DNA from: Acidobacteriota bacterium
GTDB lineage: Bacteria > Acidobacteriota > Terriglobia > Acidiferrales > UBA7541
Direction of reading: 5' to 3'
Assembly (NCBI GenBank): GCA_003224055.1
Contig: QHYE01000054.1
Coordinates: 39,102-92,846 of the forward strand
DNA: 53,745 nucleotides
The notes beneath the pieces are model-generated. The model was not told the DNA's origin, did not search any database, and saw only the letters and a list, made by a program, of their open reading frames with translations. A program made the position numbers and the translations under genes. Position 1 is the stretch's first letter; each line of letters opens with the position of its first letter. Of the stretch, positions 1-53,745 are shown piece after piece.

Positions 1-1
1 A

Positions 2-733
2 GACAACACGCCGGGTATCTCACAAATCTTTTTCAGCCGCTTGCCCGCCGACGCAGGAGCAAACCAGCCGCCGACGATCGTGACTCCGCCAGCGAATCAG
101 ACAGTCACGGCGGGTCAGACGGCGACGTTCTCGGTGACGGCCTCCGGCACCGCGCCCTTGAGCTATCAGTGGCAAAAGAATGGCGCGGACATCAACGGGG
201 CTACCTTGGCGAGCTACACCACTCCGGCCACAGCCGCGCAGGACAATGGTGCGGAGTTCAGGGTAGTGGTGAGCAACTCGGCAGGCAAGGCAACCAGCAA
301 TCCGGCGACGCTTACAGTGTCCCCGCCCGAATGCTCGCCGACGTCGCGGGTTTCGCTATCCCCGGATACCCTCTGGTCGCCGAACCACAAACTCGTCCAA
401 ATCACTGCAACACTCGAAACAAGTGACGGCTGTGATGCGAATCCAGCGGTTACCTTGGAGTCGATCACCAGCAACGAGCCGGACAACGGCCTGGGTGACG
501 GAGACGAGCCGAATGACATCCAGGCGGTGGGCGGCGGACCGATCCCGTTCGGAACCTATGTGCGGTCGTTCTTGTTGCGAGCGGAACGCTCCGGAATGAG
601 AGCCGGGCGGGTCTACACCGTCAATTACATGGTTCGAAATGCCTCTGGCAACAAAAGCTTGGCATCGGCCCAGGTTTCAGTAGGCAGCCAGGCAACAGAG
701 GCGTCGCCAAATCGCTCGGGCCGTAAGAAGTAG
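2..733 (+). CDS. Secreted Ig-like domain protein, C-terminal part
   Basis: The frame is open to the left edge of the window, so the true start lies outside. After about 20 residues comes an immunoglobulin-like domain with the usual pattern of these bacterial surface proteins: a Pro-rich lead, VTAGQTATFSV, YQWQKNG with its core Trp, and an FRVVVSNSAG end strand. A second domain follows from about residue 110. It carries LWSPNHKLVQI and TSNEPDNGLGDGDEPND, a beta-sandwich module often found after Ig or HYR repeats in secreted bacterial proteins, and it ends with a Ser/Lys-rich tail. I infer an extracellular binding or structural role. No enzyme motif is visible in the part seen. A strong hairpin follows the stop. 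Confidence 0.75.
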   Translation, partial: DNTPGISQIFFSRLPADAGANQPPTIVTPPANQTVTAGQTATFSVTASGTAPLSYQWQKNGADINGATLASYTTPATAAQDNGAEFRVVVSNSAGKATSNPATLTVSPPECSPTSRVSLSPDTLWSPNHKLVQITATLETSDGCDANPAVTLESITSNEPDNGLGDGDEPNDIQAVGGGPIPFGTYVRSFLLRAERSGMRAGRVYTVNYMVRNASGNKSLASAQVSVGSQATEASPNRSGRKK

Positions 734-762
734 GAGTCCGGGTCATAACCTGGAATGATGCT

Positions 763-794
763 CAGATCGCGGCACGCCAACGTGCCGCGATCTG
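763..794 (+). terminator. Perfect 14-bp hairpin after the Ig-like gene
   Basis: The arms at 763-776 and 781-794 are perfect inverted repeats of 14 bp around a CCAA tetraloop, 30 bp after the stop. No long T run follows, so it may be a factor-assisted terminator or an mRNA-stabilising hairpin. It lies between two convergent genes and could serve both. Confidence 0.6.
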
Positions 795-1131
795 GGCATT
801 TCCTTCCCTATCCAGAATCTTGTTTGAATCATTGAACTCTGCCAGTTTGCGCGGATTTCATGCAATACAAATCATTTAGAATCGACACTTACAAAAGTCT
901 ATCAAAACAAATGACTTTAACTCCCTTTAGAATTATGAACTTATGAAAAACATAGGGGTGGGGGGGGATTATGGTTAACCAGAAACCCCAAGAAAGATTT
1001 GCATCCCGGTAGAGCTCGACCGAGGGAGGGACCTGTTTCTTCTTCCCGATGGGCGAATCCGTCCGGCCTGGCACCGTGAGGGTTCCATTCCACCAGTCAC
1101 TGGCCTGTGCCGACCCTGTCGGGTTTAGGCG
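795..1131. other. Intergenic stretch without a recognised gene
   Basis: This lies between two convergent genes. It is more AT-rich than the flanks and holds a G4-T-G8 tract at 955-967. I see no ORF with family features, no RNA gene and no long repeat. Confidence 0.5.
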
Positions 1132-2076
1132 CTACGCGATGCCCAGCCGCCGCACGCAATCTCGAAGAATTTCTGCTTCCCACGCCGGGCGCCTTGGATT
1201 CTTCGGATGCGTCCGATCGCTGGGAATTCTCCCCACCAGATGCAAAAACACGGCAGCGGAATGTTTATACGCCGGAACTGGCGCTCGAAACGCCACGTTT
1301 CCCAAATACTGCAGCGCGTCGGACAGAGCGTAATACCCAGGATCACCTGTTTCCCAGAGGCGGTCGCGCTCCGCAAATTTCTCCGGTGCAAACGTCGCCA
1401 GCCCCAGCAAATAGTCGGAGCCGTATTCGATCATGTTGATGCCCAGATCATTTCCCGTATAGATGCGGAAATCCGGCCGGTGCGCGTCGCGGACGGCGAG
1501 CCGCTCCAACTCGATCAGCCGGTCGAGCGAAGAATGTTTCATCCCCTTGATTTCCGGAATGTCCAACAATCGCCGAAAGGTTTCTTCATCAAAAATCTCG
1601 CCGTTCGGCGCGAACATTTGCCCCAGCTCGAACGCGAGCACATGCGGATATCCTCGGCACATGGCCGCATACGTGGAAGCCTTCTCCGCGGAGGATTTTC
1701 CGTGCAGCCGGCTCGTCTGGAACACGATCGGAATTCCACCATGTGAAACAATGGCGTCCATCTGCTTCCGGTAGAGTTCAACAATGTCGCCTGTTTGTCC
1801 TTCGATGTACGCACCGCCTACAAATTGCACATCTTTGCCCAGCGCCTCTCGGGTCCATCGCAGCACGTCACCTTTTTCGGAATCGTTCAGATAGTTCACG
1901 TAGCCGGTGTCCATATTCACCGCGTTCATCAGTCCAGCGTGATGCGTGGCGCGCAGATGATTTTGAAAAGCTTCGACGGCGATTCGACCATCCTCTTTAA
2001 ACGGCAGAAGCGCCGCGGCGATGCCTTGAACCTTGCGGCCGAGGACTTGCCGTTGAACGAAAGATTCGATTTTCAT
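1132..2076 (-). CDS. Dihydrodipicolinate synthase (DapA) family protein
   Basis: A 314-residue (beta/alpha)8 protein of the DHDPS / N-acetylneuraminate lyase superfamily, which forms a Schiff base between a lysine and a 2-keto acid. The lysine is in the IKGMKHSS strand and the N-terminal strand is [13 protein letters not shown]. The place where classical members carry a catalytic Tyr (YNxPxRT) reads VFQTSRL, so the Tyr is missing and the reaction is not simply that of DapA or NanA. Start: ATG at 2076 is chosen because it forms an ATGA overlap with the stop of the upstream oxidoreductase, so the two are translationally coupled; a longer frame to 2202 overlaps that gene and has no family homology. 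It is probably an aldolase or dehydratase for a keto-sugar acid. Substrate unknown. Confidence 0.8.
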
Positions 2077-3539
2077 CGCTTCGCCTTCGCAACCTTCAAC
2101 CGTTCCGCCAATTCGGAACTCTTGTAGTAGCTGTCCAGTGGATAGCATCCCGAAGGCAAACCCTTCCGCGGCGCGGTTGTGCAATCGCTGAACGTTCTGC
2201 AAACCCGTTTATGCTGAATCTCATTTCCTTCCGTCGCATCCCACAATATCTCGGGATAGGTCAATACCATCCGTCCGAGCCCAACCAAATCCGTCCATTC
2301 CTCGCGCACAGCGGCTTGCGCCACGTTTGGCAAAAAATCCTGCAAATAGCTGTACGCCGTTCCCACAATAATCAGATTCGGAAAACGCTGCTTCAATTCG
2401 CGCGTGACTTTCATCTGCAACGCCACGCCAACCAGCGGATCTTCGGGAGGCTGATACCCGTCCGACGGCGGATAGAGCGCGGGCCGTTGAATGTGCGGAT
2501 TGTAATAGGGACTGCCCGCCGTGATGTTCACTAGCCGGATCTCCAGCTCCTCCAGCAAAGAAAGAAACCGAATCGTCTCGGTCAGATTCGCTTCCGTGGG
2601 ATGAAGCGAATTCACGCCGAATCCCCAGCGGTACGGAATCAAGTTGTCATGCGATTCGGGAATTCCCGGCCCCAGTTTTCCATTCGCCGTTTGGGATGGA
2701 TCGGGGCGAAATGGCACGGTGTCGAAGGCAGAGAGCCGCACGCCAATCGCAAGCCCCGCCGAAATCGAGCGAATACCCTGCACAACTTCGCGCAAAAATC
2801 GCGTGCGATTTTCAAAGCTTCCACCGTATTGCCCTTCCCGCGTATGCGCGCTCAGGAATTCGTGCCCCAGATAACCGTGGCAATGCTTGATGTCCACGAA
2901 ATCGAAACCCAACTCAATCGCCATTCTTGCTGCGCGATGGAATTCTTCGATGATCGCGCGTATCTCTCCGTCGGTCAGAATGGGGTAGTCGCGAGGCAAT
3001 CTCAGTTTTCCATCCAGGATCGGATGATGATAGAGAATGCGTGGTTCCGGCCTGTCGTGCGCATTCGGACGGCAGTAGCGTCCGGAATGCGTCAACTGCA
3101 ATCCGATGAAAAGCCCTTCGTCCGAACCCGTCGTTCGCCGGTGTTCCTCCACCAGCGCCTTTCGCAATCCCACCAATCCTTCTCGCGTGTGCCGCGCAAT
3201 CACGAGCTGATTCGGGTTCGCGCGCCCTTCGTGCGAAACCGCGACCGCTTCCCCTCCCCAGATTAATTTTCCGCCGCTGCGCCCGAAGTTTTTCCAGCGA
3301 TGGATCGTATGCTCGCTCGGATTTCCATCCGCAGCGCCGTCCCATCCTTCCATCGGATGGACCGCGATCCGGTTGCCGATCTTGATTCCGCCGCGCGCAA
3401 GCGGCCCGCGCAACGGTGAATCGGATCCGCGGAGTAGCTCGCCATCGCACGGAATGTTCAATCCGAGAGAGTGCACATGCTCTTGAAAACCCGCGACTTC
3501 CTTCACCGTTCCCAGCCGCAGAATCGGGAGTGTGCTCAT
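2073..3539 (-). CDS. Old Yellow Enzyme family NADH:flavin oxidoreductase
   Basis: A 488-residue FMN-dependent TIM barrel. Family marks include [17 protein letters not shown], the LQLTHSGRY segment with the substrate-binding His, [20 protein letters not shown], and [15 protein letters not shown], the usual OYE/dienoyl-reductase signature. The C-terminal FAD/NAD domain of 2,4-dienoyl-CoA reductase is absent. The end carries three cysteines spaced C-x5-C-x11-C, unlike the CxxCxxxC iron-sulfur motif of that enzyme. Start at 3539 is chosen because the family fold begins shortly after and GATGGAAGC precedes it; a frame to 3728 adds unlikely residues. It overlaps the DapA-family gene by ATGA, so the two products probably act on the same, unidentified, compound. 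Confidence 0.85.
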
Positions 3540-3609
3540 GCTTCCATCGCCCGGATCTGTTCGCTCATTCCTGGCCGCCCCGTTCCGAAGGTTCGGCGCA
3601 ACGCGCCTC

Positions 3610-3638
3610 TTGACAAATGAGGGCATGCTAAAGATTCT
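3610..3638 (+). promoter_or_regulatory. Possible promoter for the exported cupin gene
   Basis: TTGACA at 3610-3615 is followed after 17 bp by GATTCT at 3633-3638. The -35 box is perfect and the -10 weak. It points at the cupin gene from within the divergent spacer. Confidence 0.3.
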
Positions 3639-3721
3639 TTGTCCCGATGTCGAGGTACTTCTCGTGGACGTTTGTTCGAATTCGCTGAACGATGCATTTG
3701 TAAATTGCAAAAGGAGAAGTG

Positions 3722-4165
3722 ATGTCAATCACGCGACGTGATCTGTGCCTGCTGCTTCCGGCAGCTCTCGTTCCTGCGGCTTTGCGGCCCGCAAACGCGG
3801 CTGCGCAAGAAGGAGCGCTGCCATCCGCGATGTATCCGTTCGAAAAGCTGCCGGTTCGAACGCCAAACAATGCCCAGATCCGCGACGTTCTGAAAGGCAA
3901 GCTCGCTACCGGTGAATCGTTGGAGGTACATGAAACGACGCTGCCTCCGGGCGGCGCGCCTCACGCGGCACACCACCATGTGCACTCCGAAATGTGGCTG
4001 ATTCGAGAAGGAACGGTGGAGCTGAGGGTGAACGGTACGAGCTACCGTCTCGGGCCAGGCTCCGTGGGTTTCGTGCATTCGAACGACGAACACGGAATCA
4101 AGAATGTGGGCACAACGCCGGCGACGTACTTTGTGGTGGCGGTGGGCCCCGGCGCAGGGTCTTGA
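3722..4165 (+). CDS. Exported cupin-domain protein
   Basis: A 147-residue protein with a twin-arginine-like signal ([20 protein letters not shown], then an Ala-rich cleavage region near residue 29). One cupin barrel follows. Motif 1 is [18 protein letters not shown], with the His/His/Glu metal ligands, and motif 2 is [18 protein letters not shown], with the last His ligand. So it is a small periplasmic metal-binding cupin. ATG at 3722 is preferred over GTG at 3719 because AAGGAG at 3711-3716 sits at proper spacing. It is divergent from the OYE/DapA pair and 267 bp before the LacI regulator. A sugar isomerase or epimerase, or a binding role, is possible; the sequence does not decide. Confidence 0.8.
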
Positions 4166-4432
4166 CGAAAAAAGAAACGCGGCGCAGCGTATTACGTGCC
4201 GAGTGAATGGTTGGCTTCCAAGAGAATCATTGCGGGATAGAGGGCCACCAGCAATGGGCGTTTTTTGAATACATGGAGAGTAAGATTGCAGTAAAAATAA
4301 GCACTCGATGTGGAAGAGGCTGTTGTAAGATTGCGCTGCGAACGATTTCACTCGCGGTATTGACATGATGAGCGCAGGCTGATCTCTTGCGATTTGGTGC
4401 CGCCAAAATGACCTAGAGGAAGAGCGTCATGT

Positions 4433-5452
4433 ATGGGTAGCGTTAGAATAAAAGACGTCGCCAAATTGTCGGGCGTGTCAACCGCCACCGTCTCGCACGT
4501 CATCAATAAGACGCGCTACGTCAGCGATGGAACGAAACGAAAAGTTCTAGGCGCAATTGAAAACGTCGGGTACGCACCAAACATACACGCGCGCAATCTG
4601 GCGTCCGGCCGGAGCCGGACTCTCGGCCTGATTATATCGGACATCACCAACCCATTCTTCCCGGACCTTGTTAAGTCCATCCAGGAAAGAGCGCTCGAAC
4701 TGGGCTATGACGTCATTGTTCTTAATACGAATTACGAGCCAGAGCGCGATGCTCCGTATGTGCAGCGACTGCTGGAACTGCAAGTTCGCGGGGTGATGAT
4801 CCTGACGACGGAGATGGATCTCTCCGTCATCGAGCGGCTGTCATCCCGGCGAATTGCCGTGGTTTTTCTGGACATCGGAAAGGTGGGACCACATACAAGC
4901 AATATTCGCGTGAATTATGAAAAGGGGGTCCATCAGGCGGTTGAACATCTGCTTGAACTAGGCCACCGGCAAATTGCCTTCATCGGCGGACCGGAGCACT
5001 TCAAGTCGGCGCAATATAGGCGTCAGGCCTTCCTCAGAACGATGAAGAAGCATAGCGCGTCCTTGCATACCGAGCCGGTGATCTGCAAAGGCGATTTCAA
5101 GCTGGAGAGCGGACAGCAGGCGGTCAGGGAACTCCTGGCATTGAAGATCAGGCCGACGGCGGTCATCGCCGCGAATGATTTGATGGCGGTGGGAGCTTTG
5201 CGCGAACTGGGACGCGCGGGACTACAAGTGCCAAAAGATATTTCAGTAATCGGATGCGACGATATCTGGCTGGCGAAACTTACCGATCCACAACTAACGA
5301 CGATCATGATCCCGCGAGCGGAAATCGGAGCGGCTGCCGTTGAGGCGGTATTGCACACCAATGCCGGAGAAGGGCGTTCCGGCCGCGAAATCAAAATCCG
5401 CACGGAACTTTTGGTGCGGGAATCCACGGGTGCCGCGCCGCGTCTGACGTAA
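4433..5452 (+). CDS. LacI-family transcriptional regulator
   Basis: A 339-residue regulator. The N-terminal helix-turn-helix is VRIKDVAKLSGVSTATVSHV with the hinge helix NIHARNLASGRSRTLG around residues 50-65. A periplasmic-binding-protein-like sugar-sensing domain follows (IISDITNPFFPDL, then AIAANDLMAVGAL-type segment and the ISVIGCDDI strand). LacI proteins repress until a sugar ligand binds. A GAGGAAGA ribosome site precedes ATG 4433. The next gene is the TonB receptor, whose promoter carries a palindrome of the class bound by LacI proteins, and the same palindrome recurs before three further transcription units in the next 16 kb. I infer this protein is their repressor. No copy is seen before the lacI-like gene itself, so autoregulation is not evident. 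Confidence 0.9.
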   Translation: MGSVRIKDVAKLSGVSTATVSHVINKTRYVSDGTKRKVLGAIENVGYAPNIHARNLASGRSRTLGLIISDITNPFFPDLVKSIQERALELGYDVIVLNTNYEPERDAPYVQRLLELQVRGVMILTTEMDLSVIERLSSRRIAVVFLDIGKVGPHTSNIRVNYEKGVHQAVEHLLELGHRQIAFIGGPEHFKSAQYRRQAFLRTMKKHSASLHTEPVICKGDFKLESGQQAVRELLALKIRPTAVIAANDLMAVGALRELGRAGLQVPKDISVIGCDDIWLAKLTDPQLTTIMIPRAEIGAAAVEAVLHTNAGEGRSGREIKIRTELLVRESTGAAPRLT

Positions 5453-5855
5453 GTAAACGACTGGCACGAAGGGCGAGCCGTGCACGAAGGTGGTTCCGCG
5501 CGGACGAACGCGCAATGACAGATTTCCGAAGCCGAAGCTCGTTTAGTATTCCTCAACCAAAACTTTAGAATTTCGGGTTTGACATACCTGCCTGACTGCT
5601 CCTAACCTCCGCGCACAAGAAGCAATTCGAATTACAGATAGTAGCCATCGAATAGTTGGTTCAGTTTGCGGGGGAGTGCGGTTCTTCGCCAGTTCCGGAC
5701 ACCGAAGAAAAATCGTGTGTTCGAATCCTACCGCACGGGAAGGGTCCGCTTGGCAGGGAATTGATTAGGTTGTAAGCGGCAGCTGCCAGAAGGAGAGGCG
5801 CGACAAGAGCGATTAGAAAAAGCGATGGTGCAGAGCAAATAAATGCATTTTGAGC

Positions 5856-5883
5856 TTGACAGAGGAAATGGCAGTGGAATAAT
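5856..5883 (+). promoter_or_regulatory. Promoter of the first TonB receptor
   Basis: TTGACA at 5856-5861 and AATAAT at 5878-5883, 16 bp apart. The predicted start near 5890 is just upstream of the LacI-type operator. The -35 context GAGCTTGACA recurs before the GH97 gene. Confidence 0.6.
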
Positions 5884-5900
5884 GCAAAACCATTAGAAGC

Positions 5901-5929
5901 ACGTAAGCGGTTACGTCAAACGCTTACGC
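5901..5929 (+). promoter_or_regulatory. LacI-type operator A with an adjacent second half-site
   Basis: ACGTAAGCGGTTACGT at 5901-5916 is a 16-bp dyad centred on CG with a single mismatched pair, typical of LacI-family operators. A further CGCTTACG at 5921-5928 lies 13 bp on, centre to centre, and may be a second weaker site. Its place just after the -10 box suits repression. Confidence 0.75.
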
Positions 5930-6000
5930 GCAAGGGGTGGGGCCTTCCAGCAGTTGATATTGGGGACCTTGCTACGAAGTCCAACCGCGAGGTGAAATTC

Positions 6001-9000
6001 ATGTTCGCAAAAGAAATCGGATTGAAAAATTTTGGTCTAGGCATCCTGTTCATCTTCTGCCTGGGTTTGTTTGCATGCGCCATTTCAGCGCGGGCACAGG
6101 GCCTTAACGGTACACTGAGCGGCGCTGTGACGGATCCATCGGGAGCCGGCGTGGCGGACGCCGAACTGACGCTGACAAACAAGGCGACCGGGTTCGAATT
6201 GAGAGCCACTTCGAACGAAAGGGGCGAGTATACCTTCCGCAATTTAACGCCCGGCAATTACGATTTGAAGGTCAGCAAGACAGGGTTTGAAAATTACATC
6301 CAAACAGCCATCGTCATCACGATTAATGCCAGTGCTCACGCTGATGCAGGTCTGAGGGTAGGCACGGCAACGGAAACTGTAACGGTTGAGGGTGGCACTA
6401 CCTTGATCAACTCCGAGAACGCAACGTTGCAAGGAGGCATCGAGCCAGAAACCTTAAAGAGCCTTCCGCTTGTCGTTGAGGGGAAGTTGCGTTCCGCGGC
6501 AAGTCTGGTACTGCTCCTTCCTGGTGTGACCAGCGGGAATGGCGCTCAACCTTTCTCGGCGCGTATCAACGGCGGTCAGGAAACCGGCGATGAGGCTCTT
6601 CTGGACGGCGCAAGCATGCAGCAGGGTTTCATGAGCCAGAGCGGACTAATTTCGATCCATCAAGATTTCACGCAATCGCCGGACATGGTTCAGGAAGTTA
6701 AGGTGATCTCGTCGGATTACGAGGCCCAGTATGGGGGAACCACTTCAGCGGTAATTGCGGTGGTCACCAAGTCTGGCGGGAGCCAATATCACGGCGCAGC
6801 GTTTGAATACTCGCGGAACACAGCGCTGAATGCCAAACAATGGGGTACACCCAAGCGCTCTGTCGATATCGAGAACGACTACGGCGTGAACGTCGGCGGC
6901 CCCGTCAAGATTCCGCACTTGTACAATGGGACCTCCATGCACAAATCCTTCTTCTATTTCAACTATGAGTCCTATCACCTGGCCGGCGGATCTTCGGTCC
7001 CTACTATTTCAATTCCTTCGGCCTTGGAGCGAAAAGGGAATTTCACGGACTGGGGGTTCCCCATCTACGCTCCGAGTACTTTCGCGCCTGGCTCTGTGGC
7101 CACGCAGACAACGGGACCTCAGTCGACGGCTTGCAAGAATGCGCTTCCAGCGGGGTTTGGACCTGGACAGCAATTCCCCGGGAATATCATACCCACGGCT
7201 TGCATTAGCCCGATTGCCGCAGCCTACCTGGCGTTCATGCCGACGCCGACGAATTCGCTAGCAACCAACAACTACACGTTGTCGCGGCCCGTACCGGATA
7301 CACTCACCGCAAACAGCAACTATTATATGTTCCGTATTGACCATAACTACGGGTACAGCGACCACTTCTATTTCTCGTACTGGCGACAGTACACGTCACC
7401 GAATCTCGCAACTACTCTTCCCCGTGAGATCGCGAATGACAGGTTCACTCCGCTACAGAATTCACCGATCATGCGGTTCAACTGGGAGCATATTTTTTCA
7501 ACCAAGATGACGAACCACGTCACCTTGGGCTACCTGAATCGCAACGAAGGCGATTCGACGCTCAACCTAGATCAGATCGGCAAACTACCGGGAATCGCAG
7601 GCGTGGCGGGCAATAACACGCTGCCATCCTTCAACTTCAGCGACGGTTTCCAAACGATCTCAAGCGTTGCGGCCAACAAGACCACGCGCCCGACGTGGGT
7701 CCTCAATGATGTCGCCAGCCGGGTGATCGGCCATCACACGGTAACGTTCGGGGCCGAATGGCGCAATGTCGGCGGCAATATCAACTTCCTAGAAAACCAA
7801 GCAGGCACGTTTAGCTTCGACCGTAAGACCACCAGCTCGCCGGGCGTCGTCAGCGGAAGTCCGATCGCCGGATACTTGCTCGGAGCCGTCAGCACCGGCA
7901 CGGTTGATTTTCGTTCAGTCCCCGCTTGGTATCCGCGGCAGAAGGTTTACGTGGTGCACGCGAACGACACCTGGAAAATTACGCCCAAGCTGAGCTTGAA
8001 TTATGGTCTGCGGTGGGACTATTTCTCTCCTTCGCGCGAAAAGCGCGAACACTATGCGTTCATTGATCCGGTGGGAGCCAATCCTGCTGCTGGCGGACGG
8101 CCGGGCCGTTTGGCCTTCGCGGGTACGGGTTACGGCTCAGCCAGTTTCGGCAGGGACTTCCCTGAGGAGCCGTGGAAGAAGGGATTTGCGCCGCGGTTCG
8201 GCATCGCTTATGCGTACAACCCGAAAACAGTAGTACGCGCGGGCTATGGCCTTTTCTTTTCCCGGACGTTCTACCCGGGCTGGGGGGGAGGAATGGCGCT
8301 CGACGGTTTCAACCTCAAGGATACCTTGAGCCTGACGGGGCCCGCAGGTATTGATCCGGCACTTTATCTGGATACAGGATTTCCGTCCCCCACTGCTACG
8401 CTTGGTTGTGCCTTAGGCGCTACCTGTATTAATTCGGGTTTCGACAACGGTCGGTTTCCTCGTGCCGGCAACGGTAACGGGACGGCTTACCGCACGATTG
8501 ATGGTAACCGCCGGCCATACTCCTCGCAGTGGAACCTGACAATTGAGCGGGAGCTCCCCCAAGAAGTTTTTGTGAGCGTGGCTTACGTGGGAAACAAAGG
8601 AACACGCCTTAATTCGAGTTTGCAACCGATTAACGTCCTGAATCCCTTCGATCCGCAGGTTAAGGCCTTGGAGGCGAACACTACTCCCATAGCTCCCTCC
8701 TGCGCCACGGGCACTCCGGCCCCCGGCGCCAACTGCGGATACGTCCCCGAGCTGAATGCTGTCTTTACCTCGGATAGCCAGACGCTTTTTGGCGTGAAGT
8801 CCCCGTACGCGGGGTGGGTAGGGCAACTGAATAGTGCGGGCAACTGCAGCCCTACCGTCGCCCAAGCGCTGCTGCCCTTCCCGCAATTCTGCGGTGCTCT
8901 CCCCGGATTGAATGAAAACCGCGGCAATTCGATCTATCATTCCTTCCAGGTCAAGATCGAAAAACGTTACAGCAAGGGCCTGTACATGCTTGTGTCCTAC

Positions 9001-9786
9001 ACGAACTCGAAGCTCATTTCCGACGCCGCGGACGGTCCCCAGCAAGCTGGCGCCGGGGAGGCCGGTGGCAATTGGAACGCGAGCCAAGGGGTGATCTCGC
9101 CATTCGAGAAACGCCGCGCTCGCTCGCTTTCGGGCGATGACGTCCCCCAGGTGTTGTCGGCAACCTTCGTTTACGATTTGCCCTTCGGCAAAGGCAAGCG
9201 ATATGCGAGCCAGGGCGGCGCCGTCAACTACTTGGTAGGAGGCTGGCAAATCAGCCCCGTCATCCGCTACTCGCGCGGAACTCCAATGTGGTTCCGCTCG
9301 AGCAACTGCCAAGTGGTGCCCCAATTCCGGCAGAACTGTCTGGTGGGTCTAGTCAAGGGCGCGAATCCCTTCTTGCAAGATCCAAATAGCTTCGATCCGA
9401 GCAAGGGCCCGCTGCTCAACGTTTTGGCATTCGAGCCTAAGGGGGCATTCCAACCGGCAGGGGCGTGTCCCACCTGCACCGGGGTGTTTGGATACACGGG
9501 CGTAGGCCCGCGCATTAGCAACCTGCGAGGCCCGAACTACAAGAACCTGGACTTTTCATTGACCAAGAACACCCGGTTCGGGGAGCGCGTGAACTTCCAG
9601 CTTCGCTTTGCGTTCTTTAACGCCTTTAATGCTCATTACTTCGTCAACAACGGCGTTAACAACGTGGGCTCGAGCTTTGCGTTCAACAACTTCGTAGATA
9701 CCGGAGGTGGCAGCGGTTTCGGCGTCTGGAACGGCAATGTCAGTCCGCCACGCACCATTCAGATTGGCGGGAGGCTAGAGTTTTAA
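6001..9786 (+). CDS. TonB-dependent outer-membrane receptor (galactoside locus)
   Basis: A 1261-residue Oar/acidobacterial-type receptor. A signal peptide (about 1-35, ending ISARAQG) is followed by a carboxypeptidase-regulatory-like domain (LNGTLSGAVTDPSGAG to about residue 115), a plug region (SSDYEAQYGGTTSAVIAVVT near 240), and a long beta-barrel that ends in the aromatic residue typical of outer-membrane proteins (GGRLEF). It should import oligosaccharides across the outer membrane with TonB energy. ATG 6001 is chosen over GTG 5992 because GAGGTGA at 5989-5995 serves as its ribosome site and overlaps the GTG. The LacI-type operator and promoter lie directly upstream and a strong terminator directly downstream, so it is a single-gene unit. 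Substrate inferred as a galactose-containing glycan from the neighbouring GH27 and GH97 genes. Confidence 0.92.
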   Translation: MFAKEIGLKNFGLGILFIFCLGLFACAISARAQGLNGTLSGAVTDPSGAGVADAELTLTNKATGFELRATSNERGEYTFRNLTPGNYDLKVSKTGFENYIQTAIVITINASAHADAGLRVGTATETVTVEGGTTLINSENATLQGGIEPETLKSLPLVVEGKLRSAASLVLLLPGVTSGNGAQPFSARINGGQETGDEALLDGASMQQGFMSQSGLISIHQDFTQSPDMVQEVKVISSDYEAQYGGTTSAVIAVVTKSGGSQYHGAAFEYSRNTALNAKQWGTPKRSVDIENDYGVNVGGPVKIPHLYNGTSMHKSFFYFNYESYHLAGGSSVPTISIPSALERKGNFTDWGFPIYAPSTFAPGSVATQTTGPQSTACKNALPAGFGPGQQFPGNIIPTACISPIAAAYLAFMPTPTNSLATNNYTLSRPVPDTLTANSNYYMFRIDHNYGYSDHFYFSYWRQYTSPNLATTLPREIANDRFTPLQNSPIMRFNWEHIFSTKMTNHVTLGYLNRNEGDSTLNLDQIGKLPGIAGVAGNNTLPSFNFSDGFQTISSVAANKTTRPTWVLNDVASRVIGHHTVTFGAEWRNVGGNINFLENQAGTFSFDRKTTSSPGVVSGSPIAGYLLGAVSTGTVDFRSVPAWYPRQKVYVVHANDTWKITPKLSLNYGLRWDYFSPSREKREHYAFIDPVGANPAAGGRPGRLAFAGTGYGSASFGRDFPEEPWKKGFAPRFGIAYAYNPKTVVRAGYGLFFSRTFYPGWGGGMALDGFNLKDTLSLTGPAGIDPALYLDTGFPSPTATLGCALGATCINSGFDNGRFPRAGNGNGTAYRTIDGNRRPYSSQWNLTIERELPQEVFVSVAYVGNKGTRLNSSLQPINVLNPFDPQVKALEANTTPIAPSCATGTPAPGANCGYVPELNAVFTSDSQTLFGVKSPYAGWVGQLNSAGNCSPTVAQALLPFPQFCGALPGLNENRGNSIYHSFQVKIEKRYSKGLYMLVSYTNSKLISDAADGPQQAGAGEAGGNWNASQGVISPFEKRRARSLSGDDVPQVLSATFVYDLPFGKGKRYASQGGAVNYLVGGWQISPVIRYSRGTPMWFRSSNCQVVPQFRQNCLVGLVKGANPFLQDPNSFDPSKGPLLNVLAFEPKGAFQPAGACPTCTGVFGYTGVGPRISNLRGPNYKNLDFSLTKNTRFGERVNFQLRFAFFNAFNAHYFVNNGVNNVGSSFAFNNFVDTGGGSGFGVWNGNVSPPRTIQIGGRLEF

Positions 9787-9813
9787 ACAAGGCGACCCAA
9801 ACAACCACCCCAC

Positions 9814-9851
9814 CAGCGCCCCGGCTCTCTTGACCGGGGCGCTGTTTTTTT
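9814..9851 (+). terminator. Rho-independent terminator after the TonB receptor
   Basis: An 11-bp GC-rich stem (9814-9824 with 9834-9844) around a 9-base loop is followed by seven T residues at 9845-9851. Confidence 0.9.
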
Positions 9852-9881
9852 GTCGGGATGAGAAGACTTGCTTTGCGGAGG

Positions 9882-10901
9882 CTATCTCGGTGAGGAAGGT
9901 GAATTCGCTACGGGCGGCGCTTCACTGGCCTTCTTCAACTCCTGGAATCGGTCAATTTCCTTCTTGGAAAGCTGGTCTTCCCCCAGGCGGTGATAGATGC
10001 GGCCCAGGAGATAGTGTGGCTCGGGATAGGCCGGATCCAGTGCGATGGCTTGATTCAGCGACAGAACGGCTGCCTGGTAGCTCCCCTGCTTCTCCAGGAC
10101 GCGGCCGAGCTGATAATGCGCTTGCGGAAGGCGGGGGTCGAAGCTGAGGGCTTCGCGCAAGTGCTTCTCGGCGTCCGCGAGTTGATTCACGGAAACGAGC
10201 GAACCAGCAAGATCCACGTGAGGCCAAGGCGAGTGCTTAGATTGGAGGCGATTCAGCTCGACGGCACGGTCAAAGTTCTTGATGGCTTCGTTGGATTGAC
10301 CAAGGTAGTCATAGCAAAGCCCCAGGCTGTCGTAAGCGCGCATCATCGTTGGATCCAGTCCAACGACCTTTTGCAATCGGGAAATGGCCACTGCGTAGTT
10401 GTGCGCATCGTAATCAAGGCGGGCGAGCCAGTAAAGGTACAGCGGATCTTGAGGCTGCGCGGCCACAAGCTTCTCCAGCTCCGGCCGCGCCCAGTCGCGC
10501 CGGTTGAGCCTTACGTAAGCCATTGCCAGCGTGAACCGGCTGCGGTCATCGAGAGGAGCTATAGCTTCCGCCTTTTTCCAGGCGATGGCGGAATTCAGGT
10601 ATTGGCCGTCCAGAAAGAAGATCGCGCCGGCCATGGTGAGCATTTTTGCGGTTCGAATGGATTTGGGATCACGCTCGGCTTCCTCGACGAGGATCGTTTC
10701 CGCGCGTTTGTAGTCTCTGTGCTTGAGGGCATCCTGGAGCTCGAGCCGGCGCGGTTCGCTGAGCTGCAAATCAGTTAGATCAGGTGGCACGGTTGCGGGG
10801 GCAGGACTCTCCTGGGCACCAGAGCGGTCTTGCGCGGACAAGAGAAACGGCAGGCATGAGCCGAACAAAGAGCAGGCAAATATGAAAACAGTTTTCTTCA
10901 T
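9882..10901 (-). CDS. Exported TPR protein
   Basis: A 339-residue protein with a signal peptide (MKKTVFIFACSLFGSCLPFLLSAQ). A Pro-rich linker follows, then TPR repeats over roughly residues 50-325, for example LYLYWLARLDYDAHNYAVAI and AHYQLGRVLEKQGSYQAAV. TPR arrays act as protein-protein docking solenoids; with the signal peptide this should act in the periplasm or at the outer membrane. It is the second gene of a minus-strand pair after a sister TPR gene (122 bp gap), read from the spacer that holds operator B. No enzymatic domain is visible. Confidence 0.8.
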   Translation of the reverse strand: MKKTVFIFACSLFGSCLPFLLSAQDRSGAQESPAPATVPPDLTDLQLSEPRRLELQDALKHRDYKRAETILVEEAERDPKSIRTAKMLTMAGAIFFLDGQYLNSAIAWKKAEAIAPLDDRSRFTLAMAYVRLNRRDWARPELEKLVAAQPQDPLYLYWLARLDYDAHNYAVAISRLQKVVGLDPTMMRAYDSLGLCYDYLGQSNEAIKNFDRAVELNRLQSKHSPWPHVDLAGSLVSVNQLADAEKHLREALSFDPRLPQAHYQLGRVLEKQGSYQAAVLSLNQAIALDPAYPEPHYLLGRIYHRLGEDQLSKKEIDRFQELKKASEAPPVANSPSSPR

Positions 10902-11023
10902 CGCTCTTTCGACATATTCCCCTGGCTAGGTCCTGCGGGCAGCATGATTTCCGCGCTTCCTCATCATGAGCGCTTCCGCGGGCAGGAGAGTCCGGCAGCC
11001 GTATACGCAGAATAGCGCGATGG

Positions 11024-11878
11024 CTAAGGCGTTGAAGCAGCGATCGCGGCCTCAATCCTCGCTCTTGCATCCAGTGCGGCCTTACTCTCCGGCACAAGCT
11101 TTAGTTCGAGCTGGACTTCCCCGAGTGCGTCGTCGAATTTTTTCAGTTCCAGCCAGATCAGAGCCATGGCCAGATGAATCTCCGGCAGCGTGGGATCGGA
11201 GCGCGCGGCTTGCCGGTAGGCGGCGATGGCCAGATCATACTTTTCCTGGATGACGTATTCTTGCCCGAGAGCCTGATGCACGCGTGCGGAATCGGGATTG
11301 ATGCCGGTGAGTTGGCCATAGGACCAGCCAGAGAGCTTCGCCCAGGCGGTGCCCAGTTGGTACGAATATTCCGGTTCTTGTGGAGCCAACTGCACAAGCT
11401 TCTGGTATTCCTGGACGGCAGCTATCCAGTTGTCCGAGACCTTGTAGGCTTTCGCCAACTGCAGATGGGCTTGAGGCTCTTCCGGCAACAGGGCGACGGC
11501 GCGCTTGAGTTCGCGCACGGCCTCGGCATTTTTTCGGAGCGCCAGGAGGCTGGAACCGAGGAGCAGGCGGGAAGGGCCGTAATTCGGTTGAAGAGCGAGG
11601 GCTTGACGAAATCGCGTGACCGCTTCGGGATGCTTGCTGCGCAGTTGCGCGATAACGCCGAGGTTGTGGTAGAGGAGAGGATGCTTGATTCCCTGCCGCA
11701 GGGCATCGGTGAACACTTGCTCAGCGGAATTCAGATCGCCGGATTTGAGAGCCTGGACGCCTGCGGCGATTTTTGTTTCAAACGAAGGCGGCAGGTTTTC
11801 CTGTGCGAGGGCATGCGCGGCGATGCAGAAGTACAGCAAGAGAAAGATTCCAAAGCGTGGGGCTCTAGAAGGACACAC
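11024..11878 (-). CDS. Exported TPR protein, start uncertain
   Basis: The stop is at 11024. GTG 11878 is taken as start because the signal peptide (PRFGIFLLLYFCIAAHALAQ) begins immediately after it. The frame stays open to an ATG at 12043, which would put about 55 extra residues before the signal. No good ribosome site supports either. TPR repeats fill the mature part (AEQVFTDALRQGIKHPLLYH, EAVTRFRQALALQPNYGPSR, AIAAYRQAARSDPTLPEIHL). It is transcribed away from operator B. A TATACT box at 12019-12014 on this strand could be its -10. Like its neighbours it is probably a periplasmic scaffold of the galactoside locus. Confidence 0.7.
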   Translation of the reverse strand: MCPSRAPRFGIFLLLYFCIAAHALAQENLPPSFETKIAAGVQALKSGDLNSAEQVFTDALRQGIKHPLLYHNLGVIAQLRSKHPEAVTRFRQALALQPNYGPSRLLLGSSLLALRKNAEAVRELKRAVALLPEEPQAHLQLAKAYKVSDNWIAAVQEYQKLVQLAPQEPEYSYQLGTAWAKLSGWSYGQLTGINPDSARVHQALGQEYVIQEKYDLAIAAYRQAARSDPTLPEIHLAMALIWLELKKFDDALGEVQLELKLVPESKAALDARARIEAAIAASTP

Positions 11879-12050
11879 GCCAGGGCGCGGGGGCTTCGCC
11901 CAAACACTCGAAGGGGAACCAGTGGATGTAAGTCCGGCACTTTGAGCAAATCGGTTCGAGCGCGCGAGATTGGTAAGGGCGGCCACGAGTAGTTTGGATA
12001 GAGACCGGTGGATAGTATAAAGGAGTGCGAAATTAGGCCGCATAGTAATT

Positions 12051-12071
12051 ATTTAAGCGCTTACGTATAAT
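12051..12071 (+). promoter_or_regulatory. LacI-type operator B overlapping a consensus -10 box
   Basis: TAAGCGCTTA (12054-12063) is a perfect 10-bp palindrome centred on CG, followed by CG as in the other operators. TATAAT, the exact -10 consensus, follows at 12066-12071 on the plus strand; the -35 is poor. The site lies between two divergent TPR gene pairs and could control both. Confidence 0.7.
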
Positions 12072-12123
12072 TGTGCGGGCGAGTATCTGGAAGTTCCCTG
12101 AAAACAGGCTCAAATCCTGGTTG

Positions 12124-13725
12124 ATGATGCGATTCCGCTGGCCGATTCCCGCTGTGACCCTATGCATTTCCTTGTGTGCTGCGCATTTTGGCCCTGCCTA
12201 TCCCAAACAGGACTACTCGACCGAAAGAGATCAAAAAATTCTGCAGATTCAACAACTGATTCAGGATCACGATTTGGCGGAGGCCAGCCGCAAAATCCTT
12301 GAAGCGGCAAAACAGTATCCTGCAGACGCCGGGCTGGACAACTTGCGGGGCATCGTCGAGGCGCAGCAGGGGAACTACGCCGCTGCGGAAAAGAGTTTCA
12401 GCCGGGCTCTGAAGAGGGAGCCGAAATTCACGGGTGCTTCCTTGAATTTAGGGCGGCTTTATCAAGAGAACTTTGCCGGCGATGCGCAGGCGCGGAGAAA
12501 GGCGCTCGGCGTTTACCTGGGAGTGCTGGCCTACGACCCCAAGAACGCGGAGGCGAATTACCAGAGCGCGGCGCTGTTGTTGGAACAAGGCAAGTACCAA
12601 GATTCGCTCGATCGCGTTTCGCGGCTCTCGGAAGAAAGCCAAACGGGAGCGCAGGTATTGTCCATCGTGTGCGCGGACTACGCTGGGCTTGGCGATCGAA
12701 AACAGACGGACGCTGCAGCGGCGCGCCTGCTCGCTGACGCAAATTTTTCCGAGGCGGATGCGCAGCAAGCGTTGCTGGGCCTGAGAACAGGGAAACGAGA
12801 CGACCTGGTTGTAACGCTACTCGAGAGTTTGGAGAAACGTCAGGCGTTGTCGCCGGAGCTGCTGCGCGCGCTGGGCTTGGCTTACGAAGGAGCGGACAGA
12901 CTGGTGGAGGCGCGAGCGGCGCTGGAAAGATCCATCACGCCGGAAAGCCTTACAGTTGGTTCGTTACTGGAGTTGGCGCGGGTCGCACGCAAGCAGAAAG
13001 ATTATCAGGGCGCGCTGGGATACTTGGCGCACGCGCGAGATCTGGAGCCGAAGAACGCGGGCATACACTACTATTTTGGGTTGGTGTGCATGGACTTGAG
13101 CCTCGTCGCGGAAGCGCGGAATTCCTTCGAGAAAGCCGTGCAGATCGAGCCTGAAAATCCGAACTACAACTATGCGATGGGGGTGAGCACGACTTTCCGG
13201 CATGACCCCGGGGAGGCTGTGCCGTATTTTGAGAAGTACCTGAGGTTGAGGCCGCAGGATCCGCGAGGAAAGCTGGCGCTGGGTGCAGCTCTTTTCCGGG
13301 CGAAGGATTATGAGGCAGCGGTTCCCCGACTGGAGGAAGCTGCCAAGACTGCCGAAACCGCGACGGCGGCACATTACTACCTTGGTGCGATCGCACTGCA
13401 AGAACGACGGCTTGAGGAAGCTCACAACGAATTGGAACTTGCTTTGAAGAGCAAACCAGATTACGTGGATGCACTCGCGGAGCTGGGCCAGTATTACTTG
13501 ATGCAGAAAGACTACGCGCAAGCAGAAAAGCAGATTCGGCGGGCGTTGGAGCTCGACCCGGAACACTACACGGCAAATTTCTACCTGCTCACGCTGTACA
13601 CGCGGACGCGGGATGCGCGCCAGGAAGCACAGGCGAAACACTTCGAGGAACTCAAGAAGCTCCTGGCGGAGAAGACGCAGGAAATCCTGCGCATCGTTGA
13701 AGTACGGCCGCTTGAAAACCCATGA
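12124..13725 (+). CDS. Exported TPR protein, large
   Basis: About 533 residues. ATG 12124 is chosen because the TATAAT box at 12066-12071 would start transcription near 12078, after the GTG at 12073, and because a signal peptide (MMRFRWPIPAVTLCISLCAA) starts here. More than ten TPR units follow, for example NYAAAEKSFSRALKREPKF, AGIHYYFGLVCMDLSLVAEA and AQAEKQIRRALELDPEHY, and the C-terminus is charged and probably helical. The stop overlaps the next TPR gene by ATGA, so the two are co-translated. A periplasmic scaffold is inferred; no catalytic motif was seen. Confidence 0.8.
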   Translation: MMRFRWPIPAVTLCISLCAAHFGPAYPKQDYSTERDQKILQIQQLIQDHDLAEASRKILEAAKQYPADAGLDNLRGIVEAQQGNYAAAEKSFSRALKREPKFTGASLNLGRLYQENFAGDAQARRKALGVYLGVLAYDPKNAEANYQSAALLLEQGKYQDSLDRVSRLSEESQTGAQVLSIVCADYAGLGDRKQTDAAAARLLADANFSEADAQQALLGLRTGKRDDLVVTLLESLEKRQALSPELLRALGLAYEGADRLVEARAALERSITPESLTVGSLLELARVARKQKDYQGALGYLAHARDLEPKNAGIHYYFGLVCMDLSLVAEARNSFEKAVQIEPENPNYNYAMGVSTTFRHDPGEAVPYFEKYLRLRPQDPRGKLALGAALFRAKDYEAAVPRLEEAAKTAETATAAHYYLGAIALQERRLEEAHNELELALKSKPDYVDALAELGQYYLMQKDYAQAEKQIRRALELDPEHYTANFYLLTLYTRTRDARQEAQAKHFEELKKLLAEKTQEILRIVEVRPLENP

Positions 13726-14684
13726 AGATGCTTCGCGACACGTCTCGTTCTGCTGCCTTCCCTTCCCTACTGTGCATTTTTTGTTTCCTACTGCTGGTGG
13801 CCACTGCGGGCGGGCAAACGTGCGGACAATCTTTGGCGCTGACCGAAAGCACCAAAGCGTTCTATCGCGGCGATTATTCGCGGGCCGCGGAACTGGCGGA
13901 AAAGCATCTGCGAGCTTACCCAAAGGATGTGCCGGTCAGATTGATTCTGGCGCGGGCGGAGCTTGCGCAGGGGAAATTCCAGCGAGCATTTGAGGGGCTT
14001 CAAAAGGTTCTGGCATCCGATCCGAAGAACATAGATGCGCTTTATTACCTATCGCTTATTGCGCGGGAACTTTCTCATCGGGAATATGAAAGACTTTTTT
14101 CGATTGCACCGGACTCCGATCGTGTCCACCAGCTTCTCGGCCAGGCGGCGCTGGCGGCGGAGAATAAGAACGAAGCGGAGGAGGAATTTCAGAAGGCACT
14201 GAAAGCCAATCCTCGATCCATCGAAGTGGCCATGGAACTGGCGGAACTGAAGCGCTCGCAATCCAAATTTGATGAAGCGATCGACTATTACACGCAAGCG
14301 GGACAGATCGGCCCGCTGAGCTATGAAATTGCGTATGGTTTGGGCGCTTGTTACACCTACAAGCAGGAGTATCCGCGAGCGATCGAATGGCTGCGCAAGG
14401 CTGTCGATTTGGCTCCGGATTCCGCGGCGGGCCGGTTTGCGCTTGGAAACGCACTGTTTCAGAATGGCCAGCTCGAAGCAGCCGTCCCGGAATTAAACGC
14501 TTCCCTGCAATTTGAGCCACGGATGAAGCAGGCGTATTTCCTGCTCGGACGTGCTTATTCGAAGCTCGGGCGTCAGGACGAGGCGAAGGCGGCGCTAAAG
14601 AAGCTAGACGAACTGAACCGTGCTGAAATACCGGGGCAGGACAAAAATTCCGCTGGCGACACGAATCCAAAACCGTACAAATAG
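13722..14684 (+). CDS. Exported TPR protein, coupled to the preceding one
   Basis: A 320-residue protein with a signal peptide (residues 1-31, ending VATAGGQ) and TPR repeats to about residue 300 (RAAELAEKHLRAYPKDVPVR, AIEWLRKAVDLAPDSAAGRF, QAYFLLGRAYSKLGRQDEAK). The repeat register is interrupted near residues 115-125, where a half-repeat is missing (ARELSHREYERLFSIAPDSD). Its ATG overlaps the stop of the upstream TPR gene. A charged, Asn/Lys-rich tail ends the protein. It is the fourth TPR gene around operator B. Confidence 0.8.
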   Translation: MKMLRDTSRSAAFPSLLCIFCFLLLVATAGGQTCGQSLALTESTKAFYRGDYSRAAELAEKHLRAYPKDVPVRLILARAELAQGKFQRAFEGLQKVLASDPKNIDALYYLSLIARELSHREYERLFSIAPDSDRVHQLLGQAALAAENKNEAEEEFQKALKANPRSIEVAMELAELKRSQSKFDEAIDYYTQAGQIGPLSYEIAYGLGACYTYKQEYPRAIEWLRKAVDLAPDSAAGRFALGNALFQNGQLEAAVPELNASLQFEPRMKQAYFLLGRAYSKLGRQDEAKAALKKLDELNRAEIPGQDKNSAGDTNPKPYK

Positions 14685-14691
14685 GAAGAAC

Positions 14692-14713
14692 GGCCCGTCT
14701 CAGAAGCCGGGCC
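14692..14713 (+). terminator. Weak hairpin between convergent genes
   Basis: GGCCCG (14692-14697) pairs with CGGGCC (14708-14713) just after the TPR operon. The loop is 10 bases and no T run follows, so terminator function is doubtful. Confidence 0.3.
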
Positions 14714-14785
14714 CTGCACTGGCACGGAGGCAGACTGCATGATTTTAGAAATGCGGACTGCGGCCCCAGAGTTTCCGTCGCAAGG

Positions 14786-15958
14786 CTATTTGGAAACTTT
14801 CACCAGCATTACGCCGTGGGTCGGCACATCGGCCGAGTAGGAATTTTGTATCGTGCCGAGATCCTTGTGATCCAGGAGATCTCGGAGTTTCGCAGAGGCA
14901 GGCGCGCCGATGGATTTAAAGTCGAGCGTCATCTTAGTGGCCGATTCACTGCGATTGAAAAGCCCCACGGCCTGACTCCCATCGGCGAGCGGCTTTACCC
15001 AAATTTCCAGCGGCCCTTCCTGCCACACGCGACGCCCCTGTACGCCTTTTGCGTCCTGATCGACGGCAAGAATCTCGGAATTCATGAGCAGCTCTTTTGT
15101 TTCGGGCGACATACTTCGCAAATCGTTTCCCGCGAGCAGAGGAGCTGCAAGGATTGCCCATAGCGCCATGTGAGTGCGGTATTCATCGCGCTTCATACCG
15201 CCATTTCCAACCTCCAGCATGTCCGGGTCGTTCCAGTGTCCAGGACCGGCAAACTTTTCCAGACCGTTCTGCCCGAATCCGATCAAGGTCATGCGGTCGT
15301 ACGTATCATTGATGTCTCCGGTGGTGCGCCACAAGTTGCCGGTGGTGGGTCCCCAGCGCCAGGGCGTCTTCACTCCCCAGTTACAGATGCTGAACACGAT
15401 GGGGCGGCCCGAGTGCACCAGCGCATCGCGGAACTTCGCGTACTGGACTTCCGGATCGAGGCCTTCCGAATTGCACCAGTCAATTTTTACGTAATCGATT
15501 CCCCATGAGGCATAGGTCTTGGCATCCTGATCTTCGTGATTCAAGCTGCCGGGCCGCTTTTCGCAGGTGCCCGTGCCCGCGTCGGTATAAAGACCGAGCT
15601 TAAGGCCTTTGCTGTGCACATGATCCGCGAGGGCCTTCATTCCTTCGGGGAATCTTGTGGGATCTGCGACGATGGTTCCCGAGGCATCACGGCTCACCTG
15701 CCAGCAGTCGTCGATGTTCACATACTGGTAGCCGGCGGCTTGCATGCCACTGCTGACCATGGCGTCGGCCATTTCACGAATGAGTTTGTCGCTGACGTTG
15801 CAGCCAAACTTGTTCCAACTATTCCATCCCATCGGCGGAGTTTGCGCAAGAGACGCGGAAGACTGGCCGGAGGCTGCGGGTGTAAGTAAGATCACAGAAG
15901 TGGCGACGAGGAGACAGGCAAGAAACGCAAGAATAGGAAAAGGCCGCTGAAAGCTCAT
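14786..15958 (-). CDS. GH27 alpha-galactosidase, exported
   Basis: A 390-residue protein: signal peptide (about 1-30), then the GH27 (beta/alpha)8 domain starting TPPMGWNSWNKFG and a small beta-sandwich at the C-terminus. The retaining mechanism needs two Asp. The nucleophile is D160 in YVKIDWC and the acid/base lies in GHWNDPDM (D244/D246). It releases terminal alpha-galactosyl residues. ATG 15958 is preferred over the in-frame TTG 15970 because GAGGA lies 4-5 bases before it. Operator C begins 23 bp upstream of the start, so it should be under the LacI-type repressor. A second GH27 protein at 40672 differs at the nucleophile. Confidence 0.93.
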   Translation of the reverse strand: MSFQRPFPILAFLACLLVATSVILLTPAASGQSSASLAQTPPMGWNSWNKFGCNVSDKLIREMADAMVSSGMQAAGYQYVNIDDCWQVSRDASGTIVADPTRFPEGMKALADHVHSKGLKLGLYTDAGTGTCEKRPGSLNHEDQDAKTYASWGIDYVKIDWCNSEGLDPEVQYAKFRDALVHSGRPIVFSICNWGVKTPWRWGPTTGNLWRTTGDINDTYDRMTLIGFGQNGLEKFAGPGHWNDPDMLEVGNGGMKRDEYRTHMALWAILAAPLLAGNDLRSMSPETKELLMNSEILAVDQDAKGVQGRRVWQEGPLEIWVKPLADGSQAVGLFNRSESATKMTLDFKSIGAPASAKLRDLLDHKDLGTIQNSYSADVPTHGVMLVKVSK

Positions 15959-15978
15959 AATTCCTCGCAAAATTGGGG

Positions 15979-16006
15979 TACGTAACCGCTTACGCGGAGT
16001 CTAGCA
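15979..16006 (-). promoter_or_regulatory. LacI-type operator C and possible promoter of the GH27 gene
   Basis: CGTAACCGCTTACG at 15981-15994 is exactly the reverse complement of the 14-bp core of operator A. On the minus strand TGCTAGACT (16006-15998) resembles an extended -10 box, which would put the start of transcription inside the operator. The divergent FG-GAP gene at 16158 could also respond. Confidence 0.7.
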
Positions 16007-16157
16007 CGCGACGTCAAAAAGTGCGATGCTATTCAACCCTGGAAAAATATTCGCGTGCGACGCGGTTATGCCGCGCGAGTCGAACCGCTTTCGATGGGGA
16101 CAACTCACTGAGTGGCACGGACCGATGCAGCATTGAAGGTTAGCGAACCGGAGCCAG

Positions 16158-17993
16158 ATGACATTTCCTCTATCCAAATTTCTTCCTGTACTACTTTTTA
16201 TGCCGGTTTTGTTCGCCCTCAGCGGAGCGGCTCAGGAGCCTGAGGATCGCAAAACGCAGAAGCCAGAGTCCATGGGCGTGGCGACCGGCACTCCTCATGC
16301 TCCGGTAAGAGACGCCCTATCCCGTCCGATCACTGCCGGAGGATTTGTTGACGGCGCGCCGGTGGTATTCACGGACATCACGAAGCAGGCAGGGCTGGCC
16401 AAATTCTTGCACCGTTCCGGGGGCCCGGAGAAGGCCACGATTCTCGAGACTCCGGGTTCCGGGGTGGCCTTGCTCGACTATGACAATGACGGGTGGCTGG
16501 ACATTTATCTGCTCAACGGTTCCACATTCGGTGCGCTGAAGGGGAAGGAGGCCGCTCCTCGCGCCATGCTGTTTCACAACAATCACGACGGCACGTTTAC
16601 CGACGTCACGGACAAGGCGGGCGTGGCGAACGAGCGATGGGGCTTCGGCGTAGCCGTGGGCGATTACGATAACGATGGCTGGCCGGACCTGTACGTTGCC
16701 AATTATGGAAAGAACCGTCTCTACCACAACAATCATGATGGAACGTTCACGGACGTGGCGGAGAAGGCAGGTGTGACGTTGGGGGGATGGTCCACGGGAC
16801 CGACGTGGGGCGACTACGACCACGATGGCCTGCTGGATCTGTTTGTTCCGGGCTACGTGAAATTTGACGCAGACCACCCTCCTATCGCCGGCCAGGGAGG
16901 AATTCCGGCCAGCGCGTGCCAATTTCGTGGCGTGAATCTCCTGATGTGCGGGCCTCGTGGGCTGCCGGGCGAGAGCGACCATCTGTTTCACAATAACGGC
17001 GACGGGACTTTCACGGACGTGAGCAAAAAGGCCGGCGTCTCCGACCCGCAGGGCTACTACGGTCTCGCCTCGGTGTTTGTGGATGTGGATGACGACGGCT
17101 GGGTTGACCTGGTAGTGGCCAACGATTCCGTGCCCCGGTGTCTCTATCGCAATCTTCACGATGGCACGTTCGAAGACGTGAGTTACCTGTCGGGTTTTGC
17201 TCTGACTAACGAGGGGCTTGCACAAGCATCCATGGGAATCGCGGTGGGGGATTACAATCGAGATGGACGAGTCGATTTTCTGATCACGACATTTTCGGAC
17301 GATTACAAAACACTTTACAGAAATGACGGCAACAACAATTTCTCAGATGTGACGTACCCAGCGGGCTTGGGCACACCGACGATTCCCTTCCTCGCCTGGG
17401 GTGCCGGCTTTCTGGACTTTGATAATGATGGGTTCCTGGACTTATTTATTGCCAATGGGCACGTCTACCCATCGGTGGACCAGCGGGATTGGGGCACAAC
17501 CTGGGCCGAACGGCCGCAGCTTTTCCGCAATCTGGACGGGACCAAGTTTCAGGAAGTTCCTCCCGCGACCGGAAGTGGCTTGGCGGATGTCATTCCGGCA
17601 CGAGGGGCCGCGTTCGGGGACCTGTTCAACGATGGCCACACAGACGTCGTCCTGAACAATATGGATTCCGCTCCGGCGCTGCTTCGGAATGTGATGAAGA
17701 ACGGCAACCATTGGATCACGCTCCAATTGGCGGGAGGACTAAAGATCCCGCGGGACGCTATTGGCGCGAAAGTTTTTCTTAGTACAGGCAGTGTGTGCCA
17801 GCGGGCAGACGTCATCAGCGGAGGGAGCTACGGGTCCAGTTCCGATCAGCGCGTTCATTTCGGGTTGGGGTCCGCCACTAGAGTGGATAAGTTAGAGATT
17901 CAATGGCCGAGCGGAAAAAGAGAAGAGGTGGTGGTGCCCGGTGTGGATCGGATTCTCAAGGTCGTGGAGGGACAGGGAGTCATTGAGAAATAA
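16158..17993 (+). CDS. FG-GAP repeat / UnbV (CRTAC1-type) secreted protein
   Basis: A 611-residue protein with a Sec signal peptide (1-25). It has seven calcium-binding FG-GAP/VCBS-like repeats, each with a DxDxDG loop, for example [46 protein letters not shown] and [16 protein letters not shown]; these build an integrin-like beta-propeller. The C-terminal UnbV/ASPIC domain spans about residues 515-605 (NHWITLQLAG, SGGSYGSSSDQRVHFGLG, DKLEIQWPSG). The molecular role of UnbV domains is poorly known. A GGAG site precedes ATG 16158. The heptahaem cytochrome follows after 49 bp, probably in one operon, and a homologue faces it from the other side. Confidence 0.88.
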   Translation: MTFPLSKFLPVLLFMPVLFALSGAAQEPEDRKTQKPESMGVATGTPHAPVRDALSRPITAGGFVDGAPVVFTDITKQAGLAKFLHRSGGPEKATILETPGSGVALLDYDNDGWLDIYLLNGSTFGALKGKEAAPRAMLFHNNHDGTFTDVTDKAGVANERWGFGVAVGDYDNDGWPDLYVANYGKNRLYHNNHDGTFTDVAEKAGVTLGGWSTGPTWGDYDHDGLLDLFVPGYVKFDADHPPIAGQGGIPASACQFRGVNLLMCGPRGLPGESDHLFHNNGDGTFTDVSKKAGVSDPQGYYGLASVFVDVDDDGWVDLVVANDSVPRCLYRNLHDGTFEDVSYLSGFALTNEGLAQASMGIAVGDYNRDGRVDFLITTFSDDYKTLYRNDGNNNFSDVTYPAGLGTPTIPFLAWGAGFLDFDNDGFLDLFIANGHVYPSVDQRDWGTTWAERPQLFRNLDGTKFQEVPPATGSGLADVIPARGAAFGDLFNDGHTDVVLNNMDSAPALLRNVMKNGNHWITLQLAGGLKIPRDAIGAKVFLSTGSVCQRADVISGGSYGSSSDQRVHFGLGSATRVDKLEIQWPSGKREEVVVPGVDRILKVVEGQGVIEK

Positions 17994-18042
17994 CCGGCAC
18001 GATCTGGAAGCTGCTGCCTCCCGGAGTGGATACCGGAGAACC

Positions 18043-19230
18043 ATGCTTCCGCGCCCAGTAGCTCGCCTGCTTCCCTTCTGTCATGGCGCTCTGTGCTTGC
18101 TTCAACTTTCCTGCATTACGACTGCGCAGACGCGTCAGGAGAAGGTAACCGACTTGTCCAATTTTCGTCCGCGGAAGGAAATGCCTGGCGAAAGTTTCGT
18201 GGGCCAAGAGGCTTGCGCGAGCTGTCACGCGGAGAAGAGCCGCACTCAATCGCACACCGCGATGCGGCATGCCCTGAGTATTCCTTCCGAAAGCGATGTG
18301 CTGCGAGCCCACCCAAGGATGACTTTTCAGACCGGGGAGTACTCTTACGAGATCGTAAACGACAGCAAACAAAACTCGTATCGCGTGACCAACGGAAAAG
18401 AGACCATCAGCGAGCCGATACTCTACGCGTTCGGGAATGCACACGTCGCGCAAACTTATGTCTACCGCCGCAACGGGAAGCTTTATGAAGGTCGCGTAAG
18501 CTATTACGCGGCGATCGATGGATTGGACTGGACGATCGGAGACGTTCTCCATCCTCCGCCGAGCCTGGAGGAGGCCGCGGGCCGGGACATCAGTGGCGAT
18601 GAAGCCCGGAACTGCTTCAGTTGCCACGGTACTGCTGCCGTGGTCAGTACCAAACTTCAACTCGATCGATTGATTCCCGGGGTGACCTGCGAGGCCTGTC
18701 ACGGGCCGGGAGGGAGCCACGCTTCCATCATGCTCTTTACGCCCGGAGCGAGCGTGGATATTTTCAATCCCAAGAAACTTGATGCAGAAAGTCTTTCACA
18801 GGAATTTTGCGGGGCTTGCCATCGGGGAGTGGACACTGTGGCGATGATGCCCGACCTCGGGGGCGTCAACAATATCCGTTTTCAGCCTTATCGCTTGTTC
18901 AACAGCCGTGGGCACGATTCCAAAGATGCGCGGCTTGCCTGTACGGCTTGCCACGACCCCCACGTGGATCTGAAACACGGGGACAACTCATACGATTCCA
19001 ACTGCACGAATTGCCATGCGACGCGCAGTGCGGGACGGGCGTCGCTGGAGAAAAGCGTCGCAACAGATGGCAAACGAGCGGCTGTTAGTCCCGCGGGCAA
19101 ACCATGTCCTGTGGCAAGCGAGCGGTGCGTGAGCTGTCACATGCCAAAGGTGGAGTTACCGGGCGCGCACTTCAAGTTTACCGACCATCGCATTCGAATC
19201 GCGCGGGAAGGTGAAGCGTATCCTTACTGA
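18043..19230 (+). CDS. Periplasmic seven-haem cytochrome c
   Basis: A 395-residue protein with seven CxxCH haem sites, in order CASCH, CFSCH, CEACH, CGACH, CTACH, CTNCH and CVSCH. The spacing, with CHGPGGSH and CTACHDPH surroundings, resembles multihaem cytochromes of the c554/DmsE type. It should carry electrons in the periplasm. ATG 18043 is chosen: CCGGAGAACC precedes it and a hydrophobic signal segment follows (LLPFCHGALCLLQLSCITTA). An upstream frame to 17941 overlaps the FG-GAP gene. It is co-oriented with and 49 bp after the FG-GAP/UnbV gene, and convergent with a second one. The electron donor is not evident; association with the UnbV proteins is inference. Confidence 0.9.
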   Translation: MLPRPVARLLPFCHGALCLLQLSCITTAQTRQEKVTDLSNFRPRKEMPGESFVGQEACASCHAEKSRTQSHTAMRHALSIPSESDVLRAHPRMTFQTGEYSYEIVNDSKQNSYRVTNGKETISEPILYAFGNAHVAQTYVYRRNGKLYEGRVSYYAAIDGLDWTIGDVLHPPPSLEEAAGRDISGDEARNCFSCHGTAAVVSTKLQLDRLIPGVTCEACHGPGGSHASIMLFTPGASVDIFNPKKLDAESLSQEFCGACHRGVDTVAMMPDLGGVNNIRFQPYRLFNSRGHDSKDARLACTACHDPHVDLKHGDNSYDSNCTNCHATRSAGRASLEKSVATDGKRAAVSPAGKPCPVASERCVSCHMPKVELPGAHFKFTDHRIRIAREGEAYPY

Positions 19231-19245
19231 GGATTTCGAGGAGGA

Positions 19246-20979
19246 TCATTTAATCCCGGCTCCCTCGACGAGGGTGATGTAGCGATCGACGGGAAGGTCG
19301 GTGAACGTTTCCGTACGCTCGCTTGGTTGAGGCCAGCGGATCTCCAATTTGTCAATTTTCTTCTGTTTGCCGAGGCCCAGCACTTCGCGGGGATCATGCG
19401 AAGAAAGATAGCTGCCGCCCCCCACTTTCAGTCTGCTGCGTTTCAGGTCGCCTGCCTGCCATGTGATTCTTGCACCGACGGCGTCCGGGTTTGACTTCTT
19501 GCCGACAAGGCGAACGCCGAGCCAGTGGTTTTCCGGCGCTGAAACATTTTTCAGAAGCACGGGTGATCCGCCATTGACGGAGACCAGGACGTCCAGAGCG
19601 CCGTCATTATTGAAATCTCCCACGGCCATGCCGCGCGCCGCGAAGCTCTGCGCAAAAGCCGGGCCGGCAAGGTCACTAACATTTTCCAGAGTGCGGCCAT
19701 TGTTGTGGAACAGCAGCAGCGGCTCCTTGTAGGTAACATGGCTGGAATGCGATTCGATCTTGTCGTCGGGGTGTCCGTTGGCGATAAACAGATCCAGGTT
19801 GCCGTCGTTGTCGTAATCGAAAAATTTCACTCCCCAGCCGCTCATGAGGCGCGTCAACCGCCCGAGTCCCATGGGGCCGGCCAGATCCTCGAATGTCAGA
19901 TCGTGATTGTTGCGATAGATGGAGTACATCTCCTGATCCACGTTTGTAACGAAGAGATCCTGCCAACCGTCTTGATCGAAATCCGCGGAGTCCACGCCCA
20001 TGCCGGAGCGCTCGCGGCCAGACTGGCTGTAGGCGACACCCGCATCGAGACCCAGCTCCTCGAACTTTCCGTTGCGTTTGTTGACGAAGAGAAAATTGGC
20101 GACCGTGTCGTTGGCAACGAAAAGATCCATCCAGCCGTCGTTATTGACGTCCGTCGCAACGACACCCCAGGCTTTTCCCAGCGCCTTGGCAATGCCGGAT
20201 TCCTTGCTGACGTCGGTGAAGGTGCCGTTGCCGTTGTTGTGGAAGAGCCAGCTTGCCGCCGGAGCGTAGACGCGCGGAACGCAATAGTAGCGCTCCCCGG
20301 TCTTCGCGTCCCCACAGAATTTGTTCTTCGATTTGTCAAAGTCCACGAAGCGGCACACAAATAAATCCAGCCGTCCGTCGTTGTCGTAGTCGAACCAGAC
20401 GGCGCTGGAGGCCCAGCCGGGAGCTGCTAAGCCGGCTTTCTGCGTAACGTCGGTGAAGGTCCCGTTGCCATTGTTGTGATAAAGAATGCTGCGGCCGTAC
20501 TGGGTGACGTATAGATCGGGCCAGCCGTCGGCATCGTAGTCGCCAACAGCGACGCCCATGCCGTAGCCTCCGGCGGCGACGCCGGCTTTTTCAGTCACGT
20601 CGGTAAACGTGCCATCCCGATTGTTGCGGTAGAGCGCATTGCGCAGTGGCGGATCCGGTGTGAAAAAATCGCACTTGCCGCCGTTGACCAGATAAATGTC
20701 CATCCAGCCGTCGTTGTCGTAGTCCAGAAAGGCGCAGCCCGCGCCGGTTGTCTCCGGCAAGTAATAGTCCGGTGATCGGCCGTTCTCATGGCGCCAGGCG
20801 AGTCCGCTGGCGGCCGAGGGCACTTCCTCGAAGAGTGGTTTCGGAGTGGCTTTTGGGATTCCCGCTGGGGGGACAGAACGGAAGTGGGGGAGCAAAGAGA
20901 TGCTCTGGAGTTTGGCCAGGCACCCGCTGCTGGCCAAACTCAATCCCTTGACAAATTGTCTTCGCGTCCAACCTGGCAT
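19246..20979 (-). CDS. FG-GAP repeat / UnbV protein with Tat-type signal
   Basis: A 577-residue homologue of the protein at 16158. It starts with a twin-arginine motif ([20 protein letters not shown]), so it is probably exported folded; the Cys may be a lipid site. Seven DxDxDG repeats follow ([60 protein letters not shown] and others), then an UnbV domain ([38 protein letters not shown]). ATG 20979 is chosen because the Tat motif begins there; longer frames to 21117 add low-complexity sequence. Two paralogues using different export routes on both sides of a heptahaem cytochrome suggest a joint function. Confidence 0.85.
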
Positions 20980-21341
20980 TGGTTTCTTATGGTGCGTTTT
21001 CGTCTGTTTCAGAGCTGCGGATCCCCGTTGGTGCGGCGCATCAGGGGCTGGAAATAATAATACTGTAGTACGACAAAATGAGAAAAGGCACCTCATCGAG
21101 GCGCTGAGACGAAGCAATGTTTAGCGGCATTGAAGAACAGTTTTATTTTTACGGAAGGAATACGAGCTTGACAACCATTCGCGGAGCGTCGTACAAGCTT
21201 GAGGGAACTAAGTTAAACGGTTACGTCAGTGGTTTTGGCTCGAATTACCTAAATTGCTCAAGATAAATTCTCCCCGATGGGACATCGTGATTCGTTGGGT
21301 GTGCACAAGGACTGATAGCTGCGCGACGCCAAAGGAGACTC
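20980..21341. other. Divergent regulatory spacer between UnbV and GH97 genes
   Basis: No gene is seen in these 362 bp. The right half carries the GH97 promoter and operator D, described separately. The left half is the leader of the UnbV gene and shows no clear motif. Confidence 0.5.
21168..21226 (+). promoter_or_regulatory. GH97 promoter and LacI-type operator D
   Basis: TTGACA at 21168-21173 is followed after 18 bp by TACAAG (21192-21197). The operator, core TAAACGGTTACG at 21214-21225, matches operator A in 11 of 12 bases. The distance from the -35 box to the operator centre is about 50 bp here and 52 bp at operator A, and both promoters share GAGCTTGACA. Confidence 0.65.
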
Positions 21342-23303
21342 ATGAACAGCACGCTCTGGAAGGCTTCCCTACTGATGGCGGCGGTGCTCTGGCCGGCGAG
21401 CGACGCGCGGGCTCAAGCGAGCTACGACTTGCGCTCGCCTGACAACAGCATCGAAGTGAGAATCCGCACGGCAAAAAGCATCCGCTACGACGTGCTGCTG
21501 AAAGGCAGAGCCTTGCTGCAGGAGTGCACGCTTTCCCTCGATGTGGATCATAAGAAAATGGGACTCGACCCTAAAGTCATTAGGTCCAACGAGCGCAGCG
21601 AGAACCAGATTCTTGAGCCGGCGGTCCGTCAGAAATTCGCGAAGATCCGGGACAACTACAAGGAAATGCGGCTGGAAATGGAGGGTGGCTACGCGGTGGT
21701 GTTTCGCGCCTACAACGAAGGCGTGGCCTACCGATTTGAAACGTCCCTCGCGCAGGAACAGGTGGAAATCTACGGCGAAGAGATGACCCTGAACTTTCCG
21801 AGCAATTTTGTCGTGTACTACCCGCAGGAAGACAGTTTCTTCTCGCACAACGAACGAAGATACACTCCGCAGCACCTGAGGGAGATCGCGCCGGAGTTCA
21901 TCGCTTCACTACCGGCGGTGATTGATGTGGGAGAAGGCGCCAAAGTCGCCATCGCGGAGTCGGACGTGGAGGAATATCCCGGCCTGTGGTTGCGCGGCAC
22001 AGGTGGAAACGGGCTATCCGCAACTTTTCCGCCGTATCCCTTGCACGAAAAACTGGAACGAGATCGGGATTTCAGGGTCGTCGAGAGCGCCGACTACATT
22101 GCCACTACCACTGGGAAGCGCACCTTTCCCTGGCGAGTGCTGGGCATCGTCGAAAGGGATGGGGACCTGCTGACCAATCAGCTTGTGTGGCTATTGGAGA
22201 AGCCGTCGCAGGTGCAAGACACGTCGTGGATCAAACCGGGAAAAGTCGCGTGGGACTGGTGGAACTACAACAATGTTTACGGCGTGGATTTCAAGGTGGG
22301 AGTCAACACGCAAACGTACAAGTACTACATCGATTTCGCCGCGAAATACGGCATCCCCTACATCATTCTGGACGAAGGCTGGTACAAACTAGGAAATGTG
22401 CTGGACGTCGTTCCGGAAATCAATATGGAGGAACTGACCGCCTACGCGCGGCAGAAAAATGTGGGGATTATTCTATGGGTGGTGTGGAAGACGCTTGACG
22501 ATCAGCTGATACCTGCGCTGGATCAGTACGCGAAGTGGGGCATCAAGGGAATCAAGGTTGACTTCATGCAGCGGAGCGACCAACCGGTGATCAATTACTA
22601 TCACAAGGTGAGCAGGGAAACGGCGAAACGCAAGATGCTGGTGGATTTTCACGGGGACCAGAAGTCGGCCGTCATGACGCGCACGTGGCCGAACCTGATC
22701 AGCACGGAAGGAGTGCGCGGGCTGGAGTGGAGCAAGTGGAGCGCTGAAACCGAACCCAAGCACAACGTGACGCTCCCTTTTACACGAATGTTCCTGGGAC
22801 CGATGGATTACACGCCCGGGGCAATGCTGAATGCGCAGAAGGCGAGTTTTGCTCCGATTTTCAATCGGCCGATGAGCCTGGGGACGCGGTGCCACCAACT
22901 TGCGATGTACGTGGTTTATGAGAGTCCCTTGCAAATGCTGTCAGACAGCCCGTCGAATTATTTGCGTGAGCCGGAGACGATGGAGTTTCTGGCGCCCGTG
23001 CCCACGGAATGGGACGAAACGAAAGTGCTGGATGCGCGAATCGCCGACTACGTATTGGTGGCGCGGCGAAACGGAGCTGACTGGTACGTCGGTGCGATGA
23101 CGGACTGGACGCCGCGCGAACTGGAGATTGATTTCTCTTTCTTGCCTGACGGCAAGTTCCAGATGGAAGCCTACCAGGATGGCGCGAATGCCGACCGCAA
23201 CGGAAGCGACTACAAGCTGCTGAAGAGTCAAGTCAACAAAGGGAGCAAGCTAAAAATTCAGTTGGCGCCGGGAGGCGGTTGGGCTGCAAGAATTCATCCG
23301 TAG
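21342..23303 (+). CDS. GH97 glycosidase, retaining type (probable alpha-galactosidase)
   Basis: A 653-residue exported protein with a signal peptide (1-25, ending DARAQ). It has the three GH97 parts: an N-terminal beta-super-sandwich, a catalytic (beta/alpha)8 barrel (about 290-545, with WDWWNYNNVYGVDF and YIILDEGWYKLG), and a C-terminal beta domain. D407 in GIKVDFMQRSDQ sits where the retaining clade of GH97 has its nucleophile, which inverting SusB-type alpha-glucosidases lack; E456 in STEGVRG is a candidate acid/base. Retaining members studied are alpha-galactosidases. That agrees with the GH27 enzyme in the same regulon, but specificity stays an inference. AGGAG precedes ATG 21342, and operator D lies 115 bp upstream. 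Confidence 0.9.
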   Translation: MNSTLWKASLLMAAVLWPASDARAQASYDLRSPDNSIEVRIRTAKSIRYDVLLKGRALLQECTLSLDVDHKKMGLDPKVIRSNERSENQILEPAVRQKFAKIRDNYKEMRLEMEGGYAVVFRAYNEGVAYRFETSLAQEQVEIYGEEMTLNFPSNFVVYYPQEDSFFSHNERRYTPQHLREIAPEFIASLPAVIDVGEGAKVAIAESDVEEYPGLWLRGTGGNGLSATFPPYPLHEKLERDRDFRVVESADYIATTTGKRTFPWRVLGIVERDGDLLTNQLVWLLEKPSQVQDTSWIKPGKVAWDWWNYNNVYGVDFKVGVNTQTYKYYIDFAAKYGIPYIILDEGWYKLGNVLDVVPEINMEELTAYARQKNVGIILWVVWKTLDDQLIPALDQYAKWGIKGIKVDFMQRSDQPVINYYHKVSRETAKRKMLVDFHGDQKSAVMTRTWPNLISTEGVRGLEWSKWSAETEPKHNVTLPFTRMFLGPMDYTPGAMLNAQKASFAPIFNRPMSLGTRCHQLAMYVVYESPLQMLSDSPSNYLREPETMEFLAPVPTEWDETKVLDARIADYVLVARRNGADWYVGAMTDWTPRELEIDFSFLPDGKFQMEAYQDGANADRNGSDYKLLKSQVNKGSKLKIQLAPGGGWAARIHP

Positions 23304-23394
23304 GCGCTTTCGAGGCTGACGCCTCACGATTCGCGCGACGCTAGGGTTGAGAACTCTTGCAGCTTGCCGTCCGTCTCGAAAACTGCGGTCTGTG

Positions 23395-23877
23395 CTAGTA
23401 GCCTTTCACTTTGATCACAAAATACGTGAACTCATGCGCGCCATCGAGCACGAGTTGGTGGGGCACGCGAGCAGGAATCCTGACAACATCTCCGGCCGAA
23501 AGCTTCTGCCGGGCCCCGTCTTGAATGCTGCCGTTGCGCTTCTCATGAGGCGCGACGGTCTCTCCATTGAGATATGTGCCGCCCACGATGAGCGTCGCTG
23601 AGCCCGATTGGACGAAGAAAACGTCTCCTTGCGTTTCGTGCCACTCGACCTGGCCGTCGGGTTCCCTGTGGACCAATAAGAATGCTTCATTGGGAAAATC
23701 CACAAGCTGCTTCACGGCGAAATGATGCGGATCCGTGGCAGCGTCCGCGGCAAGTGCTTGCGCAGTGCGTTGCAGGGTGGCCGGGGTCCAGTGCTCGAAG
23801 CCTTGCGGGACTGGCTCGTCGGATCTCACAACCAGGAGAGGAATGGCAATCAAAGACAGCAGGCAGAGTCTCTTCAT
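23395..23877 (-). CDS. Exported cupin-domain protein
   Basis: A 160-residue protein with a signal peptide (1-19) and one cupin barrel. VEWHETQGDVFFVQSGSA carries the metal-binding His/Glu pattern and IPARVPHQLVLD the C-terminal His. GAGGTG precedes ATG 23877. The family includes periplasmic metal proteins and small isomerases; no substrate can be read from the sequence. It is convergent with the GH97 gene and lies downstream of the TonB receptor at 24013, on the same strand but behind a strong terminator. It is only distantly like the cupin at 3722. Confidence 0.75.
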   Translation of the reverse strand: MKRLCLLSLIAIPLLVVRSDEPVPQGFEHWTPATLQRTAQALAADAATDPHHFAVKQLVDFPNEAFLLVHREPDGQVEWHETQGDVFFVQSGSATLIVGGTYLNGETVAPHEKRNGSIQDGARQKLSAGDVVRIPARVPHQLVLDGAHEFTYFVIKVKGY

Positions 23878-23954
23878 AGTTTTTCACCTCGGAGCTTCGT
23901 CAGGCTATTCCGATCCAAAGCAGGATACCTATGACCTGCTCAATCATGGAGGAA

Positions 23955-23992
23955 CAAAAATCGGGGCGCCCTCCTCGAAAAGGCGCCCCGAT
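23955..23992 (-). terminator. Rho-independent terminator of the second TonB receptor
   Basis: On the minus strand an 11-bp stem (23992-23982 with 23970-23960) closes an 11-base loop and is followed by five T residues (23959-23955). Confidence 0.88.
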
Positions 23993-24012
23993 CCTTCCTC
24001 TTCTGCGTGGGG

Positions 24013-27000
24013 TTAGAAAAAGAGTTTTAGTGCCAATTGACCGATGCGTGGGTCAAAAGCCTGCTTAAGCGCGCCAAAGTTGCCTGTTGAGCTCCTCTTT
24101 ATGAAGTTCGTATTGCACGAAGCGCCCGTCAAGGAGGTACCGCCTGTGATTAGGCACTCGTCATAATTCACGCGGTTGAAGACATTGAAAAACTCTGCGC
24201 GGAACTGTAACTTCACACGTTCGGTGAACGAGAAGTTCTTGCCGAGCCCCATATCCCAGCTATAGAAGCCTGGGAAACGCAAACTTCCCTTGCCAATGTT
24301 CCCGAAGGTGCCCGCCGGGTTGGCCACAAACGCTGCGGGATTGATCCAGTCTCGGCAGGATCGAGTAGCCCCTGCGCAAGCTCCAGGGCCATACGCGTTC
24401 CCTACCAGATCCGGTCGGTCCTGCCCTAATCCAGTGCGAGAGCCCGCGCCAGTGCTGCTCACTCCCGAAAGCAACGTGATTGGCCGTCCGGTTTGCGCCG
24501 ATACCAGTCCACTGAACTGCCAACCGCCCAGAGTGTTACGCACGAAACCGTTTGTGTTCGTCAGAACCGGAAGCTGCCATACGTACGATGCGACAAAGCG
24601 ATGTTTGTGATCGAACTCGGAAGGTCCATAGTCAAAGTCGTGCCGCAGCGGGTCGTCCCACGGTCGCGCCGAATAGGTTCCATCGAAGCCAAACAGCCCT
24701 TGTCCCGGTGGCAAATCATCCATGCTTTTCGAAAACGTGTAGCTGCCGGTGAGCGTCAGGTTTTTTCCGCGGCGCTCGGTAGACAATTGCAGCGAATGGT
24801 ACCTCGAATTAATATCGTAGGGAACTACTTGAAGGTCGCCAAACGTGACATCGGTCGCAGGCTTGATGCCATTAAGTCTCCTCACGGCCGCAGTGCACGC
24901 TGTCGTCGCGGACGGAGGGCACGGGTCCAGGTTTATCGTTTCACCCAAGTGGTTGGTGCGAGAGCCGACGTATCCCGCGCGCACTAGGAAGCCTGAGGGC
25001 AATTGGCGCTCGATCAGAAGGTTCCAGTTGTAGATTGTCGGCACGAGCCATTTGTTGTTCGGATCGAAGCTCACGTAAAGGTCGCCGTTACGGAACGCGG
25101 CATTTTGTGGCGGAGGAAGGGTAGCAGGGAACGGATAATTGGCCGTCTGGTCAGAGCATCCCTGGAGGCTCTGGGTAGCTGCCTGCGTGCACAGCGGGTC
25201 GCTGAAGGTTCCGGGACTGGCAACGCTGCCCGTCTGCAAGAGGAGCTGGGGGCTGAAAGGGGTCGAATCCACAAAGCGATTGTTGGTGATACCCGGGATT
25301 CGCGTGTCGTTGAAGATACCCGCGCCCCCGCGCAGGCTGGTCTTGCTGTCGCCGAAGACGTCCCAAGCAAAACCGATGCGTGGCGCGAAATTGTTCAGAC
25401 TGCTTCGCAGGCCGTTGTCCGGGAAACCCGCGTCACCGGGGAAGAAGAGCCCGGCGGGCGCGTTAGGAAAGACCGTGGAATGTACGCCGGCAGCCAGGTC
25501 GGGCAACCGGAACTGGGTCCACCGGTTCTTGACCTCGCGCCAGGGGAGTCCCGGCTCCCAGCGTACGCCCAGGTTTACGGTCAGGCGCCGATTCAGACGA
25601 ATGTTGTTTTGAATGTAAAGGCCAGCAAAGATGTCGCGGTTATTCTTGAACTCTCCCGCGCCTTGCCGGAAAGCAGGGTTACCGCCGTAGTCCGACAGCT
25701 TGCCGGCCAGTAAATTTGTCAGGCCGTTGAAGCTGAATTCTGCTGGTTGGAAGAACTTGTTGTCCAGGTCCACGCGGCTACGCTCGAGCACACCTCCGAA
25801 GCGCAGGGTATGCTTACCCAATACCCAGCTAATATCGTCGCTCCACGTGAAGTTGTTGCGGACGAAGCTGGCGGAGGGGTTGTCGCCGAAATTGAACGCC
25901 CCGTTGACTCTGATCTGCTGGATGGCTTTCACCGGTTGGAAAGGCAGAGCAACGCCCAAATCCGCCACGCTAATCGCGTTGGCGGCAGGGCCTCGGCTAG
26001 CCTTTTCGCGTGAGTAGCTGAAGCGCGCGTCATTCACCAGGCGAGAGCTGAAAACGTGACTCTCATGAAGCAGGACGTTTTGCGAAATGATCGTTGAGCC
26101 GTCTCGATAGCTCAGAAAATTCGATGGATCGAACAGCGCACTTCGCTTAAAGCGGTCATAGGCGTAGCGTACCGAGAGCCGGTCGCTCGCTCTGAGTACG
26201 TGGTCGACCCGGCCCAAAATGTCGTGGAAGTCCTGCTGGTCCGCCTGTACAAAAGTAACCTGGCCGGTGACGGGGTCACCCACAGGGATACCCTGCAGAA
26301 GTTTAATGACCGCCGGATCGGTAGCGGTCGCCCTCTGTGCCGCGGTGGGGACAGTCTGAGTGCTTGGCAACCCCACGTTGCGAAAACGCGTGACCTGGTA
26401 GGCACCGAAGAAGAACGTCTTGTCGTGAATAAGGGGGCCGCCAAAGGTGCCGCCGAACTGGTTGCGCTTGATTTGATCCCGGCCCTTATCTTTCAAGGGA
26501 ACTGTCGACCCATCCGCCAGCCTTGCAGTCAAGGGCGCAAAGAAGTTTCTCGCGTTGAAGACCGAATTGCGCACAAACTCAAACACATTCCCATGGAACT
26601 TATTGCTTCCGGACTTGGTGATGACGTTCACAACGGCGCCGGCGTTCTGTCCGTATTCCGCACTGTAATTGCTGGTTTGCACGCTGAATTCCTGAAGCGC
26701 ATCTGGAAACGGAAATGGCTGGTTCACATTCGTATATTCGTCAACGTAGTTGCCGCCGTCCAACTGATAGCTGGTCATATCCTGTCGTGCTCCATTGACA
26801 GCAAAGGTTACAGCGCCGGGGAAGGTCTTGGTCGTGCCCTGGTCCGCCCCGCCATTTGGAGCCTGCACCGCTCCTGACGCAGTCAGAGTGAGCGAGGCCG
26901 CGTTCCGCCCATTCAAAGGCAGTTCCGTGAGGCGCTCCTCTTCCATTACGTGCTTGAGTGTCGAGGTCGACGTATCGACCTGAAGGGCGCTGCCCGTCAC

Positions 27001-27348
27001 GGTGACGATCTCGGTCGTCGTACCCAGCTTCAGGCCGAAGTTGACCGTGAGCGTCTGATCAGCGAGCAACTTAATGTTGTATTCCTTCGAAGTGCTGAAG
27101 CCCGCTGCTTCGACAGTCAGGTTGTACGTCGCGGGCCGAAGGGAGGGTATGACGTAGAGGCCCGCGGTATCGCTAACGGCGGTGCGCGAGAAGGCCGTGC
27201 CCTCCTGGGTCGCGACGACTCTCGCGGAAGCAACCGCCGCCCCGCTAGGGTCGGTAACCCTGCCAGCAATGCTGCCAAAGCCTTGCGCGTGCGAAAACAG
27301 AGGCGCGAACAGAAGAGCGAAAGGAACAACTAGCACATTCTTCTTCAT
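24013..27348 (-). CDS. TonB-dependent outer-membrane receptor, second copy
   Basis: An 1111-residue receptor. A signal peptide (MKKNVLVVPFALLFAPLFSHAQ) is followed by a carboxypeptidase-regulatory-like domain (GSIAGRVTDPSGAAVASARV to about 110), a plug (ELPLNGRNAASLTL, QTSNYSAEYGQNAGAVVNVI, TKSGSNKFHGNVFEF) and a barrel ending in a Phe pair (LKLFF). It should import an oligosaccharide or another bulky nutrient. ATG 27348 is chosen at the signal peptide, with a purine-rich GGAAAAAGAGAA leader; the frame reaches 27489 without family sequence. There is no copy of the LacI-type operator here. A different dyad lies about 150 bp upstream, so it probably answers to another regulator. Confidence 0.92.
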   Translation of the reverse strand: MKKNVLVVPFALLFAPLFSHAQGFGSIAGRVTDPSGAAVASARVVATQEGTAFSRTAVSDTAGLYVIPSLRPATYNLTVEAAGFSTSKEYNIKLLADQTLTVNFGLKLGTTTEIVTVTGSALQVDTSTSTLKHVMEEERLTELPLNGRNAASLTLTASGAVQAPNGGADQGTTKTFPGAVTFAVNGARQDMTSYQLDGGNYVDEYTNVNQPFPFPDALQEFSVQTSNYSAEYGQNAGAVVNVITKSGSNKFHGNVFEFVRNSVFNARNFFAPLTARLADGSTVPLKDKGRDQIKRNQFGGTFGGPLIHDKTFFFGAYQVTRFRNVGLPSTQTVPTAAQRATATDPAVIKLLQGIPVGDPVTGQVTFVQADQQDFHDILGRVDHVLRASDRLSVRYAYDRFKRSALFDPSNFLSYRDGSTIISQNVLLHESHVFSSRLVNDARFSYSREKASRGPAANAISVADLGVALPFQPVKAIQQIRVNGAFNFGDNPSASFVRNNFTWSDDISWVLGKHTLRFGGVLERSRVDLDNKFFQPAEFSFNGLTNLLAGKLSDYGGNPAFRQGAGEFKNNRDIFAGLYIQNNIRLNRRLTVNLGVRWEPGLPWREVKNRWTQFRLPDLAAGVHSTVFPNAPAGLFFPGDAGFPDNGLRSSLNNFAPRIGFAWDVFGDSKTSLRGGAGIFNDTRIPGITNNRFVDSTPFSPQLLLQTGSVASPGTFSDPLCTQAATQSLQGCSDQTANYPFPATLPPPQNAAFRNGDLYVSFDPNNKWLVPTIYNWNLLIERQLPSGFLVRAGYVGSRTNHLGETINLDPCPPSATTACTAAVRRLNGIKPATDVTFGDLQVVPYDINSRYHSLQLSTERRGKNLTLTGSYTFSKSMDDLPPGQGLFGFDGTYSARPWDDPLRHDFDYGPSEFDHKHRFVASYVWQLPVLTNTNGFVRNTLGGWQFSGLVSAQTGRPITLLSGVSSTGAGSRTGLGQDRPDLVGNAYGPGACAGATRSCRDWINPAAFVANPAGTFGNIGKGSLRFPGFYSWDMGLGKNFSFTERVKLQFRAEFFNVFNRVNYDECLITGGTSLTGASCNTNFIKRSSTGNFGALKQAFDPRIGQLALKLFF

Positions 27349-27804
27349 TTCTCTTTTTCCTCGCGGGCTGCTCGCGACATACGTCTCGACGATCCCCGTC
27401 TGTCGCGGCGTTCCGGGCGCCTTGACCACACAGCTACGCCCTTCGCACCATGAATTGAAGGCGGCGCCGCACTCGCTTCGCACCATCACTTTGCTAGATA
27501 GTCGCTATCAATTACTTGAATCGATCTCGTGAGGGCACATTAGGAGCAGTGTCACAGCGATGTCAATCCGGAAAATCTAAAGGAGTGGTTTAGCCAGACT
27601 AAATCTGCAGTGTTGCTAGCGTCTGGAGCGCGAACATACCCAAACAACACCCGCCATGCTGTCATCAGCCCGGTTTGCAGTTCTCCGGAAGGCAAGGACG
27701 ATGTCGCCGCCTTCTCCATGGATCGGCACCTTACACGTATCTTTTCTGGACTTCCATTGGGCCCCTTGTCTCTAGGTATGGTTCTCCACTATATTTCGCG
27801 CGAC
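27349..27804. other. Divergent regulatory spacer between TonB receptor and MFS gene
   Basis: About 455 bp without a supported gene. The MFS reading frame extends into it to 27610, but the leader does not look like protein of the family. It contains a 13-bp dyad at 27497-27509 and a weaker TTTAG/CTAAA dyad at 27589-27603. Confidence 0.45.
27497..27509. promoter_or_regulatory. Possible operator dyad GATAG-N3-CTATC
   Basis: A perfect 5-bp inverted repeat around TCG lies upstream of the second TonB receptor. It differs from the LacI-type operators. It is short enough to be chance. Confidence 0.25.
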
Positions 27805-29133
27805 ATGCCAAGAGAGAAAGATGAGATTGTGAAGCAGTCCGCGGGCCCGAAGGCCTCTTCTCTGCCCAAGAGACGATGGGGTATCGCTGTGCTTCTGGGG
27901 TTTGGCGTACTCGTAAATTATTTCGACCGTGTAAATCTCTCGGTCTCCCGGGATGCGCTGCACGCAACGTTTGGGGTCTCCACGGTGATGTTTGGGTATT
28001 TGTTGAGCGCCTACAACTGGACGTACGCGGTGCTGCAACTCCCTTCCGGATTGCTGCTGGATCGATATGGTGTGAGGCGCGTGGGCATCGTCAGCACGGC
28101 TGTCTGGAGTGTGGCTTCGTTTGGCGCGGCCGTCTCTGCGGGAATCGGCGGCATGTTTGCATCGCGGTTTCTTTTGGGAATCGGCGAGGCTCCGACGTTT
28201 CCGGGCAATGCCAAAGCCATTGGCTATTGGTTTCCGGAAAAAGAGCGAAGCCTGGCGACGGCGATGTTTGATTCCATGGCGAAATTCGCCTCTGCGATCG
28301 GTGTTCCACTGCTGGGGTTGACGCTCCTGTATTTCGGATGGCGATGGAATTTTGCGGCCACGGGCATCGTCAGCGCTGTGTATTTCGCGCTGTTCTGCAT
28401 TTTCTATCGAAACCCGAGTGAAGATAAGTTACTGACGGACGCCGAGCGGGAATTCATCAAACGTGGAGGAGCGCAGCCGGAGGACCGGGCACGGGCCGCC
28501 AAAGGAGCGCCGCTTGGCTATTTGTTGCGGCAACGGAGAGTTTGCGGACTGGCGCTGGGATTCGCATCGTACAACTACAGCTTCTATCTGTTTCTGACGT
28601 GGTTGCCCGACTATCTGGCGACAACACATCATGTCGATCTGCTGCACGCTGTTCTGTACACGAGTGTTCCCTGGCTGTTCGCGACCATCACGGACTTGGT
28701 GATCGGCGGATGGCTCGTGGATGCGCTGATACAGCGCGGATGGAATGCGGTGCGCGTTCGCCAAGCGGTCCTGATCGGGGGAACGACGCTGGGCCTGGGG
28801 ATCCTAGGCGCAGCGCGGGCGTGGACTCCTTTGGAGGCGGTTTTTTGGATCAGCATTGCGCTGGGAGGATTGTCCGCAGCGTCGCCAGTGGGGTGGTCGA
28901 TTCCTTCGCTGATTGCGCCAAGAGAAAGCGTTGGCACTCTGGGAGGAATCATGAATTTTTGCAACCAGCTCTCGGGGATCACTGCGCCGATTGTCACGGG
29001 CTACATCGTGGCGGGGACGCAATCGTTTTCCTGGGCGTTTGCAGCGGCGGCGGCATTCCTTGTCGTGGGCATTGCGGGATATGTCTTTCTTTTGGGGAAT
29101 ATGGAGCCGATTCCCGAGCCCGAGCCGGCGTGA
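27805..29133 (+). CDS. MFS transporter, anion:cation symporter (hexuronate) type
   Basis: About 442 residues with twelve predicted membrane helices. The first-helix motif VNYFDRVNLSVSRDAL, the helix 2-3 loop LDRYGVRR (MFS motif A) and GIGEAPTFPGNAKAI belong to the ACS family that carries hexuronates, galactonate, glucarate and similar acids by proton symport. Start is uncertain: ATG 27805 is taken; ATG 27778 and GTG 27829 (with a purine-rich leader) are alternatives. It is convergent with the metallo-beta-lactamase-fold gene, 8 bp away. A sugar-acid substrate is inferred from the family and the later sugar-acid genes. Confidence 0.88.
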   Translation: MPREKDEIVKQSAGPKASSLPKRRWGIAVLLGFGVLVNYFDRVNLSVSRDALHATFGVSTVMFGYLLSAYNWTYAVLQLPSGLLLDRYGVRRVGIVSTAVWSVASFGAAVSAGIGGMFASRFLLGIGEAPTFPGNAKAIGYWFPEKERSLATAMFDSMAKFASAIGVPLLGLTLLYFGWRWNFAATGIVSAVYFALFCIFYRNPSEDKLLTDAEREFIKRGGAQPEDRARAAKGAPLGYLLRQRRVCGLALGFASYNYSFYLFLTWLPDYLATTHHVDLLHAVLYTSVPWLFATITDLVIGGWLVDALIQRGWNAVRVRQAVLIGGTTLGLGILGAARAWTPLEAVFWISIALGGLSAASPVGWSIPSLIAPRESVGTLGGIMNFCNQLSGITAPIVTGYIVAGTQSFSWAFAAAAAFLVVGIAGYVFLLGNMEPIPEPEPA

Positions 29134-29141
29134 AGCTATCG

Positions 29142-30203
29142 TCAGTGCGCCGGAGCGTAATGTTTCGCTTTGTTGGCCCTTGAGTTAAACAGGTCGAAGC
29201 TTCCATCGGTCGAGGCCGTCAGCTTGAGATAGTTGGCGGCATCCTCGGGTGCCGAAAGATTGGCGATGAAGGGTTCAGGAGCGTTATGCGCAGGGCCGCC
29301 CTCTTCGGAGAAATGCAATTGCCACAGATCTTCGAGGTGCGGCGATGCCTTGATGATGTCCCAGGCGGAAGGCGTTCCGCCTTTTTTTGCACCATTGTCC
29401 ATGATGGCCACGCGAGGATCGATTCCGTACACCAGCGCGGGGCTGCTGCTCTGAAACCAGCCGTGATGAGAGACGATATAGATATCGATTTTGCCGAGCT
29501 TGTTCCTCGGACACATCAGTTCCATCTCTTTATCCCAAGTCAGGTCGCCCAAGTCTAAAAGTTTGAGCTTGCCGAAGGTGATCAGCGTTCCCAGAGAACG
29601 CGGATTTTCGGTTTGGTCTGCAGGACGTTGCTCGGAGCTTTTGCAGGCGGCGTTTTCCGCGCCGGCTCCCGGCAAAGGTTTATCAATCAAGGCACCGTCA
29701 GAACTCACCACTCTTACGCGCATACCCTGAATGGGCAGAACATCGCCGGGCCTGGCGGTAATCCGCTTGGACTTTCCTGTTCCTAAAACTTGCTGGTAGG
29801 CCTGCCAGCCTTGCACGGTCGGCCCGTTCGTAGTTTCGCGGTTATCGCCGTGATCGATGAATGCTCCTACCGGGATCCGGGCCACTAGTTGCGGCACACC
29901 TCCCACATGGTCGTTGTGAAAATGGGTGATCAGCACGTAATCAATCTTGCTGATCCCGGCCAGTTTAGCCGCAGCGACGATGCGACCAGCATCACGACCA
30001 TCGTTGCCAGGCCAGCCCGCATCAATGAGTAGCGATTGCCCTTCCGGCGTGACAAACAGCGTGGCTTGGCCGCCCTCGACGTCCACGAAATAGACTTGCA
30101 AAACCTTTTGGGCATCGCCCGGTGGCATCGCAAACGCCACAGTTAGGAAGAAGAGGCTTAGTGATGCTGCGAGAATGCCACGCCGAAATGAAGTTCTGGA
30201 CAT
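29142..30203 (-). CDS. Exported metallo-beta-lactamase-fold hydrolase, ComEC-type
   Basis: A 353-residue protein with a signal peptide (1-25, ending AFA) and an MBL domain. The metal motif is THFHNDHVGG (H94, H96, D98, H99), with LLIDAGWPG before it, VSHHGWFQSS later, and a VAIMDNGAKKGGTPS segment as in the ComEC/Rec2-like branch. Only the hydrolase domain is present; no membrane channel. Family members cut phosphodiester or ester bonds, and the substrate here is unknown. It is the third gene of a minus-strand series after the zinc dehydrogenase and SDR (26 bp gap), which is odd company for an exported hydrolase. Confidence 0.82.
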   Translation of the reverse strand: MSRTSFRRGILAASLSLFFLTVAFAMPPGDAQKVLQVYFVDVEGGQATLFVTPEGQSLLIDAGWPGNDGRDAGRIVAAAKLAGISKIDYVLITHFHNDHVGGVPQLVARIPVGAFIDHGDNRETTNGPTVQGWQAYQQVLGTGKSKRITARPGDVLPIQGMRVRVVSSDGALIDKPLPGAGAENAACKSSEQRPADQTENPRSLGTLITFGKLKLLDLGDLTWDKEMELMCPRNKLGKIDIYIVSHHGWFQSSSPALVYGIDPRVAIMDNGAKKGGTPSAWDIIKASPHLEDLWQLHFSEEGGPAHNAPEPFIANLSAPEDAANYLKLTASTDGSFDLFNSRANKAKHYAPAH

Positions 30204-30229
30204 GTTTTCAACTTCTGGGATACCGTTTT

Positions 30230-31039
30230 CTACGTCTCCGAATTAGTTGACCCTGCCGGTGCGAGTGCGCGCACCGCGCCGGTTGAGATGCCCCCATCTA
30301 CAAGCAAAGTCTGCCCCGTCACATACCTGCTGGATTCCGCGGCGAGGAAAACGACGGCCGCGTCCAGGTCCTGAGGCTGCCCCGGTCGTTTAACCGGAAT
30401 TCGATCGCAAAGATAATCGACCCATTCCTTATTTTCGTAAAGTACCTTGTTCTGTTCCGTGCGAAACCATCCCGGCGCGAGGCAATTCACGGTGACGCCG
30501 TGCTTGCCCCAATCGTCGGCCAGGCTCATCGTCAATTGCCGGATGCCGCCCCGGCTGGCCCCGTATGGTGCGAGGCCTGCATAACCAGACACACTGGTTA
30601 CGGAGCCGATATTGACGATGCGTCCATAACGGCGCGGAATCATGCGGCGCGCCACGGCTTGCGAGACGAAGAAACTCCCGCGGAGATTCGTGTCAAGAAT
30701 CAGATTCCAGTCTTCCCAGGAAATGTCGAGCGCCGGCTTTCGAACATTGCAACCGGCATTGTTGACGAGGATGTCCAGGTGGCCAAATTCTTCTTCGGCA
30801 GTCGCGGCCATTCGTTCGATGCTGTCGTGGTTGCGGACATCAAGTTCCAGCGAAAGGGCGCGGCGGCCAAGCCCTTGCATCTCCTCCGCAAACGGCAACA
30901 GGCGAGAGCGCTCACGGCTGGTGAGTACGAGATCCGCCCCTGCCTTTGCGAGCGCGCGAGCAAAATACTGGCCTAGCCCACGGCTCGTTCCTGTGACGAT
31001 CGCCACCCGGCCACCGAGATCGAAGAGCCCGTCGCTCAT
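30230..31039 (-). CDS. SDR oxidoreductase, gluconate 5-dehydrogenase-like, YxxxR
   Basis: A 269-residue classical short-chain dehydrogenase. The cofactor motif is TGTSRGLG (17-23) and NNAG is at 93-96. The active-site set reads S146, Y159 and R163 (PYGASRGG): the near-invariant catalytic Lys of YxxxK is Arg, encoded by CGG. Closest in style are gluconate/2-keto-3-deoxygluconate dehydrogenases. The ATG overlaps the stop of the zinc dehydrogenase by ATGA, so both are made together, probably for two oxidations of one sugar or polyol. Whether the Arg form is active cannot be told from sequence. Confidence 0.85.
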   Translation of the reverse strand: MSDGLFDLGGRVAIVTGTSRGLGQYFARALAKAGADLVLTSRERSRLLPFAEEMQGLGRRALSLELDVRNHDSIERMAATAEEEFGHLDILVNNAGCNVRKPALDISWEDWNLILDTNLRGSFFVSQAVARRMIPRRYGRIVNIGSVTSVSGYAGLAPYGASRGGIRQLTMSLADDWGKHGVTVNCLAPGWFRTEQNKVLYENKEWVDYLCDRIPVKRPGQPQDLDAAVVFLAAESSRYVTGQTLLVDGGISTGAVRALAPAGSTNSET

Positions 31040-32076
31040 GAAAACACCCCGGGCGTAAGAACAACCTTCATCAGGTTGGGTTCACGCGCATGCAACCGTT
31101 CGAACCATTGTGGACCTTCGTCCAGCGGCGCAATTGCGGTGATCAACGGCTTTACTCGGATAGCTCCCGTTGCCAGGAGTTCCATGGCCTGCGGGTATTC
31201 TCCTGCCGATGCGCACGATCCTTGCAGGCGGATTTGCCGCGTGACCACCCTTTGCAGTGGCAGAGTAACTTCGGGTGAAATGTTCCCGACCAATACCACG
31301 GTTCCACCCTTGCGAACCGACTCGATAGCGGCACCCACAGTCTCGTTTCTTCCCACTGCTTCAACCGCCACGTCGATACCGACGCCGCTGGTAAGCTGCA
31401 ATACCTGCTCCATGAGGCCAGCATCGGCCGACAACACCGTTGTCGCACCGACTTCTTGTGCAAGTTTGAGTCGCGAGAGGTCGATGTCCGCTACGAATAC
31501 CCGGGAGCAATCCGCGACGTGCAGCGCCTGAAGAACAAGGAGTCCGATCATTCCCGCGCCGAGAACAAGAGCCGTGCTGTTGGGAGAAACTTGCGCCAAA
31601 GAAACGGCGTGGACCGCGACGGCCACGGCCTCCAGCATCGCTGCTTCTGCAAACGAAAGATTATCCGGCAAGCGATATACGATGCGGGAAGGAACGGCAA
31701 TATATTCGGCAAAGGCTCCCGCGCGACGATAGTCCGAGCAAGACACTCCCATAACCTGGCGGTTGTCGCAGAGATTTACTTCTCCGCGGCGGCAGGGACC
31801 GCAAGCGCCGCAATAGATGGTCGAATCGAATGTGACTCGATCACCTTCCGCGAATCCTTTCACATCGGAGCCCACTGCAGCAATTCTTCCGGCAGCCTCG
31901 TGGCCCATGACAATGGGCGGGATACGGCGCCCCGACGAACCATCGTAGCCGTGGACGTCGCTACCGCAGATGCCACAGGCGGCAACGCGCACGAGAACTT
32001 CACCGGGACCCGGCGTTGGCTCAGGAAGTTCGGCAATCTCAAGATGCTTGTATTGTGAAAGCAGAAGAACTTTCAT
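31036..32076 (-). CDS. Zinc-dependent medium-chain dehydrogenase (sugar/polyol type)
   Basis: A 346-residue MDR enzyme. Catalytic zinc ligands are C37 (GICGSD) and H59/E60 (GHEAAG). Structural zinc ligands are C89, C92, C95 and C103 (CGACGPCRRGEVNLC). The Rossmann motif is LVLGAGMIGLL near residue 170. The family oxidises sorbitol, galactitol, threonine or 5-keto-gluconate-type substrates with NAD(P). It is first in the minus-strand operon MDR-SDR-MBL and divergent from the GH51 arabinofuranosidase over a 158-bp spacer, so a role with a pentose or its polyol is reasonable, though unproved. Confidence 0.88.
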   Translation of the reverse strand: MKVLLLSQYKHLEIAELPEPTPGPGEVLVRVAACGICGSDVHGYDGSSGRRIPPIVMGHEAAGRIAAVGSDVKGFAEGDRVTFDSTIYCGACGPCRRGEVNLCDNRQVMGVSCSDYRRAGAFAEYIAVPSRIVYRLPDNLSFAEAAMLEAVAVAVHAVSLAQVSPNSTALVLGAGMIGLLVLQALHVADCSRVFVADIDLSRLKLAQEVGATTVLSADAGLMEQVLQLTSGVGIDVAVEAVGRNETVGAAIESVRKGGTVVLVGNISPEVTLPLQRVVTRQIRLQGSCASAGEYPQAMELLATGAIRVKPLITAIAPLDEGPQWFERLHAREPNLMKVVLTPGVFS

Positions 32077-32234
32077 GTGCGCCTAGCACTCATTCAGAGC
32101 GAATCGCGTAAACGGCACATACTCTAGCGCACATCCCGCGCTTCTGGAACAACTAGAAGAACTTTTCATTTGAAGCCAGAATCAGAACCATTTTGTACAA
32201 TGCCCGGAATTGATCGTCCTAACGGGAGGAAAGC

Positions 32235-33896
32235 ATGAAGAATCGCCGAGAGTTCGTCCAGACCGCCCTGGCTGGTGCTGCCGGGCTCGCCTTCTCCCGC
32301 TACGCGGGGATTTCAGCGGCGGCCGCGCAAGGCCTCGATTCTCGAGTGGAAATTCTCCTTGACGAATCCATAGGAACGATTTCGGCCAATCTCTACGGTC
32401 ATTTCACCGAGCATCTGGGAGGCACCATCTACGACGGCGTGTGGGTCGGCCCAAAATCCAAAATTCCAAATATCGACGGCATCCGCAAAGACCTGGTTGA
32501 TCAAATGAGAAAAATCAAGGCGCCCGTCGTTCGCTACCCGGGAGGATGCTTCGCAGACAGCTATGACTGGCGAGATGGCATTGGCCCATCTGAAAAACGC
32601 CCGCGGCGCACGAATTTCTGGATGGAAGCAGAAAATGACAAATCGCCGGCCAGTCATAAATATGAACCCAACGAATTCGGCACCAATGAGTTCGTCCATT
32701 TCTGCAAACTTATTGGTGCGGAGCCGTACCTCGCTGCCAACGTTCGCAGCCTGCCCGCTTCGGAATTTTACCGGTGGGTGGAGTACTGCAATTCTCCGGC
32801 GGGCAGCACCACGCTTGCTGAGGAGCGCGCCAAGTCTGGATCCGCGCAACCGTACAACGTGCGCTACTGGGGCGTAGGAAATGAATCCTGGGGGTGTGGC
32901 GGGAACTTTACGCCTCAAGAGTATGCCGCTGAATTCCGAAGATACTCGGCCTGGGTGCCTCACTACGGCCAATCGTTGGCGTTAATCGCCTCCGGTCCCA
33001 ACTCGGATGACTGGAACTGGACTCGCGGCTTCTTCGAGGAAATGGTTCGCAAAGGGCCCTCACAGTTCGGCGGCATCTACGGTTGGGCGCTTCACCACTA
33101 CGCGTGGAATCTTAGCCGGGGGCGAACAACCGATTGGGAAAAAGGAAAGGGGGACGCAATTCAATTTGATCCCGTGGACTGGTACGAGATTCTGGGCGAG
33201 GGTGAACGCGTGGAGGGACTGATTCTGGGGCACTGGCAAGTCATGGGTGAATTCGATCGACAGCACCGCGTCAAACTCGTCGTGGACGAGTGGGGCCCAT
33301 GGTACCGGCCCGGAAGCGAAGCAACGCCAGGCAACATCCTCGAACAAACTCCAACGCTGCGGGACGCGGTGTTCAGCGCGATGACTCTGGATATTTTTAA
33401 TCGGCACGCCAGCAAGCTTCACATGGCCAACTGCGCACAGCTCATCAACTGCCTGAACAGTCTGTATCTCGCGCACGAAGATCGCTTCGTAGTTACGCCG
33501 GTCGGCCATATGTTCGAAATGTACGCAGGCCACCAGGGAGGAGCATCGCTTCGGACAATCTTCTCGGCGCCTTCCGTGCAGTACGACCGGGACGGCAAGC
33601 CGGCAACCTTTTGGGGACTGGACGGTTCCGCTTCACTCCATGGTAAGGATTTGCTAGTCACCGTTGTGAATCCGCACACGACACAGGCTCGTGAGACAGA
33701 GGTGACGATTCGAGGAGGCTCGGCTAACTCTGCGATGGCAGTAACTCTGTCGCATGCCGACATTCGTGCGCGGAATACTTTCGACAATCGCGAAGCCGTG
33801 ATTCCTCAAAAGAAAGCGAGCGTCGTCCGGAACGGGATTGTAGTCCACACTTTTCCTGCTGCCTCAGTCACCGCGCTGTTCATTCGATTAACGTGA
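32235..33896 (+). CDS. GH51 alpha-L-arabinofuranosidase, Tat-exported
   Basis: A 553-residue protein with a twin-arginine signal (KNRREFVQTALAGAAGLAFS). The GH51 barrel has YGHFTEHLGG, VRYPGGCFADSYDWRDGIGP, and the acid/base E217 in GVGNESWGCGG. The nucleophile is E352 in VVDEWGPWY, and a beta-sandwich finishes the C-terminus. It removes L-arabinofuranosyl side chains from arabinan or arabinoxylan by the retaining mechanism. GGGAGGAAAGC precedes ATG 32235. Most GH51 enzymes lack a signal; here the Tat motif predicts periplasmic location. Neighbouring dehydrogenases and the pentonate dehydratase 4 kb away suggest oxidative L-arabinose use. Confidence 0.93.
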   Translation: MKNRREFVQTALAGAAGLAFSRYAGISAAAAQGLDSRVEILLDESIGTISANLYGHFTEHLGGTIYDGVWVGPKSKIPNIDGIRKDLVDQMRKIKAPVVRYPGGCFADSYDWRDGIGPSEKRPRRTNFWMEAENDKSPASHKYEPNEFGTNEFVHFCKLIGAEPYLAANVRSLPASEFYRWVEYCNSPAGSTTLAEERAKSGSAQPYNVRYWGVGNESWGCGGNFTPQEYAAEFRRYSAWVPHYGQSLALIASGPNSDDWNWTRGFFEEMVRKGPSQFGGIYGWALHHYAWNLSRGRTTDWEKGKGDAIQFDPVDWYEILGEGERVEGLILGHWQVMGEFDRQHRVKLVVDEWGPWYRPGSEATPGNILEQTPTLRDAVFSAMTLDIFNRHASKLHMANCAQLINCLNSLYLAHEDRFVVTPVGHMFEMYAGHQGGASLRTIFSAPSVQYDRDGKPATFWGLDGSASLHGKDLLVTVVNPHTTQARETEVTIRGGSANSAMAVTLSHADIRARNTFDNREAVIPQKKASVVRNGIVVHTFPAASVTALFIRLT

Positions 33897-33912
33897 TTGG
33901 ATCGTTCGCTGT

Positions 33913-34986
33913 CTACACCTTCGAACTGTGGATGGCGTCGCAGACTGCGGCAGTAACTTCTCGAGTCGTTGCTATGCCGCCGAGGTCCGGCGTATGAATA
34001 CCGGAAGCTGTCACTCGTTCCACGGCTTGCATCAATTGGTGGGCAGCATCTTTCTCGCCCAAATGTTCCAGCATCAATGCACCGGTCCACGACGCCCCGA
34101 CCGGATTCGCAATTCCCTTCCCCGTGATGTCGAAGGCCGCGCCGTGAATGGGCTCGAACATGGATGGAAAGCGCATTTCCGGGTCCAGGTTGGCGGTTGG
34201 GGCGATTCCCAGACTGCCCGCAAGGGCCGCGGCCAGGTCGGACAAGATGTCGGCGTGCAGATTTGTAGCGACGATGGTGTCAAGGCTGGAAGGCTTTCCG
34301 ACCATGCGCGTGGTCATCGCATCTACGAGCATCTTGTCCCAGGTGACATCCGGAAATTCCTTGGCGACTTCCGTCGCGATCTCGTCCCACATCACCATGC
34401 CGTGCCGCTGGGCGTTGGACTTCGTGACAACGGTCAGTAGCTTTCGTGGGCGCTCTTGTGCAAGCTTGAAGGCGAATCGCATGATTCGCGTCACGCCACG
34501 TCGCGTGAAGATCGCAGTTTCCGTGCCGACTTCTTCTGGAAAACCGCGGTGGGCGCGTCCGCCTTGCCCAGCGTATTCGCCTTCGGAGTTTTCGCGCACG
34601 ATGACCCAGTCGAGATCGCCGCGCTTGCAGTCGCGCAAGGGGGATGACAAACCTTGCAGGATGCGCGTCGGCCGAAGATTGACGTACTGGTCGAAGCCCT
34701 GGCAGATCGCCAGCCGCAAACCCCAGAGCGTTATGTCGTCCGGGACGTCAGGCCCGCCTACGGCGCCAAAGTAGATCGCATTGAAGTCCCGCAGGCGATC
34801 CAGTCCGTCTTTTGGCATCATCGCGCCGTGTTTCTTGTAATAGTCCGAGCCCCAGGGAAACTTTTCTATATTCAAATGAAAACCGCCAACCTTCTGCGCA
34901 AGCCCCTGCAATACCTCAAGACCAGAAGCTATCACTTCGGGGCCGATGCCATCCCCAGGGATGACTGCAATCACATGCTCTCGCAT
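33913..34986 (-). CDS. Tartrate dehydrogenase / D-malate dehydrogenase family
   Basis: A 357-residue beta-decarboxylating dehydrogenase of the isocitrate/isopropylmalate family. Marks are IPGDGIGPEVI at the start, FGAVGGPDVPDDITLWGLRL and FDQYVNLRPTRIL, which favour the tartrate/D-malate branch (TtuC/DmlA), VRENSEGEYAGQGG, the catalytic-Lys region VVTKSNAQRHG, and the ILSDLAAAL metal site. It oxidises and decarboxylates tartrate or malate with NAD, Mn and K. AGGAG precedes ATG 34986. It is divergent from an MFS carrier of the tartrate-transporter type over 210 bp; the pair looks like an uptake-plus-oxidation unit. Confidence 0.87.
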   Translation of the reverse strand: MREHVIAVIPGDGIGPEVIASGLEVLQGLAQKVGGFHLNIEKFPWGSDYYKKHGAMMPKDGLDRLRDFNAIYFGAVGGPDVPDDITLWGLRLAICQGFDQYVNLRPTRILQGLSSPLRDCKRGDLDWVIVRENSEGEYAGQGGRAHRGFPEEVGTETAIFTRRGVTRIMRFAFKLAQERPRKLLTVVTKSNAQRHGMVMWDEIATEVAKEFPDVTWDKMLVDAMTTRMVGKPSSLDTIVATNLHADILSDLAAALAGSLGIAPTANLDPEMRFPSMFEPIHGAAFDITGKGIANPVGASWTGALMLEHLGEKDAAHQLMQAVERVTASGIHTPDLGGIATTREVTAAVCDAIHSSKV

Positions 34987-35196
34987 TTGAAACTCCTGGA
35001 ACAGATTAGCTGATGAGAGACACTCTAGGTGGCCGGAATTCCATCATCGTGCTCTGTCTCGAGCGAAATCATTTTTTGAGGGAGAAGGCCCACGTCCGTC
35101 CTCGGTTACTACGCAACGCACATTTTGATCCGCGAAATGCCAAAAATGGTGCAGGATACCCCCGCCGATCTCTGAGTACATACGAATCGAGCCACT

Positions 35197-36498
35197 ATGC
35201 CCGTCACACCCCCCGACTTGAAAGTTGGTCAGCGCGCGCGAAAACGAATCGCGTGGCGACTCCTCCCCTTTCTGTTCCTGCTTTATGTCATCGCTTTTCT
35301 GGACCGCATGAACGTCGGCGCCGCGGCCCTCCAGATGCCGGGTGACCTGGGCTTCAACGACCGGGTGGTCGGTCTTGGAGCCGGCATGTTCTTCCTCGGT
35401 TACCTAGTCTTGGAAATCCCCGGCGCGTTGATCGCCGAGCGGTGGAGCGCACGCCGCTGGATCGCTCGCATCATGATTTCCTGGGGAATCATAACTGTGG
35501 TCATGGCCTTTATCCACACGGCCCGGGAATTCTACCTGATACGGTTCCTTGTGGGCGCCGCTGAGGCGGGCTTCTTCCCTGCCGTCATTGTCTATATATC
35601 TCATTGGTTCAGGACCGAGGATCGCGCCAAGGCCGTGGCGTGTTTTTACGCTGCCAATCCTCTTTCCTATGTCATTGGCTCGCCCCTCGCCGGCTGGCTG
35701 CTCGGGATCTCCTGGCTAGGTCTGAGAGGCTGGCGATGGCTATTCATACTGGAAGGAATTCCCGCGATCGTGTTCGGAGTAATCACGGTCTTCTATCTCA
35801 CGGACTGGCCGCGCCAGGCTTGCTGGCTCCGGGAGGACGAACGCGATTGGCTTACCACTCAGTTGGAGCGGGAAAAGCAAGCAAAACAAAAGGTCCGCTC
35901 CTATACTATTTGGCAAGCCTTGTCACAACGCGATGTCATTCTCCTGACGTTGTGTTATTTCTGTGCAACCACGGGAGGCTACGGGATTGCGTTTTGGCTC
36001 CCTACCATTCTGAAACGCCTCTCCGGGCAAAGTGACATTCGAATTACCCTGTTCGCTTCGTTGCCGTATCTTGCCGGATTTCTGGTGCAGCAGTTAAGCG
36101 GCTGGCGCTCCGATAAGACTGGCGAGCGTCGCTGGCATGCCGCGGTCCCCATGTTTCTTTGCGGACTAACCTTGTTGCTGGCTGTTATTTTTGGCTCAAG
36201 CATCGCGCTCGCGGTCACTTTGTTCACCCTGGTGGGAGCCTTTTATTTTGCGTTCCACCCTTGTTTTTGGGCGGTTCCAACGGCTTTTCTAACGGAGTCG
36301 GCTGCCGCGGCCTCCATCGGATTGATTAATTCACTGGGAAATCTCGGAGGCTTTGTCGGTCCCCTAATGATGGGTTACCTGGTTCACCGGACGCGGTCCT
36401 TCAACGCTGGACTGTTGTACTTGGTGGGGAGTCTCTGCCTCTCCGGCATTCTCATGCTTGCTGTTGGGGTAGGACGCCGCCGCGTTCCCCCATCCTAG
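35197..36498 (+). CDS. MFS transporter, tartrate (TtuB)-like
   Basis: A 433-residue ACS-family carrier with twelve helices. LPFLFLLYVIAFLDRMNVGA in helix 1, LIAERWSARRWIARIM (motif A) and FLVGAAEAGFFPAVIVYISHWF match tartrate and phenylacetate-type permeases. It should bring in a small dicarboxylate or sugar acid by proton symport. The central loop is charged (EREKQAKQKVRS). It is divergent from the tartrate-dehydrogenase-like gene, which supports tartrate or a related hydroxy-diacid as substrate by inference. Confidence 0.88.
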   Translation: MPVTPPDLKVGQRARKRIAWRLLPFLFLLYVIAFLDRMNVGAAALQMPGDLGFNDRVVGLGAGMFFLGYLVLEIPGALIAERWSARRWIARIMISWGIITVVMAFIHTAREFYLIRFLVGAAEAGFFPAVIVYISHWFRTEDRAKAVACFYAANPLSYVIGSPLAGWLLGISWLGLRGWRWLFILEGIPAIVFGVITVFYLTDWPRQACWLREDERDWLTTQLEREKQAKQKVRSYTIWQALSQRDVILLTLCYFCATTGGYGIAFWLPTILKRLSGQSDIRITLFASLPYLAGFLVQQLSGWRSDKTGERRWHAAVPMFLCGLTLLLAVIFGSSIALAVTLFTLVGAFYFAFHPCFWAVPTAFLTESAAAASIGLINSLGNLGGFVGPLMMGYLVHRTRSFNAGLLYLVGSLCLSGILMLAVGVGRRRVPPS

Positions 36499-36560
36499 CG
36501 GAGGTCCGACAACCTAAAGAAAGCTTCTTCTCCTTTTCCCCCGACATGTAGTCTGAATCC

Positions 36561-38285
36561 TCAGTGAATCTCGGGTTCAGGGATGGGAGCGGTACCCTCC
36601 AAGAAATCGAAGTCGCATCCCTCGTCGGCCTGCTTGATATGCTGCATGAATAGCTTGCCGTACCCGCGCGGATAAATCCCCTCTTTCGGCCGCCAGGCTG
36701 CGCGCCGCCGCGCAAGTTCTTCGTCATTTACGCGCATATTCAGTTGGCGCGCGGCCACGTCGAGTTCGACAATGTCCCCTTCCTTCAGCAATGCAAGCGG
36801 CCCGCCGACGAAAGATTCTGGCGAGATGTGCAGGACGCAGGCGCCGTAACTCGTGCCGCTCATCCTCCCATCGGAAATGCGCACCATGTCGCGTATCCCG
36901 GCCTTCAGGAGTTTTTGCGGAATAGGCAGGTTTCCCCATTCGGGCATTCCCGGTGCACCCTTCGGGCCCGCGTTACGCAGCACCAGCACGCTGTTGGCAT
37001 CGGCATCGAGGGCAGAGTCATCGATCCGCGCGTTCATTTCATCGAAGTTGTTGAACACGATGGCGCGACCCGTGTGCTTCAACAGCTTCGTTTCGGCGGC
37101 AGAAGCTTTGATCACTGCTCCGTTGGGTGCGAGATTACCGTACAGAATGGCCAACCCGCCGGATGCAAGAACGGGGGTATCCAAAGTGCGGATGACATCC
37201 GTATTGTAAATTTCGGCGCCGGCAATATTTTCCCCGAGCGTTTTTCCGGTGATGGTCAGGCAGCTCGAATCCAACTGGGGGGCTAGCACTCGCAACAATG
37301 CCGGCAATCCACCCGCGTAATAGAAATCTTCCATCAGGTACTTGCCGCTCGGACGTAAATTGGCCAGCATAGGCGTCTTCCTAGAAAACTGATCGAAGCG
37401 GTCGAGCGCGAGCTTAATTCCTGCGCGCCCCGCCAATGCCAGCAGGTGGATTACTGCATTCGTGGATCCTCCGAGGGCAAACACTGTTGCAATCGCGTTG
37501 TTGAAGGAAGCGTCATGCAAAATATCCCGTGGCTTCAAGTCTTCCCACACCAGTTCAACGATGCGCCGGCCCGAGCGGTTGGCCATCTTGGCATGGTTGG
37601 AATCCACCGCGGGTATCGCGCTCGCACCGGGGAGCGAGAAGCCGAGGACCTCGGCGATGCTGGTCATGGTGGAGGCCGTGCCCATCGTCATGCAAGTTCC
37701 TGCCGAACGAGCGATGCCGTCTTCGATCTGCGTCCAGGCTTTCAGATCGACATTTCCCGCGCGCCGTTCCGCCCAATACTTCGACACATCCGATCCACTG
37801 CCCAAGATTTCTCCATGCCAGTTGCCCCGAAGCATCGGGCCTGCTGGAACATAGATCGCAGGCAGATTCATGCTGATGGCGCCCATCAAAAGCGCCGGTG
37901 TCGTCTTGTCGCAACCCCCCATCAGCACGCAGCCATCGGCCGGATAGGAGCGCAACAATTCCTCAGTCTCCATCGCCAGCAGGTTGCGATACATCATCGT
38001 CGTCGGCTTCTGAAAAGTTTCGCCGAGCGTGAACGCAGGCATCTCCACTGGAAATCCCCCGGCCTGCCACACGCCCTTTTTGACATCCTCCGCGCGTTGT
38101 CGAAGCAGACTGTGGCACGGGTTGATGTCGCTCCAGGTGTTGATGATCGCGATCACGGGTTTCCCCGCGTAGTCGGCTTGCGTGCAACCCATCGAAGCGG
38201 CCCGCGAACGATGCCCGAAGGAACGTAAATCATCGGGGCCGTACCAGCGATAACTCCTCAATGACCTAGGATCTCTTGGCGGCAT
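36561..38285 (-). CDS. IlvD/Edd-family sugar-acid dehydratase (L-arabinonate type)
   Basis: A 574-residue iron-sulfur dehydratase, the length usual for pentonate dehydratases. Cluster cysteines are C57 (INPCHS), C125 (GGCDKTTP) and C198 (GTCMTMGTAST); GGSTNAVIHLLA and DGRMSGTSYGACVLHISPE complete the family pattern. The opening RWYGPDDLRSFGHRSR is that of L-arabinonate/D-xylonate dehydratases rather than IlvD. It converts a pentonate to its 2-keto-3-deoxy acid. A promoter with a 20-bp dyad across the -35 box lies 100-125 bp upstream. With GH51 nearby it suggests the Weimberg-like route for L-arabinose. Confidence 0.9.
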   Translation of the reverse strand: MPPRDPRSLRSYRWYGPDDLRSFGHRSRAASMGCTQADYAGKPVIAIINTWSDINPCHSLLRQRAEDVKKGVWQAGGFPVEMPAFTLGETFQKPTTMMYRNLLAMETEELLRSYPADGCVLMGGCDKTTPALLMGAISMNLPAIYVPAGPMLRGNWHGEILGSGSDVSKYWAERRAGNVDLKAWTQIEDGIARSAGTCMTMGTASTMTSIAEVLGFSLPGASAIPAVDSNHAKMANRSGRRIVELVWEDLKPRDILHDASFNNAIATVFALGGSTNAVIHLLALAGRAGIKLALDRFDQFSRKTPMLANLRPSGKYLMEDFYYAGGLPALLRVLAPQLDSSCLTITGKTLGENIAGAEIYNTDVIRTLDTPVLASGGLAILYGNLAPNGAVIKASAAETKLLKHTGRAIVFNNFDEMNARIDDSALDADANSVLVLRNAGPKGAPGMPEWGNLPIPQKLLKAGIRDMVRISDGRMSGTSYGACVLHISPESFVGGPLALLKEGDIVELDVAARQLNMRVNDEELARRRAAWRPKEGIYPRGYGKLFMQHIKQADEGCDFDFLEGTAPIPEPEIH

Positions 38286-38377
38286 AGAATTCCTTCCGAT
38301 ACGCGCGAACTAGTTCTGTAGACCGTAGAACTTTGAAATCGGGCGGTCAACAACCAATGCTGACTCCAAAGCGGTGT

Positions 38378-38411
38378 ATTGTAGGAGGCGCGAATTTGCG
38401 GTGTCAAATTC
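38378..38411 (-). promoter_or_regulatory. Promoter of the dehydratase gene with an overlapping operator dyad
   Basis: On the minus strand TTGACA (38407-38402) and TACAAT (38383-38378) lie 18 bp apart. GAATTTG (38392-38398) and CAAATTC (38405-38411) form a perfect 7-bp dyad with 6-bp spacer that covers the -35 box, as expected for a repressor site. The divergent hydroxyacid dehydrogenase could share it. Confidence 0.65.
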
Positions 38412-38483
38412 TGTGCATTAAACATCTGATTTGATTTTTCTAAACGGCGCTTGTTGGACAATGCCCGTCTTCATTGTCGTGTA

Positions 38484-39476
38484 ATGCCCTCGCCACTCGA
38501 ATCCATGAGAACCGACACCATCCTGGTCCTGGCCGATCCCGCAGAGCCGCAGCTCGCCATGCTGGAGAAACAGCTCGCGGGAGTGAAGACTGTCGCCGGA
38601 GATTCCGTCGAAGCATTTGAGCACGCAGCCGCCGATGCCAGTGTGCTCTTCAATTGGTCGGGTTCACTGGCACTGTTTCGAAAGGTGTTTGGAATTTGCC
38701 CAAACTTGCGATGGGTGCATTCTCGCTCCGTGGGCCTGGAGAGAACGCTGTTTCCCGAGCTGATGGACAGTCCCGTGCCGCTCACGAATGGGAGCGGCGT
38801 ATTCAGCGCATCGTTGGGCGAGTTTACGCTGGCCGCCATCTTGTATTTCGCGAAGGACTTCCGCCGCATGATCCGTAATCAGCAGGCGGGCGTGTGGGAG
38901 GCCTTCGACGTAATGCCAATTTCGGGCCAGACCGTCGGAATCATTGGATATGGCGACATCGGTCGCGCCATTGCCGCAAGGGTGAGGCCGATGGGGATGA
39001 GAGTTCTTGCGGTCAAGCGAAATGCTTCTTCGTTAACTGGTGCCAATCCCATGGTCGAGCGGATCTATAGACCGGAGCAACGCATTGAAATGATTTCGCG
39101 CTGCGATTATGTAGTTGTAGCAGCCCCTTTAACTTCGGAAACGCGTGGCATGATCGGTGAGCCGGAATTCGTGGCGATGAAGCCCACGGCGGTGGTGATC
39201 AATGTCGGCCGAGGCCCGGTGATCGACGAAGCTGCGCTCGCCGGCGCGCTTTCCAATGGACGAATCAAAGGCGCCGCGCTGGATGTTTTCGATCATGAGC
39301 CGCTGCCGCAAGGCCACCCGTTCTACAAACTGGAAAATGTTCTGCTTTCTCCACATTGCGCCGACCATACGCTGGACTGGCTGGATAACGCCATGCGTTT
39401 TTTCATCGAGCAATTCGAACGGTTCCGGAAAGGCAAGCCGTTGCTGAATGTCGTTGACAAGAAATTGGGATACTAA
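38484..39476 (+). CDS. D-2-hydroxyacid dehydrogenase family NAD(P) enzyme
   Basis: About 330 residues. The NAD motif GIIGYGDIG is at mid-length. Catalytic residues are Arg in INVGRGPVID, Glu in DVFDHEPLP and His in LSPHCADH, giving the Arg-Glu-His set of the D-isomer-specific family. The family reduces 2-keto acids such as glyoxylate or hydroxypyruvate, or oxidises hydroxy acids. Start uncertain: ATG 38484 or ATG 38505 (MRTDTILVL); neither has a good ribosome site. It is divergent from the pentonate dehydratase. It could reduce glycolaldehyde-derived or tartronate-type products of the sugar-acid pathways, which is inference. Confidence 0.85.
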   Translation: MPSPLESMRTDTILVLADPAEPQLAMLEKQLAGVKTVAGDSVEAFEHAAADASVLFNWSGSLALFRKVFGICPNLRWVHSRSVGLERTLFPELMDSPVPLTNGSGVFSASLGEFTLAAILYFAKDFRRMIRNQQAGVWEAFDVMPISGQTVGIIGYGDIGRAIAARVRPMGMRVLAVKRNASSLTGANPMVERIYRPEQRIEMISRCDYVVVAAPLTSETRGMIGEPEFVAMKPTAVVINVGRGPVIDEAALAGALSNGRIKGAALDVFDHEPLPQGHPFYKLENVLLSPHCADHTLDWLDNAMRFFIEQFERFRKGKPLLNVVDKKLGY

Positions 39477-39515
39477 CCGGCGAGACCCAAAGCCCGCCCT
39501 GTCGCTACGCCGGTT

Positions 39516-40510
39516 TCAATTTAGCCCTTGAACCTCGCGCCAGATGGCCGGTTCAACTGGAATACCGTTCGCTATGTTTTCCTTTCGGGTTTGCAACACG
39601 CGCTCGCCTGGGTATCGCACTTGCCCTCGAGCCGCAGGTGGCTGCAGATGCTTCACGATCTCGTCGGCGACGCTCACCGAAGTACCGGCTCGATCGACGG
39701 AAGATGGATCAACGGCAATGAACACCTGCGAAAGATTCGTTTCTCGTTCGGTGTCTGCCGGGATCTGATGAGTGGCGCAACCACCTGACAGTAGTGCGCC
39801 GACCATGTCCAACATCAACGCCAAACCGGAGCCCTTCCAGTAACCGATGGGCAGCGGGCGCTTCGATGCTTCGATCGCCGCAGGATCTCGTGTGAGACGT
39901 CCCCCCGCATCAAAGCCGCCTTCCACGGGCAATGGCTCGCCACGCATTCGATAGGTCGCGAGAGCGCCGTAGGAGAATTGCGACATGGCCATATCTAGAA
40001 CCACATGGCCTTTCGCCCGCGGCACCGCAATGATCAAGGGATTGTTGCCGACACGCGGATCGCTGGCTCCCCACGGCGGCAGATTTGCTATTGTATTGGT
40101 CCAGCAAATTCCGATGGCTCCCGCCTCAGCTGCCTGCCAGCCGTAGCTACCGCCGCGCATCCAATGATTTGTGTTCGCCAGAGCCACGCAGCCAATTCCG
40201 TGCTCACGAGAGAGTGCGATCGCTCTGTCCATGCACCCATAGGCATTCAAGTTGCCGGGACCTTTTTTCCGTCCCATCTCTCGAGCGAACCAAGGCTTGT
40301 CACCAACTCAGGCTCGGCATCAACCGCAATGATTCCATTTCGAACCATTCGCAGGAATTGCGGAAAGCGGTTTAGGCCGTGCGAATAGACTCCGTCCCGG
40401 CTGGCGTCCGCGAAGAGTCGCGCGCAAAGACGGGCGCGCTGCTGCTCGAAATTCAGCTTGAGCAACACCCCCAACAGACCATCAAACAATTCATCATACG
40501 GTATTCTCAT
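39516..40510 (-). pseudogene. DlgD/YiaK-like 2,3-diketo-L-gulonate reductase, split by a frameshift
   Basis: Two overlapping frames together give one complete protein of about 331 residues, the length of E. coli DlgD. The first frame (40510-40247) ends SLGSLERWDGKK and stops soon after; the second resumes with GPGNLNAYGCMDRAI, NTNHWMRGGSYGWQAAEAG, ICWTNTIANLPPWGA and PIGYWKGSGLAL, all typical of this Ldh_2/malate-dehydrogenase family. The break is at A-AAA-AAG (40268-40262), where a -1 shift restores the frame exactly. This may be a lost A in a homopolymer (real or a sequencing error) or programmed slippage. The family reduces 2,3-diketo-gulonate or similar keto acids with NAD(P)H. Confidence 0.8.
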
Positions 40511-40671
40511 GGATTCGTTTTTCCTATCGTGCCCAGGCAACCGCACTGTACACCAAGACTCGGATCGGCAAACGCTCAAGTCTTCCCAAACACGTTCTTA
40601 AGAAAATTTGGAATGATACCGCACACAAAACATTTTGCGCTGATGTTCGATTGTTGTAGTCTCCGACCGGA

Positions 40672-42174
40672 ATGAAATCTCTCTGTATTGTTTTCCTCGT
40701 GCTACTGGCGGTCCCGTGTTTTGCCGCGGACTTGGGCGGAAACTGGGTGGTCCGCGATCCCCTGCCGGACGGCACCTTCCGCACCACCTATCTGGATCTC
40801 CATCAAGAAGGCTCTCGCATAACCGGAACCATCCGCGTCACGCAGTTTTATTTCAAAATTGTAGAGAGCACGGGCGGGCCTGATGGCTTCACGCTCACCG
40901 GTAGCATGATGGACGGGACCAATGAGCGCCGCGTGAAGTACGAAGGCAAGCTTGTGGGTGACGAGTTGCACGTGACGACTCGGCGCCGTCCCGACTCCGA
41001 GCTTATCCAGATGGTCGCTCATCGCGCCCCACCTGGCGAAGGCGCGTACTCCGCACGCCTGCCACTGCCTGCGATTCATAAGGTGGCTGACAACGGACTT
41101 GCCAGAACGCCTCCGATGGGCTGGAACAGTTGGAACAAGTTTGCGGGACGCGTGGATGACCCCGCAGTCCGCGCGATGGCCGATGCCATGGCCAGCAACG
41201 GGATGAAAGAGGCTGGCTATCAGTACATCAATATTGACGATACCTGGGAGGCGGGCCGCGACGCACAAGGAAATATCACCACCAATACGAAATTTCCGGA
41301 CATGAAAGCCCTCGCCGATTACGTGCACGCCAAAGGTCTCAAGATCGGCATATACTCTTCGCCAGGTCCAAATACTTGCGCGGGATATGAAGGCAGCTAC
41401 GGCCATGAGGGACAGGATGCGCGAACGTACGCCGCCTGGGGCATTGACTATCTTAAGTACGGCTGGTGCGGTGCGCGCAACCTCTACACCGACCAGGAGA
41501 TGCGCGCGCTCTACCAAGTCATGGGCGATGCGCTTCTCAAAACTGGGCGCCCCATTCTGTACAGCCTCTGCCAGTATGGCCGCGCCGAGGTGTGGAAGTG
41601 GGGCGCGGACGTAGGTGGCAATGCCTGGCGCACGACGGGCGACATCCGCGACACCTGGGACTCGATGACCACCATTGGTTTTTCGCAGGACGAACTGGCT
41701 CCGTGGGCCGCGCCGGGACACTGGAACGATCCGGACATGCTCGAAATTGGCAATGGCGGCATGACCGACGACGAGTATCGAACGCATATGAGCTTGTGGT
41801 CGATTCTTGCCGCGCCACTGCTCGCCGGAAACGATTTGCGCAACATGACTCCGGCCATCCTGGAGATTCTCACCAACCGCGAAGTCATCGCCATCAATCA
41901 GGACACGGATGGCAAGCAGGGCCGGCGCATTACTAAATCCGGAGACCAGGAAGTGTGGGCCAGGCCGCTATCCGGCGGCGCACAGGCGATTGGATTATTC
42001 AACAGGGGAGGCTCGCCTGCAAAGATCACTGTAAACTGGCCGGACATGGGCCTGAAAACTGCGCCCTCGCGCGCAAGAGATCTCTGGGCCCACAGCGACC
42101 TAAAGTTGGATGGCGCGGAAGACTCAGTGACAGTACCCGCCCACGGCGTAGTGATGCTGCGGGTGTCCAAGTGA
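40672..42174 (+). CDS. GH27-family protein with Gly at the nucleophile position
   Basis: A 500-residue exported protein with a signal peptide (1-18). A domain of about 120 residues of beta-type sequence follows (GNWVVRDPLPDGTFRTTYLD, EGKLVGDELHVTTRR), a module common before bacterial glycosidase domains. Then comes a full GH27 domain from TPPMGWNSWNKFAG. The strand that should present the nucleophile reads YLKYGWCGAR, with G264 (GGC) in place of Asp. The acid/base motif GHWNDPDM (351-356) is intact. The paralogue at 14786 has the Asp. So it should not act as a normal retaining alpha-galactosidase; a binding protein, an altered mechanism, or a single-base change from GAC are possible. Confidence 0.88.
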   Translation: MKSLCIVFLVLLAVPCFAADLGGNWVVRDPLPDGTFRTTYLDLHQEGSRITGTIRVTQFYFKIVESTGGPDGFTLTGSMMDGTNERRVKYEGKLVGDELHVTTRRRPDSELIQMVAHRAPPGEGAYSARLPLPAIHKVADNGLARTPPMGWNSWNKFAGRVDDPAVRAMADAMASNGMKEAGYQYINIDDTWEAGRDAQGNITTNTKFPDMKALADYVHAKGLKIGIYSSPGPNTCAGYEGSYGHEGQDARTYAAWGIDYLKYGWCGARNLYTDQEMRALYQVMGDALLKTGRPILYSLCQYGRAEVWKWGADVGGNAWRTTGDIRDTWDSMTTIGFSQDELAPWAAPGHWNDPDMLEIGNGGMTDDEYRTHMSLWSILAAPLLAGNDLRNMTPAILEILTNREVIAINQDTDGKQGRRITKSGDQEVWARPLSGGAQAIGLFNRGGSPAKITVNWPDMGLKTAPSRARDLWAHSDLKLDGAEDSVTVPAHGVVMLRVSK

Positions 42175-42283
42175 TCGGGCGTAGGCGGTCCTGCGCCCGC
42201 TCAGCGGTCGTGCACTTCTTGAGCGCATGACCATTCTCCGAGAAAGCTCTTAGATTGTTGCGTCTGGTGTGTTGAAATTAAGA

Positions 42284-42301
42284 ATCGGGGGCCCACCCGA
42301 T
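42284..42301 (-). terminator. Possible terminator overlapping the sorbosone dehydrogenase stop
   Basis: On the minus strand a 6-bp stem (42301-42296 with 42289-42284) with a 6-base loop starts within the stop codon and is followed by TCTTAATTTC. It is short and only moderately T-rich. Confidence 0.4.
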
Positions 42302-43962
42302 CATTTGCCCGCGTAGCTAACGCGCCAGATTGACTTCGAGCCGTCATCAGTCACCAGCAGCGAGCCATCCGGAGCAACGGCCACGCCAACCGGACGCCCC
42401 CAAACGTGTCCATTATCCACCACGAATCCCGTCATGAAGTCTTCGTATTCGCCGCTTGCATGCCCGGCCTGATGCAAAGGCACGCGAATCAGCTCGTATC
42501 CCACGCGAACTGATCTATTCCAGGACCCATGCTCGGCAGCGAAAATATCTCCCTCGTATTCCGCCGGAAATTGCTTGCCGTCATAGAAAGTAATCCCCAG
42601 AGAGGCGTTGTGTGGATGAAGGATCACATCCGGCGTGATGACTTTGTCCTTCAGTTCGGGATGCTTGCCGTGATGTCGCGGGTCCTGGTGTCCGCCCATG
42701 TACCACCAGGGCCAGCCGTAAAAGCCGCCCTCTTGCACATGGGTAATGTAATCCGGAACCAGATTGTCCCCCAGCGCGTCGCGTTCGTTCACCGAACACC
42801 ACAGCTCGCCGGTCTTTGAATTGATCGCCATCCCCACGCAATTGCGGATGCCGTAGGCGTAAACGCGCATCGCCGAGCCATCCGGATTGAACTCGAGGAC
42901 ATCCGCGCGATTCTGCTCCGCGGGCGTCGTATCGGGGTCGTCAATATTCGAGGCGGAGCCCACCGAAACGAACATCTTCTTGCCGTCGGGCGTGAACTGA
43001 ATGTCCCGCGTCCAGTGGCCATCGCCACCCGGCACATTCGCGATATGTTGTGCACGTCCGCGCGCTTTCAAATCCCCGTTCTGATAAGGAAAGCGCACTA
43101 TCGAGTCCGTGTTGCCAATGTAGATCCATTGGGGATTCGGCCCCGGCGGATAGAAGTTGACGCCGAAAGGCCGGTTCAGACCGGTAGCGAAAATCTCCTC
43201 TTGCTCCAACTTGCCCTCGGGCGTGACTCCCCGAAAGACCCGCACGTTCCCCGTGTGGCTCTCCGTCACGAAAAAATCGCCGTTGGGCGCAGTCCGAATT
43301 TGCCTCGGATCATCAAGGCCTGACGCATAGAGCTCTACTTTGAATCCAGGCAGAACCTGTGGCCAGGCGTCCTTTGGACGCGGCACAAGTTGAGGACCAT
43401 TGCCCGCCGACGTAGTGGCGAAGGCTGCGGGCAGGTCCTTTAGTGCGACCTTGCGAATCTTGCCGGGCTTCTCGAAACGGTAGTCGGTAAAGGGGGCTTT
43501 GGGCAGAGGGGCCTTCACGCCGGCCGCGGCGGCTTCGGCAGGTGAAGTGCGTACGCGGGGAGAGCCGGGGTTGGATCCGCCAAGAACTCGTAAGTAGGTG
43601 ACGATCTGCCATCTCTGTTGTCTCGGTAGAGTCGACCAAGCCGGCATGCCGTTGTTCACATCACCCTTGGTGATGTACCAGAAGAGTTCGCCGTCGCTTG
43701 CGGATTGTGCTCGTCCACTGGCCAAAGCCGGTATGTTTCCCGAGCCTTCTCCGTTTTCGCCATGGCAGCGCGCGCAGCGGAGATGATACAGCTGCTTCTC
43801 GGAGGCGAGCCGCTGGTCTCCGTAAGGATTCTTCATTTCCTTCGCCGACGCAGGCGCATTATGGAAATTCGGGTTCTGCGCTTGCACTGCGGGACATCCC
43901 AATAGCAGCGCCGCCACGCACATCGCCAGTGAGCTGGCAAACATCCGGCCAAATGATTTCAA
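42301..43962 (-). CDS. Cytochrome c / glucose-sorbosone dehydrogenase fusion
   Basis: A 553-residue exported protein. After a signal (possible lipobox LLLGC at C23) comes a cytochrome c domain with C63-A-R-C-H67 and axial Met in NNGMPAW. A PQQ-type six-blade propeller follows from about residue 200 (FFVTESHTGNVRVF, GLNRPFGVNFYP, AEHGSWNRS, GRPVGVAVAPDGSLLVTDDG), as in L-sorbosone and soluble glucose dehydrogenases. It should oxidise an aldose or aldehyde in the periplasm and pass electrons to its own haem. Start is TTG 43962, decided by GGAGG six bases before it; the ATG at 43944 has no such site. It lies 52 bp after the uronate-isomerase-like gene. Confidence 0.85.
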   Translation of the reverse strand: MKSFGRMFASSLAMCVAALLLGCPAVQAQNPNFHNAPASAKEMKNPYGDQRLASEKQLYHLRCARCHGENGEGSGNIPALASGRAQSASDGELFWYITKGDVNNGMPAWSTLPRQQRWQIVTYLRVLGGSNPGSPRVRTSPAEAAAAGVKAPLPKAPFTDYRFEKPGKIRKVALKDLPAAFATTSAGNGPQLVPRPKDAWPQVLPGFKVELYASGLDDPRQIRTAPNGDFFVTESHTGNVRVFRGVTPEGKLEQEEIFATGLNRPFGVNFYPPGPNPQWIYIGNTDSIVRFPYQNGDLKARGRAQHIANVPGGDGHWTRDIQFTPDGKKMFVSVGSASNIDDPDTTPAEQNRADVLEFNPDGSAMRVYAYGIRNCVGMAINSKTGELWCSVNERDALGDNLVPDYITHVQEGGFYGWPWWYMGGHQDPRHHGKHPELKDKVITPDVILHPHNASLGITFYDGKQFPAEYEGDIFAAEHGSWNRSVRVGYELIRVPLHQAGHASGEYEDFMTGFVVDNGHVWGRPVGVAVAPDGSLLVTDDGSKSIWRVSYAGK

Positions 43963-44014
43963 GATTGTCCTCCGCGAATGGAAAGCCGAGTCTCAAATTA
44001 TGATACAGCCGCGC

Positions 44015-45346
44015 CTACGAGGACTGCGCTTGCGAACCGGAAACGGGTGCCCGCAAGTTTGTCCAGGCCTCGGCATTCGAACGAAAGAGGCGGGTAACAT
44101 CCCGCTGAATGTCGCCGCGCGTGACACCCCGCCCATCCTCTGACAAAAGACGGTAGGTGTCTGAGAGGATAGGCGTCAGCGTCCTGCGCGTGTTGTTCCA
44201 TTTGTAGATCACTTGCTCAAGCACGCGGGCATCGGAATGTTGCGGAATAAAACTTGTTCCCAGCATCTCGATACGCTCGCGAGTGATTTCCTCCACGATC
44301 GAGGGATTGTTCATAAACCACCAGCAACCGAATGGCATCAAGTTGCTGAACTTCCGCGCGTAAACACAAAGTTCGTGCTGATTCTCCCGGCTGAGCACAC
44401 TCACCAGAAAACGATTGGCGGGAAACTCGCGGCACAGATTCTCCAGTGCTCGCAGGTCCGCTCTGCCCACGGCATCTCCCGCCAAACGCAACGCCGGATT
44501 GACCCGCTTCCGCACGCCAATCATGAGCGAGAGGGGTAGGTCCAATTCGCGGCAGGCAGCCAGCACAGCCTCTTTGAGCAATCGATTGGCAACAGTCTCT
44601 TGGGGATATTCGAAAGTGTCCGGCAGCGAGACCGCCATATACACGGGTTGCATGCGTTCGTACCAGTCCACCAGGAACCGCCGCACCTCCGCCGCGGACT
44701 TTCCCGAAGCCCGCTCGTCAACGCGGTAGCCTTGACCGGCCAACACCTGCCAGTGGCTCGACCAGTTGCATAGGATTCGATCCAGCCGCAGCGCCGCGCG
44801 ATATTGCCTATGGTCTGCGACCCCCTTCAACCAGACTGCGGCTTCCTCCGGATCGAGTGGATCGTTGGTCATCACCACGATGCTCACGCCCGCCATCTGA
44901 AGCACGCGGCGAACGTGGGACTCGATCGATTGCGCTTCGAAGAAGCACCTAGCCTCCGCCAGGTCCGGACGGTCCGTGGGGAGTTGGAAGGCTTTGAGCA
45001 CGGCGACCACCCCGCGCGTGGCTTCCGAAACCGGCGTATTTTCAACGAAAAGAGTCCTCCATATGACATCGGCTTGTTCGCGCTTGGAAAGAGACCAGTA
45101 CTCCTCGGGCCTGGTGTCGGAAGATCGGAAGAATTCAGCTTCGAGATAATGATAGGTCAGTAGTTCGTCGATGCCCCACAATCCGAGCTTGCCGAATGCC
45201 GGAGCAAACAAGTGCGTGTGAATGTCGACGAATTGCGTGGCCGCGAGCACATCTTCTACAGCCGAAGAAATCTGCCCATCCGTCAGGGGTTCGCCATCCC
45301 TGGAGACCGGAACCTGGCCCGTTGATTTGAATAACGCTGTTCTCAT
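44015..45346 (-). CDS. Uronate-isomerase-like amidohydrolase-superfamily protein
   Basis: A 443-residue barrel protein. DIHTHLFAPAFGKLG near residue 45 is the N-terminal His-x-His metal motif, VMTNDPLD follows mid-protein, and WWFMNNPSIVEEITRERIEM and ILSDTYRLL near the end resemble the UxaC family, which isomerises glucuronate or galacturonate to the keto form. It is more divergent than housekeeping UxaC, so substrate is open; another uronate-like acid is possible. ATG 45346 is taken over an in-frame GTG at 45358. It is separated from FucP by 292 bp and followed by the sorbosone-type dehydrogenase. Confidence 0.75.
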   Translation of the reverse strand: MRTALFKSTGQVPVSRDGEPLTDGQISSAVEDVLAATQFVDIHTHLFAPAFGKLGLWGIDELLTYHYLEAEFFRSSDTRPEEYWSLSKREQADVIWRTLFVENTPVSEATRGVVAVLKAFQLPTDRPDLAEARCFFEAQSIESHVRRVLQMAGVSIVVMTNDPLDPEEAAVWLKGVADHRQYRAALRLDRILCNWSSHWQVLAGQGYRVDERASGKSAAEVRRFLVDWYERMQPVYMAVSLPDTFEYPQETVANRLLKEAVLAACRELDLPLSLMIGVRKRVNPALRLAGDAVGRADLRALENLCREFPANRFLVSVLSRENQHELCVYARKFSNLMPFGCWWFMNNPSIVEEITRERIEMLGTSFIPQHSDARVLEQVIYKWNNTRRTLTPILSDTYRLLSEDGRGVTRGDIQRDVTRLFRSNAEAWTNLRAPVSGSQAQSS

Positions 45347-45396
45347 GCCTTGCACCAAATCTTGCTGCCCTTAGGCATAGTTATCCTGGCGTGCCT

Positions 45397-45425
45397 CACG
45401 GCTCGTGTGCCGTGGACGGCCACGG
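45397..45425. promoter_or_regulatory. Two overlapping inverted repeats upstream of the uronate-isomerase-like gene
   Basis: CACGGC (45397-45402) pairs with GCCGTG (45409-45414), while CCGTGG (45410-45415) also pairs with CCACGG (45420-45425). The two hairpins share one arm and exclude each other. Function unknown; the spacer (45347-45638) holds no other gene. Confidence 0.25.
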
Positions 45426-45638
45426 TATATCAGGTTAGAACGATGCCTCGACTAAACGTCTGCGCAGTAATCCGCTTCGTGGTCACGAATATCGAAGAGT
45501 ACAAACCGTTCGCTCCCATGTCAAATTGTAAGAACTGAAGTTACTATTCAGCGGAACTTAACGAATATCAACGGCGTCCCCGTATGCAGCCACCCTTCTC
45601 TTCTTTATTCACCTTTTGTTCGCATTTTGACGCGTTTT

Positions 45639-46928
45639 CTATGTCTCGGTTGGCCCCGCTGGCTTGTAACCTCGAACGGCAAAGTAAAGGACATATGAAT
45701 AGCAAATCAATGGAACTACAAACGCTTTTTGTATGGAACTTGCGTCGGAGATATAGCCCATGGCCGCAGGGACAATCGCGCCTCCAATGATGGACATGAC
45801 CAGCAACGCCGACCCGAGTTTGGTGTAAACACCGAGATTTTTCACGCTGAGAGCGAAGATAGTTGGGAACATGATGGAATCAAAGAAGCCCAGCAGCACA
45901 ACGGCCCAAACGGGGGCCGCTCCAGATCCCGCGATAGCCGTCAAAGTACACAGGAACGCGCAGGCTGCGAAGAATCCCAGCAGCCTGGGAGGAGCGATTC
46001 GTTTCATCATTGCAGACCCAGCAAAGCGGCCAACCATGAATCCGATCAGGTGCCATTTCAGAAAATTGGCGGCCACTTTTTCGGGCGTGTTGGGCAAGGT
46101 GTGCTGGGTAAAGCGAATCACAAAGCTGGTCACGCCGACTTGCGCGCCCACATAAAAAAACTGGGCGACGACGCCCTTAACCAAATGCTTGTATCGCCAA
46201 ATATCCCAGCGCTTCCGAGGAGCGTTTTGCGGCTCAAGTAAAGTTTCTCCGCTCACTTCGCGAATCTCGGGCAAGTGGGCGAAGTACAGCAGTGCCGCCA
46301 CGAGCAAGAAAAGCGCGGTGATTGCCAGATACGGCCCTCTGACGCGGCTGGCTTCCAGCGCCGAGTACGTCGCCGATTGTTCCGGGGTCATGGCAGAAAG
46401 CTGACTGGCGGAATATTCAATGCCGGAAAGGATGAACGCGCGACCGATGATGGGAGTCACCACGGCTCCCACGGCATTGAAGGACTGCGCCAGATTCAGC
46501 CGGCGCTCAGAAGATTCCGGTGGGCCAAGAATGGTAACGTACGGGTTGGCCGCGACCTCCAGTACCCCCTGCCCGCAAGCCATTACGAACAATGCAAAAA
46601 GGAAGAAGCCGTACAGCCCGATCGAAGCCGCAGGGATGAATAGAAATGCTCCGGCCGCGCAGGTGAGCAAACCCAGCAAAATGCCCTTCTTGTATCCGAT
46701 CCGTTCCATCAGCCATCCGGCAGGCAAAGCGGACAGAAAGTAGCCGCCAAAAAACGCAGACTGGATAAGCGAAGACTGCAGGTCCGTAAGCCGAAAAGCC
46801 TTCTTGAGATGCGGGATCAGAATGTCGTTGAGATTGACGCCGAGCGCCCACATGAAGAAAAGGCTGGTGACGAGCACAAACGCCATGATGTAGCGTCGTT
46901 CAGTAAGCGGCGCAGAAGGATTGTTCAT
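45639..46928 (-). CDS. fucP: L-fucose permease-like MFS transporter
   Basis: A 429-residue protein of twelve helices in the FHS family. FFMWALGVNLNDILIPHLKK in the first helices, QSAFFGGYFLSALPAGWLMER and CGQGVLEVAANPYV are family hallmarks of FucP, a proton:L-fucose symporter. GGAG precedes ATG 46928. It starts 9 bp after the L-fucose-dehydrogenase-like gene, so both share an mRNA with the upstream SDR and UxaA-type genes. That context supports L-fucose as the substrate. Confidence 0.9.
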   Translation of the reverse strand: MNNPSAPLTERRYIMAFVLVTSLFFMWALGVNLNDILIPHLKKAFRLTDLQSSLIQSAFFGGYFLSALPAGWLMERIGYKKGILLGLLTCAAGAFLFIPAASIGLYGFFLFALFVMACGQGVLEVAANPYVTILGPPESSERRLNLAQSFNAVGAVVTPIIGRAFILSGIEYSASQLSAMTPEQSATYSALEASRVRGPYLAITALFLLVAALLYFAHLPEIREVSGETLLEPQNAPRKRWDIWRYKHLVKGVVAQFFYVGAQVGVTSFVIRFTQHTLPNTPEKVAANFLKWHLIGFMVGRFAGSAMMKRIAPPRLLGFFAACAFLCTLTAIAGSGAAPVWAVVLLGFFDSIMFPTIFALSVKNLGVYTKLGSALLVMSIIGGAIVPAAMGYISDASSIQKAFVVPLICYSYVLYFAVRGYKPAGPTET

Positions 46929-46937
46929 TTTTCTCCG

Positions 46938-47834
<897 letters not shown>

Positions 47835-48656
47835 TCATCCGCGGAGGTTCAGCCAACCTCCGTCCATCGGATAATCCACTCCAGTGATGAACGCGGCTTC
47901 CTCGGAGCACAGGAAAAGAGCCAGCGCGGCAACTTCGTGCGGCTCTCCCATCCTGCCGATGGGTTGTGCAGCGGAGAGCTTCGCGAACATTTCCTTTTCC
48001 TTGCCTGGGTAATTGCGCTCCAGGTAGCCGTCGACGAACGGCGTGTGGACCCTCGCCGGAGAGATGCAATTGCAGCGGATCTTATGCTGAAGATAGTCCT
48101 TGGCGACAGAAAACGTCATCGCAATCACGGCACCTTTGCTCATTGAGTAGGCAAAACGGTCCGCCAGCGCCGAAGAGCCCGCGATCGACGCCATGTTCAG
48201 AATCACACCACCACCGTTCTCTTTCATATGTCCAATCGTGGCCTGCATGCAGTTGAAAAACCCTTTCACGTTGACTTCGAAAAGTTTGTCGAAGTCGCGT
48301 TCCATTGTCGTTTCCAGGCTGCCAACATGCGAAATTCCAGCGTTGTTGACAAGGATGTGGACGGATTCTTTCCGGAATAGTTGATCGAAAATAGCTTTGA
48401 CGTTTTCGCGGCTCGTCACATCACACTGAAAGGCGCTGGCATTGCCTCCGGCATTCACGACATCGAGGGCCACCGCTTCCGCCTGTTTTAGATCAATGTC
48501 CAGGATTCGCACGCAAGCTCCGCTTCTTGCAAACTTCTGGACAATGGCGCGCCCTATCCCACTGGCGCCCCCTGTGACGACGGCCACTTTGCCGTCCAAT
48601 CGAAATGATTCTGCGGTGCGAGTTTGCGTGCTCAGAGGGACACACCTCTCTTCCAT
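47835..48656 (-). CDS. SDR, probable 2-keto-3-deoxy-L-fuconate dehydrogenase
   Basis: About 273 residues. TGGASGIG, NNAGISHVGSLE, NMASIAGSSALADRFAYSMSKG (Ser, Tyr, Lys) and CISPARVHTPFVDGYLERNY define a classical SDR. Within a fucose operon the expected SDR besides fucose dehydrogenase is the one oxidising 2-keto-3-deoxy-L-fuconate at C4, whose product the hydrolase encoded at 50495 would cleave. Start ATG 48656 overlaps the UxaA-type gene by 25 bp; the open frame runs to 48962 but that part is antisense-like and unrelated. The ribosome site is weak, so translational coupling is likely. Confidence 0.82.
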   Translation of the reverse strand: MEERCVPLSTQTRTAESFRLDGKVAVVTGGASGIGRAIVQKFARSGACVRILDIDLKQAEAVALDVVNAGGNASAFQCDVTSRENVKAIFDQLFRKESVHILVNNAGISHVGSLETTMERDFDKLFEVNVKGFFNCMQATIGHMKENGGGVILNMASIAGSSALADRFAYSMSKGAVIAMTFSVAKDYLQHKIRCNCISPARVHTPFVDGYLERNYPGKEKEMFAKLSAAQPIGRMGEPHEVAALALFLCSEEAAFITGVDYPMDGGWLNLRG

Positions 48657-50284
48657 GGAATAAAATCGTTCTGGGCCAGCAACTCCGCTTTCGTCTTGCT
48701 TTCTCCGCTGGCGAACTGAATTACGCGGTCCAAAATCTCCTCGCCCATTTGCTGGATGGTCTGCTGTCCCGAAATAACGCCGCCCGTGTCGATGTCGATG
48801 ATGTCCGGCATCTTTTGCATGAGCTGCGAGTTCGTGGAGATTTTCACTACTGGCGCGATGGGATTTCCTGTCGGCGTTCCCAGGCCGGTCGTAAACAGAA
48901 CGATGTTCGCTCCCGCACCTACCTGGGCGGTGACGCACTCCACGTCGTTGCCCGGCGTGCATTGGAGATTGAGCCCCGGCTCGGATGAATATTCGGGATA
49001 GTCCAGCACCGCCGTAACCGGAGACGTCCCTCCTTTTTTCGCGGCGCCGGCGGACTTCATCGCATCGGTGATCAATCCGTCCCGGATATTGCCCGGCGAA
49101 GGATTCATGTCGAAACCCGATCGCACTGCTTTCGCTCTAGCGGCATAGTCGCGCATGAGCTGGATGAAGCGGTCGGCTACTGCTTTTTGCGTACTGCGAT
49201 TGATAAGCTCCTGTTCCACGCCGCAAAGCTCGGGAAATTCAGAAAGGATTGTCCTGCCGCCAAGAACGGCGACTAGATCGGAGGTGTGGCCGATCGCCGG
49301 ATTTGCTGAGATTCCAGAGAATCCGTCGGAACCTCCGCATTTCAGTCCAATGGAAAGGTGGGAAAGCGGTGCGGGTCTGCGTTCGCACTTGTTGGCCCCG
49401 ACCAGTCCCAGGAACGTCTTTTGAATCGCCTCGGACAGCATCGTGAATTCCGATCCACTTTGCTGCTGCTCGAATACAAAAAGTGGTTTGGAAAATCTTC
49501 GATCCCGCTTCTTCACTTCCTCCCGGAGTATGGCCACCTGCGAGTTTTGACAACCGAGACTAAGCACCGTCGCGCCGGCGACATTCGGGTGGTGAATGTA
49601 GCCCGCTATCAAACCACACAGATTGTTTGCATCCTCGCGTGTTCCGCCGCAGCCGCCTTCGTGCATCAGAAACTTGATTCCGTCAACGTTTCCAAAAATT
49701 CTCGCGCGCTGACTTTGAGCGCCGCTTCTCGCCGCGCCGGAGCTCCCGATTTCTTCGGCTCCTCCCTCCTGGTACGCGCGCACGAGTTCGGCTACTTGTT
49801 GCCGGTAGATTTGGGGCGGAGCAAAGCCCAATTCTTCTTCAAACGCTTGCTTCAGAACCGAGATGTTCCGGTTTTCGCAGAAAACGAGGGGGACGACGAG
49901 CCAGTAGTTTCGCGTGCCGACCTGGCCGTCGTCCCTGACATATCCCAGGAACGTCTTCTCACGCCAGCACGAGATGTCCGGAGGCGACCAACGATACTCT
50001 TCCGTCTTTTCGTGAAAGGCGGCGGCCTCATGATGCGTATTTCGGGTGGTCACTTTTTCTCCCGTGCCGATCGCCTCCGTTGCTTTGCCGATCAGCACGC
50101 CATACATGACGACAGCACCGCCTGGCGCAATATCATCCGTCACAAACTTATGTTTCGCGGAAACGTCGGTCCTCAAGATGAAGGTCCGGCCTGAAAAATT
50201 AATCTGCTCTCCCTTTTGAAGGTCATTGAGCGCAACGAGCACATTATCTTTCGGATTTAGTTGCAACACTCGGCTTGGCGCCAT
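48632..50284 (-). CDS. UxaA (altronate hydrolase) family dehydratase, probable L-fuconate dehydratase
   Basis: A 550-residue protein with both UxaA parts joined: an N-terminal SAF domain (about 1-95, VLQLNPKDNVLVALNDLQKG) and the large catalytic region (FLGYVRDDGQVGTRNYWLVV, EGGCGGTREDANNLCGLIAG, SIGLKCGGSDGFSGISANPA, DIDTGGVISGQQTI). UxaA enzymes dehydrate altronate with iron. Here its operon mates are fucose genes, and the Campylobacter fucose locus also uses UxaA-type proteins, so L-fuconate dehydration is inferred. It is first in the minus-strand operon UxaA-SDR-SDR-FucP and divergent from FAH-mutarotase-lactonase. No enolase-type L-fuconate dehydratase is present in the window. Confidence 0.87.
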   Translation of the reverse strand: MAPSRVLQLNPKDNVLVALNDLQKGEQINFSGRTFILRTDVSAKHKFVTDDIAPGGAVVMYGVLIGKATEAIGTGEKVTTRNTHHEAAAFHEKTEEYRWSPPDISCWREKTFLGYVRDDGQVGTRNYWLVVPLVFCENRNISVLKQAFEEELGFAPPQIYRQQVAELVRAYQEGGAEEIGSSGAARSGAQSQRARIFGNVDGIKFLMHEGGCGGTREDANNLCGLIAGYIHHPNVAGATVLSLGCQNSQVAILREEVKKRDRRFSKPLFVFEQQQSGSEFTMLSEAIQKTFLGLVGANKCERRPAPLSHLSIGLKCGGSDGFSGISANPAIGHTSDLVAVLGGRTILSEFPELCGVEQELINRSTQKAVADRFIQLMRDYAARAKAVRSGFDMNPSPGNIRDGLITDAMKSAGAAKKGGTSPVTAVLDYPEYSSEPGLNLQCTPGNDVECVTAQVGAGANIVLFTTGLGTPTGNPIAPVVKISTNSQLMQKMPDIIDIDTGGVISGQQTIQQMGEEILDRVIQFASGESKTKAELLAQNDFIPWKRGVSL

Positions 50285-50469
50285 AGTCCGACCCCGCCCG
50301 AATCACTAGCATCCACGGGCCTATCTTCAATTTCATACCATAAAATCTATCATTTGATTTGCCGAATGCTCTTGACTCCCGCCACCGGCCTGAGATTAGC
50401 TAGGCGCCATGCTCTCAGTCCCCGCAGTTCTCCGATTTGATCCGGCGCCAAGTGGCAATCGCCCGGCGC

Positions 50470-50491
50470 GTTCGAAACACGGCAAATTCGC
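50470..50491. promoter_or_regulatory. Motif resembling the dyad upstream of the pentonate dehydratase
   Basis: In the divergent spacer of the two fucose operons, 50477-50491 reads ACACGGCAAATTCGC. It differs by one base from ACACCGCAAATTCGC in the dyad at 38390-38411 (minus strand). The left half is degenerate (GTTCGAA). It ends three bases before the hydrolase ATG. A shared regulator is possible. Confidence 0.3.
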
Positions 50492-50494
50492 CCC

Positions 50495-51376
50495 ATGAAA
50501 CTCATCCGATGCGGTGAACCAGGAAAAGAAAAACCCGGCGTCCTTCGCAATGATGGAACACGCGTGGATGTATCACAATTTGTGCCGGATTACGATGAAC
50601 GTTTTTTTGCTGAAGACGGCCTCCACGCATTACGCCAGTGGCTTGATCGAAATGAATCGACTGCCCCCCGCGTCTCATCCTCAATGCGCTTGGGGCCCCC
50701 GATCTGCCGGCCAAGCAAAATCATCTGCATCGGGCTAAACTACCGCGACCATGCCACCGAGAGCGGGGCGGAAGTACCTCGGGAGCCGGTCCTTTTCATG
50801 AAAGCCACCACATCTCTGGTCGGTCCGAATGATCCCGTTATGATTCCCAAGAGTGCCGAGAAGTTGGATTGGGAGGTGGAGCTGGCCGTAGTAGTTGGGA
50901 AGAAAGCCGCCTACGTAGCAAAGGAGCGGGCTCTTGAGTTCGTTGCCGGCTACGCACTTCACAATGACTATTCCGAGCGGAGCTTTCAGCTCGAGCGCGG
51001 CGGCCAGTGGGTGAAGGGCAAGAGTGCGGATACGTTTGCTCCCATCGGCCCCTTTCTTGCCACTCGCGATGAGGTACCCGAACCCGACCGCCTGGGGATG
51101 TGGTTGAAAGTGAACAACGAGTTCCGGCAAAACAGCAATACTGCAAATATGATCTTCGACGTACCGACCATCGTCAGCTACGTGAGTGAGTTTATGACCC
51201 TGCTCCCAGGAGACGTAATCAGCACGGGAACACCCGCCGGCGTAGGCCTCGGAATGCATCCCCCGCAGTATTTGAAGCCTGGTGATGTCGTGGATCTGGG
51301 CATGGCACGCCTGGGAGAGTCGCAACAGAAAGTCGTTGCCTGGAAATCATTTCACATCGAGGAGCAAACGAAATGA
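50495..51376 (+). CDS. Fumarylacetoacetase-family hydrolase (2,4-diketo-3-deoxy-L-fuconate type)
   Basis: A 293-residue FAH-family protein. IICIGLNYRDHATESGAEVP is the standard opening of the catalytic domain; DWEVELAVVVGK carries the metal-binding Glu residues, and YALHNDYSERSFQLERGGQW and LPGDVISTGTPAGVG complete it. In the Xanthomonas-type fucose pathway such an enzyme splits 2,4-diketo-3-deoxy-L-fuconate into pyruvate and lactate. It is first in the plus-strand operon and overlaps the mutarotase gene by ATGA. The ribosome site is poor (CAAATTCGCCCC before ATG). Confidence 0.88.
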   Translation: MKLIRCGEPGKEKPGVLRNDGTRVDVSQFVPDYDERFFAEDGLHALRQWLDRNESTAPRVSSSMRLGPPICRPSKIICIGLNYRDHATESGAEVPREPVLFMKATTSLVGPNDPVMIPKSAEKLDWEVELAVVVGKKAAYVAKERALEFVAGYALHNDYSERSFQLERGGQWVKGKSADTFAPIGPFLATRDEVPEPDRLGMWLKVNNEFRQNSNTANMIFDVPTIVSYVSEFMTLLPGDVISTGTPAGVGLGMHPPQYLKPGDVVDLGMARLGESQQKVVAWKSFHIEEQTK

Positions 51377-51696
51377 AGCGATACGGCTCCGTAATAAGGG
51401 TGCGACCCGAAGCCATCCCGTCGTACAAGGCCTATCACGCGGCAGCATGGCCCGAGATTCTCGCCACCATTCGGCGAAGTAACATCCGCAACTACTCCAT
51501 CTATTTGAAGGATGATTTGCTGTTCGGCTACTACGAATACCACGGAACCGATTACCAGGCCGATATGGCGAAAATTGCGAGCGATCCGAAAACGCAAGAG
51601 TGGTGGGCCATCATGGAGCCCATGCAGAAGCCTCTCGACACGCGCGCCGAAGGTGAGTGGTGGGCGGCGATGGAGGAAGTCTTTCACACGGATTGA
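51373..51696 (+). CDS. L-rhamnose mutarotase family protein (L-fucose mutarotase candidate)
   Basis: A 107-residue ferredoxin-like-fold protein of the RhaM family. VRPEAIPSYKAYHAAAWPEI with its His, IYLKDDLLFGYYEYHG with the Tyr pair, and the terminal EEVFHTD, whose His is part of the family pattern, are visible. It interconverts sugar anomers, providing the form the dehydrogenase uses. It overlaps the hydrolase gene by ATGA, with the lactonase 6 bp on. In this operon L-fucose is the likely sugar. Confidence 0.9.
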   Translation: MKRYGSVIRVRPEAIPSYKAYHAAAWPEILATIRRSNIRNYSIYLKDDLLFGYYEYHGTDYQADMAKIASDPKTQEWWAIMEPMQKPLDTRAEGEWWAAMEEVFHTD

Positions 51697-51702
51697 AAAT
51701 GC

Positions 51703-52545
51703 ATGAAGATCGTAGATACGCACCAACATCTCTGGGATCTCGATCTTTTTCGCTACGCCTGGCTTGAGCAATTGCCCGTCCTGAATCGCTCTTTCCGCAT
51801 GAACGACTATCGCGACGCAACGAGCGGACTCGCTATCGAAAAGTCAGTGCACCTCGAGGCCGATGTGGACGAGCCGTTTATGCTTGAAGAAACAAGGCAC
51901 CTTCTTCGGCTCGCGGATCGGCCAGACAACCCCCTCGAAGGGGTCGTGGCATGTGGACGTCCGGAGAGCAATGAGTTCAGGACCTACTTGGAAGAGATAT
52001 TGGGTCATCCGAAACTGAAAGGGATTCGCAGGGTTCTGCACACGCAGCACGATGATCTAAGCCAGAGTGAAACATTCATCGAGAATGTTCACAGCTTGGC
52101 TGGCAACGGTCTTTCGTTCGATACTTGCGTCCTGGCCCGCCAACTGCCTCTTGCCATTCGTTTCGTTTCGCGTTGTCCCGATGTGACCTTCATCCTCGAC
52201 CACTGCGGCGTGCCACAGGTGAGGGAGAAAATCCTCGACCCCTGGCGCTCGGACCTCCGCGAAATCGCAAATTTCCCGAATGTCTTTTGCAAGATTTCCG
52301 GGTTGATAGCCTATGCGGATCGCCACCACTGGACCGCGGAAGATCCGCGTCCCTACGTCGATCACGCCGTCGAATGCTTTGGCTGGGATCGCGTGATGTT
52401 CGGGAGTGACTGGCCCGTTTGCACGCTTTCCGCCAGCTATCGCCAGTGGGTCGACGTTCTCCTGTCGCTCACTCGCAGCGCGGGAGAGGCAAACCAGAAG
52501 AAACTCTTCCACGATAATGCCATTCGGGTCTACCGGCTCGCCTGA
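51703..52545 (+). CDS. Amidohydrolase-2 family lactonase (L-fuconolactonase candidate)
   Basis: A 280-residue metal-dependent hydrolase. IVDTHQHLWDLD (H7, H9) is the metal motif, GIRRVLHTQHDD, FILDHCGVPQ and VFCKISGL follow, and FGSDWPVC carries the catalytic Asp. This is the pattern of L-fuconolactonase/L-rhamnonolactonase enzymes of COG3618, which open the lactone made by the sugar dehydrogenase. It is last in the operon FAH-mutarotase-lactonase. Start ATG 51703 lies 6 bp after the mutarotase stop. Confidence 0.9.
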   Translation: MKIVDTHQHLWDLDLFRYAWLEQLPVLNRSFRMNDYRDATSGLAIEKSVHLEADVDEPFMLEETRHLLRLADRPDNPLEGVVACGRPESNEFRTYLEEILGHPKLKGIRRVLHTQHDDLSQSETFIENVHSLAGNGLSFDTCVLARQLPLAIRFVSRCPDVTFILDHCGVPQVREKILDPWRSDLREIANFPNVFCKISGLIAYADRHHWTAEDPRPYVDHAVECFGWDRVMFGSDWPVCTLSASYRQWVDVLLSLTRSAGEANQKKLFHDNAIRVYRLA

Positions 52546-52709
52546 AATGGCGATTCCGCAAACTCGTTGCGAGATCCAAATAGCCCCAAAAAACTCCAAA
52601 AATTATGTCCTTGGTTGCTATAGCCTCTGAGCTCGAGACCTGCAAAAATCGTATGTCTTCCCTGAAAAACACAAAAATCGCCTGGTTTGTTGGGAATTTG
52701 AAACTGAAA

Positions 52710-52797
52710 TGGTCCCGGAGGAGGGGGTCGAACCCACACGGTACTAAGTACCACTGGATTTTGAGTCCAGCGCGTCTGCCAGTTCCGCCACTCCGGG
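52710..52797 (-). tRNA. tRNA-Leu (anticodon CAA)
   Basis: On the minus strand CCCGGAG (52797-52791) pairs with CTCCGGG (52720-52714). The anticodon arm is CTGGA-CTCAAAA-TCCAG, giving CAA, which reads UUG. A long variable arm TGGTAC-TTA-GTACCG marks a class II tRNA. The T arm GTGGG/CCCTC contains one U-U mismatch but TTCGACC is normal. CCA is encoded at 52712-52710. A tyrosine recombinase gene ends 13 bp before its 5' end. Confidence 0.96.
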
Positions 52798-52810
52798 AAA
52801 GTCGTCTAAC

Positions 52811-53743
52811 TCATTGAATGGTTTCATTTTGCACCGTTTTTTCTTGCGAGTCAATTTTCGCAGATTCGACCAAATTAGCTTGTCTATAGCTTAACTGCGA
52901 AGATTCGATCTTTTTCGCTGCGTCCGCCAGATCGCGCTCCGAAGTTATGTTGTACCTATCGAAAACGTTCCGCGTCTTGTGTCCGCTGATTCTCATGCAC
53001 ACCGTTTCAGGGACTCCGCCGCGCACCATATTTCTAACTGCTGAACGGCGAAGATCATGGAAAATTAGGCCGGAGTAAACTAGGCGCTTGCGGCTAGGGC
53101 AATTCTCGCATTCGGCACCCTGCGCTATTGGCTTTGAGCATCCCGCGCAGACCATCTGGCCCAGACCCGCACCGCAGCAGAGCTTGGCCCAAGTTCCCCG
53201 GAAGTCTTGCACGGCGATTCCACTCTCCCGCGTGAATACTGAATCTTCCGCGTTCTTGCCAGCGACGCAAGCGGAAAGTAGCTGCTTTGTTTCTCCGGTT
53301 AGATTGACCTGGCGAGGCTCGCCGTTCTTCGAGGTGCGGAGCCGGATTGTCCCGGCGAACAGGTCAACGTCCGAAACCTTGAGAGTCAGTAGCTCCGCCT
53401 TGCGAAACCCGAATGAGTAGCCCAGGGCCAGCATTGTCCGCATGTAACCGGAGCATTGCGCGGCCAACGCCCTGTACTGCCCCTCTTCGATGAATCCTTG
53501 GCGCGGTTTGCTTTCCGCAAGTCTGTGGAATCGCAACGGCCTTGCAACCTTGCGGGGTTGCGCCTCATAGCCAAGCATGAACGCTCTTTGTAGCAAGCTC
53601 AGTTCCCGGTTGATGCTCCCGTTCGCGGCCCCTTGTTCTAGGCGAGATTCTTTGTAGCGGTCGAGGGTGACGGAGCCAACGTCCTTCGCCAGCATCTTGC
53701 CGAAAGTAGGTTCAAGATGTTTCGTCCAGTTCAATTTCGCCCA
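52811..53743 (-). CDS. Tyrosine recombinase/integrase, N-terminus beyond the window
   Basis: At least 310 residues; the frame continues past the right edge, so the start is not visible. A core-binding helical part (INRELSLLQRAFMLGY) precedes the catalytic domain. The catalytic set is Arg in SFGFRKAELLTL, HDLRR, SGHKTRNVFDRY with the last Tyr as nucleophile, and a Lys in the KNGEPRQVNL hairpin. Between the hairpin and HDLRR is an insert with two CxxC pairs (CAGC and CENC), a likely zinc ribbon. It is encoded next to tRNA-Leu, a common attachment target, so it probably marks an integrative element extending right. Confidence 0.9.
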   Translation of the reverse strand, partial: WAKLNWTKHLEPTFGKMLAKDVGSVTLDRYKESRLEQGAANGSINRELSLLQRAFMLGYEAQPRKVARPLRFHRLAESKPRQGFIEEGQYRALAAQCSGYMRTMLALGYSFGFRKAELLTLKVSDVDLFAGTIRLRTSKNGEPRQVNLTGETKQLLSACVAGKNAEDSVFTRESGIAVQDFRGTWAKLCCGAGLGQMVCAGCSKPIAQGAECENCPSRKRLVYSGLIFHDLRRSAVRNMVRGGVPETVCMRISGHKTRNVFDRYNITSERDLADAAKKIESSQLSYRQANLVESAKIDSQEKTVQNETIQ

Positions 53744-53745
53744 CC

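Follow-up and report, generated by a model that had tools for sequence, protein, structure and literature searches.

The LacI-family protein encoded at 4433-5452 is, with a probability of roughly three in four, the repressor of a local regulon in which the adjacent receptor gene and a GH27 gene would be controlled through two palindromic sites, A and C, with the weaker sites D and B probably belonging to it as well. The window (the whole stretch of DNA analysed, 53,745 nucleotides) comes from an uncultivated acidobacterium, probably of soil. The features of the locus are the following.

4433..5452, + strand: LacI-family regulator (Pfam LacI, PF00356, 3.2e-18; Peripla_BP_3, PF13377, 9.8e-40)
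5856..5883, + strand: receptor promoter, sigma-70-like, TTGACA-16-AATAAT (11/12 consensus bases; both boxes in 9/9 aligned loci)
5901..5916, no strand: operator A, ACGTAAGCGGTTACGT (core match, conservation, rank 1 in the window)
5917..5931 (about), no strand: possible second half-operator directly 3′ of A (inverted repeat with A)
5992..9786, + strand: TonB-dependent-receptor-like outer-membrane protein, CarboxypepD_reg and OMP_b-brl_4 (PF25183, 5.4e-167; PF13620, 2.7e-19)
9882..10901, - strand: TPR protein 1, N-terminus secreted-looking by eye (Pfam TPR)
11024..12043, - strand: TPR protein 2, whose true start may lie further in (Pfam TPR, translation)
12051..12066, no strand: candidate operator B, ATTTAAGCGCTTACGT, overlapping a TATAAT box (core match; rank 3 in the window)
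12073..13725, + strand: TPR protein 3, ATG candidate at 12124 (Pfam TPR)
13722..14684, + strand: TPR protein 4, with a 4-bp overlap with TPR protein 3 (Pfam TPR)
14786..15970, - strand: GH27 alpha-galactosidase-like enzyme, ATG candidate at 15958 (Melibiase_2, 1.1e-80)
15980..15995, no strand: operator C, ACGTAACCGCTTACGC (core conservation; rank 2 in the window)
16158..17993, + strand: FG-GAP/UnbV_ASPIC protein, transcribed away from GH27 with operator C between the two (Pfam)
17941..19230, + strand: multihaem cytochrome c-like protein, mechanical ORF start (Pfam cytochrome matches)
19246..21117, - strand: second FG-GAP/UnbV_ASPIC protein; ATG 20979 opens a Tat-like RRQF leader, by eye (Pfam, translation)
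21211..21226, no strand: candidate operator D, AGTTAAACGGTTACGT (core match; rank 5 in the window)
21342..23303, + strand: GH97 enzyme, nearest to retaining alpha-galactosidases (Pfam GH97, 2e-106)

The trio of the CUT loci, a TonB-type receptor, a degradative enzyme and a regulator, is present together (Pfam scan), and no SusD-family domain occurs among the Pfam matches of the 19 proteins scanned (E 0.001). An MFS protein is encoded beyond GH97, at 27610-29133, without a core site; the motif search of the window finds neither an inner-membrane transporter with the core nor a core at the LacI gene's own promoter.

The sequence-only reading described four CG-centred palindromes, and exact matches to the core TAANCGNTTA are indeed present at 5904-5913, 12054-12063, 15983-15992 and 21214-21223, all four intergenic (pattern search of the window). 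As it also had it, the 14-bp core of A read on the opposite strand gives C (15981-15994) exactly, D (21214-21225) is identical to A in 11/12 bases, and a LacI-family gene (Pfam) stands just upstream. At A and C the full operator is a 16-bp sequence, ACGTAAnCGnTTACGT (the final base of C being C), and B and D have just one good outer half each. In dinucleotide shuffles of the window (n = 100), the core occurs 0.24 times on average and at most twice. In the genome (4.53 Mb), it occurs at seven places, four of them within 15 kb beside the LacI gene; the motif is rare and not enriched across the whole genome, where the reversed control pattern gives 75 matches. A similar density in coding DNA, which would speak against the regulon, is not observed, with seven genomic places in all.

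A matrix built from 14 same-genus sites, this genome being excluded, ranks A, C, B and D at 1, 2, 3 and 5 of all positions in the window (the matrix scan of related loci covers the first 30 loci among the matches listed from 120). The scores are 27.6 for A, 25.3 for C, 18.0 for B and 14.4 for D. The three other genomic matches (C77:36537, C135:29708 and C30:6217) score 8.3, 6.5 and 3.2; 50 bp separate the first from a 176-aa ORF downstream of it, the second lies inside a 1058-aa ORF, and the third overlaps only a 141-aa putative ORF. Scores and positions do not support these three as further members of the regulon. For the four-site set, a chance origin of the motif is ruled out by the shuffles, the genome count and the matrix expectation.

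The core of A is kept in 9/9 loci of the genus in which the 5′ region of the receptor gene is readable, and that of C in 8/8 same-genus GH27 loci read (own locus included in both counts), with 8/9 exact 16-mers at A; the G011 and G018 loci and a second G012 contig were retrieved because the motif matched there. A 160-base segment around A is the same in G017 and in one of the G019 copies. By eye, G026, G032 and G024 show a half-site resembling 5917-5931. The receptor promoter at 5856..5883 is the best of four promoter-scan matches in 5500-21400, where shuffles average 5.8, and A starts about 10 bp downstream of the transcription start deduced from it. This place, directly behind a conserved sigma-70-like promoter, is that of a repressor site. 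The earlier proposal of one LacI regulon for the receptor, the TPR quartet, GH27 and GH97 is strongly supported for the receptor and GH27 because of this conservation, the promoter geometry at A and the rarity of the motif. Treating the four sites as equals was abandoned after footprinting, since only A and C are conserved.

For GH97, the indications diverge. A TTGACA is present at 21168-21173; from its start, the core of D lies 46 bp away, compared with 48 bp at A. In G110, from another family, a similar site with the same 46-bp TTGACA spacing precedes a GH97 gene that is next to a LacI gene whose product is 60% identical. Against this, site D is absent before 6/6 same-genus GH97 orthologues (one with 140 bases readable), and the promoter scan reported no promoter at D. 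The inclusion of GH97 is plausible. A different palindrome-like element, GGTTAAGCGCTTTACA, occurs in two same-genus GH97 promoters (G017 and G028). The inclusion of the TPR quartet is the weakest part of that proposal: palindrome B is absent from the TPR2/TPR3 intergenic DNA of 5/5 other syntenic loci.

The true regulon could consist of A and C only, with B and D being chance or decayed sites and the TPR and GH97 genes outside the control of this LacI, a serious contender to which we nonetheless give less than even odds. In its favor, B and D are unconserved in the same-genus genomes and lack one outer half, and the right half of B falls on a promoter-like box that G026 (CTTACGTATAAT) and G017 (CTTACATATAAT) have too. 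Scores at the level of B and D are also found elsewhere in the genome, partly in coding DNA: D is outscored by a sequence at 18494 in the cytochrome gene that is not CG-centred, and B by the coding position C3:1679. On the other hand, the 1,603 intergenic bases of the 15-kb region should contain about 0.002-0.003 sites with a score of 14.3 or more but have two in addition to A and C, and the TTGACA-to-core spacing agrees between D, A and the GH97 site of G110.

The LacI protein has an N-terminal HTH and a C-terminal periplasmic-binding-like sensor domain (Pfam), and its best PDB relatives are RbsR (202 bits) and PurR (185 bits). Its recognition helix differs from that of PurR at one place in the stretch VSTxTVSHVINKTR; the PurR consensus is ACGCAAACGTTTGCGT (PMC4576408). 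In the six named loci with the VSTATVSHVINKTR helix, which belong to the same genomes as the conservation footprint, the helix occurs with ACGTAAGCGCTTACGT in five, and the sixth contig ends inside the gene. Helices of the NKTG, NNTG and NRTG types pair with TTAA..TTAA in 8/8 core-bearing loci, as do two His-type helices (L056 and L062). Among the R-type loci with a core (n = 11), TGTAA..TTACA is found on both sides in five and on at least one side in seven, and CGTAA..TTACG in two. These data suggest a partial covariation between helix and operator.

It is unlikely, in our estimate, that the palindromes are bound mainly by one or more other LacI paralogues, or through cross-regulation, rather than by the adjacent LacI. 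Related LacI loci do share the TAANCGNTTA core (9/21 homologue loci vs. 0.49 expected; 16/80 named loci vs. 0.65 expected, among the best 80 of at least 584 relatives), and sites persist in G018 and G011, where no LacI orthologue was found (best matches 42% and 46% identical, respectively). However, among the same 80 loci the full ACGTAA..TTACGT accompanies no LacI gene other than those with the VSTATVSHVINKTR helix, the shorter CGTAA..TTACG being carried also by two distant R-type loci (L236 and L238). Further, the genome has five LacI HTH genes, and the other four loci (about 1.5 kb on each side) are without the core.

Genus-wide motif counts do not serve as a test of LacI dependence: the short one-sided TAANCGNTTACG does not discriminate, occurring in 33/36 same-genus genomes with or without the orthologue, the reversed control being commoner (among the matches listed). 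A GH27 paralogue (54-60% identical) exists in several same-genus genomes, in some beside a 42-43% identical LacI; as a second copy of the regulon it was rejected, the best 16-mer having at least four mismatches in 10 loci with flanks of about 1.5 kb. In L159, two 3-mismatch sequences lie kilobases off the pair of GH27 paralogue and LacI. Upstream of the GH27 gene of G110 there is a 3-mismatch site (AGTTAACCGCTTTCGT) and no exact core.

That the sites bind an activator, or are DNA motifs of another process, is very improbable: neither clustering nor conservation by itself tells activation from repression, and similar palindromes lie away from these genes in other genomes (regulon genes accompany three of nine motif-selected loci and none the other six, including GCGTAAGCGGTTACGT in G020), but A is in a repressor position and all four sites are even palindromes with a central CG, as is typical of LacI-family operators (PMC4052901).

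The nature of the signal is suggested by the two enzymes. The nearest solved relatives of GH27 are the alpha-galactosidases 6f4c and 1uas (5.5e-118 and 3.2e-114, PDB), and with its Melibiase_2 domain GH27 is predicted to be an alpha-galactosidase. In the PDB comparison, GH97 reaches 564 and 561 bits with 3a24 and 5e1q vs. 151 bits with SusB, and is closer to BtGH97b-type enzymes; an assignment as a SusB-type alpha-glucosidase is not favored. The Asp of its KVDFM motif, which we take to be the nucleophile, is aligned and reads Gly in 5e1q. Since both enzymes resemble alpha-galactosidases, the inducer is likely an alpha-galactoside or galactose; the ligands put forward in the sequence-only reading (galactose, melibiose and raffinose-type sugars) would fit both enzymes.

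With the adjacent LacI as local repressor, the following cycle can be proposed. In the absence of inducer, a LacI dimer would block transcription by occupying ACGTAAnCGnTTACGT at two places, shortly after the receptor promoter (A) and in the promoter region of GH27 (C). It would probably do the same at two weaker sites specific to the lineage, D ahead of GH97 and B in the interval that separates the divergent TPR genes. An alpha-galactoside, or galactose released from it, would enter at basal level via the receptor and bind the sensor domain, and LacI would leave the DNA, so that uptake (TonB-type receptor) and hydrolysis (GH27 and GH97) would be switched on.

A wider and more tentative view, which we hold to be rather doubtful, is that the locus represents one case of a recurring sugar-uptake module of Acidobacteriota without SusD, in which TPR and ASPIC/UnbV proteins would take over the SusD-like job of surface binding or processing and LacI paralogues with recoded helices would keep parallel loci separate. 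A TonB-type receptor and a LacI repressor would be its parts, along with secreted TPR proteins and proteins with ASPIC/UnbV repeats; in this locus a multihaem cytochrome is added. Of 26 LacI genes in four genomes of this genus, 16 have an ASPIC/UnbV gene no more than 20 kb away (at most about 7.5% expected by position), and at least 21 have an OMP_b-brl_4 receptor at such a distance (about 25% expected; 150 of 263 receptor matches), with expectations that ignore contig ends and the kinship of the four genomes, three of them chosen for long contigs. If functional, the association would hint at what these secreted families do. Should the partial match between helix and operator flanks hold across the LacI paralogues, sequence data could be used to assign each acidobacterial sugar locus to its regulator. 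For an uncultivated group of Acidobacteria, the locus supplies a concrete, testable operator together with its regulator, and it ties a receptor otherwise without assignment to alpha-galactosides.

In the SusC/SusD polysaccharide utilization loci of Bacteroidetes, a receptor is likewise clustered with glycoside hydrolases, GH97 among them. Those loci usually use sensor types other than LacI; here, LacI is the regulator and the 19 proteins scanned contain no SusD match.

The local sugar regulons of the LacI family in RegPrecise (PMC4052901) share with this one the HTH and sugar-binding domains, the CG-centred palindrome and sites before neighbouring sugar genes. No receptor-GH27-GH97 regulon was seen in the available part of that survey, and a term search of its main text gives no mention of Acidobacteria or TonB. 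Nor is the arrangement described in the available part of PMC3174227, or found in titles and abstract beginnings of the literature on acidobacterial LacI, TonB, SusD, ASPIC-UnbV and CRTAC1, among the matches listed. In the SuxR sucrose CUT locus of Xanthomonas (PMC1790865), a LacI/GalR repressor lies beside, and controls, a TonB-dependent receptor and a carbohydrate enzyme, as proposed here; the sugar and enzymes differ, no operator-bearing inner-membrane transporter was found in our window, and TPR, ASPIC/UnbV and cytochrome genes are additional. The predicted Bgl, Scr and Mal regulons of Shewanella (PMC2996990) similarly combine a LacI regulator, an outer-membrane transporter and sugar enzymes, in another phylum and for other sugars, with no alpha-galactosidase regulon seen in the available part of that source. 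The nearest solved relatives, E. coli PurR and RbsR, would differ in ligand and genes as judged from context, whereas the PurR helix and consensus closely match the LacI and operator described here. The proposed system is a well-supported but ordinary sugar switch, of a kind already known.

The sequence-only reading described four CG-centred palindromes with the core TAAnCGnTTA, in promoter regions and downstream of a LacI gene; the pattern indeed matches exactly four places in the window, and what had been said of the sequence identity between sites A, C, and D agrees with the sequence read. The sites and the genes around them (families from Pfam) are:

4433–5452, forward strand: LacI-family regulator
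5901–5916: site A, before the receptor
5992–9786: TonB-dependent-receptor-like protein (CarboxypepD_reg and OMP_b-brl_4)
12051–12066: site B, between the second and third of four TPR proteins
15980–15995: site C, before a GH27 protein
16158–17993: FG-GAP/UnbV_ASPIC protein
18494–18509: stretch within a multihaem cytochrome gene
19246–21117: second FG-GAP/UnbV_ASPIC protein
21211–21226: site D, before a GH97 protein
24013–27489: second receptor

The best alignments of GH27 are with α-galactosidases, and those of GH97 with retaining α-galactosidases (564 and 561 bits, vs. 151 bits for SusB); α-galactoside use is thus the predicted theme common to both enzymes.

Shuffled windows contain the core 0.24 times on average (maximum 2 in 100 shuffles) vs. 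the four observed. In the whole genome (4.53 Mb), the core occurs at seven places, four of them in the window; because the reversed control pattern gives 75 matches, the core is rare, not enriched, genome-wide. Of the three further cores, that on contig C135 lies within a 1058-aa ORF, that on C77 ends 50 bp before a 176-aa ORF, and that on C30 overlaps with no ORF other than one of 141 aa. They score 3.2 to 8.3 on an operator matrix built from 14 A and C sites of the genus, with the own genome left out.

Among 150 relatives searched, the LacI protein has matches at 83%–87% identity in eight same-genus genomes and at 60% in G110, a genome of another family. All nine retrieved same-genus loci in which the sequence 5′ of the receptor is readable keep the core of site A (own, G026, G032, G017, G019 twice, G024, G012, and G018; G017 and one copy from G019 do not differ there, and in G028 and G015 the contig stops before the receptor). 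The full 16-mer ACGTAAnCGnTTACGT is present in eight of the nine, and TTGACAG...AATAAT precedes the site in 9/9. In the window, this promoter agrees with the consensus at 11 of 12 bases and scores highest of four matches (shuffles average 5.8 matches). The operator starts 18 bases past the end of the −10 box, where its occupation by a protein would obstruct transcription. On the coding strand, the promoter scan reported none at C or D. The core of site C is kept in 8/8 same-genus GH27 loci of at least ∼80% identity (own, G026, G017, G019, G012, G018, G011, and G032). A motif match had led to the retrieval of three of these (the loci of G011 and G018 and the GH27-bearing contig of G012), but a GH27 protein search of 10 genomes gave all three, along with G032, as orthologues at that identity. 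In the second locus copy of G019 (L088 6934–7873), LacI matches only in shifted pieces and is probably broken; the operators before receptor and GH27 are intact.

Sites B and D are different. In five other loci, the DNA between TPR2 and TPR3 lacks the B palindrome (the closest 16-mers have 4 to 6 mismatches), and the right half of B belongs to a promoter-like box also present in G026 and G017. Site D was not found before any of six same-genus GH97 orthologues (one with only 140 bases of upstream DNA); G017 and G028 (L154 and L155) have there another palindrome-like element, GGTTAAGCGCTTTACA, which may serve a different LacI paralogue as operator. In G110, on the other hand, GH97 adjoins the 60% LacI, with AGGTAAGCGCTTGCGT upstream (two mismatches), and TTGACA lies 46 bp before the core, as at D (48 at A). 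Over all window positions, the matrix ranks A first (27.6), C second (25.3), B third (18.0), and D fifth (14.4), after GCGTAAGCTATTACGC in the cytochrome gene (15.4, without a central CG); the position that follows scores 9.8. Under a first-order Markov model, sites scoring ≥14.3 are expected about 5 to 8 times per 4.53 Mb and 0.002 to 0.003 times within the stretch's 1603 intergenic bases (gene starts approximate). By position, B and D are therefore probably not chance occurrences, but both are lineage-specific, and a coding position elsewhere (C3:1679) scores 19.2, higher than B.

The own genome has five LacI HTH genes, and the core is absent within ∼1.5 kb on each side of the other four. 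One of these four has a 16-bp CG-centred palindrome without mismatches, AACAGCACGTGCTGTT, in its vicinity (L012 1358–1373, contig C14), some 1.3 kb from a listed receptor, which may indicate a further LacI–receptor pair. The core occurs in 9/21 loci of window-LacI homologues vs. 0.49 expected, and within 700 bp of the LacI gene in 16/80 named loci vs. 0.65 expected (best 80 of at least 584 relatives). The recognition helix VSTATVSHVINKTR is paired with ACGTAAGCGCTTACGT in 5/6 named loci, from the same genomes as the footprint (the sixth contig stops within the gene). All eight core-bearing loci whose helix ends in NKTG, NNTG, or NRTG have TTAA..TTAA, and two of the eight carry the same His as the window LacI. 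Most R-type loci lack the core; in the 11 that bear it, TGTAA..TTACA is found on both sides in five and on at least one side in seven, and CGTAA..TTACG in two (L236 and L238). Helix and operator flanks thus covary in part. The E. coli PurR helix differs from that of the window LacI at one aligned position, and the PurR consensus is ACGCAAACGTTTGCGT (PMC4576408). Together, these results lend moderate support to a pairing of the window LacI with this motif.

The single regulon proposed earlier, with receptor, four TPR proteins, GH27, and GH97, holds best for receptor and GH27, given the conservation at A and C. Control of GH97 is plausible: D is missing before the six same-genus orthologues, but the G110 site, the 46-bp spacing, and the low chance expectation speak for it. 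Control of the TPR genes is uncertain, since the B palindrome is absent from the five other loci despite its third rank and low chance expectation. The window LacI most probably acts as a repressor that responds to an inducing sugar. Without sugar, it would sit on A and C; an α-galactoside or galactose would make it leave the operators, and its release would permit uptake and hydrolysis.

Several results fit poorly. In G018 and G011 the sites are retained, yet the best LacI match reaches only 42% and 46% identity, respectively, and in G018 no match to the window LacI lies within 17 kb on the upstream side of the receptor; the draft state of these assemblies or replacement by a paralogue may account for this. 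TAANCGNTTACG occurs in 33/36 same-genus genomes, with or without a LacI orthologue, and is outnumbered by the reversed control. Of nine motif-bearing loci fetched, three contain regulon genes and six do not (a tenth region, G110, was already in the set). Among the six is G020 (L129 6140–6155), where GCGTAAGCGGTTACGT is one mismatch from the operator, with no match to window genes in the surrounding 20 kb. There is no core in the LacI gene's own promoter or at the MFS transporter (27610–29133). As a side observation, in three same-genus loci (L158 5568–7753, L159 8452–10660, and L160 5884–8059), a paralogous LacI (42%–43%) adjoins a second GH27 (55%–58%), with no copy of the A/C operator close by, pointing to an ancient LacI–GH27 partnership.

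The closest named relatives of the window LacI (82%–86%; best 80 of at least 584) are five Acidobacteria metagenome-genome records, four labeled “gp2”; these records, with their soil-depth sample names, suggest both the phylum and a soil habitat for the window. Four genomes of the genus (the own genome G000 and G027, G031, and G033) have 53 to 78 OMP_b-brl_4 receptor-family matches and 11 to 21 UnbV_ASPIC genes each, the latter clustered with LacI genes beyond positional expectation. Within 20 kb, 16/26 LacI genes have an ASPIC/UnbV gene (position alone would give at most about 7.5%), 28/63 ASPIC/UnbV genes have a LacI gene (about 4.8%), and at least 21/26 LacI genes have a listed receptor (about 25%; 150 of 263 receptor matches). 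In a more speculative reading, LacI, receptor, and ASPIC/UnbV may form a recurrent locus type.

In a survey of LacI regulons, the characteristic operator is an even palindrome with a central CG (PMC4052901); a term search of its main text finds no mention of Acidobacteria. The available parts of PMC5507952 and PMC3174227 add nothing on this locus. A TonB receptor is under LacI-family control in the Xanthomonas sux locus (PMC1790865), and LacI-controlled TonB receptors are predicted in Shewanella (PMC2996990). The window locus likewise joins a LacI regulator with a TonB receptor, and its predicted regulation is therefore of a known type.
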